In this document: in pieces, positions 1 to 54,536 of the stretch
Numbering within the stretch: the first letter of the stretch is position 1
Layout of the letters: every line of letters begins with the position of its first letter
From: Crocinitomix sp.
Lineage (GTDB): Bacteria; Bacteroidota; Bacteroidia; Flavobacteriales_D; Crocinitomicaceae
DNA length: 54,536 nucleotides
NCBI GenBank assembly: GCA_013138735.1
Contig: WTCE01000115.1
Location: 1-54,536 of the forward strand
Direction of reading: 5' to 3'
Made by a program: the position numbers and the translations under genes
The notes under the pieces: generated by a model
Seen by the model: only the letters and a program-made list of their open reading frames with translations
What the model was told of the DNA's origin: nothing
Database searches by the model: none

Positions 1-25
1 TCCCGACAGCTCTGTTCTGTTGGGA
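1..25. other. Inverted repeat at window edge
   Basis: The first 25 bases form a hairpin with arms TCCCGACAG and CTGTTGGGA (nine pairs, one of them G-T) around a 7-base loop. No T-run follows on the plus strand. It may be the stem of a terminator or an intergenic repeat belonging to a gene outside the window. Bases 26-157 hold only a short inverted repeat (ACGTAA at 85-90, TTACGT at 96-101) and nothing else that I can support. Confidence 0.35.
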
Positions 26-157
26 AATCTGTCACAAATTCAAGTATAGTCATTCCTTTTTTTCTATAAATGAACAAACTCAATACGTAATCTATTTACG
101 TTCTGGTATAATTGCGACGAATCAATAATTTATCTAATAATTCCATATTTATTTTAT

Positions 158-613
158 TTATGCTGTTTTGTTTTTATTATTTTCAGTAAGGATTTCAATC
201 CAATGATTCAACATCTCTTTCAATTGAAGTACTTCTGATAATTCGATATTATCATTCAACAGAATCTTGAGTAGTTGTTCAGGAATTGGTTTGGCTTTAT
301 CTTTTAAGCGCTTCCCTTTGCTCGTTAATTGGACAATAACACTCCGTTCATCTTCAGCGGATCTAGTGCGTTTTATCAGTTCAAATTTCTCCATGCGTTT
401 TAACAAGGGGGAAATGGTATTGGTGTTCAAGAGCAATTTTTCTGTAATTTGATTTACGGTAAGTTGATCGTTTTCCCATAGTACCATAAGCACTAAATAT
501 TGAGGGTAAGTTATCCCCATTTCATCTAGAAATGGTTTGTACGCCTTCGTGATCAATCTAGACGCTGAATAGATAGGGAAGCAGACTTGATTGCTTAATT
601 GTAAGTTGTCCAT
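158..613 (-). CDS. MarR/OhrR-family transcriptional regulator
   Basis: A 151-residue winged-helix repressor of the MarR family. The N-terminal stretch has a cysteine at residue 11 in the context QVCFPIYSASR, which matches the peroxide-sensing cysteine of OhrR-type regulators. The middle carries the helix-turn-helix (TVNQITEKLLLNTNTISPLL) and then the wing with the family signature RSAEDERSV. Length is normal for the family. Its ATG overlaps the stop of the upstream DoxX gene (TAATG), so the two are translationally coupled and probably share one promoter. By family knowledge it would repress its own operon and release it on oxidation by organic hydroperoxide or another oxidant. The DoxX partner is unlike the usual ohr peroxidase partner, so the inducer is uncertain. 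Confidence 0.88.
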   Translation of the reverse strand: MDNLQLSNQVCFPIYSASRLITKAYKPFLDEMGITYPQYLVLMVLWENDQLTVNQITEKLLLNTNTISPLLKRMEKFELIKRTRSAEDERSVIVQLTSKGKRLKDKAKPIPEQLLKILLNDNIELSEVLQLKEMLNHWIEILTENNKNKTA

Positions 614-1044
614 TATTTTTTAGATTGTTTTGTTCTCCAAGATCTCCATGCGCCTGATGACCATAAAGCCCATACAATAAGAACAGGTTGAAAAAATAAG
701 CGAATTAATCTTGCATTGTCTGAGTCTAATGCTCCAAAGGCATCTTTGCTACCCAAATATTGGGCAATATTACCGGGGAATATTAAAACAAAAAACAGGG
801 CCAATGCCCACCCGAATTTTGCACGCTGATTTTTCCAGAGCGCCAAGCCAAGTCCTAAAAGCATTTCTACAATACCTGAAAGTATCACCACCAAATCTTT
901 ACTCAATGGAACCCAGTCCGGAACCTGTGCTTGAAAGTCGACTCTATTGAAAGTAAGGTGGCTAAACCCAGCATAAACCATGAAAATGGCCAATAGAATT
1001 CTGAATATGTTTTGTAGCAGTGTTGTTTTTACTTCTTTACTCAT
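613..1044 (-). CDS. DoxX family membrane protein
   Basis: A 143-residue integral membrane protein with about four hydrophobic segments. The N-terminal segment LLQNIFRILLAIFMVYAGFS is followed by HLTFNRVDFQAQVPDWVP, then helices around a GIVEMLLGLGLAL motif and a C-terminal LIVWALWSSGAW helix. The order and the motifs AGxxHL and ExxLGxxL fit the DoxX/DoxD-like family, small membrane proteins linked to redox or respiratory functions. It is the first gene of a two-gene operon with a MarR-type regulator, overlapping by one base. This suggests a membrane response to oxidants or electrophiles. Substrate unknown. Confidence 0.82.
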   Translation of the reverse strand: MSKEVKTTLLQNIFRILLAIFMVYAGFSHLTFNRVDFQAQVPDWVPLSKDLVVILSGIVEMLLGLGLALWKNQRAKFGWALALFFVLIFPGNIAQYLGSKDAFGALDSDNARLIRLFFQPVLIVWALWSSGAWRSWRTKQSKK

Positions 1045-1072
1045 TATATTTCATGTTTAACGCAAGCGATTA

Positions 1073-1094
1073 TATCGTACGCGATACAAATGTA
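1073..1094 (-). promoter_or_regulatory. Promoter and probable operator of the DoxX-MarR operon
   Basis: Read on the minus strand, bases 1094-1087 are TACATTTG, a full match to the Bacteroidota -7 consensus TAnnTTTG. Directly downstream, bases 1086-1073 form an inverted repeat TATCG-N4-CGATA. A further overlapping half-site (CGAT at 1067-1070, ATCG at 1074-1077) lies next to it. The repeat therefore covers the expected transcription start, about 30 bases before the DoxX ATG. This is where a MarR-type repressor would be expected to bind. I did not find a clear -33 TTG. The operator assignment is inference. Confidence 0.6.
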
Positions 1095-1159
1095 ATGCTA
1101 TTTAATTTAGATTGCATCTTATTATTGAAATTTTAATGTAATAATCCACTTTAAGTCAT

Positions 1160-1191
1160 AAAAAAAGCGAATGAGCTATAGCCCAATTCGC
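1160..1191 (-). terminator. Rho-independent terminator after the YhfC-like gene
   Basis: On the minus strand an imperfect stem (GCGAATT..., paired with ...ATTCGC, bases 1191-1167) is followed by seven Ts. It lies about 105 bases beyond the stop of the minus-strand gene ending at 1297 and just upstream of the DoxX promoter, so it would insulate the two units. Confidence 0.65.
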
Positions 1192-1296
1192 AATTGATTA
1201 AAAATGTTTTGTTCTTTCTTGCCGGAATTACTATCGGTTTTTACCCAATCCTTTTAATCCTTACTCGCTTTTTCTTTGGTTCAAGTACTTTTTACG

Positions 1297-1992
1297 TTAT
1301 GTCAGTATAATACCTAGGATCAAAATGACACAGCCAATTATTAAAAAATTGAGTTGTGATTTACGAATTGATGTCTTATTCATTTTAACTACTAAAAAAT
1401 TGATAAAACTATGCAAAGGTATTGTTACTATAAGCGCATATGGACTAAATACTAATAGAAGACTGAATCCAATATGAACCGCACCAGCCGTAACTCTTTC
1501 TAAGGCTCCCCAAAAAGGAGTGCTAGGTGCTAAGGACTTGTCCATTCCCATTTGTTTCATGAGATTTTTTGCTTCTATTGCTTTAGCATCTGTTTTTTGT
1601 TCAAGTACTCCTATCCCAATGATTTGAATTAGCCCGTATACTATTTCAATCATTGCCCATCCAAGCCCAACTGAGTAGGCATTAGGAGCGTTAAGTCCAA
1701 TTATTAGAAGCAGAACTAATCTCGTGACTTCTTCAGTTGGCCCAGAAAACCCAACGATCAGTTTGTTAGACTTTTTTTGCTCAAATTTTTTCAATTTTAC
1801 AAAAAGAATTACCGGTAGCCTTAAAAGTAAAGCCACCCACCAACCTAAAGCACCTAACAAAACAGCGTTGTAATCAATTTTAATATCGATAAAATGAGCT
1901 AGAAGGAAAAATGGTAGTGGGACCAGAAAGTATAATGGTGCTGCCCAAAGTATATTTCGAATATAAGGCGTTAGTTTAATTTTTGATTTCAT
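1297..1992 (-). CDS. YhfC-family putative intramembrane metalloprotease
   Basis: A 231-residue polytopic membrane protein with six or more hydrophobic helices. Three features match the YhfC family of predicted membrane peptidases: the paired glutamates and arginine in PTEEVTR (E87, E88, R91), the segment LERVTAGAVHIGFS with a histidine at 173, and a second membrane histidine at 194 (PLHSFINFL). These acidic and His residues inside helices are the expected metal-binding and catalytic positions, as in CAAX-type proteases. Substrate unknown. It is monocistronic, with a terminator downstream at 1160-1191. Confidence 0.75.
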   Translation of the reverse strand: MKSKIKLTPYIRNILWAAPLYFLVPLPFFLLAHFIDIKIDYNAVLLGALGWWVALLLRLPVILFVKLKKFEQKKSNKLIVGFSGPTEEVTRLVLLLIIGLNAPNAYSVGLGWAMIEIVYGLIQIIGIGVLEQKTDAKAIEAKNLMKQMGMDKSLAPSTPFWGALERVTAGAVHIGFSLLLVFSPYALIVTIPLHSFINFLVVKMNKTSIRKSQLNFLIIGCVILILGIILT

Positions 1993-2156
1993 ACTGCTGA
2001 ATGTTCTTGGCTTAACTGATTTTATAGCCTAAGTCCTTATTAGTATAAACATCACTCTTCCTTAAATCTATTTCAAGAACAGGGATTATTGACACTCCAA
2101 TAAAGATAAGAATAAGAATCAAAATGCTTCAAAACTCATTCAAAATGATCCATACC

Positions 2157-2720
2157 TTAATCTTGTTTCACATAAGTATAATCCCGTTTGTCAAAAACAA
2201 CCTCCTTAACAAGTGTCAATGTCTCTGCTAAATTCTCTAAATTTTCAACAGATAAATAGCCATGAGCTGGCGTAATAATAATCCTTTTTGGCTTTTTTGG
2301 GGAGAGGTTGATGCATACATTTGCACTGTCTATATGTTCTAAAAATGTATAGTTTTTTTTGAGTGTTGCGATTAATTCCTTTGCCCCAGTGAACTTATAT
2401 TGTTGGTCAATGGTTTCTTGTAGCGAACCATGTTTGCCATAAACAAATATTCTATACATTCTACTCCAATAAGAGCGTGGGAAAACTAATAGCTCGGTCT
2501 CAAATGCTTGCTCTAAAATCAGTTGCATTCGAAACACTCCAGAAAATGAATCTGCACCACCAACTTCGCTTATAGAAACAGCAATTTTGTTTCCTTTATA
2601 GCGCATTTTTCCACTTTGGGCTTGCGAAGTGATTTTACCATTTGGTGTATGCGCAGATTTTTCCTCCTCTTCAAAATAGATGCCATTATACTTCGTAATA
2701 AATGTTTCTATAATATTCAT
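2157..2720 (-). CDS. Hypothetical protein, 187 residues
   Basis: I do not recognise this family. The protein is soluble, with no signal peptide or membrane helix. It reads as an alpha/beta domain with alternating hydrophobic strands (GNKIAVSISEVGGADSF, RMQLILEQAFETELLVFP), a central stretch with aromatic and basic residues (PRSYWSRMYRIFVYGK), and a Lys/Pro-rich turn before a last strand (SPKKPKRIIITPAHGYL). It lies 64 bases downstream of the DUF4231 gene in the same direction, so the two may be co-transcribed. Codon use and length look like a real gene. Confidence 0.6.
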   Translation of the reverse strand: MNIIETFITKYNGIYFEEEEKSAHTPNGKITSQAQSGKMRYKGNKIAVSISEVGGADSFSGVFRMQLILEQAFETELLVFPRSYWSRMYRIFVYGKHGSLQETIDQQYKFTGAKELIATLKKNYTFLEHIDSANVCINLSPKKPKRIIITPAHGYLSVENLENLAETLTLVKEVVFDKRDYTYVKQD

Positions 2721-2784
2721 TTAAGTCAATCGTAAATTAGGTAGATTGTTTTGAAAATGGACATTTGCGCATGATAGTAAGCTA

Positions 2785-3231
2785 TTACTTAGGCTTTTTG
2801 TTGGTTGAAGTCTTAGATTTACTTTCTTGCAACCACGTCTGGTTTTCGTTCATGATGATACCTTCTAGTTTTTGAATCCATTCAAGTTGCTCTTCTTCAT
2901 CTAATCTGTCTGCCATCAGGGTTAAAACAAATTTTTCGGATTTCAATTTTTCACTTGTTGTTCTGTACAATAACCATTTTTGGTAGAAGCCAAAGAGGTT
3001 CAACATACCCGTAATAACGGTAATTAAAACGCCCATAAATCCAATGGAGTATTTTAAAATGTCAAAATCCTTTAATGGTTCATCAAAAGAGGTTAAGAAA
3101 GGAATGAGTGTTGAAATGATCAGTATGAAAATATTTCCCGCAAAGAAATATCTTTTATAAGATTTTGACTTCTTGTCGTACCATTTTACTTGGGGGTCAA
3201 TGCGTTCTTTAATGTAAGTATTTAAATCCAT
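2785..3231 (-). CDS. DUF4231 (SLATT-like) two-helix membrane protein
   Basis: A 148-residue protein with an N-terminal helix rich in charged and aromatic residues (ERIDPQVKWYDKKSKSYKRY), two transmembrane segments (FFAGNIFILIISTLIPFL and YSIGFMGVLITVITGMLNLF), and then a C-terminal amphipathic helix (YQKWLLYRTTSEKLKSEKF). This order is diagnostic of DUF4231, related to the SLATT two-helix domains that often act as membrane-perturbing effectors beside nucleotide-sensing partners. Here no SMODS or SLOG gene is adjacent. The only close neighbour is an unrecognised 187-residue protein 64 bases downstream, so a defence role is possible but not shown. Confidence 0.8.
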   Translation of the reverse strand: MDLNTYIKERIDPQVKWYDKKSKSYKRYFFAGNIFILIISTLIPFLTSFDEPLKDFDILKYSIGFMGVLITVITGMLNLFGFYQKWLLYRTTSEKLKSEKFVLTLMADRLDEEEQLEWIQKLEGIIMNENQTWLQESKSKTSTNKKPK

Positions 3232-3368
3232 AGCTAAATTATTTCAATGTTTAGGTGTGCTGCAAAAATCAATTTGTTGTTAGGTGGTGTTGAAGCAAAT
3301 CTTTGCGAGCAGGGTGATTCGTTAAAATTTCAATCTTCGGCAATATAACAAAAAGGTTTTAGAATCGA

Positions 3369-3740
3369 TTATTGTGAGACAAGCAGATAGTATCCGTCCA
3401 AATCTCTAAGAGCAAATTCCTTTTGACCTGAACTCTCATTTAATTGGGGTTCAAATTCAATTGTGGTTCCTTGTAGTTTAGCTTTCTCCCAACATTTTTC
3501 AAGATCCTGCACTTTCAAATAAAGAATTAAACCATTGCCATTATTGGTTGCTGATTTGGTAAGGGTTGGATGCTCATGTTCACCCCAAACGTGCAAATTT
3601 AGAATGAAATTACCGGCATTATCTTGCAGCATCTCAAAGGTATCTCCGCCATGCGCACTCTTAAGTCCAAAAACTGCTTGATACCATTCAGAATTTTTTT
3701 AAACGTTTTCTACGCCTATAATTGGTTGAATTTTAATCAT
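3369..3740 (-). pseudogene. VOC (glyoxalase-like) family gene with one in-frame stop
   Basis: Reading from the ATG at 3740-3738 gives a good VOC-family N-terminus (IQPIIGVENV), then a TAA stop at 3701-3699 (codon 14), and then continuous reading in the same frame (KNSEWYQAVFGLK...) to the natural stop at 3369. The frame is intact on both sides, so a single A-to-T change (AAA to TAA) explains the break. The rest has the VOC hallmarks (QAVFGLK, NFILNLHVWGEHEHP, LRDLDGYYLLV). The full length would be 123 residues, normal for a single-domain VOC protein. An internal ATG at 3632 could give only an 87-residue fragment lacking the first beta-alpha-beta unit. It may be a true recent pseudogene or a sequencing error. 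Confidence 0.75.
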
Positions 3741-3769
3741 ATTTGAATTCGTCTGAAGGGTTAAAGCTC

Positions 3770-5299
3770 TTAGACATCAACTTCCTCGTTGAGGTTTGTG
3801 TTTTCAGGTTTAGGCGGATAAATTTTTGAAACGATATACCCTACAATCATTGCTAACGCAAAAGACGGCGCTAGGACATCTAACTGTTCTAAATACTCCG
3901 CTATCGCATCTATCCTAGAAAACACAAACTTGAACAATATGACGGATGTAAACCCTGTTATCATAGAAGCGATTGCGCCTTGTTCTGAATAGCCTTTCCA
4001 AAAAAGAGATAGGATAATTACAGGACAGAAAGTAGCAGCAATGCCGGACCATCCAAAAATCATAATCCAGAAAACTTGCCTATCGGGATAGAGGTTGTAT
4101 AATAAAATGGCAATTCCAAGTGCGGCCAAAGCCATGCCAACTGTCACAAATCTTGAGAATGTTGTTAAGTCTTTATCTTTTAAATGAGGTCTGAAGATCT
4201 TCTGATAAAAGTCACGAGTAACAGCGCTTGAAGCCAAAATAAGAAGTGAGTCAATTGTTGACATAATAGCTGAAAGTACAATAGCAATGAAGATAGCAAC
4301 TAGAATTGTTGGTAAGAATTCATGTGTCATCATACTTAAGACATTTTCACCTCCAGTTCCTAAAACTGCTTCAGGATCCTGTCCTTCACTCGTAAAATAA
4401 ATTCGAGCAAGAATACCAATTGTAACTGCAGCAGCATCTGTGACGAGGGTAAATAATAATGCGACCCATTTTCCTTTATCAATTTCATTTTCGTTTTTAA
4501 TTGACATGAATCGAACATAGACTTGCGGAGAACCTAAGAAACCGAGTCCAATCATTGAGAAACCTAAAATTGTAAATAGGTTCATCCAGCCGTCGTCGCT
4601 TCTTCCCATTACTTGCGTAAGGGTAGGGTCAATAGCGTTCAGTCCATCAGTAATTCCAGTGCCATGATCCATAGAGAACCAGATAACAATTGGCAGTAAA
4701 ACCAAGCCGAAAAACATTAAAACGCCTTGGAACATATCAGACCAAACCGCAGCTACAAATCCGCCAATAAAAATATAAAGTAGAACAATTGCGAACCCAA
4801 CTAGCGCACCAATTTTATAGTCAATATTAAGCATAGATTCGAAGGCGATTCCCGTGACATCCATTTGGGATGCGACATAAATGACAACGAAAACAACCAG
4901 CACAGATGCCGCAATGATACGAAGCGTATTGGTGGATGATTTAAAATGACTTTGCAAATAATCAGGGATTGTAATGGAACCGTACCTATCGGACCGCCTT
5001 TTAAAGCGCTTGGCCATGAATTGCCAGGAAATAAGTACGCCAAGTAATTCTCCAACAACTACCCAATAGCCGGAATAGCCAGCCATGGCACCCATCCCGG
5101 TAAGACCAATCAACAGCCAACCCGATTCGCCAGTTGCACGTGCCGAAAAAGCAACCGCCCAAAAGCCCATATTTTTTCCGCCCACATAATAATCACTCAT
5201 GCCTTTAATTCGGCGAGAGGCGAGAATTCCAATGAGAAATAAGATGCCCACATAAACGGCGAGAACTGCTATTTTTATTATAAAATCTTGGTCTTGCAT
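3770..5299 (-). CDS. putP: Sodium/solute symporter, PutP-like (SSS family)
   Basis: A 509-residue protein with about 13 hydrophobic segments and the LeuT-fold SSS signatures. These include the N-terminal DYYVGGKNMGFWAVAFSA motif, ATGESGWLLIGLTG (the sodium and substrate region of PutP, where the family often has SDMSGW or similar), the TIPDYLQSHF loop, and VLSAIMSTIDSLLILASSA, the conserved sodium-2 site helix. Length and motif order match the PutP sodium/proline symporters. It is divergent from the cysteine dioxygenase operon across a 278-base intergenic region. The substrate could therefore be proline or a small zwitterion such as taurine or hypotaurine. The specificity is inference. Confidence 0.85.
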   Translation of the reverse strand: MQDQDFIIKIAVLAVYVGILFLIGILASRRIKGMSDYYVGGKNMGFWAVAFSARATGESGWLLIGLTGMGAMAGYSGYWVVVGELLGVLISWQFMAKRFKRRSDRYGSITIPDYLQSHFKSSTNTLRIIAASVLVVFVVIYVASQMDVTGIAFESMLNIDYKIGALVGFAIVLLYIFIGGFVAAVWSDMFQGVLMFFGLVLLPIVIWFSMDHGTGITDGLNAIDPTLTQVMGRSDDGWMNLFTILGFSMIGLGFLGSPQVYVRFMSIKNENEIDKGKWVALLFTLVTDAAAVTIGILARIYFTSEGQDPEAVLGTGGENVLSMMTHEFLPTILVAIFIAIVLSAIMSTIDSLLILASSAVTRDFYQKIFRPHLKDKDLTTFSRFVTVGMALAALGIAILLYNLYPDRQVFWIMIFGWSGIAATFCPVIILSLFWKGYSEQGAIASMITGFTSVILFKFVFSRIDAIAEYLEQLDVLAPSFALAMIVGYIVSKIYPPKPENTNLNEEVDV

Positions 5300-5469
5300 A
5301 ATGTTTGCTCTTCGTTATTCGCTTTCAATTCCATTGTAAGATGAAAATCTCAATAGAATTGCTGAAATTTGGATTTTAAATATGGCGCAAAATGCTTAAA
5401 AAAATGAAATAAATTGCAATTTTTAAGCAGAAATCCTTAAGAAATAGCTGAAAAAAGGATAAAAATGAC

Positions 5470-5477
5470 TAAATTTG
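5470..5477 (+). promoter_or_regulatory. Bacteroidota -7 box upstream of cysteine dioxygenase
   Basis: TAAATTTG matches the -7 consensus TAnnTTTG exactly and lies 100 bases before the cysteine dioxygenase start. I did not find a convincing -33 TTG at the usual distance. The rest of the 5300-5577 divergent intergenic region holds no further gene. Confidence 0.4.
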
Positions 5478-5577
5478 CATCACTCGATTGATTCGATAAT
5501 TCATTTGAATTGATTAGTTGAATTTGGGGATTGACCTTGGATTTGTACATTGAATGAACAAAAAGAGATAAACCATT

Positions 5578-6126
5578 TTGACTTCTACCGAACACACCAC
5601 AGAAACATTCCAATCATTAGATGAACTAGTTTCCGCCCTATCAGAAGGGGAGAGGACGACCTACGACAACATAATACGTTCAACAAACTTGCCAAGTAGC
5701 ATTTATGAAAATTTTTGCTCATGGTCTGATAAATCATACACTCGAAATTGTATAATTGACACCGAAAAATTTGAATTGATCCTACTTTGTTGGGAGCCAG
5801 GACAAATGACTCCAATTCATGATCATGGTGGGGAAGAGTGCTGGGTGAAAGTTATCTCAGGTGAATTTAGAGAAACAATTTACCAAGAAAATGAAGCAGG
5901 AGAGCTTACTGTTGTTAAATCAGCCGTAGCAAAAACGAACGACATTACTTATATGATAGATTTTATGGGCTTCCATAGTTTAGAAAATCTGTCGAACGAA
6001 AGAAGTATGTCATTGCATCTTTATGCAAAACCAATTCGGAGTTGCAATTCGTATGATGCCATTTCTGGAGAATTCGTCAATAAAGATTTAGTCTATAATA
6101 CGGTCTCAGAATTCGGGACAAAATAA
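5578..6126 (+). CDS. Cysteine dioxygenase (type I)
   Basis: A cupin-fold mononuclear iron enzyme that oxidises L-cysteine with oxygen to cysteine sulfinate. The cupin motif IHDHGGEECWVKVISGEF supplies two iron ligands (H81, H83), and the third histidine is H133 in MGFHSLENLS. A cysteine five residues after the second His (C88) and a tyrosine in SLHLYAKP (Y149, with H147) correspond to the Cys-Tyr thioether cofactor and catalytic His of animal and bacterial enzymes. The reading frame has no ATG near its N-terminus. TTG at 5578 is the most likely start, because an in-frame ATG at 5554 is followed by TAA after five codons. It is followed 14 bases later by a PLP decarboxylase, giving a two-step cysteine-to-hypotaurine unit. 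Confidence 0.88.
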   Translation: MTSTEHTTETFQSLDELVSALSEGERTTYDNIIRSTNLPSSIYENFCSWSDKSYTRNCIIDTEKFELILLCWEPGQMTPIHDHGGEECWVKVISGEFRETIYQENEAGELTVVKSAVAKTNDITYMIDFMGFHSLENLSNERSMSLHLYAKPIRSCNSYDAISGEFVNKDLVYNTVSEFGTK

Positions 6127-6140
6127 AATAATAAAATTAC

Positions 6141-7541
6141 ATGTCTGATATTAATAGTGATTTAAGCTTATTCAATGAACTTGTTGAAGTCTTGCTTAAG
6201 GAAGAAGAGAAGCATCCAGTAGCGGATCGAATTGAGTCTGATAAACTGTATGATTCAATTGATTTGTCATTGAATGAAACAGGAATGGTGGATGATGCTT
6301 TTAAAGCAGTGCTTCAAGACGTGATCGTATCAACTCCAAAAACGGCAACGAACTTATTCTTTAACCAACTTTTTGGAGGAAGACAAAGCAAAGCTGTTTT
6401 AGGGGACTTATTGGCCGTTATGTTAAATAACAGTATGTATACCTACAAGGTTGCAGGTCCTCAAGTTGGAATTGAGCAAGAAATTATCAGACAATCTTGC
6501 GATCTAATTGGATATGGATCAGAAAGCAATGGTACTTTCCCAACGGGAGGTTCAATGAGTAATTATATGGCTTTGGTGATGGCGCGTGATGCTAAAGATC
6601 CTGATTGTAGAAATACAGGAATGTCAAAACCATTGGTTGTTTATACTTCTAAGGAATCACATTATTCAAATGCCAAGAATGCAAGTTTTGCAGGAATCGG
6701 CAGAAACAATCTCCGTTATATTCCTGCAGATTCAGTTGGGCGAATGATTCCAGCAGAATTAGAAAAGCAAATCATTAAAGACATCAATGACGGATTTATT
6801 CCGACTTATGTAAATGCGACAGCAGGAACAACTGTTTTAGGAGCTTTTGATCCAGTTGATAAAATAGCAGATATAACTGAAAAATATAATGTTTGGCTGC
6901 ACGTTGATGGTGCGTATTCAGGAAGTGTCATTTTTAGCGATAAGTATAAACATCTTTTAAAAGGGATGGAACGATCAGATTCTTTCAGTTATAATGCGCA
7001 TAAAATGCTAGGCACGCCAATGACGTGTTCGCTCATTTTAGTGAAAGATAAAAAGCAGTTACACGATTCGTTTAGTAATGAGGCTGATTATTTATATCAA
7101 ACAGATGGTGATGATTTCAACTTGGGAAAAACTTCTTTCCAATGCGGAAGAAGAAATGATGCACTTAAATTCTGGACGCTTTGGAAATCTGTTGGATCGA
7201 ATGGTTTAAAGCAAATTATAGATCAGCAATTTGATTTGGCAGACGTGGCGAGAGATTACGTAAGCAATAATCCTGATTATACCTTATACAGTTATGATGA
7301 ATCTATTTCGATCTGTTTCAATTATAAGAATATAGATCCTATAGCGCTTTGTACGGCTTTGTACGAGCATCAAGAAACGGTTGTAGGCTTTGGTTCTTTT
7401 AACGCCGATACTTTTATTCGCTTAGTGACAATTAATGCCACTAATTCTAAACAAGATATTTTGAATTTCTTTAAAGTAATGGAGGATTTTGTAGCGAAGA
7501 CACCTAATTTGACAAAAGTAAAGGAAGAGATTAACGGATAG
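6141..7541 (+). CDS. PLP-dependent group II decarboxylase (probable cysteine sulfinate decarboxylase)
   Basis: A 466-residue fold-type I PLP enzyme of the glutamate / cysteine-sulfinate / aromatic decarboxylase family. The aspartate that contacts the pyridine nitrogen is D256 (WLHVDGAYSG), and the Schiff-base lysine is K288 in FSYNAHKMLGTPMTCS. The glycine-rich phosphate region GTFPTGGSMSNYMAL and the histidine of SKESHYSNAKNA are also present. Because it lies 14 bases after cysteine dioxygenase, whose product is cysteine sulfinate, the likely reaction is decarboxylation to hypotaurine. Glutamate or aspartate decarboxylase cannot be excluded from sequence alone. It converges with a small minus-strand gene only 8 bases away. 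Confidence 0.85.
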   Translation: MSDINSDLSLFNELVEVLLKEEEKHPVADRIESDKLYDSIDLSLNETGMVDDAFKAVLQDVIVSTPKTATNLFFNQLFGGRQSKAVLGDLLAVMLNNSMYTYKVAGPQVGIEQEIIRQSCDLIGYGSESNGTFPTGGSMSNYMALVMARDAKDPDCRNTGMSKPLVVYTSKESHYSNAKNASFAGIGRNNLRYIPADSVGRMIPAELEKQIIKDINDGFIPTYVNATAGTTVLGAFDPVDKIADITEKYNVWLHVDGAYSGSVIFSDKYKHLLKGMERSDSFSYNAHKMLGTPMTCSLILVKDKKQLHDSFSNEADYLYQTDGDDFNLGKTSFQCGRRNDALKFWTLWKSVGSNGLKQIIDQQFDLADVARDYVSNNPDYTLYSYDESISICFNYKNIDPIALCTALYEHQETVVGFGSFNADTFIRLVTINATNSKQDILNFFKVMEDFVAKTPNLTKVKEEING

Positions 7542-7548
7542 CAAGATA

Positions 7549-7860
7549 CTATTCAGAGCTAGCAGCTTCATTTGCCGCTAAAAGCAAGTCGCAGAGTATT
7601 TGATTCGTTTTTATAAGCATTCTGTCATTGTCTTTTTCTCTTTTCGCTAAAGCAAAAACGCCCTGCGCCTTATTTATGTTAGATAGCGTATATCCATTTA
7701 GTTTCAAAGAAATTGTCGATAAGTCAATTAAATAAAGTTCATACGTGTTGAACTTAAAAAAAGCGGTATTGCTTTTTTTAAGTTGAACGTCTATATAGTT
7801 ATAGACAATTATGAAGTTTTTTGTAGAAAAACAACCTTCTACTTTCTTGGTGTCACGCAT
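7549..7860 (-). CDS. Small hypothetical protein, 103 residues
   Basis: I do not recognise it. The N-terminal part is strand-rich with aromatic residues (FSTKNFIIVYNYIDVQLKK, AFFKFNTYELYLIDLSTISL), and the C-terminal part is helical and charged (FALAKREKDNDRMLIKTNQI). No signal peptide or membrane helix. It converges with the decarboxylase gene and fills the space almost exactly, which supports a real gene. Bases 7861-8073 upstream hold nothing else I can support. Confidence 0.45.
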   Translation of the reverse strand: MRDTKKVEGCFSTKNFIIVYNYIDVQLKKSNTAFFKFNTYELYLIDLSTISLKLNGYTLSNINKAQGVFALAKREKDNDRMLIKTNQILCDLLLAANEAASSE

Positions 7861-8073
7861 TTAGTCTTTGTTTCAAAATCAATATTGGCATTCGTAAAAA
7901 CTACAATATATAACAAATACCTTTATTTTTCTTTATACTTCCCTCACTCCTAGCTGATTTAGTGAATTTTGGTGTTTTCAGTTTGTTCCAATCGAATCTG
8001 ATGGATCTCCTTGTTCTGAAAGAAGACTATGGGTTCTATCAGTTGTTTTCTACTTGAAGGATGCCCTTGTTTT

Positions 8074-9234
8074 TTAAAATAATCCGTATCTCTTTTCGAC
8101 GGTTCTTATGCCTTTTTTTGGAATTTGAATAGAGATTGAAACCGCACCCGTTCTGCCATTAATCACTGTTATTATTTTAAGGTAAGGGTCTATCACAGCT
8201 CCAGCTTGTTCAATTTTTTTCTTGTATTTTTTGAATTCCCTTTGGGTTCTTCTTGATGCTGGAAAAATGCAACCCATTGGATAAGAGTAAGTTTGCGGTA
8301 GTACTTCTTCAAATTTGTCATAAACCCATTGTTCAGAAATGTATTCCTCCCAATAATTACACGAGAATGACGAAATTTCTGCATAGTTATTAAAACTATA
8401 ACCTCGTTTCGCTGTTTCTTCCTTTTTTGCAGGAAAACAATACTCTTCATAAACATAAATAGTTGAATCAGTTAGGTTAAACTCTTCCGTGAGTATTATA
8501 TAATCATAATTCAAGGAATCTATCCGTTCATTTAAGATCGTTTTTCTGTTGTTAATAATTTTTTGAAAGAATAAGACGTGTGTCTTAGAGATTTTTGTTT
8601 GCTCAAACAGTTCTTCTATTAAAGCATTCGATTGGTCATGCCAATTGGTAGCTATATTTTTATTCGTATCTGAACGTAACTTTTCAGCATCAATACGCCG
8701 TTCAATTTCATTTTCGATATTAACTCCTTGATTATTCCAATAACCATAATCTCTTACAATTGTCCATCCGTCATATTCAATTTTACTTTTCAACTGACCG
8801 TTTTCGTGCCATTTGTTCCAAATACCTGTTCTCTTATTTTCTGAATAATATTCTTTTCTTTCTATTCCTCCTGAGGTATGCCAGAATATTTGTTCGCCAT
8901 TTTTATTGCCATCAATCCAATTTAAGATGCAAATTTTGTTTCCATTCTTATCCCACGTTGTATATGTACCATTTTTTCTACCGATACTATAGTATGCTTC
9001 AGATGTTAACTGACCATTGGAATGGAAGGACTTTTGAATTCCGTCCATCTTTCCATTTTTAAAATTGTATACCTGATTGATAACGCCATTAGAATAATGG
9101 CAATTCCAAGTTCCGTTCTTAGGTTGGTCAACGCAATTATAATGAGGGATTATTTGTTTGGCGGTATCAACTTGACCGAAGCTAATCAGTCCAGAATAAA
9201 CGAGGAAGAATGTGCAGAAGAGAAACTTTTTCAT
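8074..9234 (-). CDS. Secreted MORN-repeat (YwqK-like) protein
   Basis: A 386-residue protein with a clear signal peptide (KKFLFCTFFLVYSGLISFGQ). Residues about 30-170 contain at least five MORN-type repeats of the form GxxxGxxxxxxxNGQ (KMDGIQKSFHSNGQLTSE, GRKNGTYTTWDKNGNKI, NKNGEQIFWHTSGG, KRTGIWNKWHENGQLKS). The C-terminal 200 residues are unlike anything I recognise, with a strand-rich end (IITVINGRTGAVSISIQIP). MORN-2 repeats of this kind are common in exported Bacteroidota proteins of unknown role. It lies 5 bases downstream of the DUF2721 gene in the same direction, so they probably form an operon. Another MORN protein heads the secretion operon at 15,000. Confidence 0.7.
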   Translation of the reverse strand: MKKFLFCTFFLVYSGLISFGQVDTAKQIIPHYNCVDQPKNGTWNCHYSNGVINQVYNFKNGKMDGIQKSFHSNGQLTSEAYYSIGRKNGTYTTWDKNGNKICILNWIDGNKNGEQIFWHTSGGIERKEYYSENKRTGIWNKWHENGQLKSKIEYDGWTIVRDYGYWNNQGVNIENEIERRIDAEKLRSDTNKNIATNWHDQSNALIEELFEQTKISKTHVLFFQKIINNRKTILNERIDSLNYDYIILTEEFNLTDSTIYVYEEYCFPAKKEETAKRGYSFNNYAEISSFSCNYWEEYISEQWVYDKFEEVLPQTYSYPMGCIFPASRRTQREFKKYKKKIEQAGAVIDPYLKIITVINGRTGAVSISIQIPKKGIRTVEKRYGLF

Positions 9235-9239
9235 TTGAC

Positions 9240-9635
9240 TTAATTATTCTCAATGTCACTAATATGATGCTCTAAAGCTTTAACTGAAATTTGAATTTCC
9301 CAAATTAAAAAAACCAAAGAAAGTACTAGTAGAATAAGTGCTAAACCAAATGTCCAAACCGCAATAGTTGGCTGTTGAATATAAATTAAGAACATAGTCA
9401 ATACACAAAACAGCAAACTGCTAATCCCTAAAAGCTGCATAGATCGGGTTAAATATAAGCGTTGTTTTATATTTTCAATTTGAGCTTTTAAAACGGTATC
9501 TTTTTCCTTTTTATACTTATCGTGCAAGTTTCGTATTACAGCTGCATAAGCTAAAAATCGATTGGTATAAGCCAACATAATTAAAGAGATAGCTGAAAAT
9601 AATAGCGCCGGAGTTGTTAAGGTAAGTTCTTCCAT
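9240..9635 (-). CDS. DUF2721 family membrane protein
   Basis: A 131-residue membrane protein with three helices. The N-terminal motif TTPALLFSAISLIMLAYTNR followed by FLAYAAVIRNLHDKYKKE matches the DUF2721 signature. Helix 2 is MQLLGISSLLFCVLTMFLIY, and helix 3 is VWTFGLALILLVLSLVFLIW. The function of the family is unknown. It is the first gene of a likely two-gene unit with the MORN protein. Confidence 0.8.
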   Translation of the reverse strand: MEELTLTTPALLFSAISLIMLAYTNRFLAYAAVIRNLHDKYKKEKDTVLKAQIENIKQRLYLTRSMQLLGISSLLFCVLTMFLIYIQQPTIAVWTFGLALILLVLSLVFLIWEIQISVKALEHHISDIENN

Positions 9636-9811
9636 GAATAATCGGTTTTAATCGTGTATAACAATAAAGCAAACATAACATTAGTAATCTTTACTTCAAT
9701 TAGGATGAAGCTTTCTTAAATTGATCATCTAAAAAAATAAGCAATAGACTTAATTTAGAACAGCAGCTAAACGTAAAAAAAAATGAGTGATTCTCACCAA
9801 CTCCAACAAAG

Positions 9812-11671
9812 TTAAATACTCGCAACAAAGTCTGCGAACACTTTTTTGTGAAGCTCCAAATCCATATTAGCAGAAAGGGATACTCGGGCAATATAATCTT
9901 TGTCGCCTTCTTTGGTAGTTCCTTGTGTAGATGTTGCAGGGATCGTCCAGTAACATCCTTTTAACTGACCATAGCTAACACAGTATTTACTTTCATTTGG
10001 AATCTCAGTAATCATTAAATTGATCAACTTAAGATTCAAATCTCTCTTATAAGTTTCTCTTTCTTCATCAGTATTTCCTTTAGTAGGAAGATCTAATGAA
10101 AACACAGATGGCGTAAATCCTTCTGCTGCTAACTCTTCTGAAACAAAATTGATTTTAGCTGCGGGTAGCGTCTCCTGGATGAAGTTTACAAACTCGCGCG
10201 TATTCACGTAAGCATCTTGGATTCTTTGCTTCATTGACGGCAATTGTTTTGCCAATAATTCCATTTGAAGATCTGTAGCTTCATTATCACAAAGTCTTAA
10301 ATGCAGATCTATTTTTTCTATCAAGCTTTCAGCTCTTTTATTTCCTAAACAGTAACCTGCAGTGCATAATCCGCCACTTGGAAATTTTGAGCCACTTGCA
10401 AATGAGATGGTTCTAACAGTTGAAAGTATGTCGGCATCACCTAAAAAATGAACGTTTGGACAAAATGTTTGATCCAAAATAAAAACAGGATCAATAGCCA
10501 CTTCACCACTTGCCGTTTTGCGCTCTTGACTCAAAACATCTCTCAATTTCTCAAGGTCCGGAACTTCAACTCTAGGGTTTGTTGGGATTTCAGCAATGAT
10601 ATATGGGACAGCATCTTCTTGCGCAATTTGATCTAAAACGATATCAATACTTTGAACCATATCATGATCACCATCTACTGGTAAATCTACCACTTGAACA
10701 TTATCAAGACAAGCAGCCACTCGTCTTGCTTGGTCATTTGTTCCACCATAACAATTTGGAGGAACAACAATCTTGATGGCTTTTCCTTTATGGTTTTCAA
10801 CTGCATTGTGAACTAAACCCATTAAAATGGCATATTGAACAGATAGTCCGCTTGAAGCAACTAGTGCATTTGTATCTGTACCGCAAACCTCATTGATAGA
10901 AGCTATTACAGAAGCTTTATTTGCAGCAAAATTCTTATGTTCGATATGACCAGCAGACTTCTCTACTAGCATCTTTAAAGCGGCAAAAGAGTTAGATGGG
11001 GTCATTGCAATTGTTTCTCTTCTTCGCACGTGTTGAATGTCTGAGATATAACTTTCATTCTCCTCTCCATTCACTAATAACATACTACCGAGCTCAGCAT
11101 GGACATTGATATAAAAATCAATATGTGGGTTGAGATCAATATGAGCAATTTCAGTTTTATCTGAAATGAAAATGGTACTTCCATTCTCCCCATGGCTATC
11201 GGGCTCAGAAATAGCTGATACGTGATCAACTTGCTTTAAATCAAATTTATAACCGTAAACATCTTTTAATACCTCAACGTCAAATGAAGCAGGTAATTCA
11301 CCTTTATATGTGATTAGTGTCTTTTTATTATCTAATAAATTTTTTCTTAGAATTGCCAAAACTGGAACCGTTCGTGATGTAAAACTGATTACATTTTCTA
11401 CTTTTAAATCATGTGATTTAGCAATTACCCATTCTAGGATACAAGATAATGGATGGCCTAATCGAATATAGTCGAATGCAGTGGGTAATTCATTGAGCGC
11501 TGATGCTTCAGAATTATTGGAATTATACAAGGTTTCAAACTGTTCTAAGAATTGAGTTTTAGCCAATTTTTCATCATAAATATCTAAGCGGTGGGTTGTT
11601 AGACGCAACCAGTCAGTTGGCATATTTTCTAATACAGCCTTAATATAATTCAACATTTTATCGTCTTCCAT
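9812..11671 (-). CDS. Large PLP-dependent enzyme, Cys/Met-metabolism type
   Basis: A 619-residue protein in two parts. The C-terminal ~400 residues are a fold-type I PLP domain resembling cystathionine gamma-synthase / Cys-Met enzymes, with a phosphate-binding region near VVPPNCYGGTNDQARR, an aspartate in FILDQTFCPNVHF, and the likely Schiff-base lysine K429 in FASGSKFPSGGLCTAGY. The N-terminal ~200 residues are an extension with its own alpha/beta pattern. I chose the ATG at 11671 because AAAGGTG lies about 8 bases upstream; the frame extends upstream only to a TTG at 11698. The reaction is not determined. Proximity to cysteine dioxygenase suggests sulfur amino acid metabolism, but this is inference. 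Confidence 0.7.
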   Translation of the reverse strand: MEDDKMLNYIKAVLENMPTDWLRLTTHRLDIYDEKLAKTQFLEQFETLYNSNNSEASALNELPTAFDYIRLGHPLSCILEWVIAKSHDLKVENVISFTSRTVPVLAILRKNLLDNKKTLITYKGELPASFDVEVLKDVYGYKFDLKQVDHVSAISEPDSHGENGSTIFISDKTEIAHIDLNPHIDFYINVHAELGSMLLVNGEENESYISDIQHVRRRETIAMTPSNSFAALKMLVEKSAGHIEHKNFAANKASVIASINEVCGTDTNALVASSGLSVQYAILMGLVHNAVENHKGKAIKIVVPPNCYGGTNDQARRVAACLDNVQVVDLPVDGDHDMVQSIDIVLDQIAQEDAVPYIIAEIPTNPRVEVPDLEKLRDVLSQERKTASGEVAIDPVFILDQTFCPNVHFLGDADILSTVRTISFASGSKFPSGGLCTAGYCLGNKRAESLIEKIDLHLRLCDNEATDLQMELLAKQLPSMKQRIQDAYVNTREFVNFIQETLPAAKINFVSEELAAEGFTPSVFSLDLPTKGNTDEERETYKRDLNLKLINLMITEIPNESKYCVSYGQLKGCYWTIPATSTQGTTKEGDKDYIARVSLSANMDLELHKKVFADFVASI

Positions 11672-11807
11672 AACTTTCACCTTTAGATAGGCTCGCAATA
11701 TACATTAAATCCATTTTTTTTAAAAGACTTATGAGACGTTTTGTGTTCTGGCAGAGTTTTTTTGCCACATTGATCAAGTCCCCACGCTGCAGCACGAAAT
11801 GTAATTC

Positions 11808-12158
11808 GACGAAGCCAATCCTTTCTTGTGTGCGGGAAAGCAATAAAAAAAAGCCACATTAAAGCTGGAAGGAATTTTTATTAGAAACATAGAGGAGTGG
11901 CAAATAAAAGTTCAAATGTAAAGCACAATCAATTTTGGAGACACGACAATAGACCTATCGAACTGCGGAGTAATAATGTGATTTCTCAAAAAATTAGGTA
12001 CATTCACAATAGTCCGGTTGATGAATATATGTTTTTAAACCTCAAGATTATCGGTATAGCAATGTCGTTGAATACAGCTTGGAAAAAGGTTGCTTGATAA
12101 GGATATACTTGCAAGTGTTTGATAATTAGCTTTCACGCGATTCGTGCGATAGCGAGGA
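11808..12158 (+). mobile_element. Decayed RAYT/REP element, copy 1
   Basis: An inverted REP-like sequence (11808-11838), a broken transposase remnant (11837-12129) and a forward REP-like sequence (12134-12158, CACGCGATTCGTGCGATAGCGAGG) form one unit. The same outer sequences recur at 12786-12933, where the interior is almost wholly deleted. This is the arrangement expected of a REP-associated tyrosine transposase with its cognate REP hairpins. The element is no longer functional. Confidence 0.6.
11837..12129 (+). pseudogene. REP-associated tyrosine (Y1) transposase, C-terminal remnant
   Basis: Translation gives the conserved RAYT C-terminal motifs QFWRHDNRPIELRS and ISQKIRYIHNSPVDEY. After a frameshift in a T-run near 12031-12036 it continues in another frame as PQDYRYSNVVEYSLEKG and ends at a TAG at 12127-12129. 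Upstream, in frame with the first part, KAIKKSHIKAGRNF is followed by a TAG at 11882. The HUH motif and tyrosine-bearing N-terminal half are absent. It is therefore a fragment with at least one stop and one frameshift. Confidence 0.7.
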
Positions 12159-12207
12159 GTTTTGAAGCTTATATAGAATTATCAAAGTCTACTGCCTAAT
12201 GGAATAA

Positions 12208-12705
12208 ATGAAAATGAAGTATAATTGGTTAATTAAATTATATCCTCTAGGGATGTTACTAATATTGATTGCTTGTTCTGAAAACGACAAATTGGAGTTT
12301 GAGTTTCTTTCACCAGACAAGGAATGCGCCGAAATGAAGTGGCACCAAATAGAGGAAATGAGTGTAGGACTTTCGGTTAAGTGTTTTGAAGCAAAAAATG
12401 GAATTGAAGTATGTTTGGATTATGACGAATTTGAGGGTGAAATAATTTCTGAAACATGGTACTTTTACGATCTATACGAATCGCACTCTGAGGGTATTTT
12501 AAAGTTTTTTGATCGAAGGTCAAATTATAGCATTCATTCATTAAAAATAGTCTCTTGCTTCAATGATGATTTTGATTACGGTGACTCGAATTCGCAAAAT
12601 TTTATTTTAAGAAATAGTTCAGAAAAAGGGATTTTGTTTGACTGTTATATCTCGCGCATAGTTAAAAACCAACGCTATCGTTTGAGTGTTGGGCATGTTT
12701 GGTAA
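12208..12705 (+). CDS. Orphan lipoprotein, 165 residues
   Basis: Starts with a lipoprotein signal peptide (LYPLGMLLILIAC), with the lipidated cysteine at residue 23 followed by SEND. The mature part is acidic and strand-rich with several more cysteines (about residues 44, 63, 71, 115 and 150). I do not recognise the family. It sits between two decayed RAYT/REP copies and has no partner gene, so it may have arrived or been retained as a cassette between repeats. Confidence 0.6.
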   Translation: MKMKYNWLIKLYPLGMLLILIACSENDKLEFEFLSPDKECAEMKWHQIEEMSVGLSVKCFEAKNGIEVCLDYDEFEGEIISETWYFYDLYESHSEGILKFFDRRSNYSIHSLKIVSCFNDDFDYGDSNSQNFILRNSSEKGILFDCYISRIVKNQRYRLSVGHVW

Positions 12706-12785
12706 TGAAGGTCTTGACAAAATACACAGCAACCGTAAGATTGTATCTTGTGATTTGGTAAAATGATAGGAATGGTTTAAGGTAA

Positions 12786-12933
12786 GACGAGGCTACCGCA
12801 CGAATCCTTTCCTGTGTGTGGGGAAGCAATAAAAAAACCAAGTAAAAGCAGGAAGAAATTTTATTTGATGTGCTCGTACTTGCAAGAATTAACAATTAGT
12901 TTTCACGCGAAGGGATTCGCGCGATAGCGGGGC
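12786..12933 (+). repeat. RAYT/REP element, copy 2 (internally deleted)
   Basis: Bases 12786-12865 match 11808-11882 (shared core CAATAAAAAAA flanked by GGGGAAG and CCAAGTAAAAGCAGGAAG), and 12873-12933 match 12104-12158. The 221 bases that separate these parts in copy 1 are reduced to 7 here. The right end holds a perfect hairpin CGCGAA-GGGA-TTCGCG (12906-12921) followed by GCGATAGCGGGG. The left end, read on the other strand, has the same GGATTCGTGCGGTAGC pattern. The unit therefore has inverted REP-like ends, like a small MITE. Confidence 0.6.
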
Positions 12934-13292
12934 CCCAAACGTGCATTTGCGTGCAAAACTGAGCAAAGTGTAACACCATTTTGTAACACCAATGAACCTC
13001 TTGTTTTGTATCGCTACAGGTTTAACTTGAATTATAGATTTGTATGAAATTCAGGCGAATACTTTTATGAAAACGAGTTTGTTATTCAATATATTCCAAC
13101 TTTCTAACTGAACTTCTAGTCATAAATCAAAATAAGTAATCATAAACTACTGAAGCTTGGATAATGACTTTTAAGATGTAAGCGCTTCATCCTGAGTTAT
13201 TTATCTCCTACTGAATGTTCTGACAACCAAAATTCTAATCAAACTCAACCTTTGTTAATTTTTTAACGTATTTAATAGAAATGAAGTGAGCG
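12934..13292. other. Non-coding region upstream of the regulator pair
   Basis: No credible gene on either strand. A short direct repeat, GTAACACCA, occurs twice (12968-12976 and 12983-12991) with a TTTT-containing spacer. The right end runs into the putative operator at 13293-13310. Confidence 0.4.
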
Positions 13293-13310
13293 TTAAGTGT
13301 ATATACTGAA
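13293..13310 (+). promoter_or_regulatory. Putative operator, site 1 (TTAAGTG-N4-TACTGAA)
   Basis: TTAAGTG TATA TACTGAA lies 73 bases before the first regulator gene. It shares the left half and spacing with sites at 14165 and 26582, the latter a perfect inverted repeat. A near-consensus -7 box, TAAAATTG (7 of 8 to TAnnTTTG), lies 22 bases downstream at 13332-13339. That position would suit an activator or autoregulator. Function is inferred only from recurrence upstream of related genes. Confidence 0.45.
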
Positions 13311-13382
13311 ACATTGCTTGGTAAATATACGTAAAATTGTATGCGGTATTTACGCAATTGAATTAACCCAAAATTATTTAAC

Positions 13383-14048
13383 ATGGTTCGAATTGTTCTT
13401 TTGGATAGTAGAAAACTATTTAGAGTTTCACTTAAAAGTTTAATCAGCAGCTTCACGAATTGCGAAGTTGTATTAGATATCTCCTCTTTAAAGGAGGTGC
13501 CAAAAGATTACGATTTTAAAAAAATTCATTTGGTAATTATTGACCCCGCTTCAATCAAAGCAGGAGGTTTTCAAAAAGCCCAAAATTTCTTCAATTATTC
13601 CCGTATAATGGTGCTAACGGACTTGATTGAACGCGAACATATTATGGATTATATGCAGCTTGGAATTTCAGGTTTCTTTTCTAAGGATGATTGCCCTTCA
13701 CAACTTGAGATGGCGATACAAGATATATCTAATAATTATGATTTTGAAGAAGTACGTTTGGGATCAGTGATAAGGCAATCACTCATCAGTAATATTAAAG
13801 GAATGAATCGTAAGAAGTTTTCATTTTCCGATCGAGAGATTCAAGTTTTAAAGCTGGTTTGTTTAGAAAAAACTAATGCCGAAATATCTGATATACTCGG
13901 ATTGAGTGTCAGGACAATTGAATCACACCGCAGGCGTATGATCGAGAAAGCTGATTGTAGAAGTATGATTGGCGTTATTTTGAATGCCATTGAGTTGAAA
14001 TGTGTTAACCTAAACGCTACTAATACTCAACGACATCAGGCTTCCTGA
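13383..14048 (+). CDS. NarL/LuxR-type response-regulator-like protein 1
   Basis: 221 residues: a receiver-like domain (about 1-125) and a C-terminal LuxR helix-turn-helix (FSDREIQVLKLVCLEKTNAE, ISDILGLSVRTIESHRRRM). The phosphoacceptor position is kept (D54 in VIIDPAS), as are the threonine in VLTD and the lysine K101 (GFFSKDD). However, the acidic pair at the N-terminus is D8-S9 rather than two acids, so Mg binding and phosphorylation may be weak. No histidine kinase gene is adjacent. A paralogue with the opposite defect lies 187 bases downstream. Both precede the secretion operon in the same orientation and probably control it. Confidence 0.82.
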   Translation: MVRIVLLDSRKLFRVSLKSLISSFTNCEVVLDISSLKEVPKDYDFKKIHLVIIDPASIKAGGFQKAQNFFNYSRIMVLTDLIEREHIMDYMQLGISGFFSKDDCPSQLEMAIQDISNNYDFEEVRLGSVIRQSLISNIKGMNRKKFSFSDREIQVLKLVCLEKTNAEISDILGLSVRTIESHRRRMIEKADCRSMIGVILNAIELKCVNLNATNTQRHQAS

Positions 14049-14074
14049 AAAATAAAATAATAATTTTTTTATAA

Positions 14075-14111
14075 AACTGAATCGTAGAATCTGTTAAATG
14101 TCGATTCAGTT
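14075..14111. terminator. Strong hairpin between the two regulator genes
   Basis: A perfect 10-bp inverted repeat (AACTGAATCG at 14075-14084, CGATTCAGTT at 14102-14111) with a 17-base loop lies 27 bases after the stop of regulator 1. The plus strand continues TCATTTTAG, only a weak U-run. The minus strand continues TTATAAAAAAATT. It is probably a terminator or an attenuator between the regulators. Confidence 0.45.
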
Positions 14112-14164
14112 CATTTTAGAGTTCTTTGTTTCTTGGATTAAAAATTTTAACGAGTTAATAAGTA

Positions 14165-14182
14165 TTAAGTGTTTATACTGTT
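14165..14182 (+). promoter_or_regulatory. Putative operator, site 2 (TTAAGTG-N4-TACTGTT)
   Basis: TTAAGTG TTTA TACTGTT lies 53 bases before the second regulator start. It shares TTAAGTGT-N-TATACTG with site 1, 872 bases upstream. A near-consensus -7 box, TACCTTAG (7 of 8), lies at 14199-14206. The two regulator coding regions are clear paralogues, so a shared ancestral promoter is a simpler alternative to a functional operator. The site at 26582 argues against that. Confidence 0.45.
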
Positions 14183-14235
14183 GAATTTTGTCAAATTATA
14201 CCTTAGTTTTACAGCGTAAACCCCACCCTTATAAC

Positions 14236-14880
14236 ATGTCAAAAAACGCTATTCTAATTGATGATGATGAACTTTTTAGAGCTGGTTTAACACGATTAAT
14301 TGACTCTTTCGAAAATTTTGAAGTTAAATTAAGTGTCGGCTCAACAGAATTCAAACGGTTGGCTGAAGGAGAAAAGAGTAACAAATGTTATGACTTAATT
14401 CTTTTGAGTGTGCCAATGAACACGGATGAAGGAATAGATATCTGTGAAACATGTGTGCGCTTTTATTCCCCAAGTCCAGTCATGATAATTTCGAATTTTT
14501 ATTCGAAAAATACGGTGATGAAAGCGATTGAATCGAGTGTTTCGGCATATTTCACAAAAGGAATTTCGCCAGTTGAATTGGAAAGCATAATGATTGAATT
14601 AACTGCAAATAAAAACTTTCCAGATATTAAATTGGAATTGAAAGTGCGCCAAGTTCTATCAACCGAAGAGCAGATGAATATTTCATTCACCGAAGCCGAG
14701 GAGCAAGTCTTGCTATTGGTTTGTCAACAAAAAAATAGTACTGAAATCTCTAATGATTTGGGCATAAGCGTGCGTACAGTCGAATCGCGAAAACGGAATA
14801 TGATGCTAAAAACACATAGCAAAAATATGATCGGTGTCGTCATGATTTTTATGCGGGCTGGTCATTCTCAAAATGCATAA
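14236..14880 (+). CDS. NarL/LuxR-type response-regulator-like protein 2
   Basis: 214 residues from the ATG at 14236; the frame is open further upstream only to a TTG at 14188, inside the presumed promoter. The receiver-like domain keeps the acidic triplet D9-D10-D11 (AILIDDDELFR) and K108 (AYFTKGIS). The phosphoacceptor aspartate is replaced by serine (S58 in DLILLSVPMN), so it cannot be phosphorylated in the usual way. The C-terminal LuxR helix-turn-helix is intact (FTEAEEQVLLLVCQQKNSTE, ISNDLGISVRTVESRKR). It resembles regulator 1 closely in design. With 119 bases to the next gene, it may drive the secretion operon or be co-transcribed with it. Confidence 0.82.
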   Translation: MSKNAILIDDDELFRAGLTRLIDSFENFEVKLSVGSTEFKRLAEGEKSNKCYDLILLSVPMNTDEGIDICETCVRFYSPSPVMIISNFYSKNTVMKAIESSVSAYFTKGISPVELESIMIELTANKNFPDIKLELKVRQVLSTEEQMNISFTEAEEQVLLLVCQQKNSTEISNDLGISVRTVESRKRNMMLKTHSKNMIGVVMIFMRAGHSQNA

Positions 14881-14999
14881 ACGCCTTCATAGAATCCTTC
14901 CATTTTTCTAAGCCAAACTCTTAGCTATATAATCCAAGCAAACAAAGCAAATTTAGTATTAACTGTTATTTGATTCATTCAAATACGAACAATTTAAAT

Positions 15000-15668
15000 A
15001 TGCAAGTGTTTGTCAAAACACCTTTTATAAGACTATTGTTATTGAGCGCTATCATGTTCAGTGCAAACGCTAATGCTCAAAATTTAGCTGAATTGCGGCA
15101 TTTTACTACACCGCATTATAAGATGGATTTTTACATTTCTACAATACAAAAAAAAATCAATTATACAGACACCTTAGACTATCATTGGTACAAAGCCCAA
15201 AAGCTGCATATCACGCAAGGTGGATCCGCTGGGGATTTATTGCATGGTGATTTTCAAAAATTTCATGTGGGCGGACAGCTTGCGGAACGCGGAGAATTTA
15301 GATATGGATTAAAAGATGGTGAATGGTTGACGTGGTATGAATCAGGGGCAGTAAAATCTAAATTAAACTATAATGACGGTGTGCTTAAAGGTGCTTTTAC
15401 CACCTATTCAAAAGAAGGTGAAATCACAGAAAAAGGCAAGTTTAGAAAAGGTCTCAAAAAACTACAAAAGCCGCAAAAAGATAAATCATCTGAGGAGCGG
15501 CAAGAATCTGAGGAACTGGATCCTGATAATGAAGAGATGCCGTGGTATAAGAAAATATTCAAATTTGAACGAAAAGAAAATCCTGAAAGAGATCAGAAAC
15601 GCCTTGCAAGAAGAAGACGCCGACAAGAAAAAAAAATGGAAAAAGAACGTGAAGTGAAAAATGATTAA
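15000..15668 (+). CDS. Secreted MORN-repeat protein heading the secretion operon
   Basis: 222 residues from the ATG at 15000, which gives a proper signal peptide (FIRLLLLSAIMFSANANAQ). Residues about 80-150 hold three to four MORN-like repeats (HGDFQKFHVGGQLAERGEF, KDGEWLTWYESGAVKSKL, LKGAFTTYSKEGEITEKG). The last 70 residues are extremely charged with runs of Glu, Lys and Arg (ARRRRRQEKKMEKEREVKN). The stop overlaps the next gene by 8 bases, so translation is coupled to the K-like pseudopilin. A periplasmic or surface accessory of the filament machine is plausible; I know no precise family role. Confidence 0.65.
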   Translation: MQVFVKTPFIRLLLLSAIMFSANANAQNLAELRHFTTPHYKMDFYISTIQKKINYTDTLDYHWYKAQKLHITQGGSAGDLLHGDFQKFHVGGQLAERGEFRYGLKDGEWLTWYESGAVKSKLNYNDGVLKGAFTTYSKEGEITEKGKFRKGLKKLQKPQKDKSSEERQESEELDPDNEEMPWYKKIFKFERKENPERDQKRLARRRRRQEKKMEKEREVKND

Positions 15669-16908
15669 ATCAAAAAAAATACAAGCTTCTGCTATTTATT
15701 ACGCTCTATTTCTGAGTGTAATATTTGCCCTGATTCTTGGTGGATTCATTTTGCTATCTGGATTCAATCAAAAATTTGCTCTGCAAATGGATGTAGAAGA
15801 AATATTGATTGATAATTCGCATTCAGGAATGGCTTATGCGCAAGTATATTTTAAAGAATTAGAAAATAATGCTCCCACAACTATTCGCCTTTTTGATGAG
15901 GGAGTTGATTCGGTAGAATTGGTAAAGAAGAACTGGGGAGCTTTTACCATTTTAAGTTCTAAGGCCTCGCATAGAAATAGCACGCAGTCTAAAATTGCTT
16001 TATTTGGTGCGGCACTTTCTTCCAAACAAACGAATCTTTATCTAGTGGATAATGGCCGTCCAATATCTCTTTGTGGTGATGCTAGAATTGAAGGACTTTG
16101 TTTTTTGCCTAAAGCCGGATTAAAAAGAGCCTATATTAATGGTCAAAATTATACTGGCGGAAAATTGGTTTATGGAACCGTTAAAACAGCGAACAAGCAA
16201 TTGCCGTCTTTGCAATCGAATTTCTTAGAAGAGTTAATTCAGGTAAATGGAGAATTGACTGAATGGAATGAGGACGAAGATTCAATTATTGTGTCATTTG
16301 GAGGCAATGCTGCACATTTCTTATCGGATCGTTATATCACTATTCAAAATACGGTCATTAAAGGTCAAGTTATAGTTGAAGCAAGGGATTCAATTTTCGT
16401 TGGGCGAAACGCAATTATTGAAAATGCTGTGCTAAAAAGTAAAGTCATTTATATTGAAGCAGGTTTCTCAGGGACAGCTCAAATTTTTGCTTCTGAACGC
16501 ATTATAATTGAAGAGGATGTGAGCCTCAAATATCCGAGCGTATTGTGTTTAATTGAGGAACAGTTTTCAACTGAAAAATCAGCAGAAATTTATATTGGTG
16601 AGGGAAGTCAAGTCATTGGAACCGTCTTTATGTTCAGCAAAACGCCAAATTTCAGAAAACCACCAATGTTAACAATTGAGAGCGAAGGAGAAATAGATGG
16701 TTTAGTGTATTGTGCTGGAAAAACACAATTGAAAGGTATAATTAATGGTAGTCTATTTACGGAAAAATTATTTCTTAAAACTGGCTCATCTGCTTATGAA
16801 AATCACCTCTTGAATGGAAAAATTTTAGATCAACTACCTAAAGATTTTGTTACTGCGAATTTATTTGAGACAACTGAAGTGTTACAACAAATTGCTTGGT
16901 TAGAATGA
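15661..16908 (+). CDS. Pseudopilin-like protein with beta-helix domain (GspK-like position)
   Basis: 415 residues. The N-terminus looks like a type IV prepilin: a short basic leader (KSKKIQA), then a hydrophobic helix SAIYYALFLSVIFALILGG, with Tyr rather than Glu at position +5. Lack of Glu5 is typical of GspK-type tip pseudopilins. The C-terminal half (about 200-390) is a run of short hydrophobic strands with regular spacing (ITIQNTVIKGQVIVEARDSI, AIIENAVLKSKVIYIEAG, GEIDGLVYCAGKTQLKG), which reads as a right-handed beta-helix or bactofilin-like fold. It overlaps its neighbours by 8 bases (upstream) and 4 bases (ATGA, downstream). The combination is unusual; assignment as K-like rests on position and the Glu5 loss. 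Confidence 0.6.
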   Translation: MIKSKKIQASAIYYALFLSVIFALILGGFILLSGFNQKFALQMDVEEILIDNSHSGMAYAQVYFKELENNAPTTIRLFDEGVDSVELVKKNWGAFTILSSKASHRNSTQSKIALFGAALSSKQTNLYLVDNGRPISLCGDARIEGLCFLPKAGLKRAYINGQNYTGGKLVYGTVKTANKQLPSLQSNFLEELIQVNGELTEWNEDEDSIIVSFGGNAAHFLSDRYITIQNTVIKGQVIVEARDSIFVGRNAIIENAVLKSKVIYIEAGFSGTAQIFASERIIIEEDVSLKYPSVLCLIEEQFSTEKSAEIYIGEGSQVIGTVFMFSKTPNFRKPPMLTIESEGEIDGLVYCAGKTQLKGIINGSLFTEKLFLKTGSSAYENHLLNGKILDQLPKDFVTANLFETTEVLQQIAWLE

Positions 16909-17276
16909 AATGGAATCTTAAAAATAGCGACTCGAATAGATTACCGGCATTCACACTTTTTGAATCGGTGATTGCCATTACCATTATTACGGTTTTGATT
17001 GGTTTGGGGACTATGATATATGGAAATTTGATGCATTCAGAAAAACCACTCGCCTATTATCAAGCACAGGCAGAAGTAGAGGTTAGGCTGCAAGAATTAA
17101 AATCCAAGCAACTCTTTATGCGTGAAAATTTCGAGTATGAGAACTATGAGATTGAACAAAAGGTGACGTTTTACAAGGGTAATAAAAAGCTCTATTTAGT
17201 GACATATATCGCGCGGGCAGGTGATAAAGAATTACTCGTTGAAAATCATTTAATCCCGAATAGTAGCAATGAATAA
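16905..17276 (+). CDS. Minor pseudopilin (GspI/J-like)
   Basis: 123 residues from the ATG at 16905, which overlaps the previous stop (ATGA). The class III signal sequence is visible: leader ending LPA, then FTLFESVIAITIITVLIGL with Glu at +5 (E20). The leader ends in Ala rather than Gly, as do the other pseudopilins here, so the local prepilin peptidase may accept Ala at -1. The small globular C-terminus (Tyr/Glu-rich) has no recognised signature. It overlaps the next gene by 8 bases. Confidence 0.78.
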   Translation: MKWNLKNSDSNRLPAFTLFESVIAITIITVLIGLGTMIYGNLMHSEKPLAYYQAQAEVEVRLQELKSKQLFMRENFEYENYEIEQKVTFYKGNKKLYLVTYIARAGDKELLVENHLIPNSSNE

Positions 17277-17769
17277 ACCAAGCAAAATAGCGGCCTTTAC
17301 CATGGTGGATATTATGACTGGAATGATCATTACAAGCATCATTATTTCAATGGTGTTCTACTTATTTACGAGCATCAATAAACAGGTTTCAACCTATGGT
17401 AACGTGCGGAATGAGTTGAATGAGTTTTTATTACTGAAATCGGATTTAAAACGACAATTTGAAAAAAGTGAACATAAGATAATTGGTATTCCTGGTGGGA
17501 TTTCCATTCTTGGGCCATCATTCAAATTGAACTATATAAAAGAGGGGGATTTATTGATTCGAACAGAAAAAAATGGCACGGATACATTGACGCATCATTT
17601 GAATGAATTTGAGCCCGTTTTTGTTATAAATCAATTGGGAGTTTCGACCGAAAAAATTAGTGCACTCAACGTATCTGTCCAAATGGACAATCAAGAATTA
17701 TCCTGTCATCTCTTCAGAGAATATGGCCCTATAGATGCGATTAATAGAAGCCTGTTACATGAGTTTTAA
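17269..17769 (+). CDS. Minor pseudopilin (GspJ-like)
   Basis: 166 residues. The prepilin motif is KIAA followed by FTMVDIMTGMIITSIIIS, with Asp (D14) at the +5 position in place of Glu, a conservative change that would keep the negative charge. The globular part (about 40-166) contains paired strands and a LLLKSDLKRQFEKSE helix near the N-terminal helix, as in GspJ-like minor pilins. It is coupled to both neighbours by overlaps. Confidence 0.75.
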   Translation: MNKPSKIAAFTMVDIMTGMIITSIIISMVFYLFTSINKQVSTYGNVRNELNEFLLLKSDLKRQFEKSEHKIIGIPGGISILGPSFKLNYIKEGDLLIRTEKNGTDTLTHHLNEFEPVFVINQLGVSTEKISALNVSVQMDNQELSCHLFREYGPIDAINRSLLHEF

Positions 17770-18904
17770 GATCGAGAAACATATCGAAACCAGAACGGTG
17801 TCTAAAAGCACTGCTCCAACTAAAAAAAAGGAAAACTTCTTCAATCGCGATATTCAGTTTTTTGGCAAGCGTTATGGCAATAAAAAGAAAGAACGTTTTT
17901 ACATGGATTTGAGAACGCTTTTATTGGCAGGAGTAGATCTTAAATCGGCATTAGAAATTATAATTGAAGAGCAAGAAAAGGAAGCAGACAAGGAAATGTA
18001 TTCAGAATTATATGAAGGCATTTTAAAAGGAAAATCATTATCACAGGGATTAAAGGATTTAGGCAAATTTTCCGAATACGAATATTTCAGTATTGAAATT
18101 GGAGAAGAGTCAAATCGTTTGAACGAAGTATTGACTGAATTGATGAATTATTATTCAGATCAAGCGGCACTTAAAAAGCAAATAACTTCAGTTCTTTCCT
18201 ATCCACTTTTCGTTTTTGCTATTACCATAGGACTCGTTTATTTCATGATGACCAGTGTTGTTCCCATGTTTGCAGATGTTTTTAAGCAATTTGGAAGTGA
18301 ATTACCAAGCTTAACTTTAAAGGTCATTTACCTGTCAGAAAATTTTCCTTTTTTCTTCTTGATTTTCGCTTTAAGTGTGACTGCAATCGTACTCTTTGTT
18401 CGTACCCAAAAAGAAAAGGATTGGTTTCGCAGTTCAACCTCAAGTTTTTTCTTAAAAATTCCAATGATAAAAAACCTCATAACGGTAATTTATTTAGCAC
18501 GATTTACACAAGCCTTGCATCTGCTCTTAGCCGCAAAAACACCTCTTGTTAAGTCGCTTGAATTAACGCAGAAAATGGTGAAATTTTACCCACTCCAAGT
18601 GGCTATTGAACAAGTGAAAGAAGACATCCGAAAAGGCAAAACAATGCATGAGGGTATGTCCAACTTTTCGATTTTTCCTAAGCGAATGTTGTCGCTCATA
18701 AAAGTGGGTGAGCAAGTCAATCAATTAGAAAATATGTTAGGAAAATTAGCAAAACAATACAACGACGAATTGAAGCATCAAACCACAATTATTGGAAAAA
18801 TAATGGAGCCCCTGATCCTTTTAATTATAGGAACAATTGTAGGGGTAATTCTAGTGGCAATGTACATGCCAATGTTTAACCTAAGTAATATTATGGCACA
18901 ATGA
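17759..18904 (+). CDS. gspF: Inner-membrane platform protein GspF/PilC
   Basis: 381 residues from the ATG at 17759 (an in-frame ATG at 17735 is also possible). It shows the duplicated T2SS-F domains. The first (about 50-165) has DLRTLLLAGVDLKSALEIII and GEESNRLNEVLTELMNYY. The second (about 255-370) has FTQALHLLLAAKTPLVKSLE and VGEQVNQLENMLGKLAKQYN, each before membrane helices (LSYPLFVFAITIGLVYFMM; EPLILLIIGTIVGVILVAM). It is the core of type II secretion and type IV pilus assembly platforms, contacting the GspE ATPase. It overlaps both neighbours (11 and 4 bases). Confidence 0.92.
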   Translation: MSFKIEKHIETRTVSKSTAPTKKKENFFNRDIQFFGKRYGNKKKERFYMDLRTLLLAGVDLKSALEIIIEEQEKEADKEMYSELYEGILKGKSLSQGLKDLGKFSEYEYFSIEIGEESNRLNEVLTELMNYYSDQAALKKQITSVLSYPLFVFAITIGLVYFMMTSVVPMFADVFKQFGSELPSLTLKVIYLSENFPFFFLIFALSVTAIVLFVRTQKEKDWFRSSTSSFFLKIPMIKNLITVIYLARFTQALHLLLAAKTPLVKSLELTQKMVKFYPLQVAIEQVKEDIRKGKTMHEGMSNFSIFPKRMLSLIKVGEQVNQLENMLGKLAKQYNDELKHQTTIIGKIMEPLILLIIGTIVGVILVAMYMPMFNLSNIMAQ

Positions 18905-19347
18905 AAACAAGAAATAGAGAAATAGAAAAGGCCAATATAGTGGGCCGCAAAAAGGGATACGTTAATGCCTTTTCATTGGCTGAATTAGTATTCGTATTAG
19001 GAATTATAGCCATCCTATACATGCTCGTTATGCCAAGTCAGGCTGGGGTAGTTGCCCAAGCCAAGTCATTAGAAGCGAAATCTAATTTGAACCAGGTATA
19101 TGCCTTGGAAAAAAATTACTTTTTCATGTATTCGAAATATTCGACGAATTTGAGCGACATCAATTTCGAGCAAAACCGTCTCGTAACTGAAAATGGCCAA
19201 TCGAACTATCGGATCCAGATAATTGAAGCATCAAATTCTAGTTTTGTCGCACAGGCAGAATCCGTAACAGACTTTGACGCAGACGGCACTTTTAATGTTT
19301 GGACCATTAATCAAGACAAAGAATTGGTAGAAACTGTGAAAGACTAA
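18901..19347 (+). CDS. gspG: Major pseudopilin (GspG-like)
   Basis: 148 residues. After a 23-residue basic leader ending VNA comes the canonical prepilin helix FSLAELVFVLGIIAILYMLV with Glu at +5 (E28). The helix is followed by QAKSLEAKSNLNQVYALEKN, the conserved N-terminal pilin region, and a small globular domain. Near its C-terminus VTDFDADGTFNVWTI resembles the calcium-binding loop of GspG-type major pseudopilins. It lies between the F platform and the prepilin peptidase. Single-base overlap with the next gene. Confidence 0.82.
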   Translation: MKTRNREIEKANIVGRKKGYVNAFSLAELVFVLGIIAILYMLVMPSQAGVVAQAKSLEAKSNLNQVYALEKNYFFMYSKYSTNLSDINFEQNRLVTENGQSNYRIQIIEASNSSFVAQAESVTDFDADGTFNVWTINQDKELVETVKD

Positions 19348-19838
19348 TGCTAGAAATTATTTGCCATATCGCCTTAGGAGTGCTTTTAATAATCGCTTTT
19401 TTACAAGACTGGAAACACCGCGCCATTAGCTGGGTTATTTTCCCTTTGCTTTTAATAGTCGCTGGGTTAATTTTTTGGACGGCTGATTTATCAAAACTAA
19501 CCTTGGTTTTTAATATGGTTTTTTTAACAATAGTTATAGGTTGTTTATTCCTTTATGTGTCATTTAAAAGAGGGGAGTTAACCAATATTTTTAAGGCCGA
19601 TTTAGGATTAGGAGATGTTCTATTCTTGATTGCCATTACACCGCTTTTTATGGATCGGAATTACATTCTTTTTTTTATTACAGGAATGATAGTTTCTGGT
19701 TTGGTGCACCTGGCAATTGCTGGAGGCAAAAAGAATGTAAAAATACCTTTAGCTGGTTATTTAGCCTTATACATTATTGGCCTAAAATCATTTGAATTCA
19801 TTTCTAGCACTGATTTGTTTTACACCGCAATATTATAA
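19347..19838 (+). CDS. Prepilin peptidase, A24 family, catalytic domain only
   Basis: 163 residues, wholly membrane-embedded with about six helices. The two catalytic aspartates of the A24 aspartyl proteases are D21 (FLQDWKHRAIS) and D90 within the GxGD motif (DLGLGDVLFL). The usual N-terminal zinc-binding methyltransferase domain of GspO/PilD is missing, so the protein is closer in size to archaeal and Tad-type minimal peptidases. It would cleave the leaders of the four pseudopilins in this operon. Overlaps its neighbours by one base each. Confidence 0.88.
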   Translation: MLEIICHIALGVLLIIAFLQDWKHRAISWVIFPLLLIVAGLIFWTADLSKLTLVFNMVFLTIVIGCLFLYVSFKRGELTNIFKADLGLGDVLFLIAITPLFMDRNYILFFITGMIVSGLVHLAIAGGKKNVKIPLAGYLALYIIGLKSFEFISSTDLFYTAIL

Positions 19839-21256
19839 TGATAGAGAATAAAGAAATAGCGATTTCATTAGAGTTACAACAACTCATTAATGCTGATATG
19901 GCTTGGAATTATGGTGTCATTCCAGCAAAGGTTGATGCGGATACAATTCAATTCTACATTAGTCAAGAAACAGATCAGGAATTCATTCAAGATGACTTAG
20001 AAATATTGATGGGTAAATCAGTTGAATTTATTCAACTCGACCATATTGAATTTAGAAAAAATCTGGGGAAATATTACCGCCGATCAGGAAATAATACGGA
20101 GAAGAAAGTAAGCACACACCAAGGTGATAAGGATGATTTTTTATTGCAAATTATTCATGAAGCTCGCGGCATTGGAAGCAGTGACATCCACATAGAGATT
20201 TATGAGGAAGTGGCGCGGGTTCGCATCCGAATTGATGGACATTTGGTGGAGAAATACAAACTAGAAAAAGAAGAATATCCAGAAATTGTAAACAAAGTAA
20301 AAATTAAGTCCAATTTGGACATTACCGAAAAGCGATTGCCACAAGATGGAAGGTTAAGTTTTGCCGAATTTGATGTCCGTGTATCTATTTTACCAACCCT
20401 ACATGGCGAAAAAATAGTATTGCGAATTTTGTCAAGAGATGCTTCGCAAGTGGATTTAAATAAATTGGGTTTTGAAGACAAAGAGAAGGCTGATTATTTA
20501 GAAGGTGTAAAGCAGCCCAACGGAATTGTCCTAATCAGTGGTCCAACCGGATCGGGCAAAACCACTACGTTATATGCCACACTCAAAATATTAAATGAAG
20601 AAAAACGGAATATTGTTACCGTTGAGGATCCAATAGAATATACATTAAAAGGAATTAACCAAGTCCAGTTAAAAGAGAATATTGGCTTAACATTTTCAAG
20701 TGCATTGCGCTCTTTTTTGCGTCAAGATCCTGACATTATTATGCTAGGGGAGATTCGGGATGCAGAAACGGCACAAATGGCTATTCGAGCGGCACTTACT
20801 GGGCATTTAGTCTTATCAACTATTCATACAAACTCGGCCTGGGGAACAATTTCCAGATTGATTGATATGGGCGTTCCATCTTATTTATTGGCTGGAACAA
20901 TCAACACTTCCGTTGCGCAAAGGTTGGTGCGCATTTTATGCACGGCATGTACAAAAGAAACCGACTTAGCGCAAATAGAATTACCCAAAAACTTTAGGGA
21001 CAAAGGTTTGACGAAACACCATGTACCTGTTGGTTGCGAAAACTGTCATTATACTGGATATAAAGGTCGTAAAGCCATATATGAAGTCATTAATATAGAT
21101 CACGAATTATCGGATCGGATTAAAGAAGAACAATTAAAAGTGGATACCCTTTTGAAAGAAAGAGACATTGAAAAAATTAGCGAAAAAGCGTATCGTTTGC
21201 TAGCTGAGGGAATTACTTCTTTGGAAGAAGTTTATGCCTTATTAACAAATATTTGA
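19838..21256 (+). CDS. gspE: Assembly ATPase GspE/PilB
   Basis: 472 residues. N-terminal N1E-like domain (about 1-80), then N2E (SSDIHIEIYEEVARVRIRID), Walker A GPTGSGKT (235-242), Asp box (VTVEDPIEYTL), Walker B with G304-E305 (IIMLGEIRD), His box (TGHLVLSTIHTNSA), and the tetracysteine zinc motif typical of assembly ATPases: C368, C371, C400, C403. The zinc motif and short N-terminus fit GspE/PilB, not the retraction ATPase PilT, and no PilT is present in the operon. It powers pseudopilus polymerisation at the inner membrane. Confidence 0.95.
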   Translation: MIENKEIAISLELQQLINADMAWNYGVIPAKVDADTIQFYISQETDQEFIQDDLEILMGKSVEFIQLDHIEFRKNLGKYYRRSGNNTEKKVSTHQGDKDDFLLQIIHEARGIGSSDIHIEIYEEVARVRIRIDGHLVEKYKLEKEEYPEIVNKVKIKSNLDITEKRLPQDGRLSFAEFDVRVSILPTLHGEKIVLRILSRDASQVDLNKLGFEDKEKADYLEGVKQPNGIVLISGPTGSGKTTTLYATLKILNEEKRNIVTVEDPIEYTLKGINQVQLKENIGLTFSSALRSFLRQDPDIIMLGEIRDAETAQMAIRAALTGHLVLSTIHTNSAWGTISRLIDMGVPSYLLAGTINTSVAQRLVRILCTACTKETDLAQIELPKNFRDKGLTKHHVPVGCENCHYTGYKGRKAIYEVINIDHELSDRIKEEQLKVDTLLKERDIEKISEKAYRLLAEGITSLEEVYALLTNI

Positions 21257-21259
21257 AGC

Positions 21260-23176
21260 ATGATGAAATTTAAAATAATGATCCTGGCATTTGTCATTTC
21301 CCTCTGCGGATTTGGGCAAGAACCTTCGCTGGCTGAAATGGAACGAAATATTCTGGACATGGCAAAGGTTCAACCTGGATTGAACGAAAAAGTGCAGGTG
21401 AGCGTGTCTGGAATTGCACTTTCCGATTTTATATCTGCCATAGCTTTTGAGCATAATTTAAATGTTAGCGTGTCTGATAATTTAAATGGCTTGGTAGTGA
21501 ATAATTTTTATGATGCCGTTGTGAAAGATGTCTTTATTTTCTTGATAAAAGAGCATGATTTAATTGTCGATTTTTCGGGAACTATTATTGCTTTTCATAA
21601 ACGAGGCGTAGCAGAGGAAATTCAAACCCCTTATCAACCGAGAGCAATAGATGTTACTTATAAAACTGAAAACGAATTTTTGTCATTGAACCTAAAACGC
21701 GATACCTTGTCGAAAGTTGCTGAAGCCATAACACGGGAATCAGGCAAGAATGTGATCTTGGCACCAAGCATTAAAGAACGCACTGTTTCTGTCTATATCG
21801 AAAACAGACCATTTGAGCAAGTAATGGATATGATGGCCAAGTCAAACGGATTGAGTTTGACGACTGATGCAAATGGTTTTTATTATTTGGATACCCAAGA
21901 ATCTAAGCTAACAAACGGCGCTAATAATACAAGTTCGGGCAGAAACAATTCGGGTCGTGGAACAACTTCCAATGAAGCTCAAAATTTGAATTTGCAATTG
22001 AATCCAAATAATCCCGAAAAATTAAATATTGAAGCCACTAACACATCAATTAGTGCCATTATTGAATCCGCTTCGGCGCAACTTGGAGAACACTATTTCA
22101 TGTATGATACTCCAGAAGGAAATACAACCTTAAAAGTTCATAATGTATCGTTTATGGAACTGCTTTCTCATTTGCTGAATGGAACAGATTTCACCTTTAA
22201 AAAGATGGAAAATTATTATATAATCGGCAATCGAAACACAGAAGGATTAAGAGCTACAGAATTGATACGATTAGACAATCGAACAATTGAAACAGTGATT
22301 GATTTGATTCCTTCAGAACTCGTTGCGGATATTGAAATAAAAGAATTTGTAGAACTCAATGGAATGATTGTTTCAGGGTCTTATCTTAAAATTGAAGAAT
22401 TAAAGGCTTTTATTCGTTCGGTAGATCAAGTTGTGCCAATGGTACAAATCGATATTATTATTGTTTTTTCTGAACGATCAAGCGGAATAACGAAAGAAAT
22501 GAAAGCTGGGCTGAGTCAAGAATCAGTTCCCACCCAAGGTCAAGTTTTCCCTGGTGTTGATATGACATTGGGTTCCGAAACAATTAATGGATTAATTAAT
22601 GCCTTCAACGGATTTGGAATTGTTAACATTGGCGCCGTAACACCCAATTTTTATGCTTCGTTAAAATACTTGGAAAGTAATAGTGTCATAGATATTTCAT
22701 CCACACCAAAAATCTCCACGCTCAATGGTCACGAGGCCACTTTTTCAGTTGGAGAGACCTCTTATTATCAAGAAGAGCGCGTAAATATTCAGTCCTCGAT
22801 TGGTGGACCTGTGCAAGTATCAAACAAAGTATGGAAACAAACTGCGGCAAACTTAGATATAACAGTTAAACCATTCGTGTCGGCAGATGAATATGTCACG
22901 CTAGAAATTAATGTAACCCAAAATGATTTTCAAGGAAAAGTTGATCCTACAGCTCCTCCCAATCAATCTACACAATCCTTTGTTTCCCTAATTCGGGTTA
23001 AAAATGGTGAAATGATATTGATGGGTGGTTTGGAAAAAGAAAACAGTGAGAATTCAGGATCGGGCACCCCTTATTTATCACGTATTCCGATTTTAAAATG
23101 GTTTTTCAGTGATAGAAATCAGCAAAAAGAAAAATCGAAATTGCACATCTTTATTAAACCTACGGTAACCTATTAA
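21260..23176 (+). CDS. gspD: Secretin GspD/PilQ, outer-membrane pore
   Basis: 638 residues with a signal peptide (KIMILAFVISLCGFGQ). The periplasmic part has several secretin N-domains (about 45-120, 140-210, 250-325 and 330-390; e.g. ALSDFISAIAFEHNLNVSVS and NTSISAIIESASAQLGEHYF) with a Ser/Asn/Gly-rich linker near 215-245. The C-terminal secretin domain begins near 390 (VPMVQIDIIIVFSE) and includes NSVIDISSTPKISTLNGHEA and NGEMILMGGLEKE, with IFIKPTV at the end. It forms the outer-membrane channel for the filament or substrate. Two in-frame ATGs overlap the start (21260 and 21263). Confidence 0.93.
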   Translation: MMKFKIMILAFVISLCGFGQEPSLAEMERNILDMAKVQPGLNEKVQVSVSGIALSDFISAIAFEHNLNVSVSDNLNGLVVNNFYDAVVKDVFIFLIKEHDLIVDFSGTIIAFHKRGVAEEIQTPYQPRAIDVTYKTENEFLSLNLKRDTLSKVAEAITRESGKNVILAPSIKERTVSVYIENRPFEQVMDMMAKSNGLSLTTDANGFYYLDTQESKLTNGANNTSSGRNNSGRGTTSNEAQNLNLQLNPNNPEKLNIEATNTSISAIIESASAQLGEHYFMYDTPEGNTTLKVHNVSFMELLSHLLNGTDFTFKKMENYYIIGNRNTEGLRATELIRLDNRTIETVIDLIPSELVADIEIKEFVELNGMIVSGSYLKIEELKAFIRSVDQVVPMVQIDIIIVFSERSSGITKEMKAGLSQESVPTQGQVFPGVDMTLGSETINGLINAFNGFGIVNIGAVTPNFYASLKYLESNSVIDISSTPKISTLNGHEATFSVGETSYYQEERVNIQSSIGGPVQVSNKVWKQTAANLDITVKPFVSADEYVTLEINVTQNDFQGKVDPTAPPNQSTQSFVSLIRVKNGEMILMGGLEKENSENSGSGTPYLSRIPILKWFFSDRNQQKEKSKLHIFIKPTVTY

Positions 23177-24360
23177 TGCAATATGATTTAGGACATATTA
23201 GTAAAATTGTTGTAGTGCATATTGCCCTTGACGGCGATCGTGTGGAATATCATTATATGTCCCTAAAACAAGCAAAGGGTGAAATTGACTTTGTGGCAAG
23301 AGGTGAGCGTATTTCAGATTTGGACGCCTTAATTAAGACTACGTCAAATCGGCATCCTTTTTTACTTCATTTTACGGGGAAAGGCATTCTAAATCGCAAG
23401 GCTGTGTTGCAAGAAAACTATCATCACAGTATTTTGCTGAATGGAAATTTAGATGCTTTTTACTTTTCAGATTATATCGAAGGACAAGAAGTTTATTCTT
23501 CAGTGATTAGAAAGGATGTTGTGGATGATTATGTCCGTCAATTCACGGATAAAAAATGCCAGATTATATCCATTTCATCCGGTCCATTTCATACCGCAAT
23601 TTTAAATGGGGTTCTAAATAAAGAGACATTAACGATAGGCAATACGCAACTTCAATTTCAAGAAAATTTATTGACAGATTTCACCAAAATAAAGTCCGAA
23701 GAAAATGAAAGGCGTTCCATTACACTTGGTGGAGAAAATATCCCTCATAAATTGATTGTTTGTGTCGCAGCAGGTGCCGCTTTTTTTAACCCAAATGAAC
23801 AGTTGGTTCACCCCGTAAATGACACCATTTTCACTGCAAATAATGAAGAGGCCAAACAAAAGAACATTTTCGCTCGTTTTGGTATGGGAATGATGGTTTT
23901 TTTCCTCCTACTATTATTAGCGAATCATCTTTATTTAGGACACTTAAATCAGGTTGTGCTTGACAATTCAGTCTACCTCATGGCTTATGATGAGCAACTC
24001 ACATTAATTGCAGATTTGGAAGATGAAAAAGGTCGAAAAGAAAAACTCTTGCAATCTTCCGGATTATTGAATAAAAATTTCCTCTCTTTTTACCTCATGG
24101 AAATTGCAAATTCAGTTCCTTCAGAAATTTCGTTTGATGAAATTGTTTTACGACCATTGAAAGAGGAGATAAAACAACGCAAAAAAATAGCATTTGAAGA
24201 ACATTTAGTAATGGTAAACGGACGTGCTCAAACCAGTCATATTTTAAGTCAATGGATCGAGGAAATAGAACAAAAAGAATGGCTCTCAAAAGTGGATATT
24301 TTAAGTTACGATTATGAAAAAAATGAAGGTGTTTTTGAATTAGAAATGATTGTTTATTAA
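23176..24360 (+). CDS. GspL-like assembly protein (PilM-PilN fusion type)
   Basis: 394 residues. The first ~230 form a cytoplasmic domain with alternating strands and a C-terminal IVCVAAGAAFF stretch, consistent with the actin-like PilM/GspL cytoplasmic fold. One membrane helix follows at about 236-256 (MGMMVFFLLLLLANHLYLGH), then a periplasmic coiled region and a ferredoxin-like domain (SVPSEISFDEIVLRP). That layout is GspL, or PilM fused to PilN. It would link the GspE ATPase to the periplasmic part of the machine. It follows the secretin with a one-base overlap and precedes the M-like gene directly. Confidence 0.75.
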   Translation: MQYDLGHISKIVVVHIALDGDRVEYHYMSLKQAKGEIDFVARGERISDLDALIKTTSNRHPFLLHFTGKGILNRKAVLQENYHHSILLNGNLDAFYFSDYIEGQEVYSSVIRKDVVDDYVRQFTDKKCQIISISSGPFHTAILNGVLNKETLTIGNTQLQFQENLLTDFTKIKSEENERRSITLGGENIPHKLIVCVAAGAAFFNPNEQLVHPVNDTIFTANNEEAKQKNIFARFGMGMMVFFLLLLLANHLYLGHLNQVVLDNSVYLMAYDEQLTLIADLEDEKGRKEKLLQSSGLLNKNFLSFYLMEIANSVPSEISFDEIVLRPLKEEIKQRKKIAFEEHLVMVNGRAQTSHILSQWIEEIEQKEWLSKVDILSYDYEKNEGVFELEMIVY

Positions 24361-24897
24361 ATGTTTGATCGGTTTACATATCGCCAAAAAAATTACGGGC
24401 TACTTGTATTGGTAGTGTTAATGTTTATTGTTAGTTATAAGCGGGCTTTTTCATTAACCTTTGTGGTACAAACTGAAATCGAAAATCAGGAATTGCGAAA
24501 AGCGGATGCCACCCATGCTAAAACGGATCTGGAATTGTTACAAATTCAAGTCAAACAGCTCAATAAAAATATTGGCAAATCGGACTTAGAGCCTGACAAA
24601 GTACAACAAGAAATTTTAAGAACAATCACCCTGTTTTCTAATGAACACGAAGTAATGTTGGATGAATTAGAAGCCACACATAATTATGAAACAGTCGACT
24701 TTAATATCTACTCCAATTTAGTGGCGGTAAAAGGCACTTTTAATGGACTTTTATCATTGGCTTATTATATGGAAAACGAATTTGATTATGCGCGACTCAC
24801 TAACATTTCAATTTATAAAGAACAAAATTTAACAACAAAAAAAACAGCATTATATGCAAATCTATTATTTCAACATTATCGACAAAAGGAAGATTAA
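24361..24897 (+). CDS. GspM/PilO-like assembly protein
   Basis: 178 residues: a short cytoplasmic N-terminus, one membrane helix (YGLLVLVVLMFIVSYKRAFS), a coiled coil (ELRKADATHAKTDLELLQIQ and on) and a C-terminal ferredoxin-like domain (VDFNIYSNLVAVKGTFNGLL). This is the standard GspM/PilO plan, the partner of the GspL/PilN protein encoded immediately upstream with no gap. Sequence signature alone is weak; size, topology and position support the call. Confidence 0.75.
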   Translation: MFDRFTYRQKNYGLLVLVVLMFIVSYKRAFSLTFVVQTEIENQELRKADATHAKTDLELLQIQVKQLNKNIGKSDLEPDKVQQEILRTITLFSNEHEVMLDELEATHNYETVDFNIYSNLVAVKGTFNGLLSLAYYMENEFDYARLTNISIYKEQNLTTKKTALYANLLFQHYRQKED

Positions 24898-25876
24898 AAA
24901 TCTGCTTCGTTTCAGTTTAGTATTGCCATGCTTATGGTTTATCATAGGTTGCAATGCCATTTTTGAAAAAGACATTACGGCAGAAACTCCAAGTATGATT
25001 TTACCAACGAATAATGATACCGTTTACTCCAATAAAGTACATTTTAAGTGGAATGAGATGGAGGGTGCCTCGTTTTATAATTTGCAAATTGTAAAACCTT
25101 CTTTTTTAGATATCAATGAATTTGTTTTAGATTCCAATATCAATGGAGAAGAATTTTATCAGATCCTGCCGCCAGGAGATTATCAATTTAAACTCCGTGG
25201 AGAAAATGGGGGATACGTTTCTCAATTCGCTGGGCCCTATTCTATTTATATAGATAGTGTTTCAGATTTGTCCGCTCAATTTGTATCGCTTGTTTCACCA
25301 GCTGATAATGTTTATAATAATGGCACTAGCAATATAACCGTGAGTTGGCAAAACCTCTTCGCTGCAGATTCTTATGACTTCATTTTAAAAATTGGAAGTG
25401 ATTTTGCAAGTGGCTCAGTACTCGATCAGCAAATCGGAATTAATACATTATCCCATGGCATTACAGCGGACCAATTTGATGTTGAAGGAACTTATTTTTG
25501 GGGTATTAAAGGAGTGAACGTAACAGGTAGCTCGCCTTATACTTATCGGCAAATTAATGTAGATCTTACAGCGCCAAATGATCCTGTTCTTATTAGTCCT
25601 GCTGATGAAATTGTTCATTCAATTGATGATCCAATCACTTTAAAATGGTCCACAGGAATTGATCCAGGAAGTGTAAACTCACTAGTTGTTTCTGCGGTGG
25701 AAATCTCAACGACTCCCACATTTATCGATTATGTTGAATTTGATAATATAACCACAGATTCTTTGGTCTATACTTTTCCAAGCATTGGTGATTATTATTG
25801 GAGAGTTAAGGCGGATGACGAAGCTGGTAATTTTAGCGAGTTTTATAGTGCTCAATATTTGATAATTGTTGAGTAG
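24854..25876 (+). CDS. Lipoprotein with FN3-like repeats (machine accessory)
   Basis: 340 residues. The signal has a lipobox ending IIGC, with lipidated cysteine C33. Three tandem beta-sandwich units of about 95 residues follow, each with the same landmarks: an opening such as SPADN or LPTNND, a central Trp (VHFKWNEMEGASFYNLQI; ITVSWQNLFAADSYDFIL; ITLKWSTGIDPGS) and a closing YYWRVKADDEAGNFS-type strand. This is an FN3/Ig-like fold. It overlaps the M-like gene by 44 bases, showing tight coupling. Its place between GspM-like and GspC-like genes suggests a secretin-associated (pilotin-like) or substrate-binding outer-membrane lipoprotein. Confidence 0.68.
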   Translation: MQIYYFNIIDKRKIKNLLRFSLVLPCLWFIIGCNAIFEKDITAETPSMILPTNNDTVYSNKVHFKWNEMEGASFYNLQIVKPSFLDINEFVLDSNINGEEFYQILPPGDYQFKLRGENGGYVSQFAGPYSIYIDSVSDLSAQFVSLVSPADNVYNNGTSNITVSWQNLFAADSYDFILKIGSDFASGSVLDQQIGINTLSHGITADQFDVEGTYFWGIKGVNVTGSSPYTYRQINVDLTAPNDPVLISPADEIVHSIDDPITLKWSTGIDPGSVNSLVVSAVEISTTPTFIDYVEFDNITTDSLVYTFPSIGDYYWRVKADDEAGNFSEFYSAQYLIIVE

Positions 25877-26389
25877 ATGAATAAAAAAAGTTGGACTCGG
25901 ATTTTAATTGTGATTGTTGCTGGCTTGTGGGCCTACAACATCTACCGTACAGTGGAAAATTACCAAGTGACAACTGAAACGCAAAGTGAACAGCAAAACA
26001 CAAACATGTCTTTTGCACCTGTCATGTTTAATAAAGACACCTTTTTACTTGACCTTCCATTAGAGGATCCTTTTTTGAGAAACGGAACAAGGTGGAGTCA
26101 ATCAATGACAACCTCCAATGTTCCACCTTCAGCAAATCAATCGCAACGAAATCCCCAACGTCAAAATCCTGCACCGCCAATTGATAAAAAAATAGAATGG
26201 CCAGCAATAGAATACTTTGGTTTTATTCGAAATCACACAGCAAATCATCAATTGTGCATGCTCAAAATAGCCAACAAAAATCACCGCCTTTCAGTTGGCG
26301 ATTCAAAAGGGCAAGTCACCCTAATTCAAGCCTATTCCGACTCTGTTGTTCTATCATTCTTAAATGAATTAAAAACGGTCAAGAAATAA
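25877..26389 (+). CDS. GspC/PilP-like periplasmic connector
   Basis: 170 residues: a single N-terminal membrane helix (WTRILIVIVAGLWAYNIYR), a linker with PLEDPFLRN (the PFxR/DPF signature common to GspC and PilP proteins), a Pro/Gln/Asn-rich stretch (about 85-105), and a small beta domain (IEYFGFIRNHTANHQLCML, LSVGDSKGQVTLIQAYSDSV) that matches the HR/PilP domain pattern ending in a GxVTL strand. It would bridge the inner-membrane assembly complex and the secretin. It is the last gene of the machine operon. Confidence 0.78.
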   Translation: MNKKSWTRILIVIVAGLWAYNIYRTVENYQVTTETQSEQQNTNMSFAPVMFNKDTFLLDLPLEDPFLRNGTRWSQSMTTSNVPPSANQSQRNPQRQNPAPPIDKKIEWPAIEYFGFIRNHTANHQLCMLKIANKNHRLSVGDSKGQVTLIQAYSDSVVLSFLNELKTVKK

Positions 26390-26758
26390 AGATTGCCTGT
26401 TTGTGAATAGATGAGTTCATTTGCTGATGAATTAGTTTTGCCTTATTTCCAACTAAACATTAAGTTTCCCTAAAAGATCAGCATTTATTTGGCAAAATAT
26501 CAGTGAAATTGGTATTGTTTTAAGAAATAATTCAATTTTCATTGTTTCCAAACGCCTAATGGCTAGGGGTTTGACCGTGTATTAAGTGCTACCACTTAAC
26601 CAACACTGCGGTTTACGCTGATAGAAACTAAATCAAACAGAATTACATTTGAATAAGTAAAATATTGGCCCCGAATTTCAATCAATTTCAACGCTTTTCA
26701 AGCACGAAATCGGAAAAACTGACCGAATAAAATTCAGGGGTACTAAAAAACGATAACA
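26390..26758. other. Non-coding promoter region before the cargo operon
   Basis: 369 bases without a gene between the last machine gene and the cargo operon. It contains the perfect inverted repeat at 26582-26599 and a consensus -7 box at 26644-26651. I found no clear rho-independent terminator for the machine operon, so read-through into the cargo genes is possible. Confidence 0.5.
26582..26651 (+). promoter_or_regulatory. Cargo-operon promoter with perfect inverted repeat (site 3)
   Basis: TTAAGTG-CTAC-CACTTAA (26582-26599) is a perfect inverted repeat with 7-bp arms and a 4-base spacer. A full -7 match, TACATTTG (26644-26651), lies 44 bases beyond its right end and 107 bases before the first cargo gene. 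The left half TTAAGTG and the 4-base spacing recur upstream of both regulator genes (13293 and 14165). The distance fits an activator binding upstream of the polymerase. That the degenerate LuxR-type regulators bind here is inference. Confidence 0.55.
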
Positions 26759-27184
26759 ATGCTAAAAAAAGCCATTTTCACCATCTTAATCTTGTTTGCT
26801 TTCAGCGCAAGTAATTTAAGTATTGCACAAACCGATTCTACAGATCTTTCATTATTTATGACAGATGCGACCATACTGACCGCAATGGATACTATGTTAT
26901 ATGGAGATGGTTCTTATGAACAACTCAATTTAGATTTTGAGGTGACTGATTCTGTCACTTTTAGTAAAGTTCATGTGCAAGTTGTAGAAGTAGCTACGAG
27001 TGCCGTTATCTTTAAAAAAGTATACCAACTTTCCTATTTGCAAGCCCAAAGTTTAATAGCCGAATGGAACGTATCTATTCCACTTGGAAATCTAGTCAAT
27101 ACAAACGCGTACCAAGCGGCAATCATTGTTGAGCAATATGATGGTTCACTCGGTTTAACAATAACAAAGACCCTTAATCCATGA
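26759..27184 (+). CDS. Small secreted protein opening the cargo operon
   Basis: 141 residues with a signal peptide (AIFTILILFAFSASNLSIAQ). The mature part is an immunoglobulin-like run of strands (YEQLNLDFEVTDSVTFSKVH, VQVVEVATSAVIFKKVYQL, NTNAYQAAIIVEQYDGSL). No family recognised. It overlaps the next gene by four bases (ATGA). Its position directly after the regulated promoter and before the DNRLRE giant suggests co-export with it. Confidence 0.62.
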   Translation: MLKKAIFTILILFAFSASNLSIAQTDSTDLSLFMTDATILTAMDTMLYGDGSYEQLNLDFEVTDSVTFSKVHVQVVEVATSAVIFKKVYQLSYLQAQSLIAEWNVSIPLGNLVNTNAYQAAIIVEQYDGSLGLTITKTLNP

Positions 27185-30100
27185 TAAAAAAGGTATTTAA
27201 AAAAATAGTATTGTTGGGGATAACGGCGTTTTGTTATTTCCCATTCCAATCATTCGCACAAACTACCATTAATTATACGGCTGATAGCACCATGAGTGAT
27301 GCTATGGTTGCCAATGGTGGGGTAGAAAACTCGAACTTTGGCTCGCAAAACCAAATGAATGTTTATCATCAACTCAACCAACAAATTCCAATGGCTTTTA
27401 GAACTTATATTCAATACGATTTAAGTGCTATTCCGAATGGTGCAATTATTACAGAGGCCAAATTAAAATTAATGACACTTTCTGTTAATAATGCTATTAA
27501 TCATCCTATTTATATAGAACGCGTTGGCAGTACATCATGGTACGAAGATACAATTACATGGAACAATCAACCCAGTATAATTACCGCAGATCAGCTAAGT
27601 TTTACCCATGCCCAAACTTCAAGTACTGGGCTGCATGAATTTGTGGTAACCGACCATGTTCAAAAAATGATCACCAATCCAAATTCTAACAACGGTTGGC
27701 GTATCCGACTGCAAAGCGAATCTGGTAGCGCCGATTTTGGAATCAATTATTATGCATCTGAGTCAAGTAATTCAGCAAAAAGACCCGTTTTAACCATTAC
27801 CTATATTTTACCCTTAGAAATGACAACTTCAGTTGATCATTGCACTGCCGGTAATTCAGATGGAACTATGAGTGTTATGGTTTCTGGTGGAAATTCCTAT
27901 GCTTTAGCCAATATGTATTTTTATAAAACGGTAAGAGATACGACCCAATTAGGTAAGGCAACATTAACCAATGCAAAAGTCACAAACAACCTACTATATA
28001 ATACAGGAACTGGAGAAGTCACAGCAGACAATCTGGAACCAGGAGTCTACATTCTAAGAATTTTAGATGCAGATTATTATACCAATTCAGATTTACGCTT
28101 TGCATACTACAAACACATTATGGTGGGCCGAGAAGGAGAAATGACAAGTGGCATTTTACTACCGAACTATCAATATCAAGAAAACGTCACGATAGAATTT
28201 GATAAACCCACAAACTCGAATCCATTAGATCGGGCCAATACAAATTATCACAGCCAAACAACAAGTATTCCCTTACGTATTTCAGATGCGCCCAACAATT
28301 ATGAAAAAGCCGCTTTAATTAAATATGAATTAGATTTTGATGATCAATTAGAATTCACTGTAGCCGAGCTGAAAATTAAAGCCTGGAGTAGTTTTTTTAG
28401 ACATAACAATTCATCAAACGCTGTTGATTACACGCTAATCACAGAAGATTGGCATGAGTCAGATGTGACTTGGAATACACGTCCAGCAACAGATACCAAC
28501 TATCGCGTTAATGTTCCGACCACAACCTATATAGGTTATGATCCCGTCCATAATTTGGACACAGTTGACATTTTAACTATGGTAGAATATTGGCAAGACA
28601 ATCCAAGTGATAATTACGGTTTTGAAATGGCGCTTGAGACTTATGGTGCAACGCAATATGCTTCGCGCGATTATAAGTCGGCGAATACTAATGCAAACTA
28701 TGTTTATTTTGAGTGGAGTGTGATTGAGGCTGTTTCAGCAACTTATGATGACGATACACAACTTGGATCAGTAGTAGTGAATGCACCAGAAGGTAGCCCG
28801 CTTCCCTACAAATATTTAATAAGTTATAATCCACTTCCTGAACTTTCAACCATTTGGACTGCAATCAAAGATTCAATCCCTGTGGATAGTGCGACTTTTT
28901 ATGCGGGTGATGTACAATCAACAACTTTTACATTTGAGGCTCTTGATGCAGAGCGTTATTATATTGGCGTTTATGATAATAATGGTGTTAAGATTTTAGA
29001 TGGCAAAGCCAATGTTACTCCAGAATTAACCCTGCTCGATAATGCAAATATTGATTTGACGGATGGTACATTAAAAAGAGGTCAAAGTCAAGGCAACGGA
29101 AGTGCCATATTAGACGGGATGTTACAGCCGAACCAAAGCGGTGGTTTTGAATTTGAAGTCACTGCAATCGGTGGCAATATGGTTATTGGATTCAATGACC
29201 AAAGTGAATCAAAACCATTAACTACGGCAGATTTTGAATATAGTTTCGAGTTGTTTACAGATAATACCTTCAATGTTTTAAAGTCTGATTCAGTATTGTT
29301 TACAGATACAGTTGAAGTAGGCGATATTTTCAGACTTACAAAACAGAATAATCAAATTGTTTATAATCTGAATGAATTTGAACTGCACCGAGAAGCAATA
29401 TTGATAGATGAGCGCGTTAGTTTGAATGGTGGGGTATTGGTTAGGACTCCGACAATTGAAATTTCGCATGCTGTTAAATTAGAGCATTATAAACCAAGTA
29501 TTCGACCGCTAACCACAATTCCTTTTCAAATGGAATGTGGTGATCAATTGGGGAGTGTTAGAGCGGCTTACACAGCTCCTGAGTTTTTTGGAGGGACCGG
29601 AAGCTATAGCATTACCAACATAATCACTGAAATAATAGAAGCCACAGGGCCGATTGCAGATGTCTTGGTGGGTGGAGTTGATTTACCTGTTGGCGAATAT
29701 CGTATTGATTATAGTTATACAGTTGGAGGAATAACATATACATTCACCCATTTCTTTACAATTGGTTATCCGATTTTTTGGAATGTGCTAAATCTAGATT
29801 TTGCAGAGATTGATGGAACTGTAAATACGATAACGGCTCCTAGTTTGCTCAATTCAGGTCTTGCAATAAGTCAAAACAATTTACCGCATAGTGATGGCGG
29901 GTGGGTGTCTTATAATGTCAGTTTGTACAAATATTATGTGCCGTATGGAGATGATCCAATGATGCCACTTCCAACAAAAGCTTCTATCAAATTTGTCGAT
30001 CAATTTATCAATACAGAGGTTGAAGTGATGGTTGTCAATTACGGTGGAGGTATCATATCGAATTACATTTGGGTGGTTGGAGATGAGGGAAATATGTTTA

Positions 30101-30642
30101 CGACTTATAAAGAAGGGCCGATTAAAATTAGAAGAATTGACATTGCACCTTCAGATGATATTTGGGATTATGAGGTGAGTTTCAATGAAAATCCAATACC
30201 ATTTTCAACTGTAGATGAATCTGACCCTTCTGGAGACGAAAATCGTGTTTTTCATGTTTTCGCCAAAGGAAACAATGTTTCTATCTATAATTCCTACGCT
30301 TCCTTTTGTGGATTTTTGACTATACGTAGTTATGCAGACTTGACAAAGAAACTAGATGGTGGTTATTATCTCGCAGAAAACGGAATCGTAAAATTCATTT
30401 ATAACGAAGAATACAATGATCAAGATGACGAATTGACTTATACGATTTATGACGCAACTCGCAACATTGCAGCTTCTGATGTAACGCTGGCTCAAACTGT
30501 TGTATACGGTGACAATCGTTATGATCTAGATTTCTCAACTTTTACAGGAGATATTGTTTTAGAAAACGGCGTTTATGTCCTAGAAGTCAAAAACGAGAAG
30601 AACGAAAAATGGTATTTAAGATTCAAAATTATTAAAAACTAA
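27181..30642 (+). CDS. Large secreted DNRLRE-domain protein
   Basis: 1153 residues with a signal peptide (IVLLGITAFCYFPFQSFAQ). Residues about 20-215 form a DNRLRE domain, a cell-surface beta-sandwich: NYTADSTMSDAMV, RTYIQYDLSAIPNGAIITEA, DTITWNNQP, RPVLTITYI. A second, similar module lies around 330-520 (LIKYELDFDDQLEFTVAEL, DVTWNTRPATD). The middle and end are further strand-rich modules. The C-terminal ~80 residues (LTYTIYDATRNIAA, VLENGVYVLEVKNEKN, WYLRFKI) resemble a short T9SS-type sorting tail, but the match is loose. It lies in an operon with RHS proteins and is probably a surface or secreted partner of them. Confidence 0.78.
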   Translation: MIKKVFKKIVLLGITAFCYFPFQSFAQTTINYTADSTMSDAMVANGGVENSNFGSQNQMNVYHQLNQQIPMAFRTYIQYDLSAIPNGAIITEAKLKLMTLSVNNAINHPIYIERVGSTSWYEDTITWNNQPSIITADQLSFTHAQTSSTGLHEFVVTDHVQKMITNPNSNNGWRIRLQSESGSADFGINYYASESSNSAKRPVLTITYILPLEMTTSVDHCTAGNSDGTMSVMVSGGNSYALANMYFYKTVRDTTQLGKATLTNAKVTNNLLYNTGTGEVTADNLEPGVYILRILDADYYTNSDLRFAYYKHIMVGREGEMTSGILLPNYQYQENVTIEFDKPTNSNPLDRANTNYHSQTTSIPLRISDAPNNYEKAALIKYELDFDDQLEFTVAELKIKAWSSFFRHNNSSNAVDYTLITEDWHESDVTWNTRPATDTNYRVNVPTTTYIGYDPVHNLDTVDILTMVEYWQDNPSDNYGFEMALETYGATQYASRDYKSANTNANYVYFEWSVIEAVSATYDDDTQLGSVVVNAPEGSPLPYKYLISYNPLPELSTIWTAIKDSIPVDSATFYAGDVQSTTFTFEALDAERYYIGVYDNNGVKILDGKANVTPELTLLDNANIDLTDGTLKRGQSQGNGSAILDGMLQPNQSGGFEFEVTAIGGNMVIGFNDQSESKPLTTADFEYSFELFTDNTFNVLKSDSVLFTDTVEVGDIFRLTKQNNQIVYNLNEFELHREAILIDERVSLNGGVLVRTPTIEISHAVKLEHYKPSIRPLTTIPFQMECGDQLGSVRAAYTAPEFFGGTGSYSITNIITEIIEATGPIADVLVGGVDLPVGEYRIDYSYTVGGITYTFTHFFTIGYPIFWNVLNLDFAEIDGTVNTITAPSLLNSGLAISQNNLPHSDGGWVSYNVSLYKYYVPYGDDPMMPLPTKASIKFVDQFINTEVEVMVVNYGGGIISNYIWVVGDEGNMFTTYKEGPIKIRRIDIAPSDDIWDYEVSFNENPIPFSTVDESDPSGDENRVFHVFAKGNNVSIYNSYASFCGFLTIRSYADLTKKLDGGYYLAENGIVKFIYNEEYNDQDDELTYTIYDATRNIAASDVTLAQTVVYGDNRYDLDFSTFTGDIVLENGVYVLEVKNEKNEKWYLRFKIIKN

Positions 30643-30644
30643 TT

Positions 30645-31154
30645 ATGCGAAAATTACAATTAATATTACCCCTATTTATTCTGCTGTCTTGTGGCGAAAG
30701 CAAAGATTCAGACGGAATCGTTTATGTGCAAAATATGAGACTCTATAGTGAGTTTGATTTAGCTGTTGAATTGGATTCAGAATTACAGGCATTTTCAAAA
30801 GAACGCACCAGAGAATTGGACAGTTTAATGATGGCCTTGGAAAATTTGACCATGCAATTAGAGCGCATGGAAGAAATTCCAACTGAAACCTATCAAAGCT
30901 ATAATGACTTGCGCAATTCAGTCATGTATCGCGAAAAAAACTATGAAGAAGAATTGGTTGGACTCACTCAAAAATACGATCAGCAAATATGGGAGCGCAT
31001 TAATGGCTTCACCAAAACTTTTGCAGAAGAGAATGATTATGATATGATTTTAGGCGCATCAGGGGATGGAAGCTTAATGTATGCTAAAGACACTTTGGAT
31101 GTAACTGATGAATTAATTCTTTTTTGCAATAATAATTACAACGGAATAGAATGA
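30645..31154 (+). CDS. OmpH/Skp-like lipoprotein
   Basis: 169 residues. Lipobox FILLSC with C16. The mature protein has the OmpH/Skp layout: first strand IVYVQNMRLYSEFD, a long coiled coil (about 45-125, e.g. RELDSLMMALENLTMQLERM), and a C-terminal strand region YDMILGASGDGSLMYAKDTL followed by DVTDELI. Skp-type proteins hold unfolded outer-membrane or exported proteins in the periplasm. A lipid-anchored version in this operon suggests a dedicated chaperone for the giant exported proteins around it. Overlaps the next gene by four bases. Confidence 0.78.
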   Translation: MRKLQLILPLFILLSCGESKDSDGIVYVQNMRLYSEFDLAVELDSELQAFSKERTRELDSLMMALENLTMQLERMEEIPTETYQSYNDLRNSVMYREKNYEEELVGLTQKYDQQIWERINGFTKTFAEENDYDMILGASGDGSLMYAKDTLDVTDELILFCNNNYNGIE

Positions 31155-31759
31155 AAAATAGACGCAACATATTCGCATTGATGCTTTTAGTGTTTATTGT
31201 CATTTCATGCAATAAAGACGTTCTTAAACCGAGTGATCTTATCCATTGGGTAGAAAATGAGGAAAACGGACTTGTTGAACGACAAGAATTTGAGCATTAC
31301 TTTTTTGAAGCTAAATACAAACCAATTGATTATGTGATAGCCATTGAAGGCCGTACTGATGAACTCAAACAGGATGATTATTCCAACCTCAAGTCAGAAC
31401 TAGAAGGTTTGCAATATGTTGATTTAAATATAGGGCCATTAACGACACAAGGCAATGCATTATCTGCCGGAATTCAAGACAATGAAGAGTATTTTGAACG
31501 CCTTGATTATTTCGTGACCTACGCCAATCAAGACATATTTATGGTTCAGGGGCAAGACACCCTTTTACCCAAGCTTTACCATTTTGAACGAAACTATGGT
31601 TTAGCACCAAAAAACTCACTATTACTAGGCTTTGATCAAGGCGAAAAAGAACAAGATAGAGCAGTTTATATCGACGACCAAGTTTTGAGCGTTGGCAGAG
31701 TGAAATTTTTATTCAAGAATACAGATATTCAATCCACTCCAACTTTAAAAATTAATTAA
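31151..31759 (+). CDS. Lipoprotein of unknown function, 202 residues
   Basis: Signal with lipobox IVISC (C20), then a mature region starting NKDVLKPSDLIHWVENEENG. The rest mixes helices and strands (FEAKYKPIDYVIAIEGRTDE, GVL-type strand SVGRVKFLFKNTDI). I do not recognise the family. It directly precedes the 2183-residue SpvB-like protein with a one-base gap, suggesting a specific partner of the RHS pair. Confidence 0.65.
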   Translation: MKNRRNIFALMLLVFIVISCNKDVLKPSDLIHWVENEENGLVERQEFEHYFFEAKYKPIDYVIAIEGRTDELKQDDYSNLKSELEGLQYVDLNIGPLTTQGNALSAGIQDNEEYFERLDYFVTYANQDIFMVQGQDTLLPKLYHFERNYGLAPKNSLLLGFDQGEKEQDRAVYIDDQVLSVGRVKFLFKNTDIQSTPTLKIN

Positions 31760-31760
31760 G

Positions 31761-34700
31761 ATGTTATTAAGGAGATACAGCAAAGGCATAGCCATTATAA
31801 TGTTAATGACATTTGGTCAAGAACTTATTTTACCTAGTGCCTTATGGGCACTAACTGGGGGGCCAAGTCAACCAGAAGTCAATAGTTTTGAACCTGTAGG
31901 GACGAATCAAATGGTTGATTTATCTACAGGTGATTTTAATTATAATATCCCGTTAATGGTAGTGCCCGGGCCAAATGGTGGTTATCCCATTAACTTGGCT
32001 TACCATGCTGGTATTGGCATGGAACAGGAGGCCTCTTGGGTAGGTTTAGGATGGAATATTAATCCAGGGGCTATTACGCGGAATTTGAGAGGTGTGCCAG
32101 ATGATTTTAGTGGGGATACTATTGTTCAAAAGATGAATTTAAAGGAAAATGTTACGTCTGGGTTGACTTTTGATTTTGGACAATTGAAGGGAGATAGAAA
32201 AGAAACATTCGGTCTTGAATTAGATGCATATAAACCGAAGTGGCAATTAGACACTTACTTCAATAATTATCGTGGAATTGGTTTTGGAGTGACTCCTACA
32301 CCAATTAGATTGTTAGGAAATAGCGTTAAAAAAGATAAAGAACGCAGTTTTATAGTTGGGCTTCAGTTTAGCTTTGATAGTCAAACCGGAATGGGTGCCG
32401 ATTTAAAAGCTGATTTTGGAATTAATTCCATTGCAAGCGAGCATTTCTCCGAAAGAACATATGGGAGTTTTGGTGCTGGAATAGGATGGAATAGCCAGCA
32501 AGGTCTAAGGTCTTTAAGGTTTAACAGACAACATAATGCGGAATTAAACTTTGCATCCTCATCATATTTCCCTGGCCATAATTTTGACATGAGCGGATTT
32601 AACACGACTGCGGGATATACATTAACACATAAAGATTCTTTGGGCGAATTGGATAAAGCCTTAAAGATTGAAAAAAGAAATATTGTAAATGGGTTAAAGG
32701 AAAGGGAAAAGTCAATGCTAGCTTATGGTACGCTTTATTCTCAAGGAAGTGAAGTGGATGAAAATAGCGATTTAGATGCAAATTATTTGCAGGATATTAA
32801 TGTATATAATGATGTGCCGATCACCAAACGTTCTAAAAATATGGGGATTCCAGTTGGAACGAATGACATATACACAATCGCGGGCCAAGGAATCGGTGGT
32901 AGTTTTAGTGCTCATAGAAATGACATAGGCCGATTTCATCCGTCAAAATCTGTTACGCGAAATTTGTCGATTCCTGTATCCGTGGAAGTTGGTGTTGGAC
33001 AAGATGCATTAAATCCCACCGCAACCGATTTTCATATTGGAGCGGATATAGCGACTTTCCTCAATGGTGCATGGTCGTATTCTGGAAAATTAAAAAAAGG
33101 TAATGAAGAAATTTCAAATTTAGATTTTGAGGATAAATCGAGCGAAAAGCCGAGATATGAACCTGTTTATTTTAAAATGGGTGGAGAAATGACGGCAGTT
33201 CCAGCAAACCAATGGGATTATATGAATGACTTGGACACCACAGCTTTGGAAATGGGATTGAAATGGTTCGAAGGAGGGATTGCACCTACTCCATCATTTA
33301 AAAATAGAGTCGTTGGCGCAACTGGCTCCTCACCACATCTAAGTAACAATGGATGGGAAAAGGATCGCATCAAAAAGACACAGAATGTTCAATTCAAAAC
33401 GAAAGCAGATTTAATGGAATCTGAACTTTATTGGAATCGTGGAAAACACATTTTTAATGAGGGAGAAATGCCAGTAATCGGAGGGGGCACAGGGAGTACA
33501 GTTTATTATGATGAAGCTGGAGGCTTGGAACCTGAAAAAGGTTTGTCGCATATTCACCAATATGAAATTTTGAAAGCAGATGGCTCAAAGTATTATTATG
33601 GTTTACCTGCTTATAATATTAAACAAAATAGTCATGTTTTTGCTAATACTTCTCCCGTTGATATTCCTCCTGAATATAACGACGCTGACTTAATATCGTA
33701 TAACACGTTGGACGCTTCATTGGGCAATGACGAAGGATTGGATAATTACTATTCAAGTAATGAACTTCCTGCATATGTACATGCACATTTGTTGACGCAA
33801 ATAACATCTGCAGATTATGTTGATGTAACAGGGAATGGTGCATCTGAGGATGATTTAGGATATTATACGAAATTCAATTATCACCATCCAATAGAATACA
33901 AATGGCGTGAACCGTTTTATGATGCGGATTATATAAAAGGATATTACTCTAATGAAGCTGATGACAAAGCTAGTTTCACGTTTGGAGAAAAGGAAATGTA
34001 CTATGTGCATTCAATTGAAACTAAAACCCATATAGCGGTATTTGAACTAGGTGATCGAGCGGATGGAGCTGGTGTAAGTGAAGAACATCAAACACCCGAA
34101 AGTGATTTTGGGGCAAAGCAAAAATATTTAAAGACGATTAAACTGTATAGTAAAGCCGATATTGTTGAAGCAGGTGGGGTAAGTTTTACAGAGCCATTAC
34201 AAATTGTTTATTTAAAATACAATTACGAATTATGTCAAGGTGTTTTGAACAATGATCCAACTGAATTTCTAGATAGTGAACATTTTGTTGCACCGAATAA
34301 CCCTACCAACACAGAAGGTAAATTAACCTTAAAGGAAGTTTCTATCTCATATAATGGAAACGGAAAAGGTAGATTAAGTCCTTATACCTTTGATTATACT
34401 TCAAATCAAAATTATTCAAGATTAAATATAGATCGTTGGGGGAATTATCAGGAATCGGAAGATGTCAATGAACATGAAGTTAATCCATATACGCGTCAAG
34501 ATTTAACTGAAGAAGAGCGAATTGCGAATGCTTCAGCTTGGTGTTTATCTGATATTAATTTGCCTTCAGGAGGGAGTGTAAATGTTCGGTACGAAGCGGA
34601 TGATTATGGATATGTGCAGAATGAGAGAGCTGCACAAATGGTAAAAATCATTGGTTTTACGGATGTAAGTACAACAGTGGTTCCAACAAGCACGGATAAA

Positions 34701-37700
34701 TTTAAGCTAAAAAAAAATCATTTAAGACTTTGGTTTGAAGCTGACGCTTTAGAAGGTAAAATTGGGGAGCAACGTGATTTGGTTATAGCGGACTACTTAA
34801 AAGGTTTGGATCAAATTTATTTTAAAATATTTAATGAACTCAAGAGACCTGAGGATGGAGGAACAGACAAAGCCAAAGATTATGTGGTAGGATATGCGCA
34901 CGTTGATCCAGATGGAGAGTTTGGAGCGGATCTGTCATTGAATTATGGATATGTAGATTTATTAAAGGAAGATTATAAATCAGCTGGATTAGAAATATTT
35001 AAGACACATCCCATGCGTAAAGCAGGATGGCAATATTTACGATATAGTCGAACAGATTTATTTAATAATTTATCAGATCTAGCCGCAGCTGATGATGATG
35101 AATTGTCTTGGGGTTCATTCGATTTGTTATTCGATTCAGTTGAAGAAGCCGTTGCAATGCTGGCATTAGGGCAATATAATCGATACGCTATCTGGAATTA
35201 TTGCAAGAAGTTTTCAGATGAAAAAGACTCATTTATTCGGTTAAATAGTCCAAATAAATTGAAGTATGGTGGTGGACACCGTGTTCAAGGAATTTACTTA
35301 TCCGACAATTGGAGTGACGAAGATGGAGGGCGAACTTTTGGAACAACTTACACCTATACAAATGAAGATGGATCGACTAGTGGTGTGGCAGATTATGAAC
35401 CGATTATTGGAGGTGAAGAAAATGCACTAAAATCTCCTAAAGAATATAATCCGAATGATCAGTTATTAAATTTTCAACACCAGGATTTGTACCTAGAAAC
35501 ACCTTTGATGGAGGCCTTGTATCCATCACCAAGAATTGTATATGGACGTATTGAGGAAAAAAGAACCGGACATTTTCCTGAAGATGTTTTTGTTGGATTT
35601 TCTACAGAGAATTCAGAAGTAGGAATTACAGTGACCGAGCACTATACGGCAAAAGATTTTCCAGTTTTTGAAAGTCATACTGGATTAAATCACAAAGGTT
35701 ATAATGTGCCATTATACGTGCCTTTTGTTGGCGCAATGAGCTATAATAATAATGGTTTTTCTCAAGGCTATAAATTGGAACTAAATGATATGAGTGGGAA
35801 AGTTAAATCCACGGCAATATATCCACACTCCGCAGATTTTGATTTAGATGAGCCAATTGCTAAAACAGAATATAAATACAAATCAGTTGAAGCCTCAAGA
35901 AATGGAGAAATGCGCTTAGTTAATGAAGTAGATGTGTTAGATGCTCATGGTGAAATTAGAGAAGCGCTGGTTGGAGTACAAATGGATTTTACCGTATATG
36001 AAGAGGAGAACTCTTCATATGCAGAAAGCATAATGTCAGAATCAAATCTAGATATATTAAGCGATCCATCAAAAGCTATATTTATCCCTGTACCAACATT
36101 TTGGCCTAAAATCAATCATTCTCAATTCGTTTATCGCGGACTTTCAACCAGCAAAGTCATTTATCGCACTGGAATTCTAGAAGAGGTTATTGTAACAGCA
36201 GATGGATCAGCAGTGTCTACTCGAAATGAACTATATGATGCGGAGACCGGGCAGGCATTGCTGACTTCAGTGAATAATGAATGGGACAAACCCGTTTATA
36301 ATTATCAATATGCAGCACATTGGAATTATGACCAAATGGGTGGTGCCTATGAAAATTATGGGGCTAAAATTTATATGGAAGGGACAAGTGATGCATTAGA
36401 ACTCAAAACTAATAATGGAGGTGCAGTTATTCCGTATCAAACGATATTAGAATTGGGAGACGAAATTACAGTTGAAGAAGGCGGCGACCTTCTTACTTAT
36501 TACGTTTCTGAGTTTATTTCTACAGATTATTTCCAATTAGAGGACAGAGATGGAACCAGCATTGGTTTTGGGCCTGAAGGAAAATTGGGTGTTATTACAA
36601 GGTCTGGAAATAGAAATCTACAAGCAGTTAAGAGTGGATCAATTGTTGCTTTAAGTGATAACTTCCTTTATGCTGATGGTGGATTACCATCATACTTTAA
36701 AGCTTGGAACGACCAAGTCACAGGTGCAGATCCTCAATACGGAGATCTAATAGAAAATCGATTTTATTTGAACAAAAACACCGCGGTTATTGAACCATGG
36801 CCTCCAGGGGATTTTATTTGGAATTATGGAGAAAATATATTCGTTCCAAACGTTTACGATTGTTCCAAAGCCGAATTTTATAATCTAGATATTCAAGCTA
36901 GTTCAACCGAGTTTTATGCTGATGAGATTTTTTTTGCTAAAAACTCTCAATGCCAAGGTAAATTAGTTTTTGATGACACAGAACCTACCCCACGTGATTT
37001 GGGTTATATATTTGAAGTAGATCTTGGAGGTGGAAACATGTCTTATACTGAACAGTTTACCGATTTTAAAATTACCTCAGTTGAAAAGGACTTTGATGGA
37101 GTAATTACGGACGTAACCTTGTTGAATATCCCTCATGATAAAGAATTCCATGCAGCATGGGTGACTGTAGGGTTCGATTGTTTTGATCCGTGTTTTGTTG
37201 CTGATATTCTTCATTCGGACGCTATCGAGTTTTCAGATAGCTGGCTAATGCCATACGCTGATGTTGGAGATCCTATTGTTGACGGAGTTATTCATATTTC
37301 CGATCCTTCAATTAACACTTACCGATATGGTAAAAAAGGAATCTGGCGAGCAAAACACACGCATCTTTATCAAATAGATCGCCAACAATCTGGACCAATT
37401 ACTGCCACCCGAAATAATATTGATGGTGAATATGAGCCTTGGGAACCATACAGCTGGTTAGAGGGTTCACTAAACCCTAAATGGGATTGGGTTTCTGAAA
37501 TAACGCGCTATAGTCCTTATGGCTTTGGACTGGAAGAGAAAAGTCGATTGAGTTATACGGAAGATGAAGGGTCGCCAGGTGATTATAATGAATCAGCCAT
37601 TTACAGTAGTCAATTGTACGGATATCATAATTCTGTGGTTATTGCTACTTCAGCTCTGGCAAATTATTACGAAGTTGGGTTCAACAGCTTTGAGCAAGAA

Positions 37701-38312
37701 TATGACGGCGCAACAATAAACTCAGGTCATATTGATCTTGATGCAGCTGTTGGGGATATTTCAAATCTTAAATCTCATACAGGAAATCAATCTTTATTGC
37801 TAAGTGATGGAGAGGGAATGAACTTTACTTCTGAATTCTTCGCAGTGGACGGAGAAGGAAATTTAATAGAAGATGACGCGGCTGGTCTCCAGGGGATTGT
37901 CGGAAAGGAATATGTTGTTTCACTTTGGGTCAATGTAGAGGATGAAGGATCATTTGGAGAATTGAACATTGATGGGGTTTCGCTTTCAACGGTTGAGTCT
38001 CGTGAAATTATTGACGGCTGGAAGAAATTAGAGATGAGGTTTACTATGCCTTCTGCTGATCTTGTAATCAACTATGTTTCTACCGGTGAGACCTATTTAG
38101 ACGACATACGTGTTGGACCTTATGAAGGAGGAATGGTGACCTATGTTTATGATCGAAGTAACCTTTGGTTAGTTGCAGAATTGGATGGACTTAATTATGC
38201 CACTTTCTACAATTATGATTCCGAAGGGAACCTCGTCCAGGTCAAAAAAGAAACGGAAGAAGGAATTATTACGGTTTCTACTGCGCGAAGTAACACCTTA
38301 CAATTACCCTAA
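31761..38312 (+). CDS. Giant SpvB/TcB-like secreted protein (RHS partner)
   Basis: 2183 residues with an N-terminal signal-like segment (KGIAIIMLMTFGQELILPSA). The first domain has the motif set common to large Bacteroidota RHS-type exoproteins: FEPVGTNQMVDLSTGDFNYN, IPLMVVPGPNGGYPINLAYH, EASWVGLGWNINPGAITRN. The middle consists of tandem strand-turn units as in SpvB/TcB beta-propeller and shell proteins. Residues about 1990-2120 look like a carbohydrate-binding-type beta-sandwich (NQSLLLSDGEGMNF, KEYVVSLWVNVEDEG, ETYLDDIRVGP). The end (YVYDRSNLWLVAELDGLNYA, TFYNYDSEGNL) is a single RHS-type repeat without toxin tip. It probably forms a shell with the RHS protein encoded two genes later. Confidence 0.72.
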   Translation: MLLRRYSKGIAIIMLMTFGQELILPSALWALTGGPSQPEVNSFEPVGTNQMVDLSTGDFNYNIPLMVVPGPNGGYPINLAYHAGIGMEQEASWVGLGWNINPGAITRNLRGVPDDFSGDTIVQKMNLKENVTSGLTFDFGQLKGDRKETFGLELDAYKPKWQLDTYFNNYRGIGFGVTPTPIRLLGNSVKKDKERSFIVGLQFSFDSQTGMGADLKADFGINSIASEHFSERTYGSFGAGIGWNSQQGLRSLRFNRQHNAELNFASSSYFPGHNFDMSGFNTTAGYTLTHKDSLGELDKALKIEKRNIVNGLKEREKSMLAYGTLYSQGSEVDENSDLDANYLQDINVYNDVPITKRSKNMGIPVGTNDIYTIAGQGIGGSFSAHRNDIGRFHPSKSVTRNLSIPVSVEVGVGQDALNPTATDFHIGADIATFLNGAWSYSGKLKKGNEEISNLDFEDKSSEKPRYEPVYFKMGGEMTAVPANQWDYMNDLDTTALEMGLKWFEGGIAPTPSFKNRVVGATGSSPHLSNNGWEKDRIKKTQNVQFKTKADLMESELYWNRGKHIFNEGEMPVIGGGTGSTVYYDEAGGLEPEKGLSHIHQYEILKADGSKYYYGLPAYNIKQNSHVFANTSPVDIPPEYNDADLISYNTLDASLGNDEGLDNYYSSNELPAYVHAHLLTQITSADYVDVTGNGASEDDLGYYTKFNYHHPIEYKWREPFYDADYIKGYYSNEADDKASFTFGEKEMYYVHSIETKTHIAVFELGDRADGAGVSEEHQTPESDFGAKQKYLKTIKLYSKADIVEAGGVSFTEPLQIVYLKYNYELCQGVLNNDPTEFLDSEHFVAPNNPTNTEGKLTLKEVSISYNGNGKGRLSPYTFDYTSNQNYSRLNIDRWGNYQESEDVNEHEVNPYTRQDLTEEERIANASAWCLSDINLPSGGSVNVRYEADDYGYVQNERAAQMVKIIGFTDVSTTVVPTSTDKFKLKKNHLRLWFEADALEGKIGEQRDLVIADYLKGLDQIYFKIFNELKRPEDGGTDKAKDYVVGYAHVDPDGEFGADLSLNYGYVDLLKEDYKSAGLEIFKTHPMRKAGWQYLRYSRTDLFNNLSDLAAADDDELSWGSFDLLFDSVEEAVAMLALGQYNRYAIWNYCKKFSDEKDSFIRLNSPNKLKYGGGHRVQGIYLSDNWSDEDGGRTFGTTYTYTNEDGSTSGVADYEPIIGGEENALKSPKEYNPNDQLLNFQHQDLYLETPLMEALYPSPRIVYGRIEEKRTGHFPEDVFVGFSTENSEVGITVTEHYTAKDFPVFESHTGLNHKGYNVPLYVPFVGAMSYNNNGFSQGYKLELNDMSGKVKSTAIYPHSADFDLDEPIAKTEYKYKSVEASRNGEMRLVNEVDVLDAHGEIREALVGVQMDFTVYEEENSSYAESIMSESNLDILSDPSKAIFIPVPTFWPKINHSQFVYRGLSTSKVIYRTGILEEVIVTADGSAVSTRNELYDAETGQALLTSVNNEWDKPVYNYQYAAHWNYDQMGGAYENYGAKIYMEGTSDALELKTNNGGAVIPYQTILELGDEITVEEGGDLLTYYVSEFISTDYFQLEDRDGTSIGFGPEGKLGVITRSGNRNLQAVKSGSIVALSDNFLYADGGLPSYFKAWNDQVTGADPQYGDLIENRFYLNKNTAVIEPWPPGDFIWNYGENIFVPNVYDCSKAEFYNLDIQASSTEFYADEIFFAKNSQCQGKLVFDDTEPTPRDLGYIFEVDLGGGNMSYTEQFTDFKITSVEKDFDGVITDVTLLNIPHDKEFHAAWVTVGFDCFDPCFVADILHSDAIEFSDSWLMPYADVGDPIVDGVIHISDPSINTYRYGKKGIWRAKHTHLYQIDRQQSGPITATRNNIDGEYEPWEPYSWLEGSLNPKWDWVSEITRYSPYGFGLEEKSRLSYTEDEGSPGDYNESAIYSSQLYGYHNSVVIATSALANYYEVGFNSFEQEYDGATINSGHIDLDAAVGDISNLKSHTGNQSLLLSDGEGMNFTSEFFAVDGEGNLIEDDAAGLQGIVGKEYVVSLWVNVEDEGSFGELNIDGVSLSTVESREIIDGWKKLEMRFTMPSADLVINYVSTGETYLDDIRVGPYEGGMVTYVYDRSNLWLVAELDGLNYATFYNYDSEGNLVQVKKETEEGIITVSTARSNTLQLP

Positions 38313-38324
38313 ATCTTAAACAAA

Positions 38325-39044
38325 ATGAAATATTACATCAGTTTATTGTTATTTACTTTTCTTGGAGGCTCGTTTAGTGCCCAGGCAGTTGATATTGTTA
38401 AAGAATTGAAGGAACTAAATCAACATTATTTTGAATTGGAAGAGCTCCAACTCAATTTTGAAATAGAATATATTGATAGAAGTGGGTTCTCTCTTGCGAA
38501 ACGTTCTGGTGAAGTGGTTCATACTAAAGAAGTCCATTTCGTTGATTTGAACGGGAATATTACATTAATTAATAAGGATGAATATGTATCCATAAACAAT
38601 GAATTTTCTACCATAATATATAGCGATTGGAATGGTAATAGTGCTCCTGCTTCACAAATGGATGAAATGACAGTAATGATTGATTCTTTATGGGAAAACA
38701 GAGGAGAGATCGATTTTGAGGTTTTGAGTGCAACAAAAAACCAAGTTCGTGTGCTTATCAATGATAATTCAGACCCAAATATTAATGGATATGAAATGTT
38801 GGTAGACATCAATAAGAATAAACTACTAGAATTCAAATATTATCTCAGAAATTTGAATTCGGATGAACCCGTTGACCATGTGATAGTGCGCTATACAAAT
38901 GAAACGTCAAAAGTCAAATTGAAAGATCCAAAATTCAAGGTTTCCAATTATGTGAAGCGAAAAGGAAAAGAATTGGAGCCAACCACTTTATTCGCTGGAT
39001 ATGAAATTATTAGTCAAAATCAAAATATTGAAGAGCATGAATAA
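38325..39044 (+). CDS. LolA-like periplasmic protein
   Basis: 239 residues with a signal peptide ([19 protein letters not shown]). The mature protein has the strand order of LolA/LolB-like or outer-membrane lipoprotein carrier folds: a first helix [19 protein letters not shown], then antiparallel strands ([59 protein letters not shown]). It sits between the two RHS giants, overlapping the second by 8 bases. A periplasmic export or handling factor for them is plausible; function not proven. Confidence 0.55.
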
Positions 39045-42000
39045 GCTATACTGTTTTTTATTAACAATAATTGCTCTGAATATAGGAGCGCATACCTTCG
39101 CTGCAAAAGAGAATTTATTTAGTGGTTTATCGGGTAATGAAATCACTAATTCAGAGGCAAAAATAAGTGTCAGAGATTCCTGGTATTTGCAATATATTTT
39201 GGATCAAGACGAGACCTATTTTTCAACTCAAAGTGCAGTAGCTTCGGTTAAACTTTGGTTTGATGATTCGGAACGTAAATTGTATAGCTCAGATTGGGAA
39301 ATATCCATTTTATACGACATTGAACTGACCAATAGTGCAGGTGAAGTTTCAAATCAATTTGACCAAGCACTTGCCATTGATTTTGATGCAACTGGAGCTT
39401 ATAGAGACATTCAACTTAAACAATATGCAAATCAGCAATATATAAAAGTTGAGGTTACTAATATTCGAACAACAATTACTGGACTTGATCCCGAGAGCCT
39501 TCCAATAGATATTCATTTAGATGCTCAAATTGACATTGTCCGCTATTATAATTTAGATAAAGAAGAAGAAGCTGTGCTCGAATCAGATTGGGTTGACTTA
39601 GATGAAGATTTATCAAAATATGAAGAAATAGAATTAATCTGGTCTTATGTTCAGGGTGCAGAAAGTTATGACGTAGAATGGTTATTTGTAGATGACCCTG
39701 ATGCAGCTGACTTAATGTTAATTGATGGCCCTTTTAATTTTAAAAATGCATCAAGAGTTAATGTTTTAAATACCAGTTATAATATTAGTCTTGCTTATCC
39801 AAGAGGGTTATTTTTATTTCGAGTACGCCCTGTAGGTAAAAAAGTGGTTGATAGCGAACTTGTCAGAATTGAAGGTAAATGGACATTACCAACTTTAATG
39901 ACTGATCTAGCATTGGTCGGCGTAAATGAAAGATTAGCATACGAAGGATTGTTATCTAATAGCAATTGGCAATATCAAGCGAGTTTTTCATCAGAAGGTA
40001 AAAAAGGAGAGAGTTTTGGGCTTTATGATGGCGCTTTAAAACCGCGTCAAAGTTTAGTGACCAATCATTCTGATAGCACGGTAATTTTAAGCGAAGTTGT
40101 GTACGATTATTTAGGTAGACCAGCGCTTAGTTTATTGCCTTCACCTTCAGAAAATAATGGGATTGGTTATTATGAAGGGCGTTTAGATCTGGTTTCTGGT
40201 GAACAATACAACTTCACCAATTTTGATGTAATTGAAACAGGTGGGGGAATTAATAAAATTGATAATCCAGATAATATGGCAACACTTGCTGTCAATGATT
40301 ATTATAATTCAGGTACTTCATTTGGTGTTGGAGCTGATTATATTGCAGATGCTGGTGATTTTCCTTTTGCCAGAACAACATTTACGAATGATGGAACGGG
40401 ACGCGTTAAAACACAAACTGCCGTTGGTGCTTCTGTCGTTGGGGCAAGTGATATGGCTAGTTCAGATTCCAAAATAACAATGTATATGTATGGTACCCCA
40501 ACGCAAGAAGAGCTCTACCGTTTATTCGGGAACGAAGTTGGGAATGCGATTCATTATAAAAAAAATGCAGTTATTGATCAAAATGGTCAAGCACATATCC
40601 AATACATTGATATGTCTGGTCGTGTAATTGCGACTGCATTGGCTGGAGATGCTCCTGAAAACCTTTTAGAAATTGATTCTTATCCAGAAGAGTTTAACGC
40701 CATCACTGCCGATTTAACGGTAAACAATTTGCCGCTTGAACCAACTGATAAGTTATATGTTACAAAAACGATAAATGTAGTTTATCAAACTAACTATACG
40801 TTCACGTATGGATTAGATGATATCACTTACTATGATCCATGTCACCCTAGTCAATTGTTAATGTATGATTTAACCATCTACATAAAAGATGAAAACAATG
40901 AACTTTATGATATGGACCTTGGTCCTGGTGAATTGTTTGAATACAGTTTTTCTTCAACATCAGAAGTGGCTCCTTTTACCTGGTCCACAAGTTTACCAAT
41001 TGGAACTTATACGATTACAAAAGTACTGTCGTTGAATCAAGAATATTTAGATGGCATCATGGATAATTTTGAGGCGAATCAATCCTGTTTAATTCCGCCA
41101 GTTGAAGAAGAATTACCATGTAATGAATCTTGTGAAGAAATTTGTTTTTCAGGTAACGGATATTACAATGTGGCGGGAAATCGAGTTTTTACGGATGATG
41201 AAGGCAACGAAATTGCCGAAGAAATTATTGATGGAGAAACTGTTACCTACAATTACTACGGAGATATATTAATTTATGTGCCATTGCGAATCGAAATAGA
41301 AGGAAAAATCGCAAATTGCGTTGATGAATGTAACAATATTGGTAACCCAATTAAGCAAGACCCTTGTGAACGAAAATATGCTGAATTATTGGCTGATATG
41401 AGTCCAGGGGGTCAGTATTTTGATAATACACCGTATTTCGCCGAAGAGCCATTAATCGGCGGAATAAATGGATGGCTAGTAGATTTAGGTCTACCTGCAG
41501 ATGTTAGACCTGGAATTGTCGTTGATCCGCTTGATGCTTTTGCCACATGGGATGATCTACGTGAGAATTGGATAGACGATTATGCAACCCATTTAGTCTT
41601 TAAACATCCTGAATATTGCTTATACCGTTTAAATTGTGATGCTCAGAATATGTGTGAGATTCTTTATAATGGTGAAGTTGTTGAGAAAATTCCAAATTGC
41701 CCAAGTGAACCTTTTGGAATTTCCGAGTCTGATTATAATAATTTAATGTTAACTACTATTGAAGCTGAAGGAACGGCAGAAGAATATTTATTTAACCCTT
41801 TAAATCTCGCAATAAGTCTTGATTATGATGCTATCCCTGATAATGAAAACTATCAACCTTGGGCAGGTGGTTTAGCAGATGCTGAAGTTGATCCTTATAT
41901 TGCCTGTAGAGCACATTTAAAGGCTGAAATTGAAACGTTGATGCGTCAATTTGTTAAAGTAAATGAATTGGGGGATCCCGACGAATATCATTCCATTTGG

Positions 42001-45000
42001 CTCGTATTGGATAATCCAATTGGAATTAGCGATATTGATGCCCACGGTTATCCAGATGAAGTGGTAGATTTTTATGAATCACTTCATGGTACAGATGGAT
42101 TAATTCGTGAAACCGGTGAAGATCCAGCGCTTCATCCTGAAAAAATATCAAAATATCAATTTTTTAGAGGAGTTTATGAGTTTTTTAGAAGTTATGTGGC
42201 TTATAATTCTATTGACAATTTTGATACTGCAATAAACTGTATTGAAGGGTGCGGAACAACTGCTTCGCGTTTAGTTGGGACAGGCGGAAATCCTTCACTT
42301 ACTGATGACGGTTTTTACATTCACTATCCGGAAAATCCTGTATTTGATGTTTACGATTCTGGAACACCTGAAATTTTAATAGACGAAGAAATGGATGATC
42401 TTTGTCAAACACAATGCGAAGGTTTTGCAATTAGTTGGCTTGATAATTTTGGAACCTGTACAGATGCTGCTAATCGCCAAATTGCAATTGATTATATGAT
42501 TGAAATTTGCGCGGCTGGTTGTGATGAAGAAAATCCTTATGGAGTGGACGATATTACTTCGGGAGTTCCTTCTGAGACTGCACTTGACCATGGTTGGGGG
42601 CCTTCAGAACATTTTTCAACTTTTGATGAAGTCACAACTTACTTGAATGATTTGTCAGCAATTGATGATGATTGCCCATTTACGGTGCATCCGACTGTTG
42701 CTTATGGTACATTTGATTTAGAATGTGATTGTTCAGTGTTAAACGAATATCTCACCGATTTTTACAATGAATTTGAAATTACTATTCCAGGAACAGGTTT
42801 TGATTTAACTACATTGAGTCTTGGTGAACAAGCTGAATTTCTAGATCGATTGGATGAGTTGTTGGCAGATGGTGAGACCTTAACATTAACTATAGCAGAC
42901 ATTCAATCAGATTGGGTAGAAAATTGTGAAGCCGATCTTATTCCTATCGGATTAATCAATGCCTTGTCCTGTAATGATGAACTGCCAGAATTTACAATTG
43001 ACAATTGGGAGGCGGATTGTGAAGACCAAATTTCTGATATTGAATATGGTAATGATTGGTTGATTTATGGTTATGCAATGGATTTATTAAAAGCGAACTA
43101 CCTTGCTGGCTATACTTCCAGAGCTTGGGAAAACATGAAGACACGTGAAGAGTTTACCATGACATACGATCTGCACGAATATCACTATACTTTATTTTAC
43201 TATGATCAGGCAGGAAATTTAATTAAAACAGTACCACCTGCAGGGATTTATCGTAAGGTTAATGGAACAGAAGCAGCGCACTCCTCTACCTTAACAGCAT
43301 TAGAAATTCAAGATTGTAAAGATCATATTGACCCTGACCTTGACCCGATCACCAATCCATACATTCATCCAGCACACGAACTGGTCACTAACTACAAATA
43401 CAATAGTTTGCAACAACTCACTGAGCAAACTACTCCTGATGGAGGAACAACCGCTTATTGGTATGATGCGTTGGGGAGGTTAATTGTATCGCAAAATGCA
43501 CGACAATTAGCACTTGGCACTGATGTTTATTCTTATACCATCTATGATTTATTAGGTCGTGTAATTGAAGCAGGAGAAATTGATGCAACAGCAGCAATGG
43601 ATGCCCCTACAGCAAATGCTGCAGGGTTATACGCTATTTGGCATGGTGCAGGCATTAAATCAGAAGTCATGAGAACCGTCTATAATGGCTATCAAGAAAC
43701 AGTCCTAGAAGAAATCACCACTCAAATGGGACATAATACCGAAGCAAAACTATTAAATATGCGCGGTAGAATTGGTAGTGTCGTATATTATAGTGGAACC
43801 TTTGTTACAGAAGCAAACTTCACTCATTCCAGTCACTATGACTATGATTATGCGGGCAATGTTAAAACCGTTATTCATGAAAACGGATTACTATATACCG
43901 ATTTAGAACCAACAGATGCCGAAGATGAATTACAATATGTACGCACAGATTATACCTATGATTTAATAAGTGGAAATGTAGAACAAGTTGACTATCAAAA
44001 AAACAAACCTGATCAGTTTCATTATAAATATGAATATGATGATAACAACCGTTTAACGGTTAGTTATTCAAGTCATGATAATGAAATTTGGCAAAAAGAA
44101 TCGAAGAACTTTTATTATGCCCACGGTCCATTGGCAAGACAAGAAATTGGTGATCAAATTGTGCAGGCTTGTGATTATGTATATACCGTTAATGGATGGT
44201 TGAAAACTGTAAATTCATCTGTGAATGATGATGATGCCTTTGGTGTTCGTTATGATGCTGGTAAGGATGGGCAAATTTCCAATATCAATCAAAATATCGG
44301 TAAAGATGCAATGGGCTTTAGCCTGCATTATTACGAAAATGATTATATTGCAGTAAATACGGCTACAGCAGCCGATTTAACCTTACAAATTAGCCCAGGT
44401 TCCGCATTTGAATTGAGTGGTTATGATTTATACAACGGAAATATTAGCCACATGGTAACCTCCCTCAATAATATTGATGAGGTTGGAATGGACGTTTTAG
44501 CCAATACCTACCGCTATGACCAATTGCAACGGATTAAATCATCCAATGTTTTTGAAGGATCAGGACTAAGGGCTAACAATAGTTCGGCAACAGCAGTTGA
44601 CGACGGTAATTATTCAACCGCATATACTTTTGACGGCAATGGAAACCTCTTGACATTAGACAGAACAGATGGCGCAGCTGCCACTATGGACGCATTGGAA
44701 TATCATTATAATTATGATCCGGGGACTGAAACAACCAACCAATTAGAATGGGTGAACGATTTTGGATTATCCGGAGTTTCAGACGTTGACATTGACGCAC
44801 AGACGAGCATTGATAATTATACTTATGATGCCATTGGGCAACTCATTCAAGACAAGGCCAATGATATTTCATCCATTGAATGGACAGTTACAGGAAAAGT
44901 TAGAAAAATAAGTTACGATAATTCATTAAATCCTGCAATTGAAACAACTATTGCTTGGGTAGAATTTGAATATGATGCAATGGGAATTCGCGTGAGTAAA

Positions 45001-46605
45001 ACCGTTTTTGCCCCTATTTCTATACCGCCTGTTGGAGTTCCTGAAGATGGAGACGATTATGAACCTGGTTATTCAACCTATGCTACAACAGCTACCTATT
45101 ATATGCATGATGCTTCGGGTAATGTTTTAGCTACCTATGATTATGTTGATAATTTACTAGATGAAATTCAGACGGTAACACTCAATGAAAACCATTTATA
45201 TGGTAGTAAAAGACTTGGGGTGGCTAATCGTGGAGTAGATATGAATTTGGCCGGAACGTATATTGGTAGTAATACTAAACAGCGCGTTTTAGGAGAGAAA
45301 ACCTATGAACTTTCCAACCACTTAGGGAATGTGTTGGCTACTGTGAGTGATAGGAAGTTAGCCTCAACAACTGATGGGACTAATGTGGATTATTATGATG
45401 CGGATGTGACTAGTACCACTGAGTATTATCCTTATGGGATGACTTTGCGCAGTGAGACGGATGGTTCAGGTTATCGCTACGGGTTTCAAGGGCAGGAGAT
45501 GGATGATGAAGTTAAGGGAGAAGGGAATTCTGTTAATTATAAGTACAGGATGCACGATCCTAGGATTGGAAGGTTTTTTGCGGTTGATCCGCTTGCTCCG
45601 AAATACCCTCATAACTCGCCGTATGCTTTTAGTGAGAACAGGCTCATAGATGGTGTTGAATTGGAAGGGCTTGAATTCCAACCATTAAAAGACGGACAAC
45701 CGCACCCTACAATTGAGGGAGCGGATGATGCTAGATATACTGGATATGACAGCAATTATGATACTGATGGGAACCATTCTTTAGCGCCTAAAGCAGGGAC
45801 ATTTAATAATTTTACAATTGGAGACATTACGTATAGTTCTTCTACAAGTACTCAATCAATAAATATACCGCTAGGTGGGTTCGAATATCAAAAAATTCAA
45901 AAACAATACGCTCATTTTTCAATAACTAATACAAATAGTGTCTCTATAACAGGTAGTGATCTTTCTAACGAAACATCATTAAGATATACGTCTAGCGCTA
46001 CAGGTGGAGCAGGTTTCGCGGGTAGCACGGGTTTTGGTACCGCTAGTGGTTCTGTAAGTTTTGAAGGAGATTTAACGGGCGCATCATTAACATATGCCGC
46101 AGGAACTACTGAAGCCCAGTACTATATGAGCATTGTAGATAAACAGGCTCTTGGAAATGCTTGGGTGAATGCTGGACAGTCCTATTATGGTGTTTCAGGG
46201 CATGCTATCCCCTCATCAAGCCCTCTTGACCTGATAGGACCTGGAGTAATGAAAGTTCCTTCACTTATTAAAGGATTATTGTGGAGAGCTCCCACCAAGG
46301 GGGTTAATTATTTGACCTTCGTAGGGATGAACATGAAACAAACAGTTTCAACTCTTGAAGGAATGGGAGCTACGAACATTATAATAAAACCTCTCACTAG
46401 AACAAAAGGAAGTGGTGGATATATTATTAATTTCGGTGGAGTAAGCGGACTCAATTCAATCAAACTTAATTCAGGAAGCTCACGACATTTGATCCCGTAT
46501 CTTCAATTTGGAACGTCGAGTGGTAGTGTTAAGGTAATTGAGCTTCAATACAAGGCTATAATGAATAAGGCAGGAGAGAAAGGTATCAGTTATTTGTATC
46601 ATTAG
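39037..46605 (+). CDS. RHS repeat protein with C-terminal variable (toxin-like) tip
   Basis: 2522 residues from the ATG at 39037, which gives a signal peptide ([19 protein letters not shown]); an ATG at 39001 is also in frame. The N-terminal region has the segments usual before Bacteroidota RHS repeats ([34 protein letters not shown]). Many YD repeats follow ([60 protein letters not shown]). The RHS-associated core runs from about 2090 to 2212: [71 protein letters not shown]. The remaining ~310 residues are unrelated to the rest and contain a Gly/Ser/Thr-rich stretch and a C-terminal domain (residues ~2420-2522) I do not recognise. By analogy with polymorphic toxins this is an effector tip. 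The next gene would be its immunity gene. Confidence 0.88.
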
Positions 46606-46617
46606 TTTTTTATTAGT

Positions 46618-47052
46618 ATGAAAATCAATATAGAGAATTTTAAAATTGTTCCGAATAAAATGATTGGTGTTTTTCAACTAGGTGAAAGTTTTGTAGAGTA
46701 TTCGGAGCTTATAAAGACTCATGGAAAATTGATAGATGAATTTACCTACCCAACTCTCAATGTGGATGTGTTTTATCAAATCTTTCTGTTGTATGATAAA
46801 CGGATAAAACTGTTTTTCAAAGAGGGTAAGTTATTTGAAATACATTTATATGAGTTTACGAGAAAGATTTTAAATAGATATTATATCGGCATGGAAATTA
46901 ATCTGACTAAGTCAGAAAACGAATTTGTTTATAGTTTTGAAGATGAAGACGTGGTTTATCTTCAAAATGTTAAGGGATTAGGACTGTTGTTAGATTACAA
47001 TGAAAGTGACCAATTGATAATAGGAGGCATTACTGTCTTTAGAGATTCTTAA
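46618..47052 (+). CDS. Candidate immunity protein for the RHS tip
   Basis: 144 residues, cytoplasmic (no signal). It starts 12 bases after the RHS stop and in the same direction. It is strand-rich with a basic and aromatic centre (YQIFLLYDKRIKLFFKEGKL, FEIHLYEFTRKILNRYYIG) and an acidic C-terminal half (SENEFVYSFEDEDVVYLQN). No family recognised. Polymorphic toxins are usually followed directly by a small gene of this size encoding a specific inhibitor; the assignment rests on position and size. Confidence 0.55.
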   Translation: MKINIENFKIVPNKMIGVFQLGESFVEYSELIKTHGKLIDEFTYPTLNVDVFYQIFLLYDKRIKLFFKEGKLFEIHLYEFTRKILNRYYIGMEINLTKSENEFVYSFEDEDVVYLQNVKGLGLLLDYNESDQLIIGGITVFRDS

Positions 47053-47085
47053 TGTAGGTATAGGCGATTAAAAACATAATTCAGA

Positions 47086-47484
47086 ATGAAGGGGATTTTT
47101 TTATTATTAATTATTTTAACCGTGCCTTTTGTGGGGTTGCCTCAAAACTCAACTTTAGTTAAAAGCTGTAAAGGGTATTTCGAAACGGGGAGTAAATTTA
47201 AATATTCTGACAGTCAATATGATGCTGTTGTTAGGGTGAAAAAGGGATTCTTCATTGAAAAGTCACACAATTCAGATTTTTACGTTAAGTCTAGAATTGA
47301 ATGGGTTTCTGACTGCTCTTTCAAATTGACTATTATTAAGTTAAAAGGTGATATTGGAGTGCTTCGAATAGGTGACTATTTGCTTTTAACTGTTTTATCT
47401 GTAAATAAAGATGGCTCAGAGCTGAAATATAGAACTGAATCAAAAAATGGTTCACATGAACTGAGTCTTATCAAACTTCGATAG
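47086..47484 (+). CDS. Small secreted protein, 132 residues
   Basis: Signal peptide (GIFLLLIILTVPFVGLPQ), then a strand-rich mature domain with two cysteines (VKSCKGYFETGSKFKYSD; IEWVSDCSFKLTIIKLKG) that could form a disulfide. I recognise the style (lipocalin-like or small beta-barrel exoproteins of Bacteroidota) but not a named family. It is the last gene before the bidirectional terminator at 47519, 33 bases after the candidate immunity gene. Confidence 0.55.
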   Translation: MKGIFLLLIILTVPFVGLPQNSTLVKSCKGYFETGSKFKYSDSQYDAVVRVKKGFFIEKSHNSDFYVKSRIEWVSDCSFKLTIIKLKGDIGVLRIGDYLLLTVLSVNKDGSELKYRTESKNGSHELSLIKLR

Positions 47485-47518
47485 TACGGTTATAAGGTCT
47501 TCGGAAAATCCCACAGAT

Positions 47519-47572
47519 AAATAAAAAGCAAACGCCAATCCAAAAAAAGGGTTGGCTTTTTGCTTTTTATTT
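47519..47572. terminator. Long bidirectional terminator closing the cargo operon
   Basis: Arms AAATAAAAAGCA (47519-47530) and TGCTTTTTATTT (47561-47572) pair perfectly over 12 bases. The stem continues inward through GCCAATCC / GGGTTGGC around an A7 loop. T-rich and A-rich flanks make it effective on both strands. It lies 34 bases after the last cargo gene. Confidence 0.8.
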
Positions 47573-47918
47573 GCCGCCCTTCCATTTTCCTCAGTAGTAG
47601 CTTACTTTATTTTTCTTTCCACACTCACCAGATTTTCAATTTTTTGAGAAACAAAAAATTAAAAACACCAACAGCCCAAAAAATAAACTGCTCCATGTGT
47701 TTTGCTCGACGCTTGGCTCGGTTTTGTTGGTGCGCTTCCCATCTCAAAGGCTTGACACTTTCCTACTCCTAAAATCCCCAAATGCTACGCATCACAAATA
47801 GCTACACGGTTAGAAACCGTTCCCGCTCTTTGGCAAACCTCGCTCTCGCCGTTCCACAAAATGCTGTAGCTTTTGTTTCACTTTTTTAGTCTCGCGCAGC
47901 TAAAAAGCTGCTTTTTTT
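47573..47918 (+). other. Hairpin-bearing non-coding segment with terminator
   Basis: No convincing gene: a plus-strand reading frame at 47560-47772 starts inside the terminator and has unusual Cys/Arg/Ser-rich composition. The segment contains a perfect hairpin ACGGTT-AGA-AACCGT (47806-47820). It ends in a textbook rho-independent terminator, GCAGCT-AAAA-AGCTGC plus seven Ts (47896-47918). A terminator without a gene upstream suggests a small non-coding transcript or a deleted gene. Confidence 0.5.
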
Positions 47919-47941
47919 CTTATCAGTAGGAATGCGGGGGA

Positions 47942-48286
47942 TTACTTCTTATTGGGTAACAGATGGTTGAATTTGTAGTTCGGATTTCTATCTTGAAACT
48001 CAATGATAAGATTAACGTCTTCTAATAATTTGGATGGATTCATTTTGTAAATTTCATCCAATTGTTGTTTAGAATCTAGTTCAAAATACATTAAAATCAT
48101 TTTTTGAAACCCTATTGTTTGTAAAGGGGTTAATCTATTATGCATTGCAAATGCTAATTGTTCAAGATCAGTAGTTCGAGGAAAAGTGTTGATGTTTTCT
48201 TTAACGTAATCTATAAAGTCATTTATTCCCTTGTCTGCTTGTTTAGAAGTTTTTTTAATGAAAGATAAAAAGTTAGAATTCCCCAT
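47942..48286 (-). CDS. Small hypothetical protein, 114 residues
   Basis: All-helical soluble protein without signal. Main stretches: NFLSFIKKTSKQADKGINDF, DLEQLAFAMHNRLTPLQTIG, KMILMYFELDSKQQLDEIYK. The C-terminus (IIEFQDRNPNYKFNHLLPNK) is polar. I do not recognise it. It is in the opposite direction to the RHS operon and alone. Upstream of its start lies a 10-bp inverted repeat with one mismatch (48319-48348) that could be an operator. It may be an orphan immunity or accessory gene of this region. Confidence 0.5.
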   Translation of the reverse strand: MGNSNFLSFIKKTSKQADKGINDFIDYVKENINTFPRTTDLEQLAFAMHNRLTPLQTIGFQKMILMYFELDSKQQLDEIYKMNPSKLLEDVNLIIEFQDRNPNYKFNHLLPNKK

Positions 48287-49112
48287 ATTTTTTTTGTCTA
48301 AAGCTAAATAAAAAATAAACTATCGTCTCACAATTTGTAGACAATAGTTCTCAAAATTCGGTGGCTGTTTACGTGCCAACGTTGCGGTTCAAAATGGAAA
48401 ATTACTGTCTTAGGGATTCGGGAGATTTAAAAGATTAGCAGACAAGCTGCTTGATTGCGATTAGACAGGGTTTTTCCGATTTGGCGGGGTTTGATTTAAG
48501 GCTATCGCCTTTTGATTAAAAAAATGAATGTTCACAGGTTGAACTTTGAATAAACGGTAGAACTGAAAATCTAATCTTAGAAATATTCCACTTGATTAGG
48601 GCTATGCCCTTGATTTTAATTACTTCGTGAGACTTGCCCAGAATGTTGTGGTTTTTTCCAGTTCGCAAAAACGAACACGAAACACCACAAGGAACCGTAT
48701 TGCAAAGTAAACAAACTGTGCTTGCAGTTCCATTGCGTAAAAAAACGCAACCAAACTGCTACTTTAATTTTTGATGCGATTGGATAAATGAAAATTACTG
48801 CTTGTTTTTTGTACAGAACTTTTTCAATGACTTGTCCGAATTGGAAAGTTACTACTGAGGGTTTTGGTAAGTCTGCTTAACTGATATTTTTCTTTGCAAA
48901 AAAGTCAATAAAATCAAATCAGAAAAGGGTATATAAATTCCTCCCTACGGTCGTCACCCTTGTCTGTTTCGTTTTTATTGCCTGAGGGCAAAGCAAAAAA
49001 AATATGCAGTTAATCATTCATTCAAAAAAACAAAAAAAATTATCGTGCGCGGCTTGGTGTCCTTTTTTCCCAGTTGCTTGTGCTAAGTGTTCACTTTCTA
49101 AAGCCTCTCACA
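48287..49112. other. Structured non-coding stretch before the recombinase element
   Basis: About 830 bases with no credible gene. It contains several short hairpins: ACTATCGTCT / AGACAATAGT (48319-48348, one mismatch), GTTCG-N6-CGAAC (48661-48676), and TTGCGT-N6-ACGCAA (48733-48750). Phrases such as TACGTGCCAACGTTGCGG look like recurrent Bacteroidota intergenic sequence, but I cannot check that here. Confidence 0.4.
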
Positions 49113-49397
49113 ATGCAAAATAGCCCGTTTCCCTTTAGTCGCTTTCATCAGGTGGGCGTAGCTCCAATTATTTGTAATCGTGCCTTAATTAAGCCCGTTC
49201 CGTTTTTGCAGCGTAATTTTTATTTGGATACTCCGCCAGCAGTTTTGCAGGTTGTTTTTCAAAATAGCAGCAGGCAGCAATTAAACGCTCATTTTGCGGC
49301 TATTAAGGCTTTGGTGCTTAATTATCCGTTCAATCAAAACAAGCGCCGCTCGCTCTTTCGCTTGCTGCGTTATTTGCATTCTTTGGGTGGCGGTTAA
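49113..49397 (+). CDS. Possible small basic protein, 94 residues
   Basis: From the ATG at 49113 the frame gives a basic, Gln/Arg/Phe-rich protein (FSRFHQVGVAPIICNRALIK, RRSLFRLLRYLHSLGGG). There is no signal peptide or known motif. It ends within a GGCGG-TTAAG-CCGCC hairpin (49389-49403). It lies 180 bases before the recombinase-associated ATPase in the same direction, so it could be part of that element. Evidence is limited to an open frame and position. Confidence 0.3.
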   Translation: MQNSPFPFSRFHQVGVAPIICNRALIKPVPFLQRNFYLDTPPAVLQVVFQNSSRQQLNAHFAAIKALVLNYPFNQNKRRSLFRLLRYLHSLGGG

Positions 49398-49516
49398 GCC
49401 GCCTAAAAAGGAGTCAAATAGCTGATAATAAGTTGAATAAATGCGCCGATAATTTAGGTTTATCGATTGATAATCAGTATATTGTAGTAGTAAAAGACAG
49501 CCCCCAAAACACAATT

Positions 49517-49529
49517 TTTCAACCCCATT
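49517..49529 (+). repeat. 13-bp direct repeat, left copy
   Basis: TTTCAACCCCATT, identical to the copy at 53123-53135. It is followed by an ACTCG-N8-CGAGT inverted repeat (49541-49557) just before the ATPase gene. It may be the left recombination site of the element. Confidence 0.5.
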
Positions 49530-49577
49530 TTTATTAATATACTCGGTTTCAATCGAGTAGTAAAATAAACTGCGCTT

Positions 49578-51119
49578 ATGAAAGAATTAAATACCCAAAA
49601 TCCTGATTTTATCGTTTGGGAACATGAAAAACTATGCTTTGATATTTTAGGAGGAATCCGAATGGAAGGACTTGATCGCTTGCGCATAACACTGCGTGTT
49701 CGCTTTGATCAGATGGTAATCCGTCATAATCTAGATTTGTATAATGATGATGCTTTGACAAAGCTTGTGCGCAAGTGTGCAGAACGTTTTGAGATGTCTA
49801 GTGCTTATTTGTATCCTGTTATTGGACAACTCGTTAATCTGTTGGAGGATTATCGGATAAAGGCTATTCAGGAAGCGAAAGAAACCACAGTTGTTAAAAA
49901 GGAACTTTCAGAAGTTGAAAAGGTGGAGGCACTGAAACTACTCAACAGTAAAAATCTACTTTCAGATATTAGTGATTTGATAGGTCAAGGTGGTGTAATA
50001 GGGGAGGTTGAAAATAGACTGTTGATGTATATTATTTTCACTTCGCGCCTGATGGCTAATCCGCTTCACATTATTTCTATGGGCGCAAGTGGGACTGGGA
50101 AATCTCATCTTCAAGAGTCAGTAGCTGCGCTACTTCCTCCCGAAGATTGTATGAGTATTACAGATTTATCACCCAATAGTTTTTATTACTTCAAACCAAA
50201 TGAACTCAGTCATAAGTTATTGTTGATCGAAGATTTAGAAGGTGCAAAAAAAGTACTTTATCCTATTCGAGAATTGCAGAGTAAAAAGTATATCACCAAA
50301 ACATTTGTAGAAAAGACGCGCCAGGGTTTGAGAACAACAAGTCGAACCGTTTACGGTCCTGTTTGTGTTGGTGGTTGCACCACAAAGGAACAGATTTACG
50401 AGGATAACAGTAACCGTAGTTTTTTGATTTACATTGATGATTCAGAGAATCAGGATCAATTAATTATGGATTATCAGCGGGTGGTTTCCGCCGGCCAATT
50501 AGATGATAAAGTAAGGCAGTCGGCCACCGACTTATTGCAGAATAGTCAACGATTATTAGAACCTCTAAAGGTTGTTAATCCGTTTGCAAGTCAGCTTGTA
50601 TTGCCCAAATCAGTCTTTAAGCCACGGCGTACAAATGCACATTACTTACATTTTATTGAGGCAGTTACTTTTTTGCATCAGGCGCAGCGGATCAAGAAAA
50701 CAAATAAGGAAACAGGAGAGCAACATATTGAAACGACAATTGAAGATATTCAAAACGCAAATATTTTGATGAAGGATATTCTGTTAAAGAAATCTGACAA
50801 ATTAAGTCCTGCAATACGCAGTTACTTTGAGCAGCTGAAAAGCTTTTTGAAAAGTAAAAAACGTGTAACGTTTAAGAACGTGGATATTCGCAAAGGACTT
50901 GGCATTAGTCATAGTCAGCAAAAGCGCTACATGAGTGCATTAGTCAATGACTTTTATGTGCAAATCAAAAGCGGAGATCAAAAGAAAGGCTTTGTTTATA
51001 AAGTCACAAGCTTTGAAGAGTTTACCGCCTTAAAGTCCAGTATTGCCAATGCTTTAGATCAGGCTTTGGAGGATATTAAAAACAGCATGCTGCCTAAGAA
51101 GAGAAGCAGTAAGAAGTAG
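49578..51119 (+). CDS. P-loop ATPase associated with tyrosine recombinases
   Basis: 513 residues. The N-terminal ~150 residues are helical. Walker A is GASGTGKS (169-176) and Walker B LLLIEDLEG has E218-D219. Further AAA-like features follow (a GCTTKEQIYEDNSNRSFLI segment with a likely sensor Asn and arginine). The C-terminal ~110 residues look like a winged helix (VTFKNVDIRKGLGISHSQQK, RYMSALVNDFYVQIK). This suggests a DNA-binding ATPase, comparable to helper or target-choice proteins of transposons. It stands 128 bases before the first recombinase. An inverted repeat CTACT-CGAAT-AGTAG (51218-51232) lies in that gap. Confidence 0.75.
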   Translation: MKELNTQNPDFIVWEHEKLCFDILGGIRMEGLDRLRITLRVRFDQMVIRHNLDLYNDDALTKLVRKCAERFEMSSAYLYPVIGQLVNLLEDYRIKAIQEAKETTVVKKELSEVEKVEALKLLNSKNLLSDISDLIGQGGVIGEVENRLLMYIIFTSRLMANPLHIISMGASGTGKSHLQESVAALLPPEDCMSITDLSPNSFYYFKPNELSHKLLLIEDLEGAKKVLYPIRELQSKKYITKTFVEKTRQGLRTTSRTVYGPVCVGGCTTKEQIYEDNSNRSFLIYIDDSENQDQLIMDYQRVVSAGQLDDKVRQSATDLLQNSQRLLEPLKVVNPFASQLVLPKSVFKPRRTNAHYLHFIEAVTFLHQAQRIKKTNKETGEQHIETTIEDIQNANILMKDILLKKSDKLSPAIRSYFEQLKSFLKSKKRVTFKNVDIRKGLGISHSQQKRYMSALVNDFYVQIKSGDQKKGFVYKVTSFEEFTALKSSIANALDQALEDIKNSMLPKKRSSKK

Positions 51120-51247
51120 ATATTTAGATATACGAACTGCTTTAAGCTTTGATATGACTGGCTTAGAGCAGGTAGTTCGCTGCAAACACCAAAAAATCAA
51201 ACAAAAAAAAATCAGTCTACTCGAATAGTAGGCTGTCGACCTTCGAC

Positions 51248-52228
51248 ATGAAACAACTTTTAATAAAATCACAACATTATGCTATTCTGCAACAGTCTTT
51301 TCAAAATTGGTTGCAGACAATGGGCTACGCTAAAGGAACGGTAGAAACGTTCCCCATTCACTTACGTGAATTCTTTCATTATTTAGAGCAAAGAAACATC
51401 TTTCATATTCGGCAAATTAAACAACGGCATTATGATGGGTTTGTAACGTATTTACAGATCAGAACCAACAAAAGAAATAAGGGCGGAGGTTTGAGTACAG
51501 CAACAATAAATAAGACAACGCAAAGCGTAAATACTTTTGCTAAATATGTCAATCAGAATGGACGTTTTACTTTAAATATTACAAGTAGGCATCTACAAAA
51601 CACGCAAGATATTCCCAACGTTTTGAGTGAAAAAGAAATCAGGCAAATCTATGCCGCAACATTTACACCGCACCGCGAAAACACACAAGCAATCGGGCAA
51701 CGTGACCGCGCAATCTTAGCGGTGTTCTACGGTTGTGGGCTTCGCAAGTCTGAGGGCAGTGATTTAAACATAACAGATATAGACTTACTCAAACGCAGGT
51801 TGTTTGTCAGAAAAGGCAAAGGAAATAAACAACGCTATGTTCCCATTGCTGCTAAAGCAGCTCAGGATATAAAACACTATTTAGAATATGGTCGGTACTG
51901 GTTTTTAGAATCGCAATTACAAGGCTTGCGGGGCAAGAATCTACTGGAAAAACCAAATGCTGACGCATCTGCGCTTTTTCTGAATCAGAATGGGCAACGT
52001 ATGAATGCTTTTTATGATCGATTTAAGTATCTAGAAAAGTACTCAGGAGTTACAACACATTTTTCTACACATACATTTAGACATAGTATTGCTACGCATC
52101 TTCTGCAAAGAGGAATGCAACTTGAAGAAATCGCCCAGTTTTTAGGACACTCGAGTCTCGAGTCTACTCAATTATATACGCATATCGTTGAAGGTGGACA
52201 ACTTAATAATTTAAACCCAAACCAATGA
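51248..52228 (+). CDS. Tyrosine recombinase 1 (catalytically complete)
   Basis: 326 residues. N-terminal SAM-like core-binding domain (about 10-115; YAKGTVETFPIHLREFFHYL) and C-terminal catalytic domain with the full set: R166 (YGCGLRKSEG), the lysine of the beta-hairpin (FVRKGKGNKQRYVPI), H275-x-x-R278-H279 (HTFRHSIATHLLQRG), H301 (FLGHSSLESTQ) and nucleophile Y310 (LYTH). It resembles XerC/XerD-like integrases of Bacteroidota. The last four bases overlap the second recombinase (ATGA). Confidence 0.92.
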   Translation: MKQLLIKSQHYAILQQSFQNWLQTMGYAKGTVETFPIHLREFFHYLEQRNIFHIRQIKQRHYDGFVTYLQIRTNKRNKGGGLSTATINKTTQSVNTFAKYVNQNGRFTLNITSRHLQNTQDIPNVLSEKEIRQIYAATFTPHRENTQAIGQRDRAILAVFYGCGLRKSEGSDLNITDIDLLKRRLFVRKGKGNKQRYVPIAAKAAQDIKHYLEYGRYWFLESQLQGLRGKNLLEKPNADASALFLNQNGQRMNAFYDRFKYLEKYSGVTTHFSTHTFRHSIATHLLQRGMQLEEIAQFLGHSSLESTQLYTHIVEGGQLNNLNPNQ

Positions 52229-53118
52229 AAACAATTAATCTAAAAACGTTCAAATCGTATCTTAAAACACGGCATCACAAAGAGAGTACAATCAAAGAGG
52301 ATCAACAAAACATAATCCGTTTTATAGATTGGCTAAAGCCGCAAGATTTTGAGGAGGTAGTGCAATTATCAACCACTACATTAGTTGCGTATATCAATTT
52401 TATGCAAAGCAAGCAAATAGCTGCTTCAACTATTAATATTCGTTTACGAAGTATTCGGAAGTACTACAAGTTTTTAGAATGCGAAGGACAACCAATAGTT
52501 GCAAAAATAGATAACCTAAAGGTTAAAGGAGTTACCAAAAAAGTAGTTATTGATCCGTTAACTTTTAGTGAGCTTGAAGAGTTGCACAAAACGTATATCA
52601 ATTATCTTGAAAACAAGCCAATTGTAAAGAAAAAGCAAATCAAAACTAATGATCGAAAATCGGTTTTAATAAGCTTGCTTATTTTTCAAGGATTACATGC
52701 AGGAGAATTACAAAAGTTAGAAGTTAATCACTTGCGTTTGAATGATGGGACACTCTATATTCCTTCAACAAATAGTGGTCAATCACGCGAGTTAAAGTTT
52801 CATCCTTCGCAAATAATTACACTTTACAACTATGTGAATAATTTGCCTAGTGATCAAGACTTTTTGTTTGATTACAAGGTCAATGATCAAATACACCGCA
52901 TTTTTTTAGAATTAAGAGGATTAAATGAGAAAGTACAGAATGCTAGACATATCAGGGCATCTGTTATTACGCATTGGTTAAAACTGCATGGAAAACGACA
53001 GACCCAGTATATGATTGGTCATAAATGGATCAGTTCTACTGAGCATTATGAAAGACAGGATTTAGAGGCTTTGACAAATGCGCTTGATAAGTTTCATCCG
53101 CTTTTAAGTGATTATTAA
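52225..53118 (+). CDS. Tyrosine recombinase 2 (degenerate active site)
   Basis: 297 residues with the same two-domain plan (ESTIKEDQQNIIRFIDWL; catalytic domain from about 130). The nucleophile is kept (Y275 in STEHYERQD), as are H266 (MIGHKWISS) and R244 (ARHIRASVITHW). The first catalytic arginine is replaced by histidine (H158 in FQGLHAGELQKLE), and the HxxR motif reads R241-H242-I243-R244, shifted from the canonical form. It is probably inactive alone and works as the partner of recombinase 1, to which it is translationally coupled. Confidence 0.88.
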   Translation: MKTINLKTFKSYLKTRHHKESTIKEDQQNIIRFIDWLKPQDFEEVVQLSTTTLVAYINFMQSKQIAASTINIRLRSIRKYYKFLECEGQPIVAKIDNLKVKGVTKKVVIDPLTFSELEELHKTYINYLENKPIVKKKQIKTNDRKSVLISLLIFQGLHAGELQKLEVNHLRLNDGTLYIPSTNSGQSRELKFHPSQIITLYNYVNNLPSDQDFLFDYKVNDQIHRIFLELRGLNEKVQNARHIRASVITHWLKLHGKRQTQYMIGHKWISSTEHYERQDLEALTNALDKFHPLLSDY

Positions 53119-53122
53119 ATGA

Positions 53123-53135
53123 TTTCAACCCCATT
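53123..53135 (+). repeat. 13-bp direct repeat, right copy
   Basis: TTTCAACCCCATT, identical to 49517-49529, four bases after the stop of recombinase 2. Probable right boundary of the element. Confidence 0.5.
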
Positions 53136-53221
53136 AACTTAAAAATAGACTTATGATATACTTTGACAGTTCTTAGAACGAATATATTTTAAATATAATT
53201 AAGCTTTTAAAGCTTTATTCT

Positions 53222-53382
53222 CTAGTCAAAACCGCAAATTTTAAACATAGAATGAATAAAGAAAAAGAAAGTTTTGCGTATCTATGTAATATAATACATG
53301 GTGCGTGGGCTATTTGATTCTTCTATGTAGGCTTTTGCGGGCCTTGACTAGGGATGATAATAGTATCACGCACCACCTTTTT
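53222..53382 (+). other. Structured non-coding segment with crossing inverted repeats
   Basis: Two pairings interlock. CTAGTCAA...CCGC (53222-53235) can pair with GCGG...TTGACTAG (53337-53351). TGGTGCGTG (53299-53307) pairs perfectly with CACGCACCA (53367-53375). Because the second left arm lies inside the first loop and its right arm outside, both together would form a pseudoknot; otherwise they are alternatives. CCTTTTT follows at 53376-53382, terminator-like. No gene is present. It may be a small structured RNA or a recombination site. It is not a tRNA or any RNA family I can name. Confidence 0.5.
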
Positions 53383-53417
53383 GGGCGTGCGAAAATAATA
53401 GTCAAAACACGCAAAAA

Positions 53418-53705
53418 ATGAAATCAAAAAAAATAGATACAAAAGACTTTACAGTTGATTATTGTCAAACTTTAGAGCAAGATAAAGACAACAACTTTTT
53501 CCTTAAAATTCCTGTTGAAAATTATGAGGAATTAAATTTCATTCGTTTGGCATTAGTCAACGGAATAACCAATACTGCTGCATTACATGAATATGAGCCG
53601 CAAGTCAACTTGCCGATTACGATTCGTTATTTATCGAACGTTTTAAATAACATCAGTTTTATTAGCGAAAGCGAAGGTTTAAGCTCCTTATTTGAGGGGG
53701 ATTAA
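53418..53705 (+). CDS. Small hypothetical protein, 95 residues
   Basis: A soluble protein starting KSKKIDTKDFTVDYCQTLEQ and ending in a helix (YLSNVLNNISFISESEG). I do not recognise the family. It has a good ATG with an upstream structured region and its own strong terminator 8 bases after the stop, so it is very likely transcribed as a single gene. It lies between the recombinase element and the ORF6N gene. Confidence 0.6.
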   Translation: MKSKKIDTKDFTVDYCQTLEQDKDNNFFLKIPVENYEELNFIRLALVNGITNTAALHEYEPQVNLPITIRYLSNVLNNISFISESEGLSSLFEGD

Positions 53706-53713
53706 AAAAAGCG

Positions 53714-53750
53714 AAAAATTTGAGGCCACAATTTGCGGCCTCAAATTTTT
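53714..53750. terminator. Strong bidirectional terminator
   Basis: A perfect 14-bp stem, AAAAATTTGAGGCC (53714-53727) and GGCCTCAAATTTTT (53737-53750), with a 9-base loop. Ts on the plus side and As on the minus side make it a rho-independent terminator for the 95-residue gene. Confidence 0.9.
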
Positions 53751-53783
53751 AGAATTAACTTTAGGATTGAATTAAAATCCAAA

Positions 53784-54317
53784 ATGAGTAACGAAATAAC
53801 TATTCCAGAAGAAATAATCACGAATAAAATCTACTTAATAAGAGGATTAAAAGTGATGATTGATCGAGACCTGGCAGAACTCTATCAGGTTGAAACGAAG
53901 TATTTAAAAAGGCAGACCAAAAGAAATATAACACGTTTCCCTGATGATTTCATGTTTGAATTAACCAAAGAAGAGCATGAAACTTTAAGGAGCCAATTTG
54001 GCACCTTAAAGCAGGGAGGGCATTCTAAATACCCACCTTATGTCTTTACAGAACAAGGTATATCAATGCTTTCAAGTGTTTTGAATAGTGATATTGCAAT
54101 AAATGTTAATATTCAAATCATACGTCTTTTTACAAAAATGCGGGAGGTTTTAATATCTCATAAGGATATACTTTTAGAGTTGGAGGATATGAAAAAAAAT
54201 ATATCGACTCAAGATGAGCGAATAGATATGGTTTTTGATTACCTGACAAAATTTATAACTCAAGAAGAAGAAAAAGAACCCATACGAAAAGTTGGCTTTA
54301 AGACAAAGAAGGGGTGA
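53784..54317 (+). CDS. ORF6N (KilA-N-like) domain protein
   Basis: 177 residues from the ATG at 53784; the frame extends upstream only through the terminator. The ORF6N signature is clear: NKIYLIRGLKVMIDRDLAEL, YQVETKYLKRQTKRNITRFP, DDFMFELTKEEHETLRSQFG and VFTEQGISMLSSVLNSDIAI. The C-terminal part is a coiled coil (ELEDMKKNISTQDERIDMVF). The domain is found in phage and mobile-element DNA-binding proteins and antirepressors. Here it marks the region as accessory. Confidence 0.92.
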   Translation: MSNEITIPEEIITNKIYLIRGLKVMIDRDLAELYQVETKYLKRQTKRNITRFPDDFMFELTKEEHETLRSQFGTLKQGGHSKYPPYVFTEQGISMLSSVLNSDIAINVNIQIIRLFTKMREVLISHKDILLELEDMKKNISTQDERIDMVFDYLTKFITQEEEKEPIRKVGFKTKKG

Positions 54318-54483
54318 TTTTTTACATGAAAAACTTATAATTTTTGGTTTTTTGTTATTTCAACGCTATGACTTGAATAACGTATTGTAAAAAGGCTCTA
54401 GATTAAATAAAAAAATATTATTTTTACTAGTATAAGAAAACGTTCTTTGAATTTTTAAAAAGAGAAGGGGAGGAAATGGGTAA

Positions 54484-54497
54484 TCGCGCATGCGCGA
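54484..54497. repeat. Perfect 14-bp palindrome before the RHS fragment
   Basis: TCGCGCATGCGCGA is a complete palindrome in AT-rich surroundings, lying 16 bases before the start of the RHS homology. It contains the only in-frame ATG for that fragment. It may be a recombination or binding site. Bases 54318-54483 hold nothing else I can support. Confidence 0.45.
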
Positions 54498-54536
54498 GAT
54501 TTTACGGATTTTCTATGAACTGTCTAACCACTTAGG
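54490..54536 (+). CDS. Start of an orphan RHS core fragment (runs off the window)
   Basis: From the ATG at 54490 the frame reads MREILRIF and then YELSNHLG, the same peptide as in the RHS core of the large gene (45304-45326; 21 of 23 bases identical). A TAA lies directly before this frame (54481-54483), so no long N-terminal part exists. It is therefore an RHS core that begins abruptly at YELSNHL, as expected of an orphan RHS tip. The rest lies beyond the window, so whether it carries a different toxin domain cannot be seen. Confidence 0.7.
   Translation, partial: MREILRIFYELSNHL

Follow-up and report, generated by a model that had tools for sequence, protein, structure and literature searches.

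Results

The filament operon

The window, by which we denote the whole analysed stretch of 54,536 nucleotides from a Crocinitomix genome (contig WTCE01000115.1), contains an operon that encodes a type IV filament machine. Its 13 open reading frames, all located on the + strand between positions 14970 and 26389, are in the ORF listing co-directional and almost devoid of gaps, and with each start codon taken as the first one given by the tool, the largest overlap among the 12 junctions measures 44 nt and the widest gap 3 nt. Together with the Pfam and NCBIfam matches, this bears out the 13-gene filament locus with mostly overlapping ends that an earlier note had read from the sequence. The leading gene (14970–15668) encodes an exported protein with MORN_2 repeats (Pfam MORN_2, 2.6e-5, below cut-off) and is succeeded by three minor pilins, a K-like protein (15661–16908), one with the motif Ala/FTLFE (16896–17276; weak N_methyl and ComG matches, ComGF at 0.0014, below cut-off) and one with the motif Ala/FTMVD, assigned by eye (17269–17769; ComGF, 9.1e-5, below cut-off). 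These precede the inner-membrane platform F of the GspF/PilC family (17735–18904; T2SSF, 2.3e-42), the major pilin G with the motif Ala/FSLAE (18901–19347; PilA_Myxo at 2e-8 and ComP_DUS at 3.2e-4, both below cut-off) and O, a minimal prepilin peptidase of 163 residues with an A24 core (19347–19838; Peptidase_A24, 1e-5, 26.3 of 26.5 bits needed); all pilin-model matches of G and the latter two minor pilins are weak and below the cut-offs. The assembly ATPase E (19838–21256; T2SSE, 5e-125) carries an MshEN domain (5.9e-6) and a CxxC...CxxC site, the tetracysteine motif of the earlier note, which can be read straight from the sequence. It is followed by the secretin D (21260–23176; Secretin, 2.3e-36; STN, 1.5e-7), by L (23176–24360), by a conserved M-like protein assigned to the GspM/PilO position by location and size (24361–24897), by an FN3-like lipoprotein (24854–25876), whose FN3 label originates from the earlier note and which displays an invariant Cys33 in alignment A4, lipobox-like by eye, and by a C/PilP-like protein with an invariant DPF in alignment A6 (25877–26389). 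Since the 13-gene order is entire in 28 of 38 named relatives, led by the MORN_2 gene and with the conserved lipoprotein present in all 28, both genes are counted as members of the operon.

In the whole genome (6.84 Mb, 97.5% complete), E is the sole match to PF00437 and a single protein matches Secretin. PilT was not found in this genome, and from the single PF00437 ATPase at this completeness we conclude that it is absent, so that the view of a complete single-operon machine without PilT agrees with both the gene listing and the genome.

Predicted structures of K and L

No significant Pfam match was obtained for K, M, C and the FN3-like lipoprotein, nor did the M-like protein match any NCBIfam family significantly, and L showed weak matches to PilN (0.004) and MORN_2 (2.6e-5), both below the cut-offs of Pfam/NCBIfam. 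Sequence searches of the PDB found no match with the profiles of K and of the lipoprotein (the latter at E 0.01), weak matches to GPCR fusion chains only with that of L, and the GspC HR domain at a weak E of 0.27 with that of C. In its predicted structure, L is GspL-like, with an actin-like domain, a transmembrane segment and a ferredoxin-like domain fused in one protein, in place of a separate PilM and PilN. For the K-like protein, the model shows a pilin helix with a beta-solenoid head; ComZ is the best match of this model, and GspK does not occur among the matches listed. Because of this fold, the designation as K-like holds for the N-terminus and the position of the gene but probably not for the remainder of the protein.

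Neighbouring genes

Two LuxR-type response regulators (13383–14880, + strand; GerE, 5.3e-12 and 8.2e-8) are candidate local regulators, which may control the operon. On its other side, and on the same strand, are found an exported DNRLRE/CBM96 protein as possible cargo (27181–30642; NF033679, 7.4e-36; CBM96, 2.6e-31), with a weak T9SS-tail-like match at its very C-terminus (TIGR04183, 10.6 bits versus a cut-off of 23), a Skp/OmpH-like periplasmic chaperone (30645–31154; OmpH, 9.6e-18), the small lipoprotein-like p31151 (31151–31759), which in linked homologues often adjoins RhsA, and two candidate cargo proteins. These are RhsA (31761–38312), the first half of an Rhs pair, whose 2183 residues are recognized by the N-domain models A2/A9, and RhsB (39001–46605), a YD-repeat protein of 2534 residues (RHS_repeat, 2.2e-5) with an Rhs associated core (TIGR03696, 37.2 bits at a cut-off of 32.5). 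A Pfam search at E 0.1 gave no family for the RhsA of the window, SpvB/TcdB domains as in the B–C pair of Tc/ABC toxins included. A LolA3-family-like protein located between the two (38325–39044; NF053579, 7.4e-17, 61.6 of 83 bits needed) was rejected as a constant component, its own profile matching the window alone among the stretches surveyed. NF053579 itself gives five matches better than 1e-15 in the 32 machine-bearing genomes described below, four of them over the cut-off, and by coordinate subtraction each shares a contig with an RhsA, about 6–22 kb apart.

Association of the machine with Rhs proteins

Within 395 Bacteroidota genomes, profile A1 matched 71 at E 0.001, of which 39, whose matches did not reach 1e-40 (the strongest at 3.5e-16), were treated as machine-less. 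The machine is thus patchily distributed, with 32 of 395 genomes in the phylum and 13 of 60 in the family, where G039 (2.7e-15), one of 14 genomes with a match, was likewise counted as machine-less. Besides the window's own genome, this leaves 31 machine-bearing and 363 other genomes for comparison, with genome-wide base rates referring to RhsA only. An RhsA model built from 11 loci, of which none is in the 31 machine-bearing genomes, detects RhsA in 28 of the 31 versus 37 of the 363. In 21 of the 31, against an expectation of 0.61, RhsA and the secretin are no more than 20 kb apart, and such linked loci, which differ in gene arrangement, are present in 9 of 10 families. With model A2, which was partly built from these loci, RhsA is found, among the matches listed, in 30/32 versus 47/363 genomes and, with the same limit, linked to the machine in 21/32. 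In the Crocinitomicaceae, all 13 machine-bearing genomes contain RhsA, compared to 9 of 47 others. The dependence is lopsided: with the window's own genome left out, 3 of the 31 machine-bearing genomes lack RhsA, and 37 of the 65 RhsA-bearing genomes lack the machine. Ten of the 31 machine-bearing genomes have no RhsA inside 20 kb, and the stretches taken around the machine in G347, G070, G075, G221 and G277 contain no Rhs gene. As a control, ComEC is located within 20 kb of RhsA in none of the 32 machine-bearing genomes. Machine and Rhs genes also reside together on the Persicobacter plasmids CP012857.1 (40 kb) and CP012864.1, and on a Pontibacter plasmid the machine is found near genes annotated as RHS repeat and DUF6443. 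The DNRLRE protein was rejected as constant cargo, since it is present in the Crocinitomicaceae set and absent from 32 phylum stretches, taken from 30 of the 32 machine-bearing genomes (all except G000 and G411). The constant RHS and DNRLRE neighbours from which the earlier note would have drawn support for a dedicated system are thus present in part, the former as RhsA inside 20 kb in 21 of 31 genomes and the latter in one family. Viewed over the entire phylum, the neighbouring genes point to giant Rhs proteins as the substrates of such machines.

The genome of the window contains a T9SS (SprA) and at least 150 T9SS tails, with none on WTCE01000115.1 among the matches listed. Such tails were detected in 0 of 44 Rhs C-termini from machine-bearing stretches (at E 0.01), including the RhsA and RhsB of the window, and in 0 of 24 from machine-less genomes. 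Rhs proteins of the latter, which equally lack these tails, would therefore either use another exit or not need the machine. Single members among the 44 C-termini match Cytotoxic, CHAP or PT-HINT.

Relationship of the core components

The machine reaches none of the NCBIfam equivalog cut-offs for GspD (119.6 of 351.35 bits needed), GspE (465.3/630.25), GspF (245.7/424) or GspG (18.6/88.85), and E scores 481 bits with PilB and 465 bits with GspE, each below its own cut-off. In the tree of E, the Bacteroidota ATPases group with PilB of type IVa pili (support 94/95), and four classical GspE form a separate clade (100/99), but a topology that unites the Bacteroidota ATPases with GspE also passes the AU test (p-AU 0.067). 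The tree of F is poorly resolved (p-AU 0.32). The ATPase phylogeny leans toward a placement with type IVa pili without settling it, in agreement with the earlier note, which had found the distinction between T2SS and pilus type to be undecided by the sequence.

Discussion

The described features are best explained by a pilus-derived exporter spanning two membranes, of the T2SS-like kind found in Bacteroidota and devoid of a retraction ATPase, with Rhs proteins as putative cargo, a reading that we regard as reasonably probable. Taking gene content and order, the single ATPase, the modelled L fusion and beta-solenoid pilin, and the Rhs linkage as given, we infer the filament, export and accessory steps as follows. 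RhsA, RhsB and perhaps the DNRLRE protein would enter the periplasm via Sec, where the Skp-like chaperone may hold the Rhs proteins. Peptidase O would cut the prepilins behind the alanine. With L, M and C, the platform F would then be driven by ATPase E to build a short filament from G in the periplasm, tipped by the minor pilins and by the pilin that bears the beta-solenoid. This filament could then push the Rhs proteins through the secretin D to the surface or the outside, with the FN3-like lipoprotein and the MORN protein presumably serving as dedicated accessories, and the Rhs proteins, with their variable C-terminal domains, might act as in polymorphic toxins. The machine probably derives from, or is close to, type IVa pili. 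Export of Rhs proteins by this machine is opposed by RhsA in machine-less genomes, by the ten machine-bearing genomes with no RhsA inside 20 kb, by the weak T9SS-tail-like end of the DNRLRE protein and by the proteins of the spent medium, which hardly changed in Cytophaga mutants (Wang 2017; PMC5553014). An Rhs shell is, moreover, bulky relative to the pore of a secretin. More tentatively, and with somewhat more doubt than confidence, we propose that the Bacteroidota machine is a distinct secretion system, dedicated to Rhs proteins, that evolved from these pili independently of the T2SS, and that it moves together with its cargo as a single unit, plasmids included, through the majority of machine-bearing families. 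The phylum-wide and plasmid-shared pairing provides a concrete hypothesis for the cargo and would, if true, offer Bacteroidota Rhs proteins an exit route other than T9SS.

The Rhs genes could also have come near the machine through shared mobile accessory islands, with the machine acting as a general-purpose T2SS-like exporter of many enzymes or surface proteins. The patchy distribution, the copies on plasmids, the occurrence of RhsA without the machine and the phenotype of Cytophaga hutchinsonii mutants, where cellulose adhesion and some outer-membrane proteins are affected (Wang 2017; PMC5553014), would all be compatible with this proposal, which we nevertheless find unlikely in light of the lopsided dependence and of a linkage that recurs across families despite differing gene arrangements. 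Export of the Rhs proteins by T9SS or another route, next to a genuine machine, has a low probability: it would be in line with the presence of T9SS and of RhsA in machine-less genomes, whereas the 44 C-termini carry no T9SS tail, next to which internal or as yet undescribed T9SS signals may exist.

Equally improbable appears an adhesive type IV pilus on the cell surface, in which case the Rhs and DNRLRE proteins would be surface adhesins with an export route of their own. The grouping of the ATPase with PilB, the ComZ match of the K-like model and the adhesion phenotype in C. hutchinsonii (PMC5553014) point in this direction, and the missing PilT and the GspL-like fusion in the opposite one. 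Extension-only pili do exist. The same ComZ match, the subthreshold ComP_DUS match of G and a ComEC in the window's genome and all 32 machine-bearing genomes could speak for a DNA-uptake pilus, which we consider very improbable. The combination by which the earlier note would have been refuted was not seen, as PilT was not found and ComEC is located on another contig than the operon, and Flavobacterium johnsoniae, which has such a cluster, gave no transformants in the one test described in the accessible part of PMC7965970. According to the same text, searches with PilT and the VirB11-like ComB11 matched one same protein in this organism, and its authors still regard a T4P-type uptake system as possible.

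The machine of the window shares with the classical T2SS the secretin, a single ATPase, a GspL-like fusion and the absence of PilT, and differs in scores below the GspD/E/F/G cut-offs, in the modelled beta-solenoid of its K-like protein and in the position of its ATPase, which the best tree sets apart from the GspE clade. It contains three minor pilins, whereas the classical T2SS has four minor pseudopilins. Type IVa pili are resembled in the proximity of the ATPase to PilB in the best tree and in ComZ as top match of the K-like model, but not in the missing PilT, the fused L and the location of all genes in one operon.

Within Bacteroidota, the machine belongs to a known kind. The earlier claim that it stands out in the phylum is weak, because such systems have already been described (Wang 2017, PMC5553014; Duchaud 2018, PMC5808330; Denise 2019, PMC6668835). 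The T2SS-like clusters CHU_3191-3202 of C. hutchinsonii and Fjoh_0611-0622 of F. johnsoniae match by gene order, with the common succession minor pilins-F-G-O-E-D-L-M-x-C and with L, M and C missed by Pfam as in the window, which adds the MORN and FN3-like lipoprotein components and the Rhs set; in the accessible text, C. hutchinsonii mutants lost cellulose adhesion and changed in some outer-membrane proteins, with proteins of the spent medium hardly changed (Wang 2017; PMC5553014). The Bacteroidota system was placed with type IVa pili, its markers away from T2SS, and proposed as a possible new secretion system (Denise 2019; PMC6668835). A study considered as precedent was rejected, since its T2SS denotes the general secretory pathway (Zhang 2012; PMC3482391). 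In the accessible open-access literature, preprints excluded, no proven cargo of the Bacteroidota system was found, and one report alone pairs the machine with Rhs-like genes: the 35-kb T2S cluster of F. psychrophilum CC-ST10, for which a dedicated role was proposed, shares T2S genes, OmpH/Skp, two ABC-toxin-domain proteins and a putative adhesin, but is confined to one lineage of one species and arranged in two opposed gene blocks (Duchaud 2018; PMC5808330). What stands out in our analysis is the link to a probable cargo, reflected in the phylum-wide association of the machine with RhsA.

Results

The type IV filament machine of the window, a stretch that comprises the entire contig G000:C35 (54,536 bases) of a 6.84 Mb draft genome with a completeness of 97.5%, is a genuine and complete representative of a known but little-studied kind. 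Its 13 genes follow each other on the + strand between positions 14970 and 26389, with neighbours overlapping by up to 44 nt or lying at most 3 nt apart, which bears out the earlier claim of a complete machine in one operon. Strong family matches were obtained for F (T2SSF), E (T2SSE) and D (Secretin), weak ones below the cut-off to their own families for O, the pilins, L and the MORN protein, and no significant match in a Pfam search for K, M, C and the FN3-like lipoprotein. The first protein (14970-15668) carries a MORN_2 repeat, a type known from YwqK-like proteins. Since a search of the whole genome revealed a single PF00437 ATPase, besides a single secretin, the absence of PilT and PilU proposed in the earlier note is also upheld.

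The residue ahead of a prepilin cleavage site is usually a glycine, which in the prepilins of the window (16896-19347) and of Crocinitomicaceae relatives is replaced by alanine. This alanine is found in 41 of 42 Crocinitomicaceae major-pilin ORFs, a set where some genomes were entered twice, and the 30 ORFs from other Bacteroidota comprise 15 with glycine, six with alanine, one with leucine and eight without a motif.

The closest named relatives belong to Crocinitomix and other Crocinitomicaceae, with the secretin of an uncultured Crocinitomix MAG being 90% identical. The full order MORN-K-min1-min2-F-G-O-E-D-L-M-FN3-C is present in 28 of 38 named loci and is partial, being split or interrupted by contig ends, in the other 10. 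The secretin is patchily distributed, in 13 of 60 sampled genomes of the family, one weak match excluded, and in 32 of 395 sampled genomes of the phylum with a match better than 1e-40, where 39 weaker matches were scored as machine-less. One MAG labelled Chryseobacterium gleum holds two copies of the machine on two contigs (L054, CAMAXI010000021.1; L057, CAMAXI010000022.1). A Crocinitomicaceae-type machine with an Rhs set on the opposite strand resides in record CP034120.1 (L064), whose title, Glaciecola amylolytica, appears erroneous.

The part deserving a second look is the phylum-wide pairing of machine and Rhs genes. Downstream of the operon lie the genes for RhsA (2183 aa) and RhsB (2534 aa), with a LolA3-like protein encoded between them; ahead of RhsA come, in this order, those for a DNRLRE/CBM96 protein, a Skp/OmpH-like chaperone and a small protein. 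RhsA or RhsB is visible within flanks of up to 10 kb in 18 of the 38 named loci. In a phylum-wide search, with profiles built on the family and on these stretches, Rhs genes adjoined machines across the phylum. Of 32 phylum stretches, 25 contain RhsB-type genes, 13 have RhsA as their best match and six (G347, G070, G075, G221, G277 and a short G080 contig) show neither. To avoid circularity, the same 395 genomes were searched with an RhsA N-domain model (A9) that was derived from the window's family and near kin, using 11 loci of which none belongs to the sample's other machine-bearing genomes. With the window's genome left out, RhsA was detected in 28 of 31 machine-bearing genomes compared to 37 of 363 others, and in 21 of the 31 it is located within 20 kb of the secretin, where random placement would predict 0.61. 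The resulting P value (7e-31) is too strong because the expectation presumes random placement and the genomes share kinship; the better argument is the spread of this linkage over 9 of 10 families. The control gene ComEC is within 20 kb of RhsA in none of 32 machine-bearing genomes. Within the family, RhsA occurs in 13 of 13 genomes with the machine and in 9 of 47 without it, as counted with a model (A2) partly built from such loci.

Both components are also found on plasmids. In Persicobacter JZB09, the complete set of 13 machine genes shares plasmid 14 (40,338 bp) with the genes for Skp, the small protein and both Rhs proteins, RhsA and RhsB, and on plasmid 6 the machine is accompanied by RhsA and two RhsB genes. 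In Pontibacter, a plasmid combines the majority of the machine genes with nearby annotated RHS repeat and DUF6443 genes. Since independent replicons carry both, these data support a functional unit of machine and Rhs genes. An 11-kb Flavobacterium jumunjinense plasmid record (NZ_CP091287.1) encodes a machine-type ATPase of 57.5% identity. Near the contig end of the window, two adjacent genes recognized by eye as recombinase/integrase-like (51248-53118) suggest mobile DNA.

Discussion

The described linkage leads us to infer that the Rhs proteins are secreted by the machine. An alternative exit would be the T9SS, as the genome encodes SprA and no fewer than 150 type A T9SS tails (with 150 of 423 candidates scored); the window's contig carries none of those listed. 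The 44 Rhs C-termini taken from stretches with a machine yielded no match to such a tail at E 0.01; individual members of this set have matches to domains of toxin type, for example Cytotoxic, CHAP and PT-HINT. Because the tail is equally absent from 24 of 24 Rhs C-termini of machine-less genomes, an exclusive dependence of Rhs proteins on the machine is weakened. The DNRLRE protein may itself be T9SS cargo, in light of a weak tail-like stretch at its C-terminus (10.6 bits, cut-off 23).

A study on C. hutchinsonii describes the same gene order together with mutants whose growth on cellulose and adhesion are reduced and whose outer-membrane proteins are altered, with nearly unaltered spent medium (Wang 2017, PMC5553014). 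In one F. psychrophilum lineage, a second report places T2S genes in a 35-kb cluster with an OmpH/Skp gene and two ABC-toxin-domain proteins, for which its authors propose a dedicated role (Duchaud 2018, PMC5808330). The F. johnsoniae lolA3 gene, Fjoh_0605, has a locus tag numerically near the cluster Fjoh_0611-0622 (tags from Wang 2017, PMC5553014). Finally, rows of short Rhs-core fragments adjoin the machine in loci L123, L118-L119 and L116 (stretches G355, G174 and G078), resembling polymorphic-toxin arrays.
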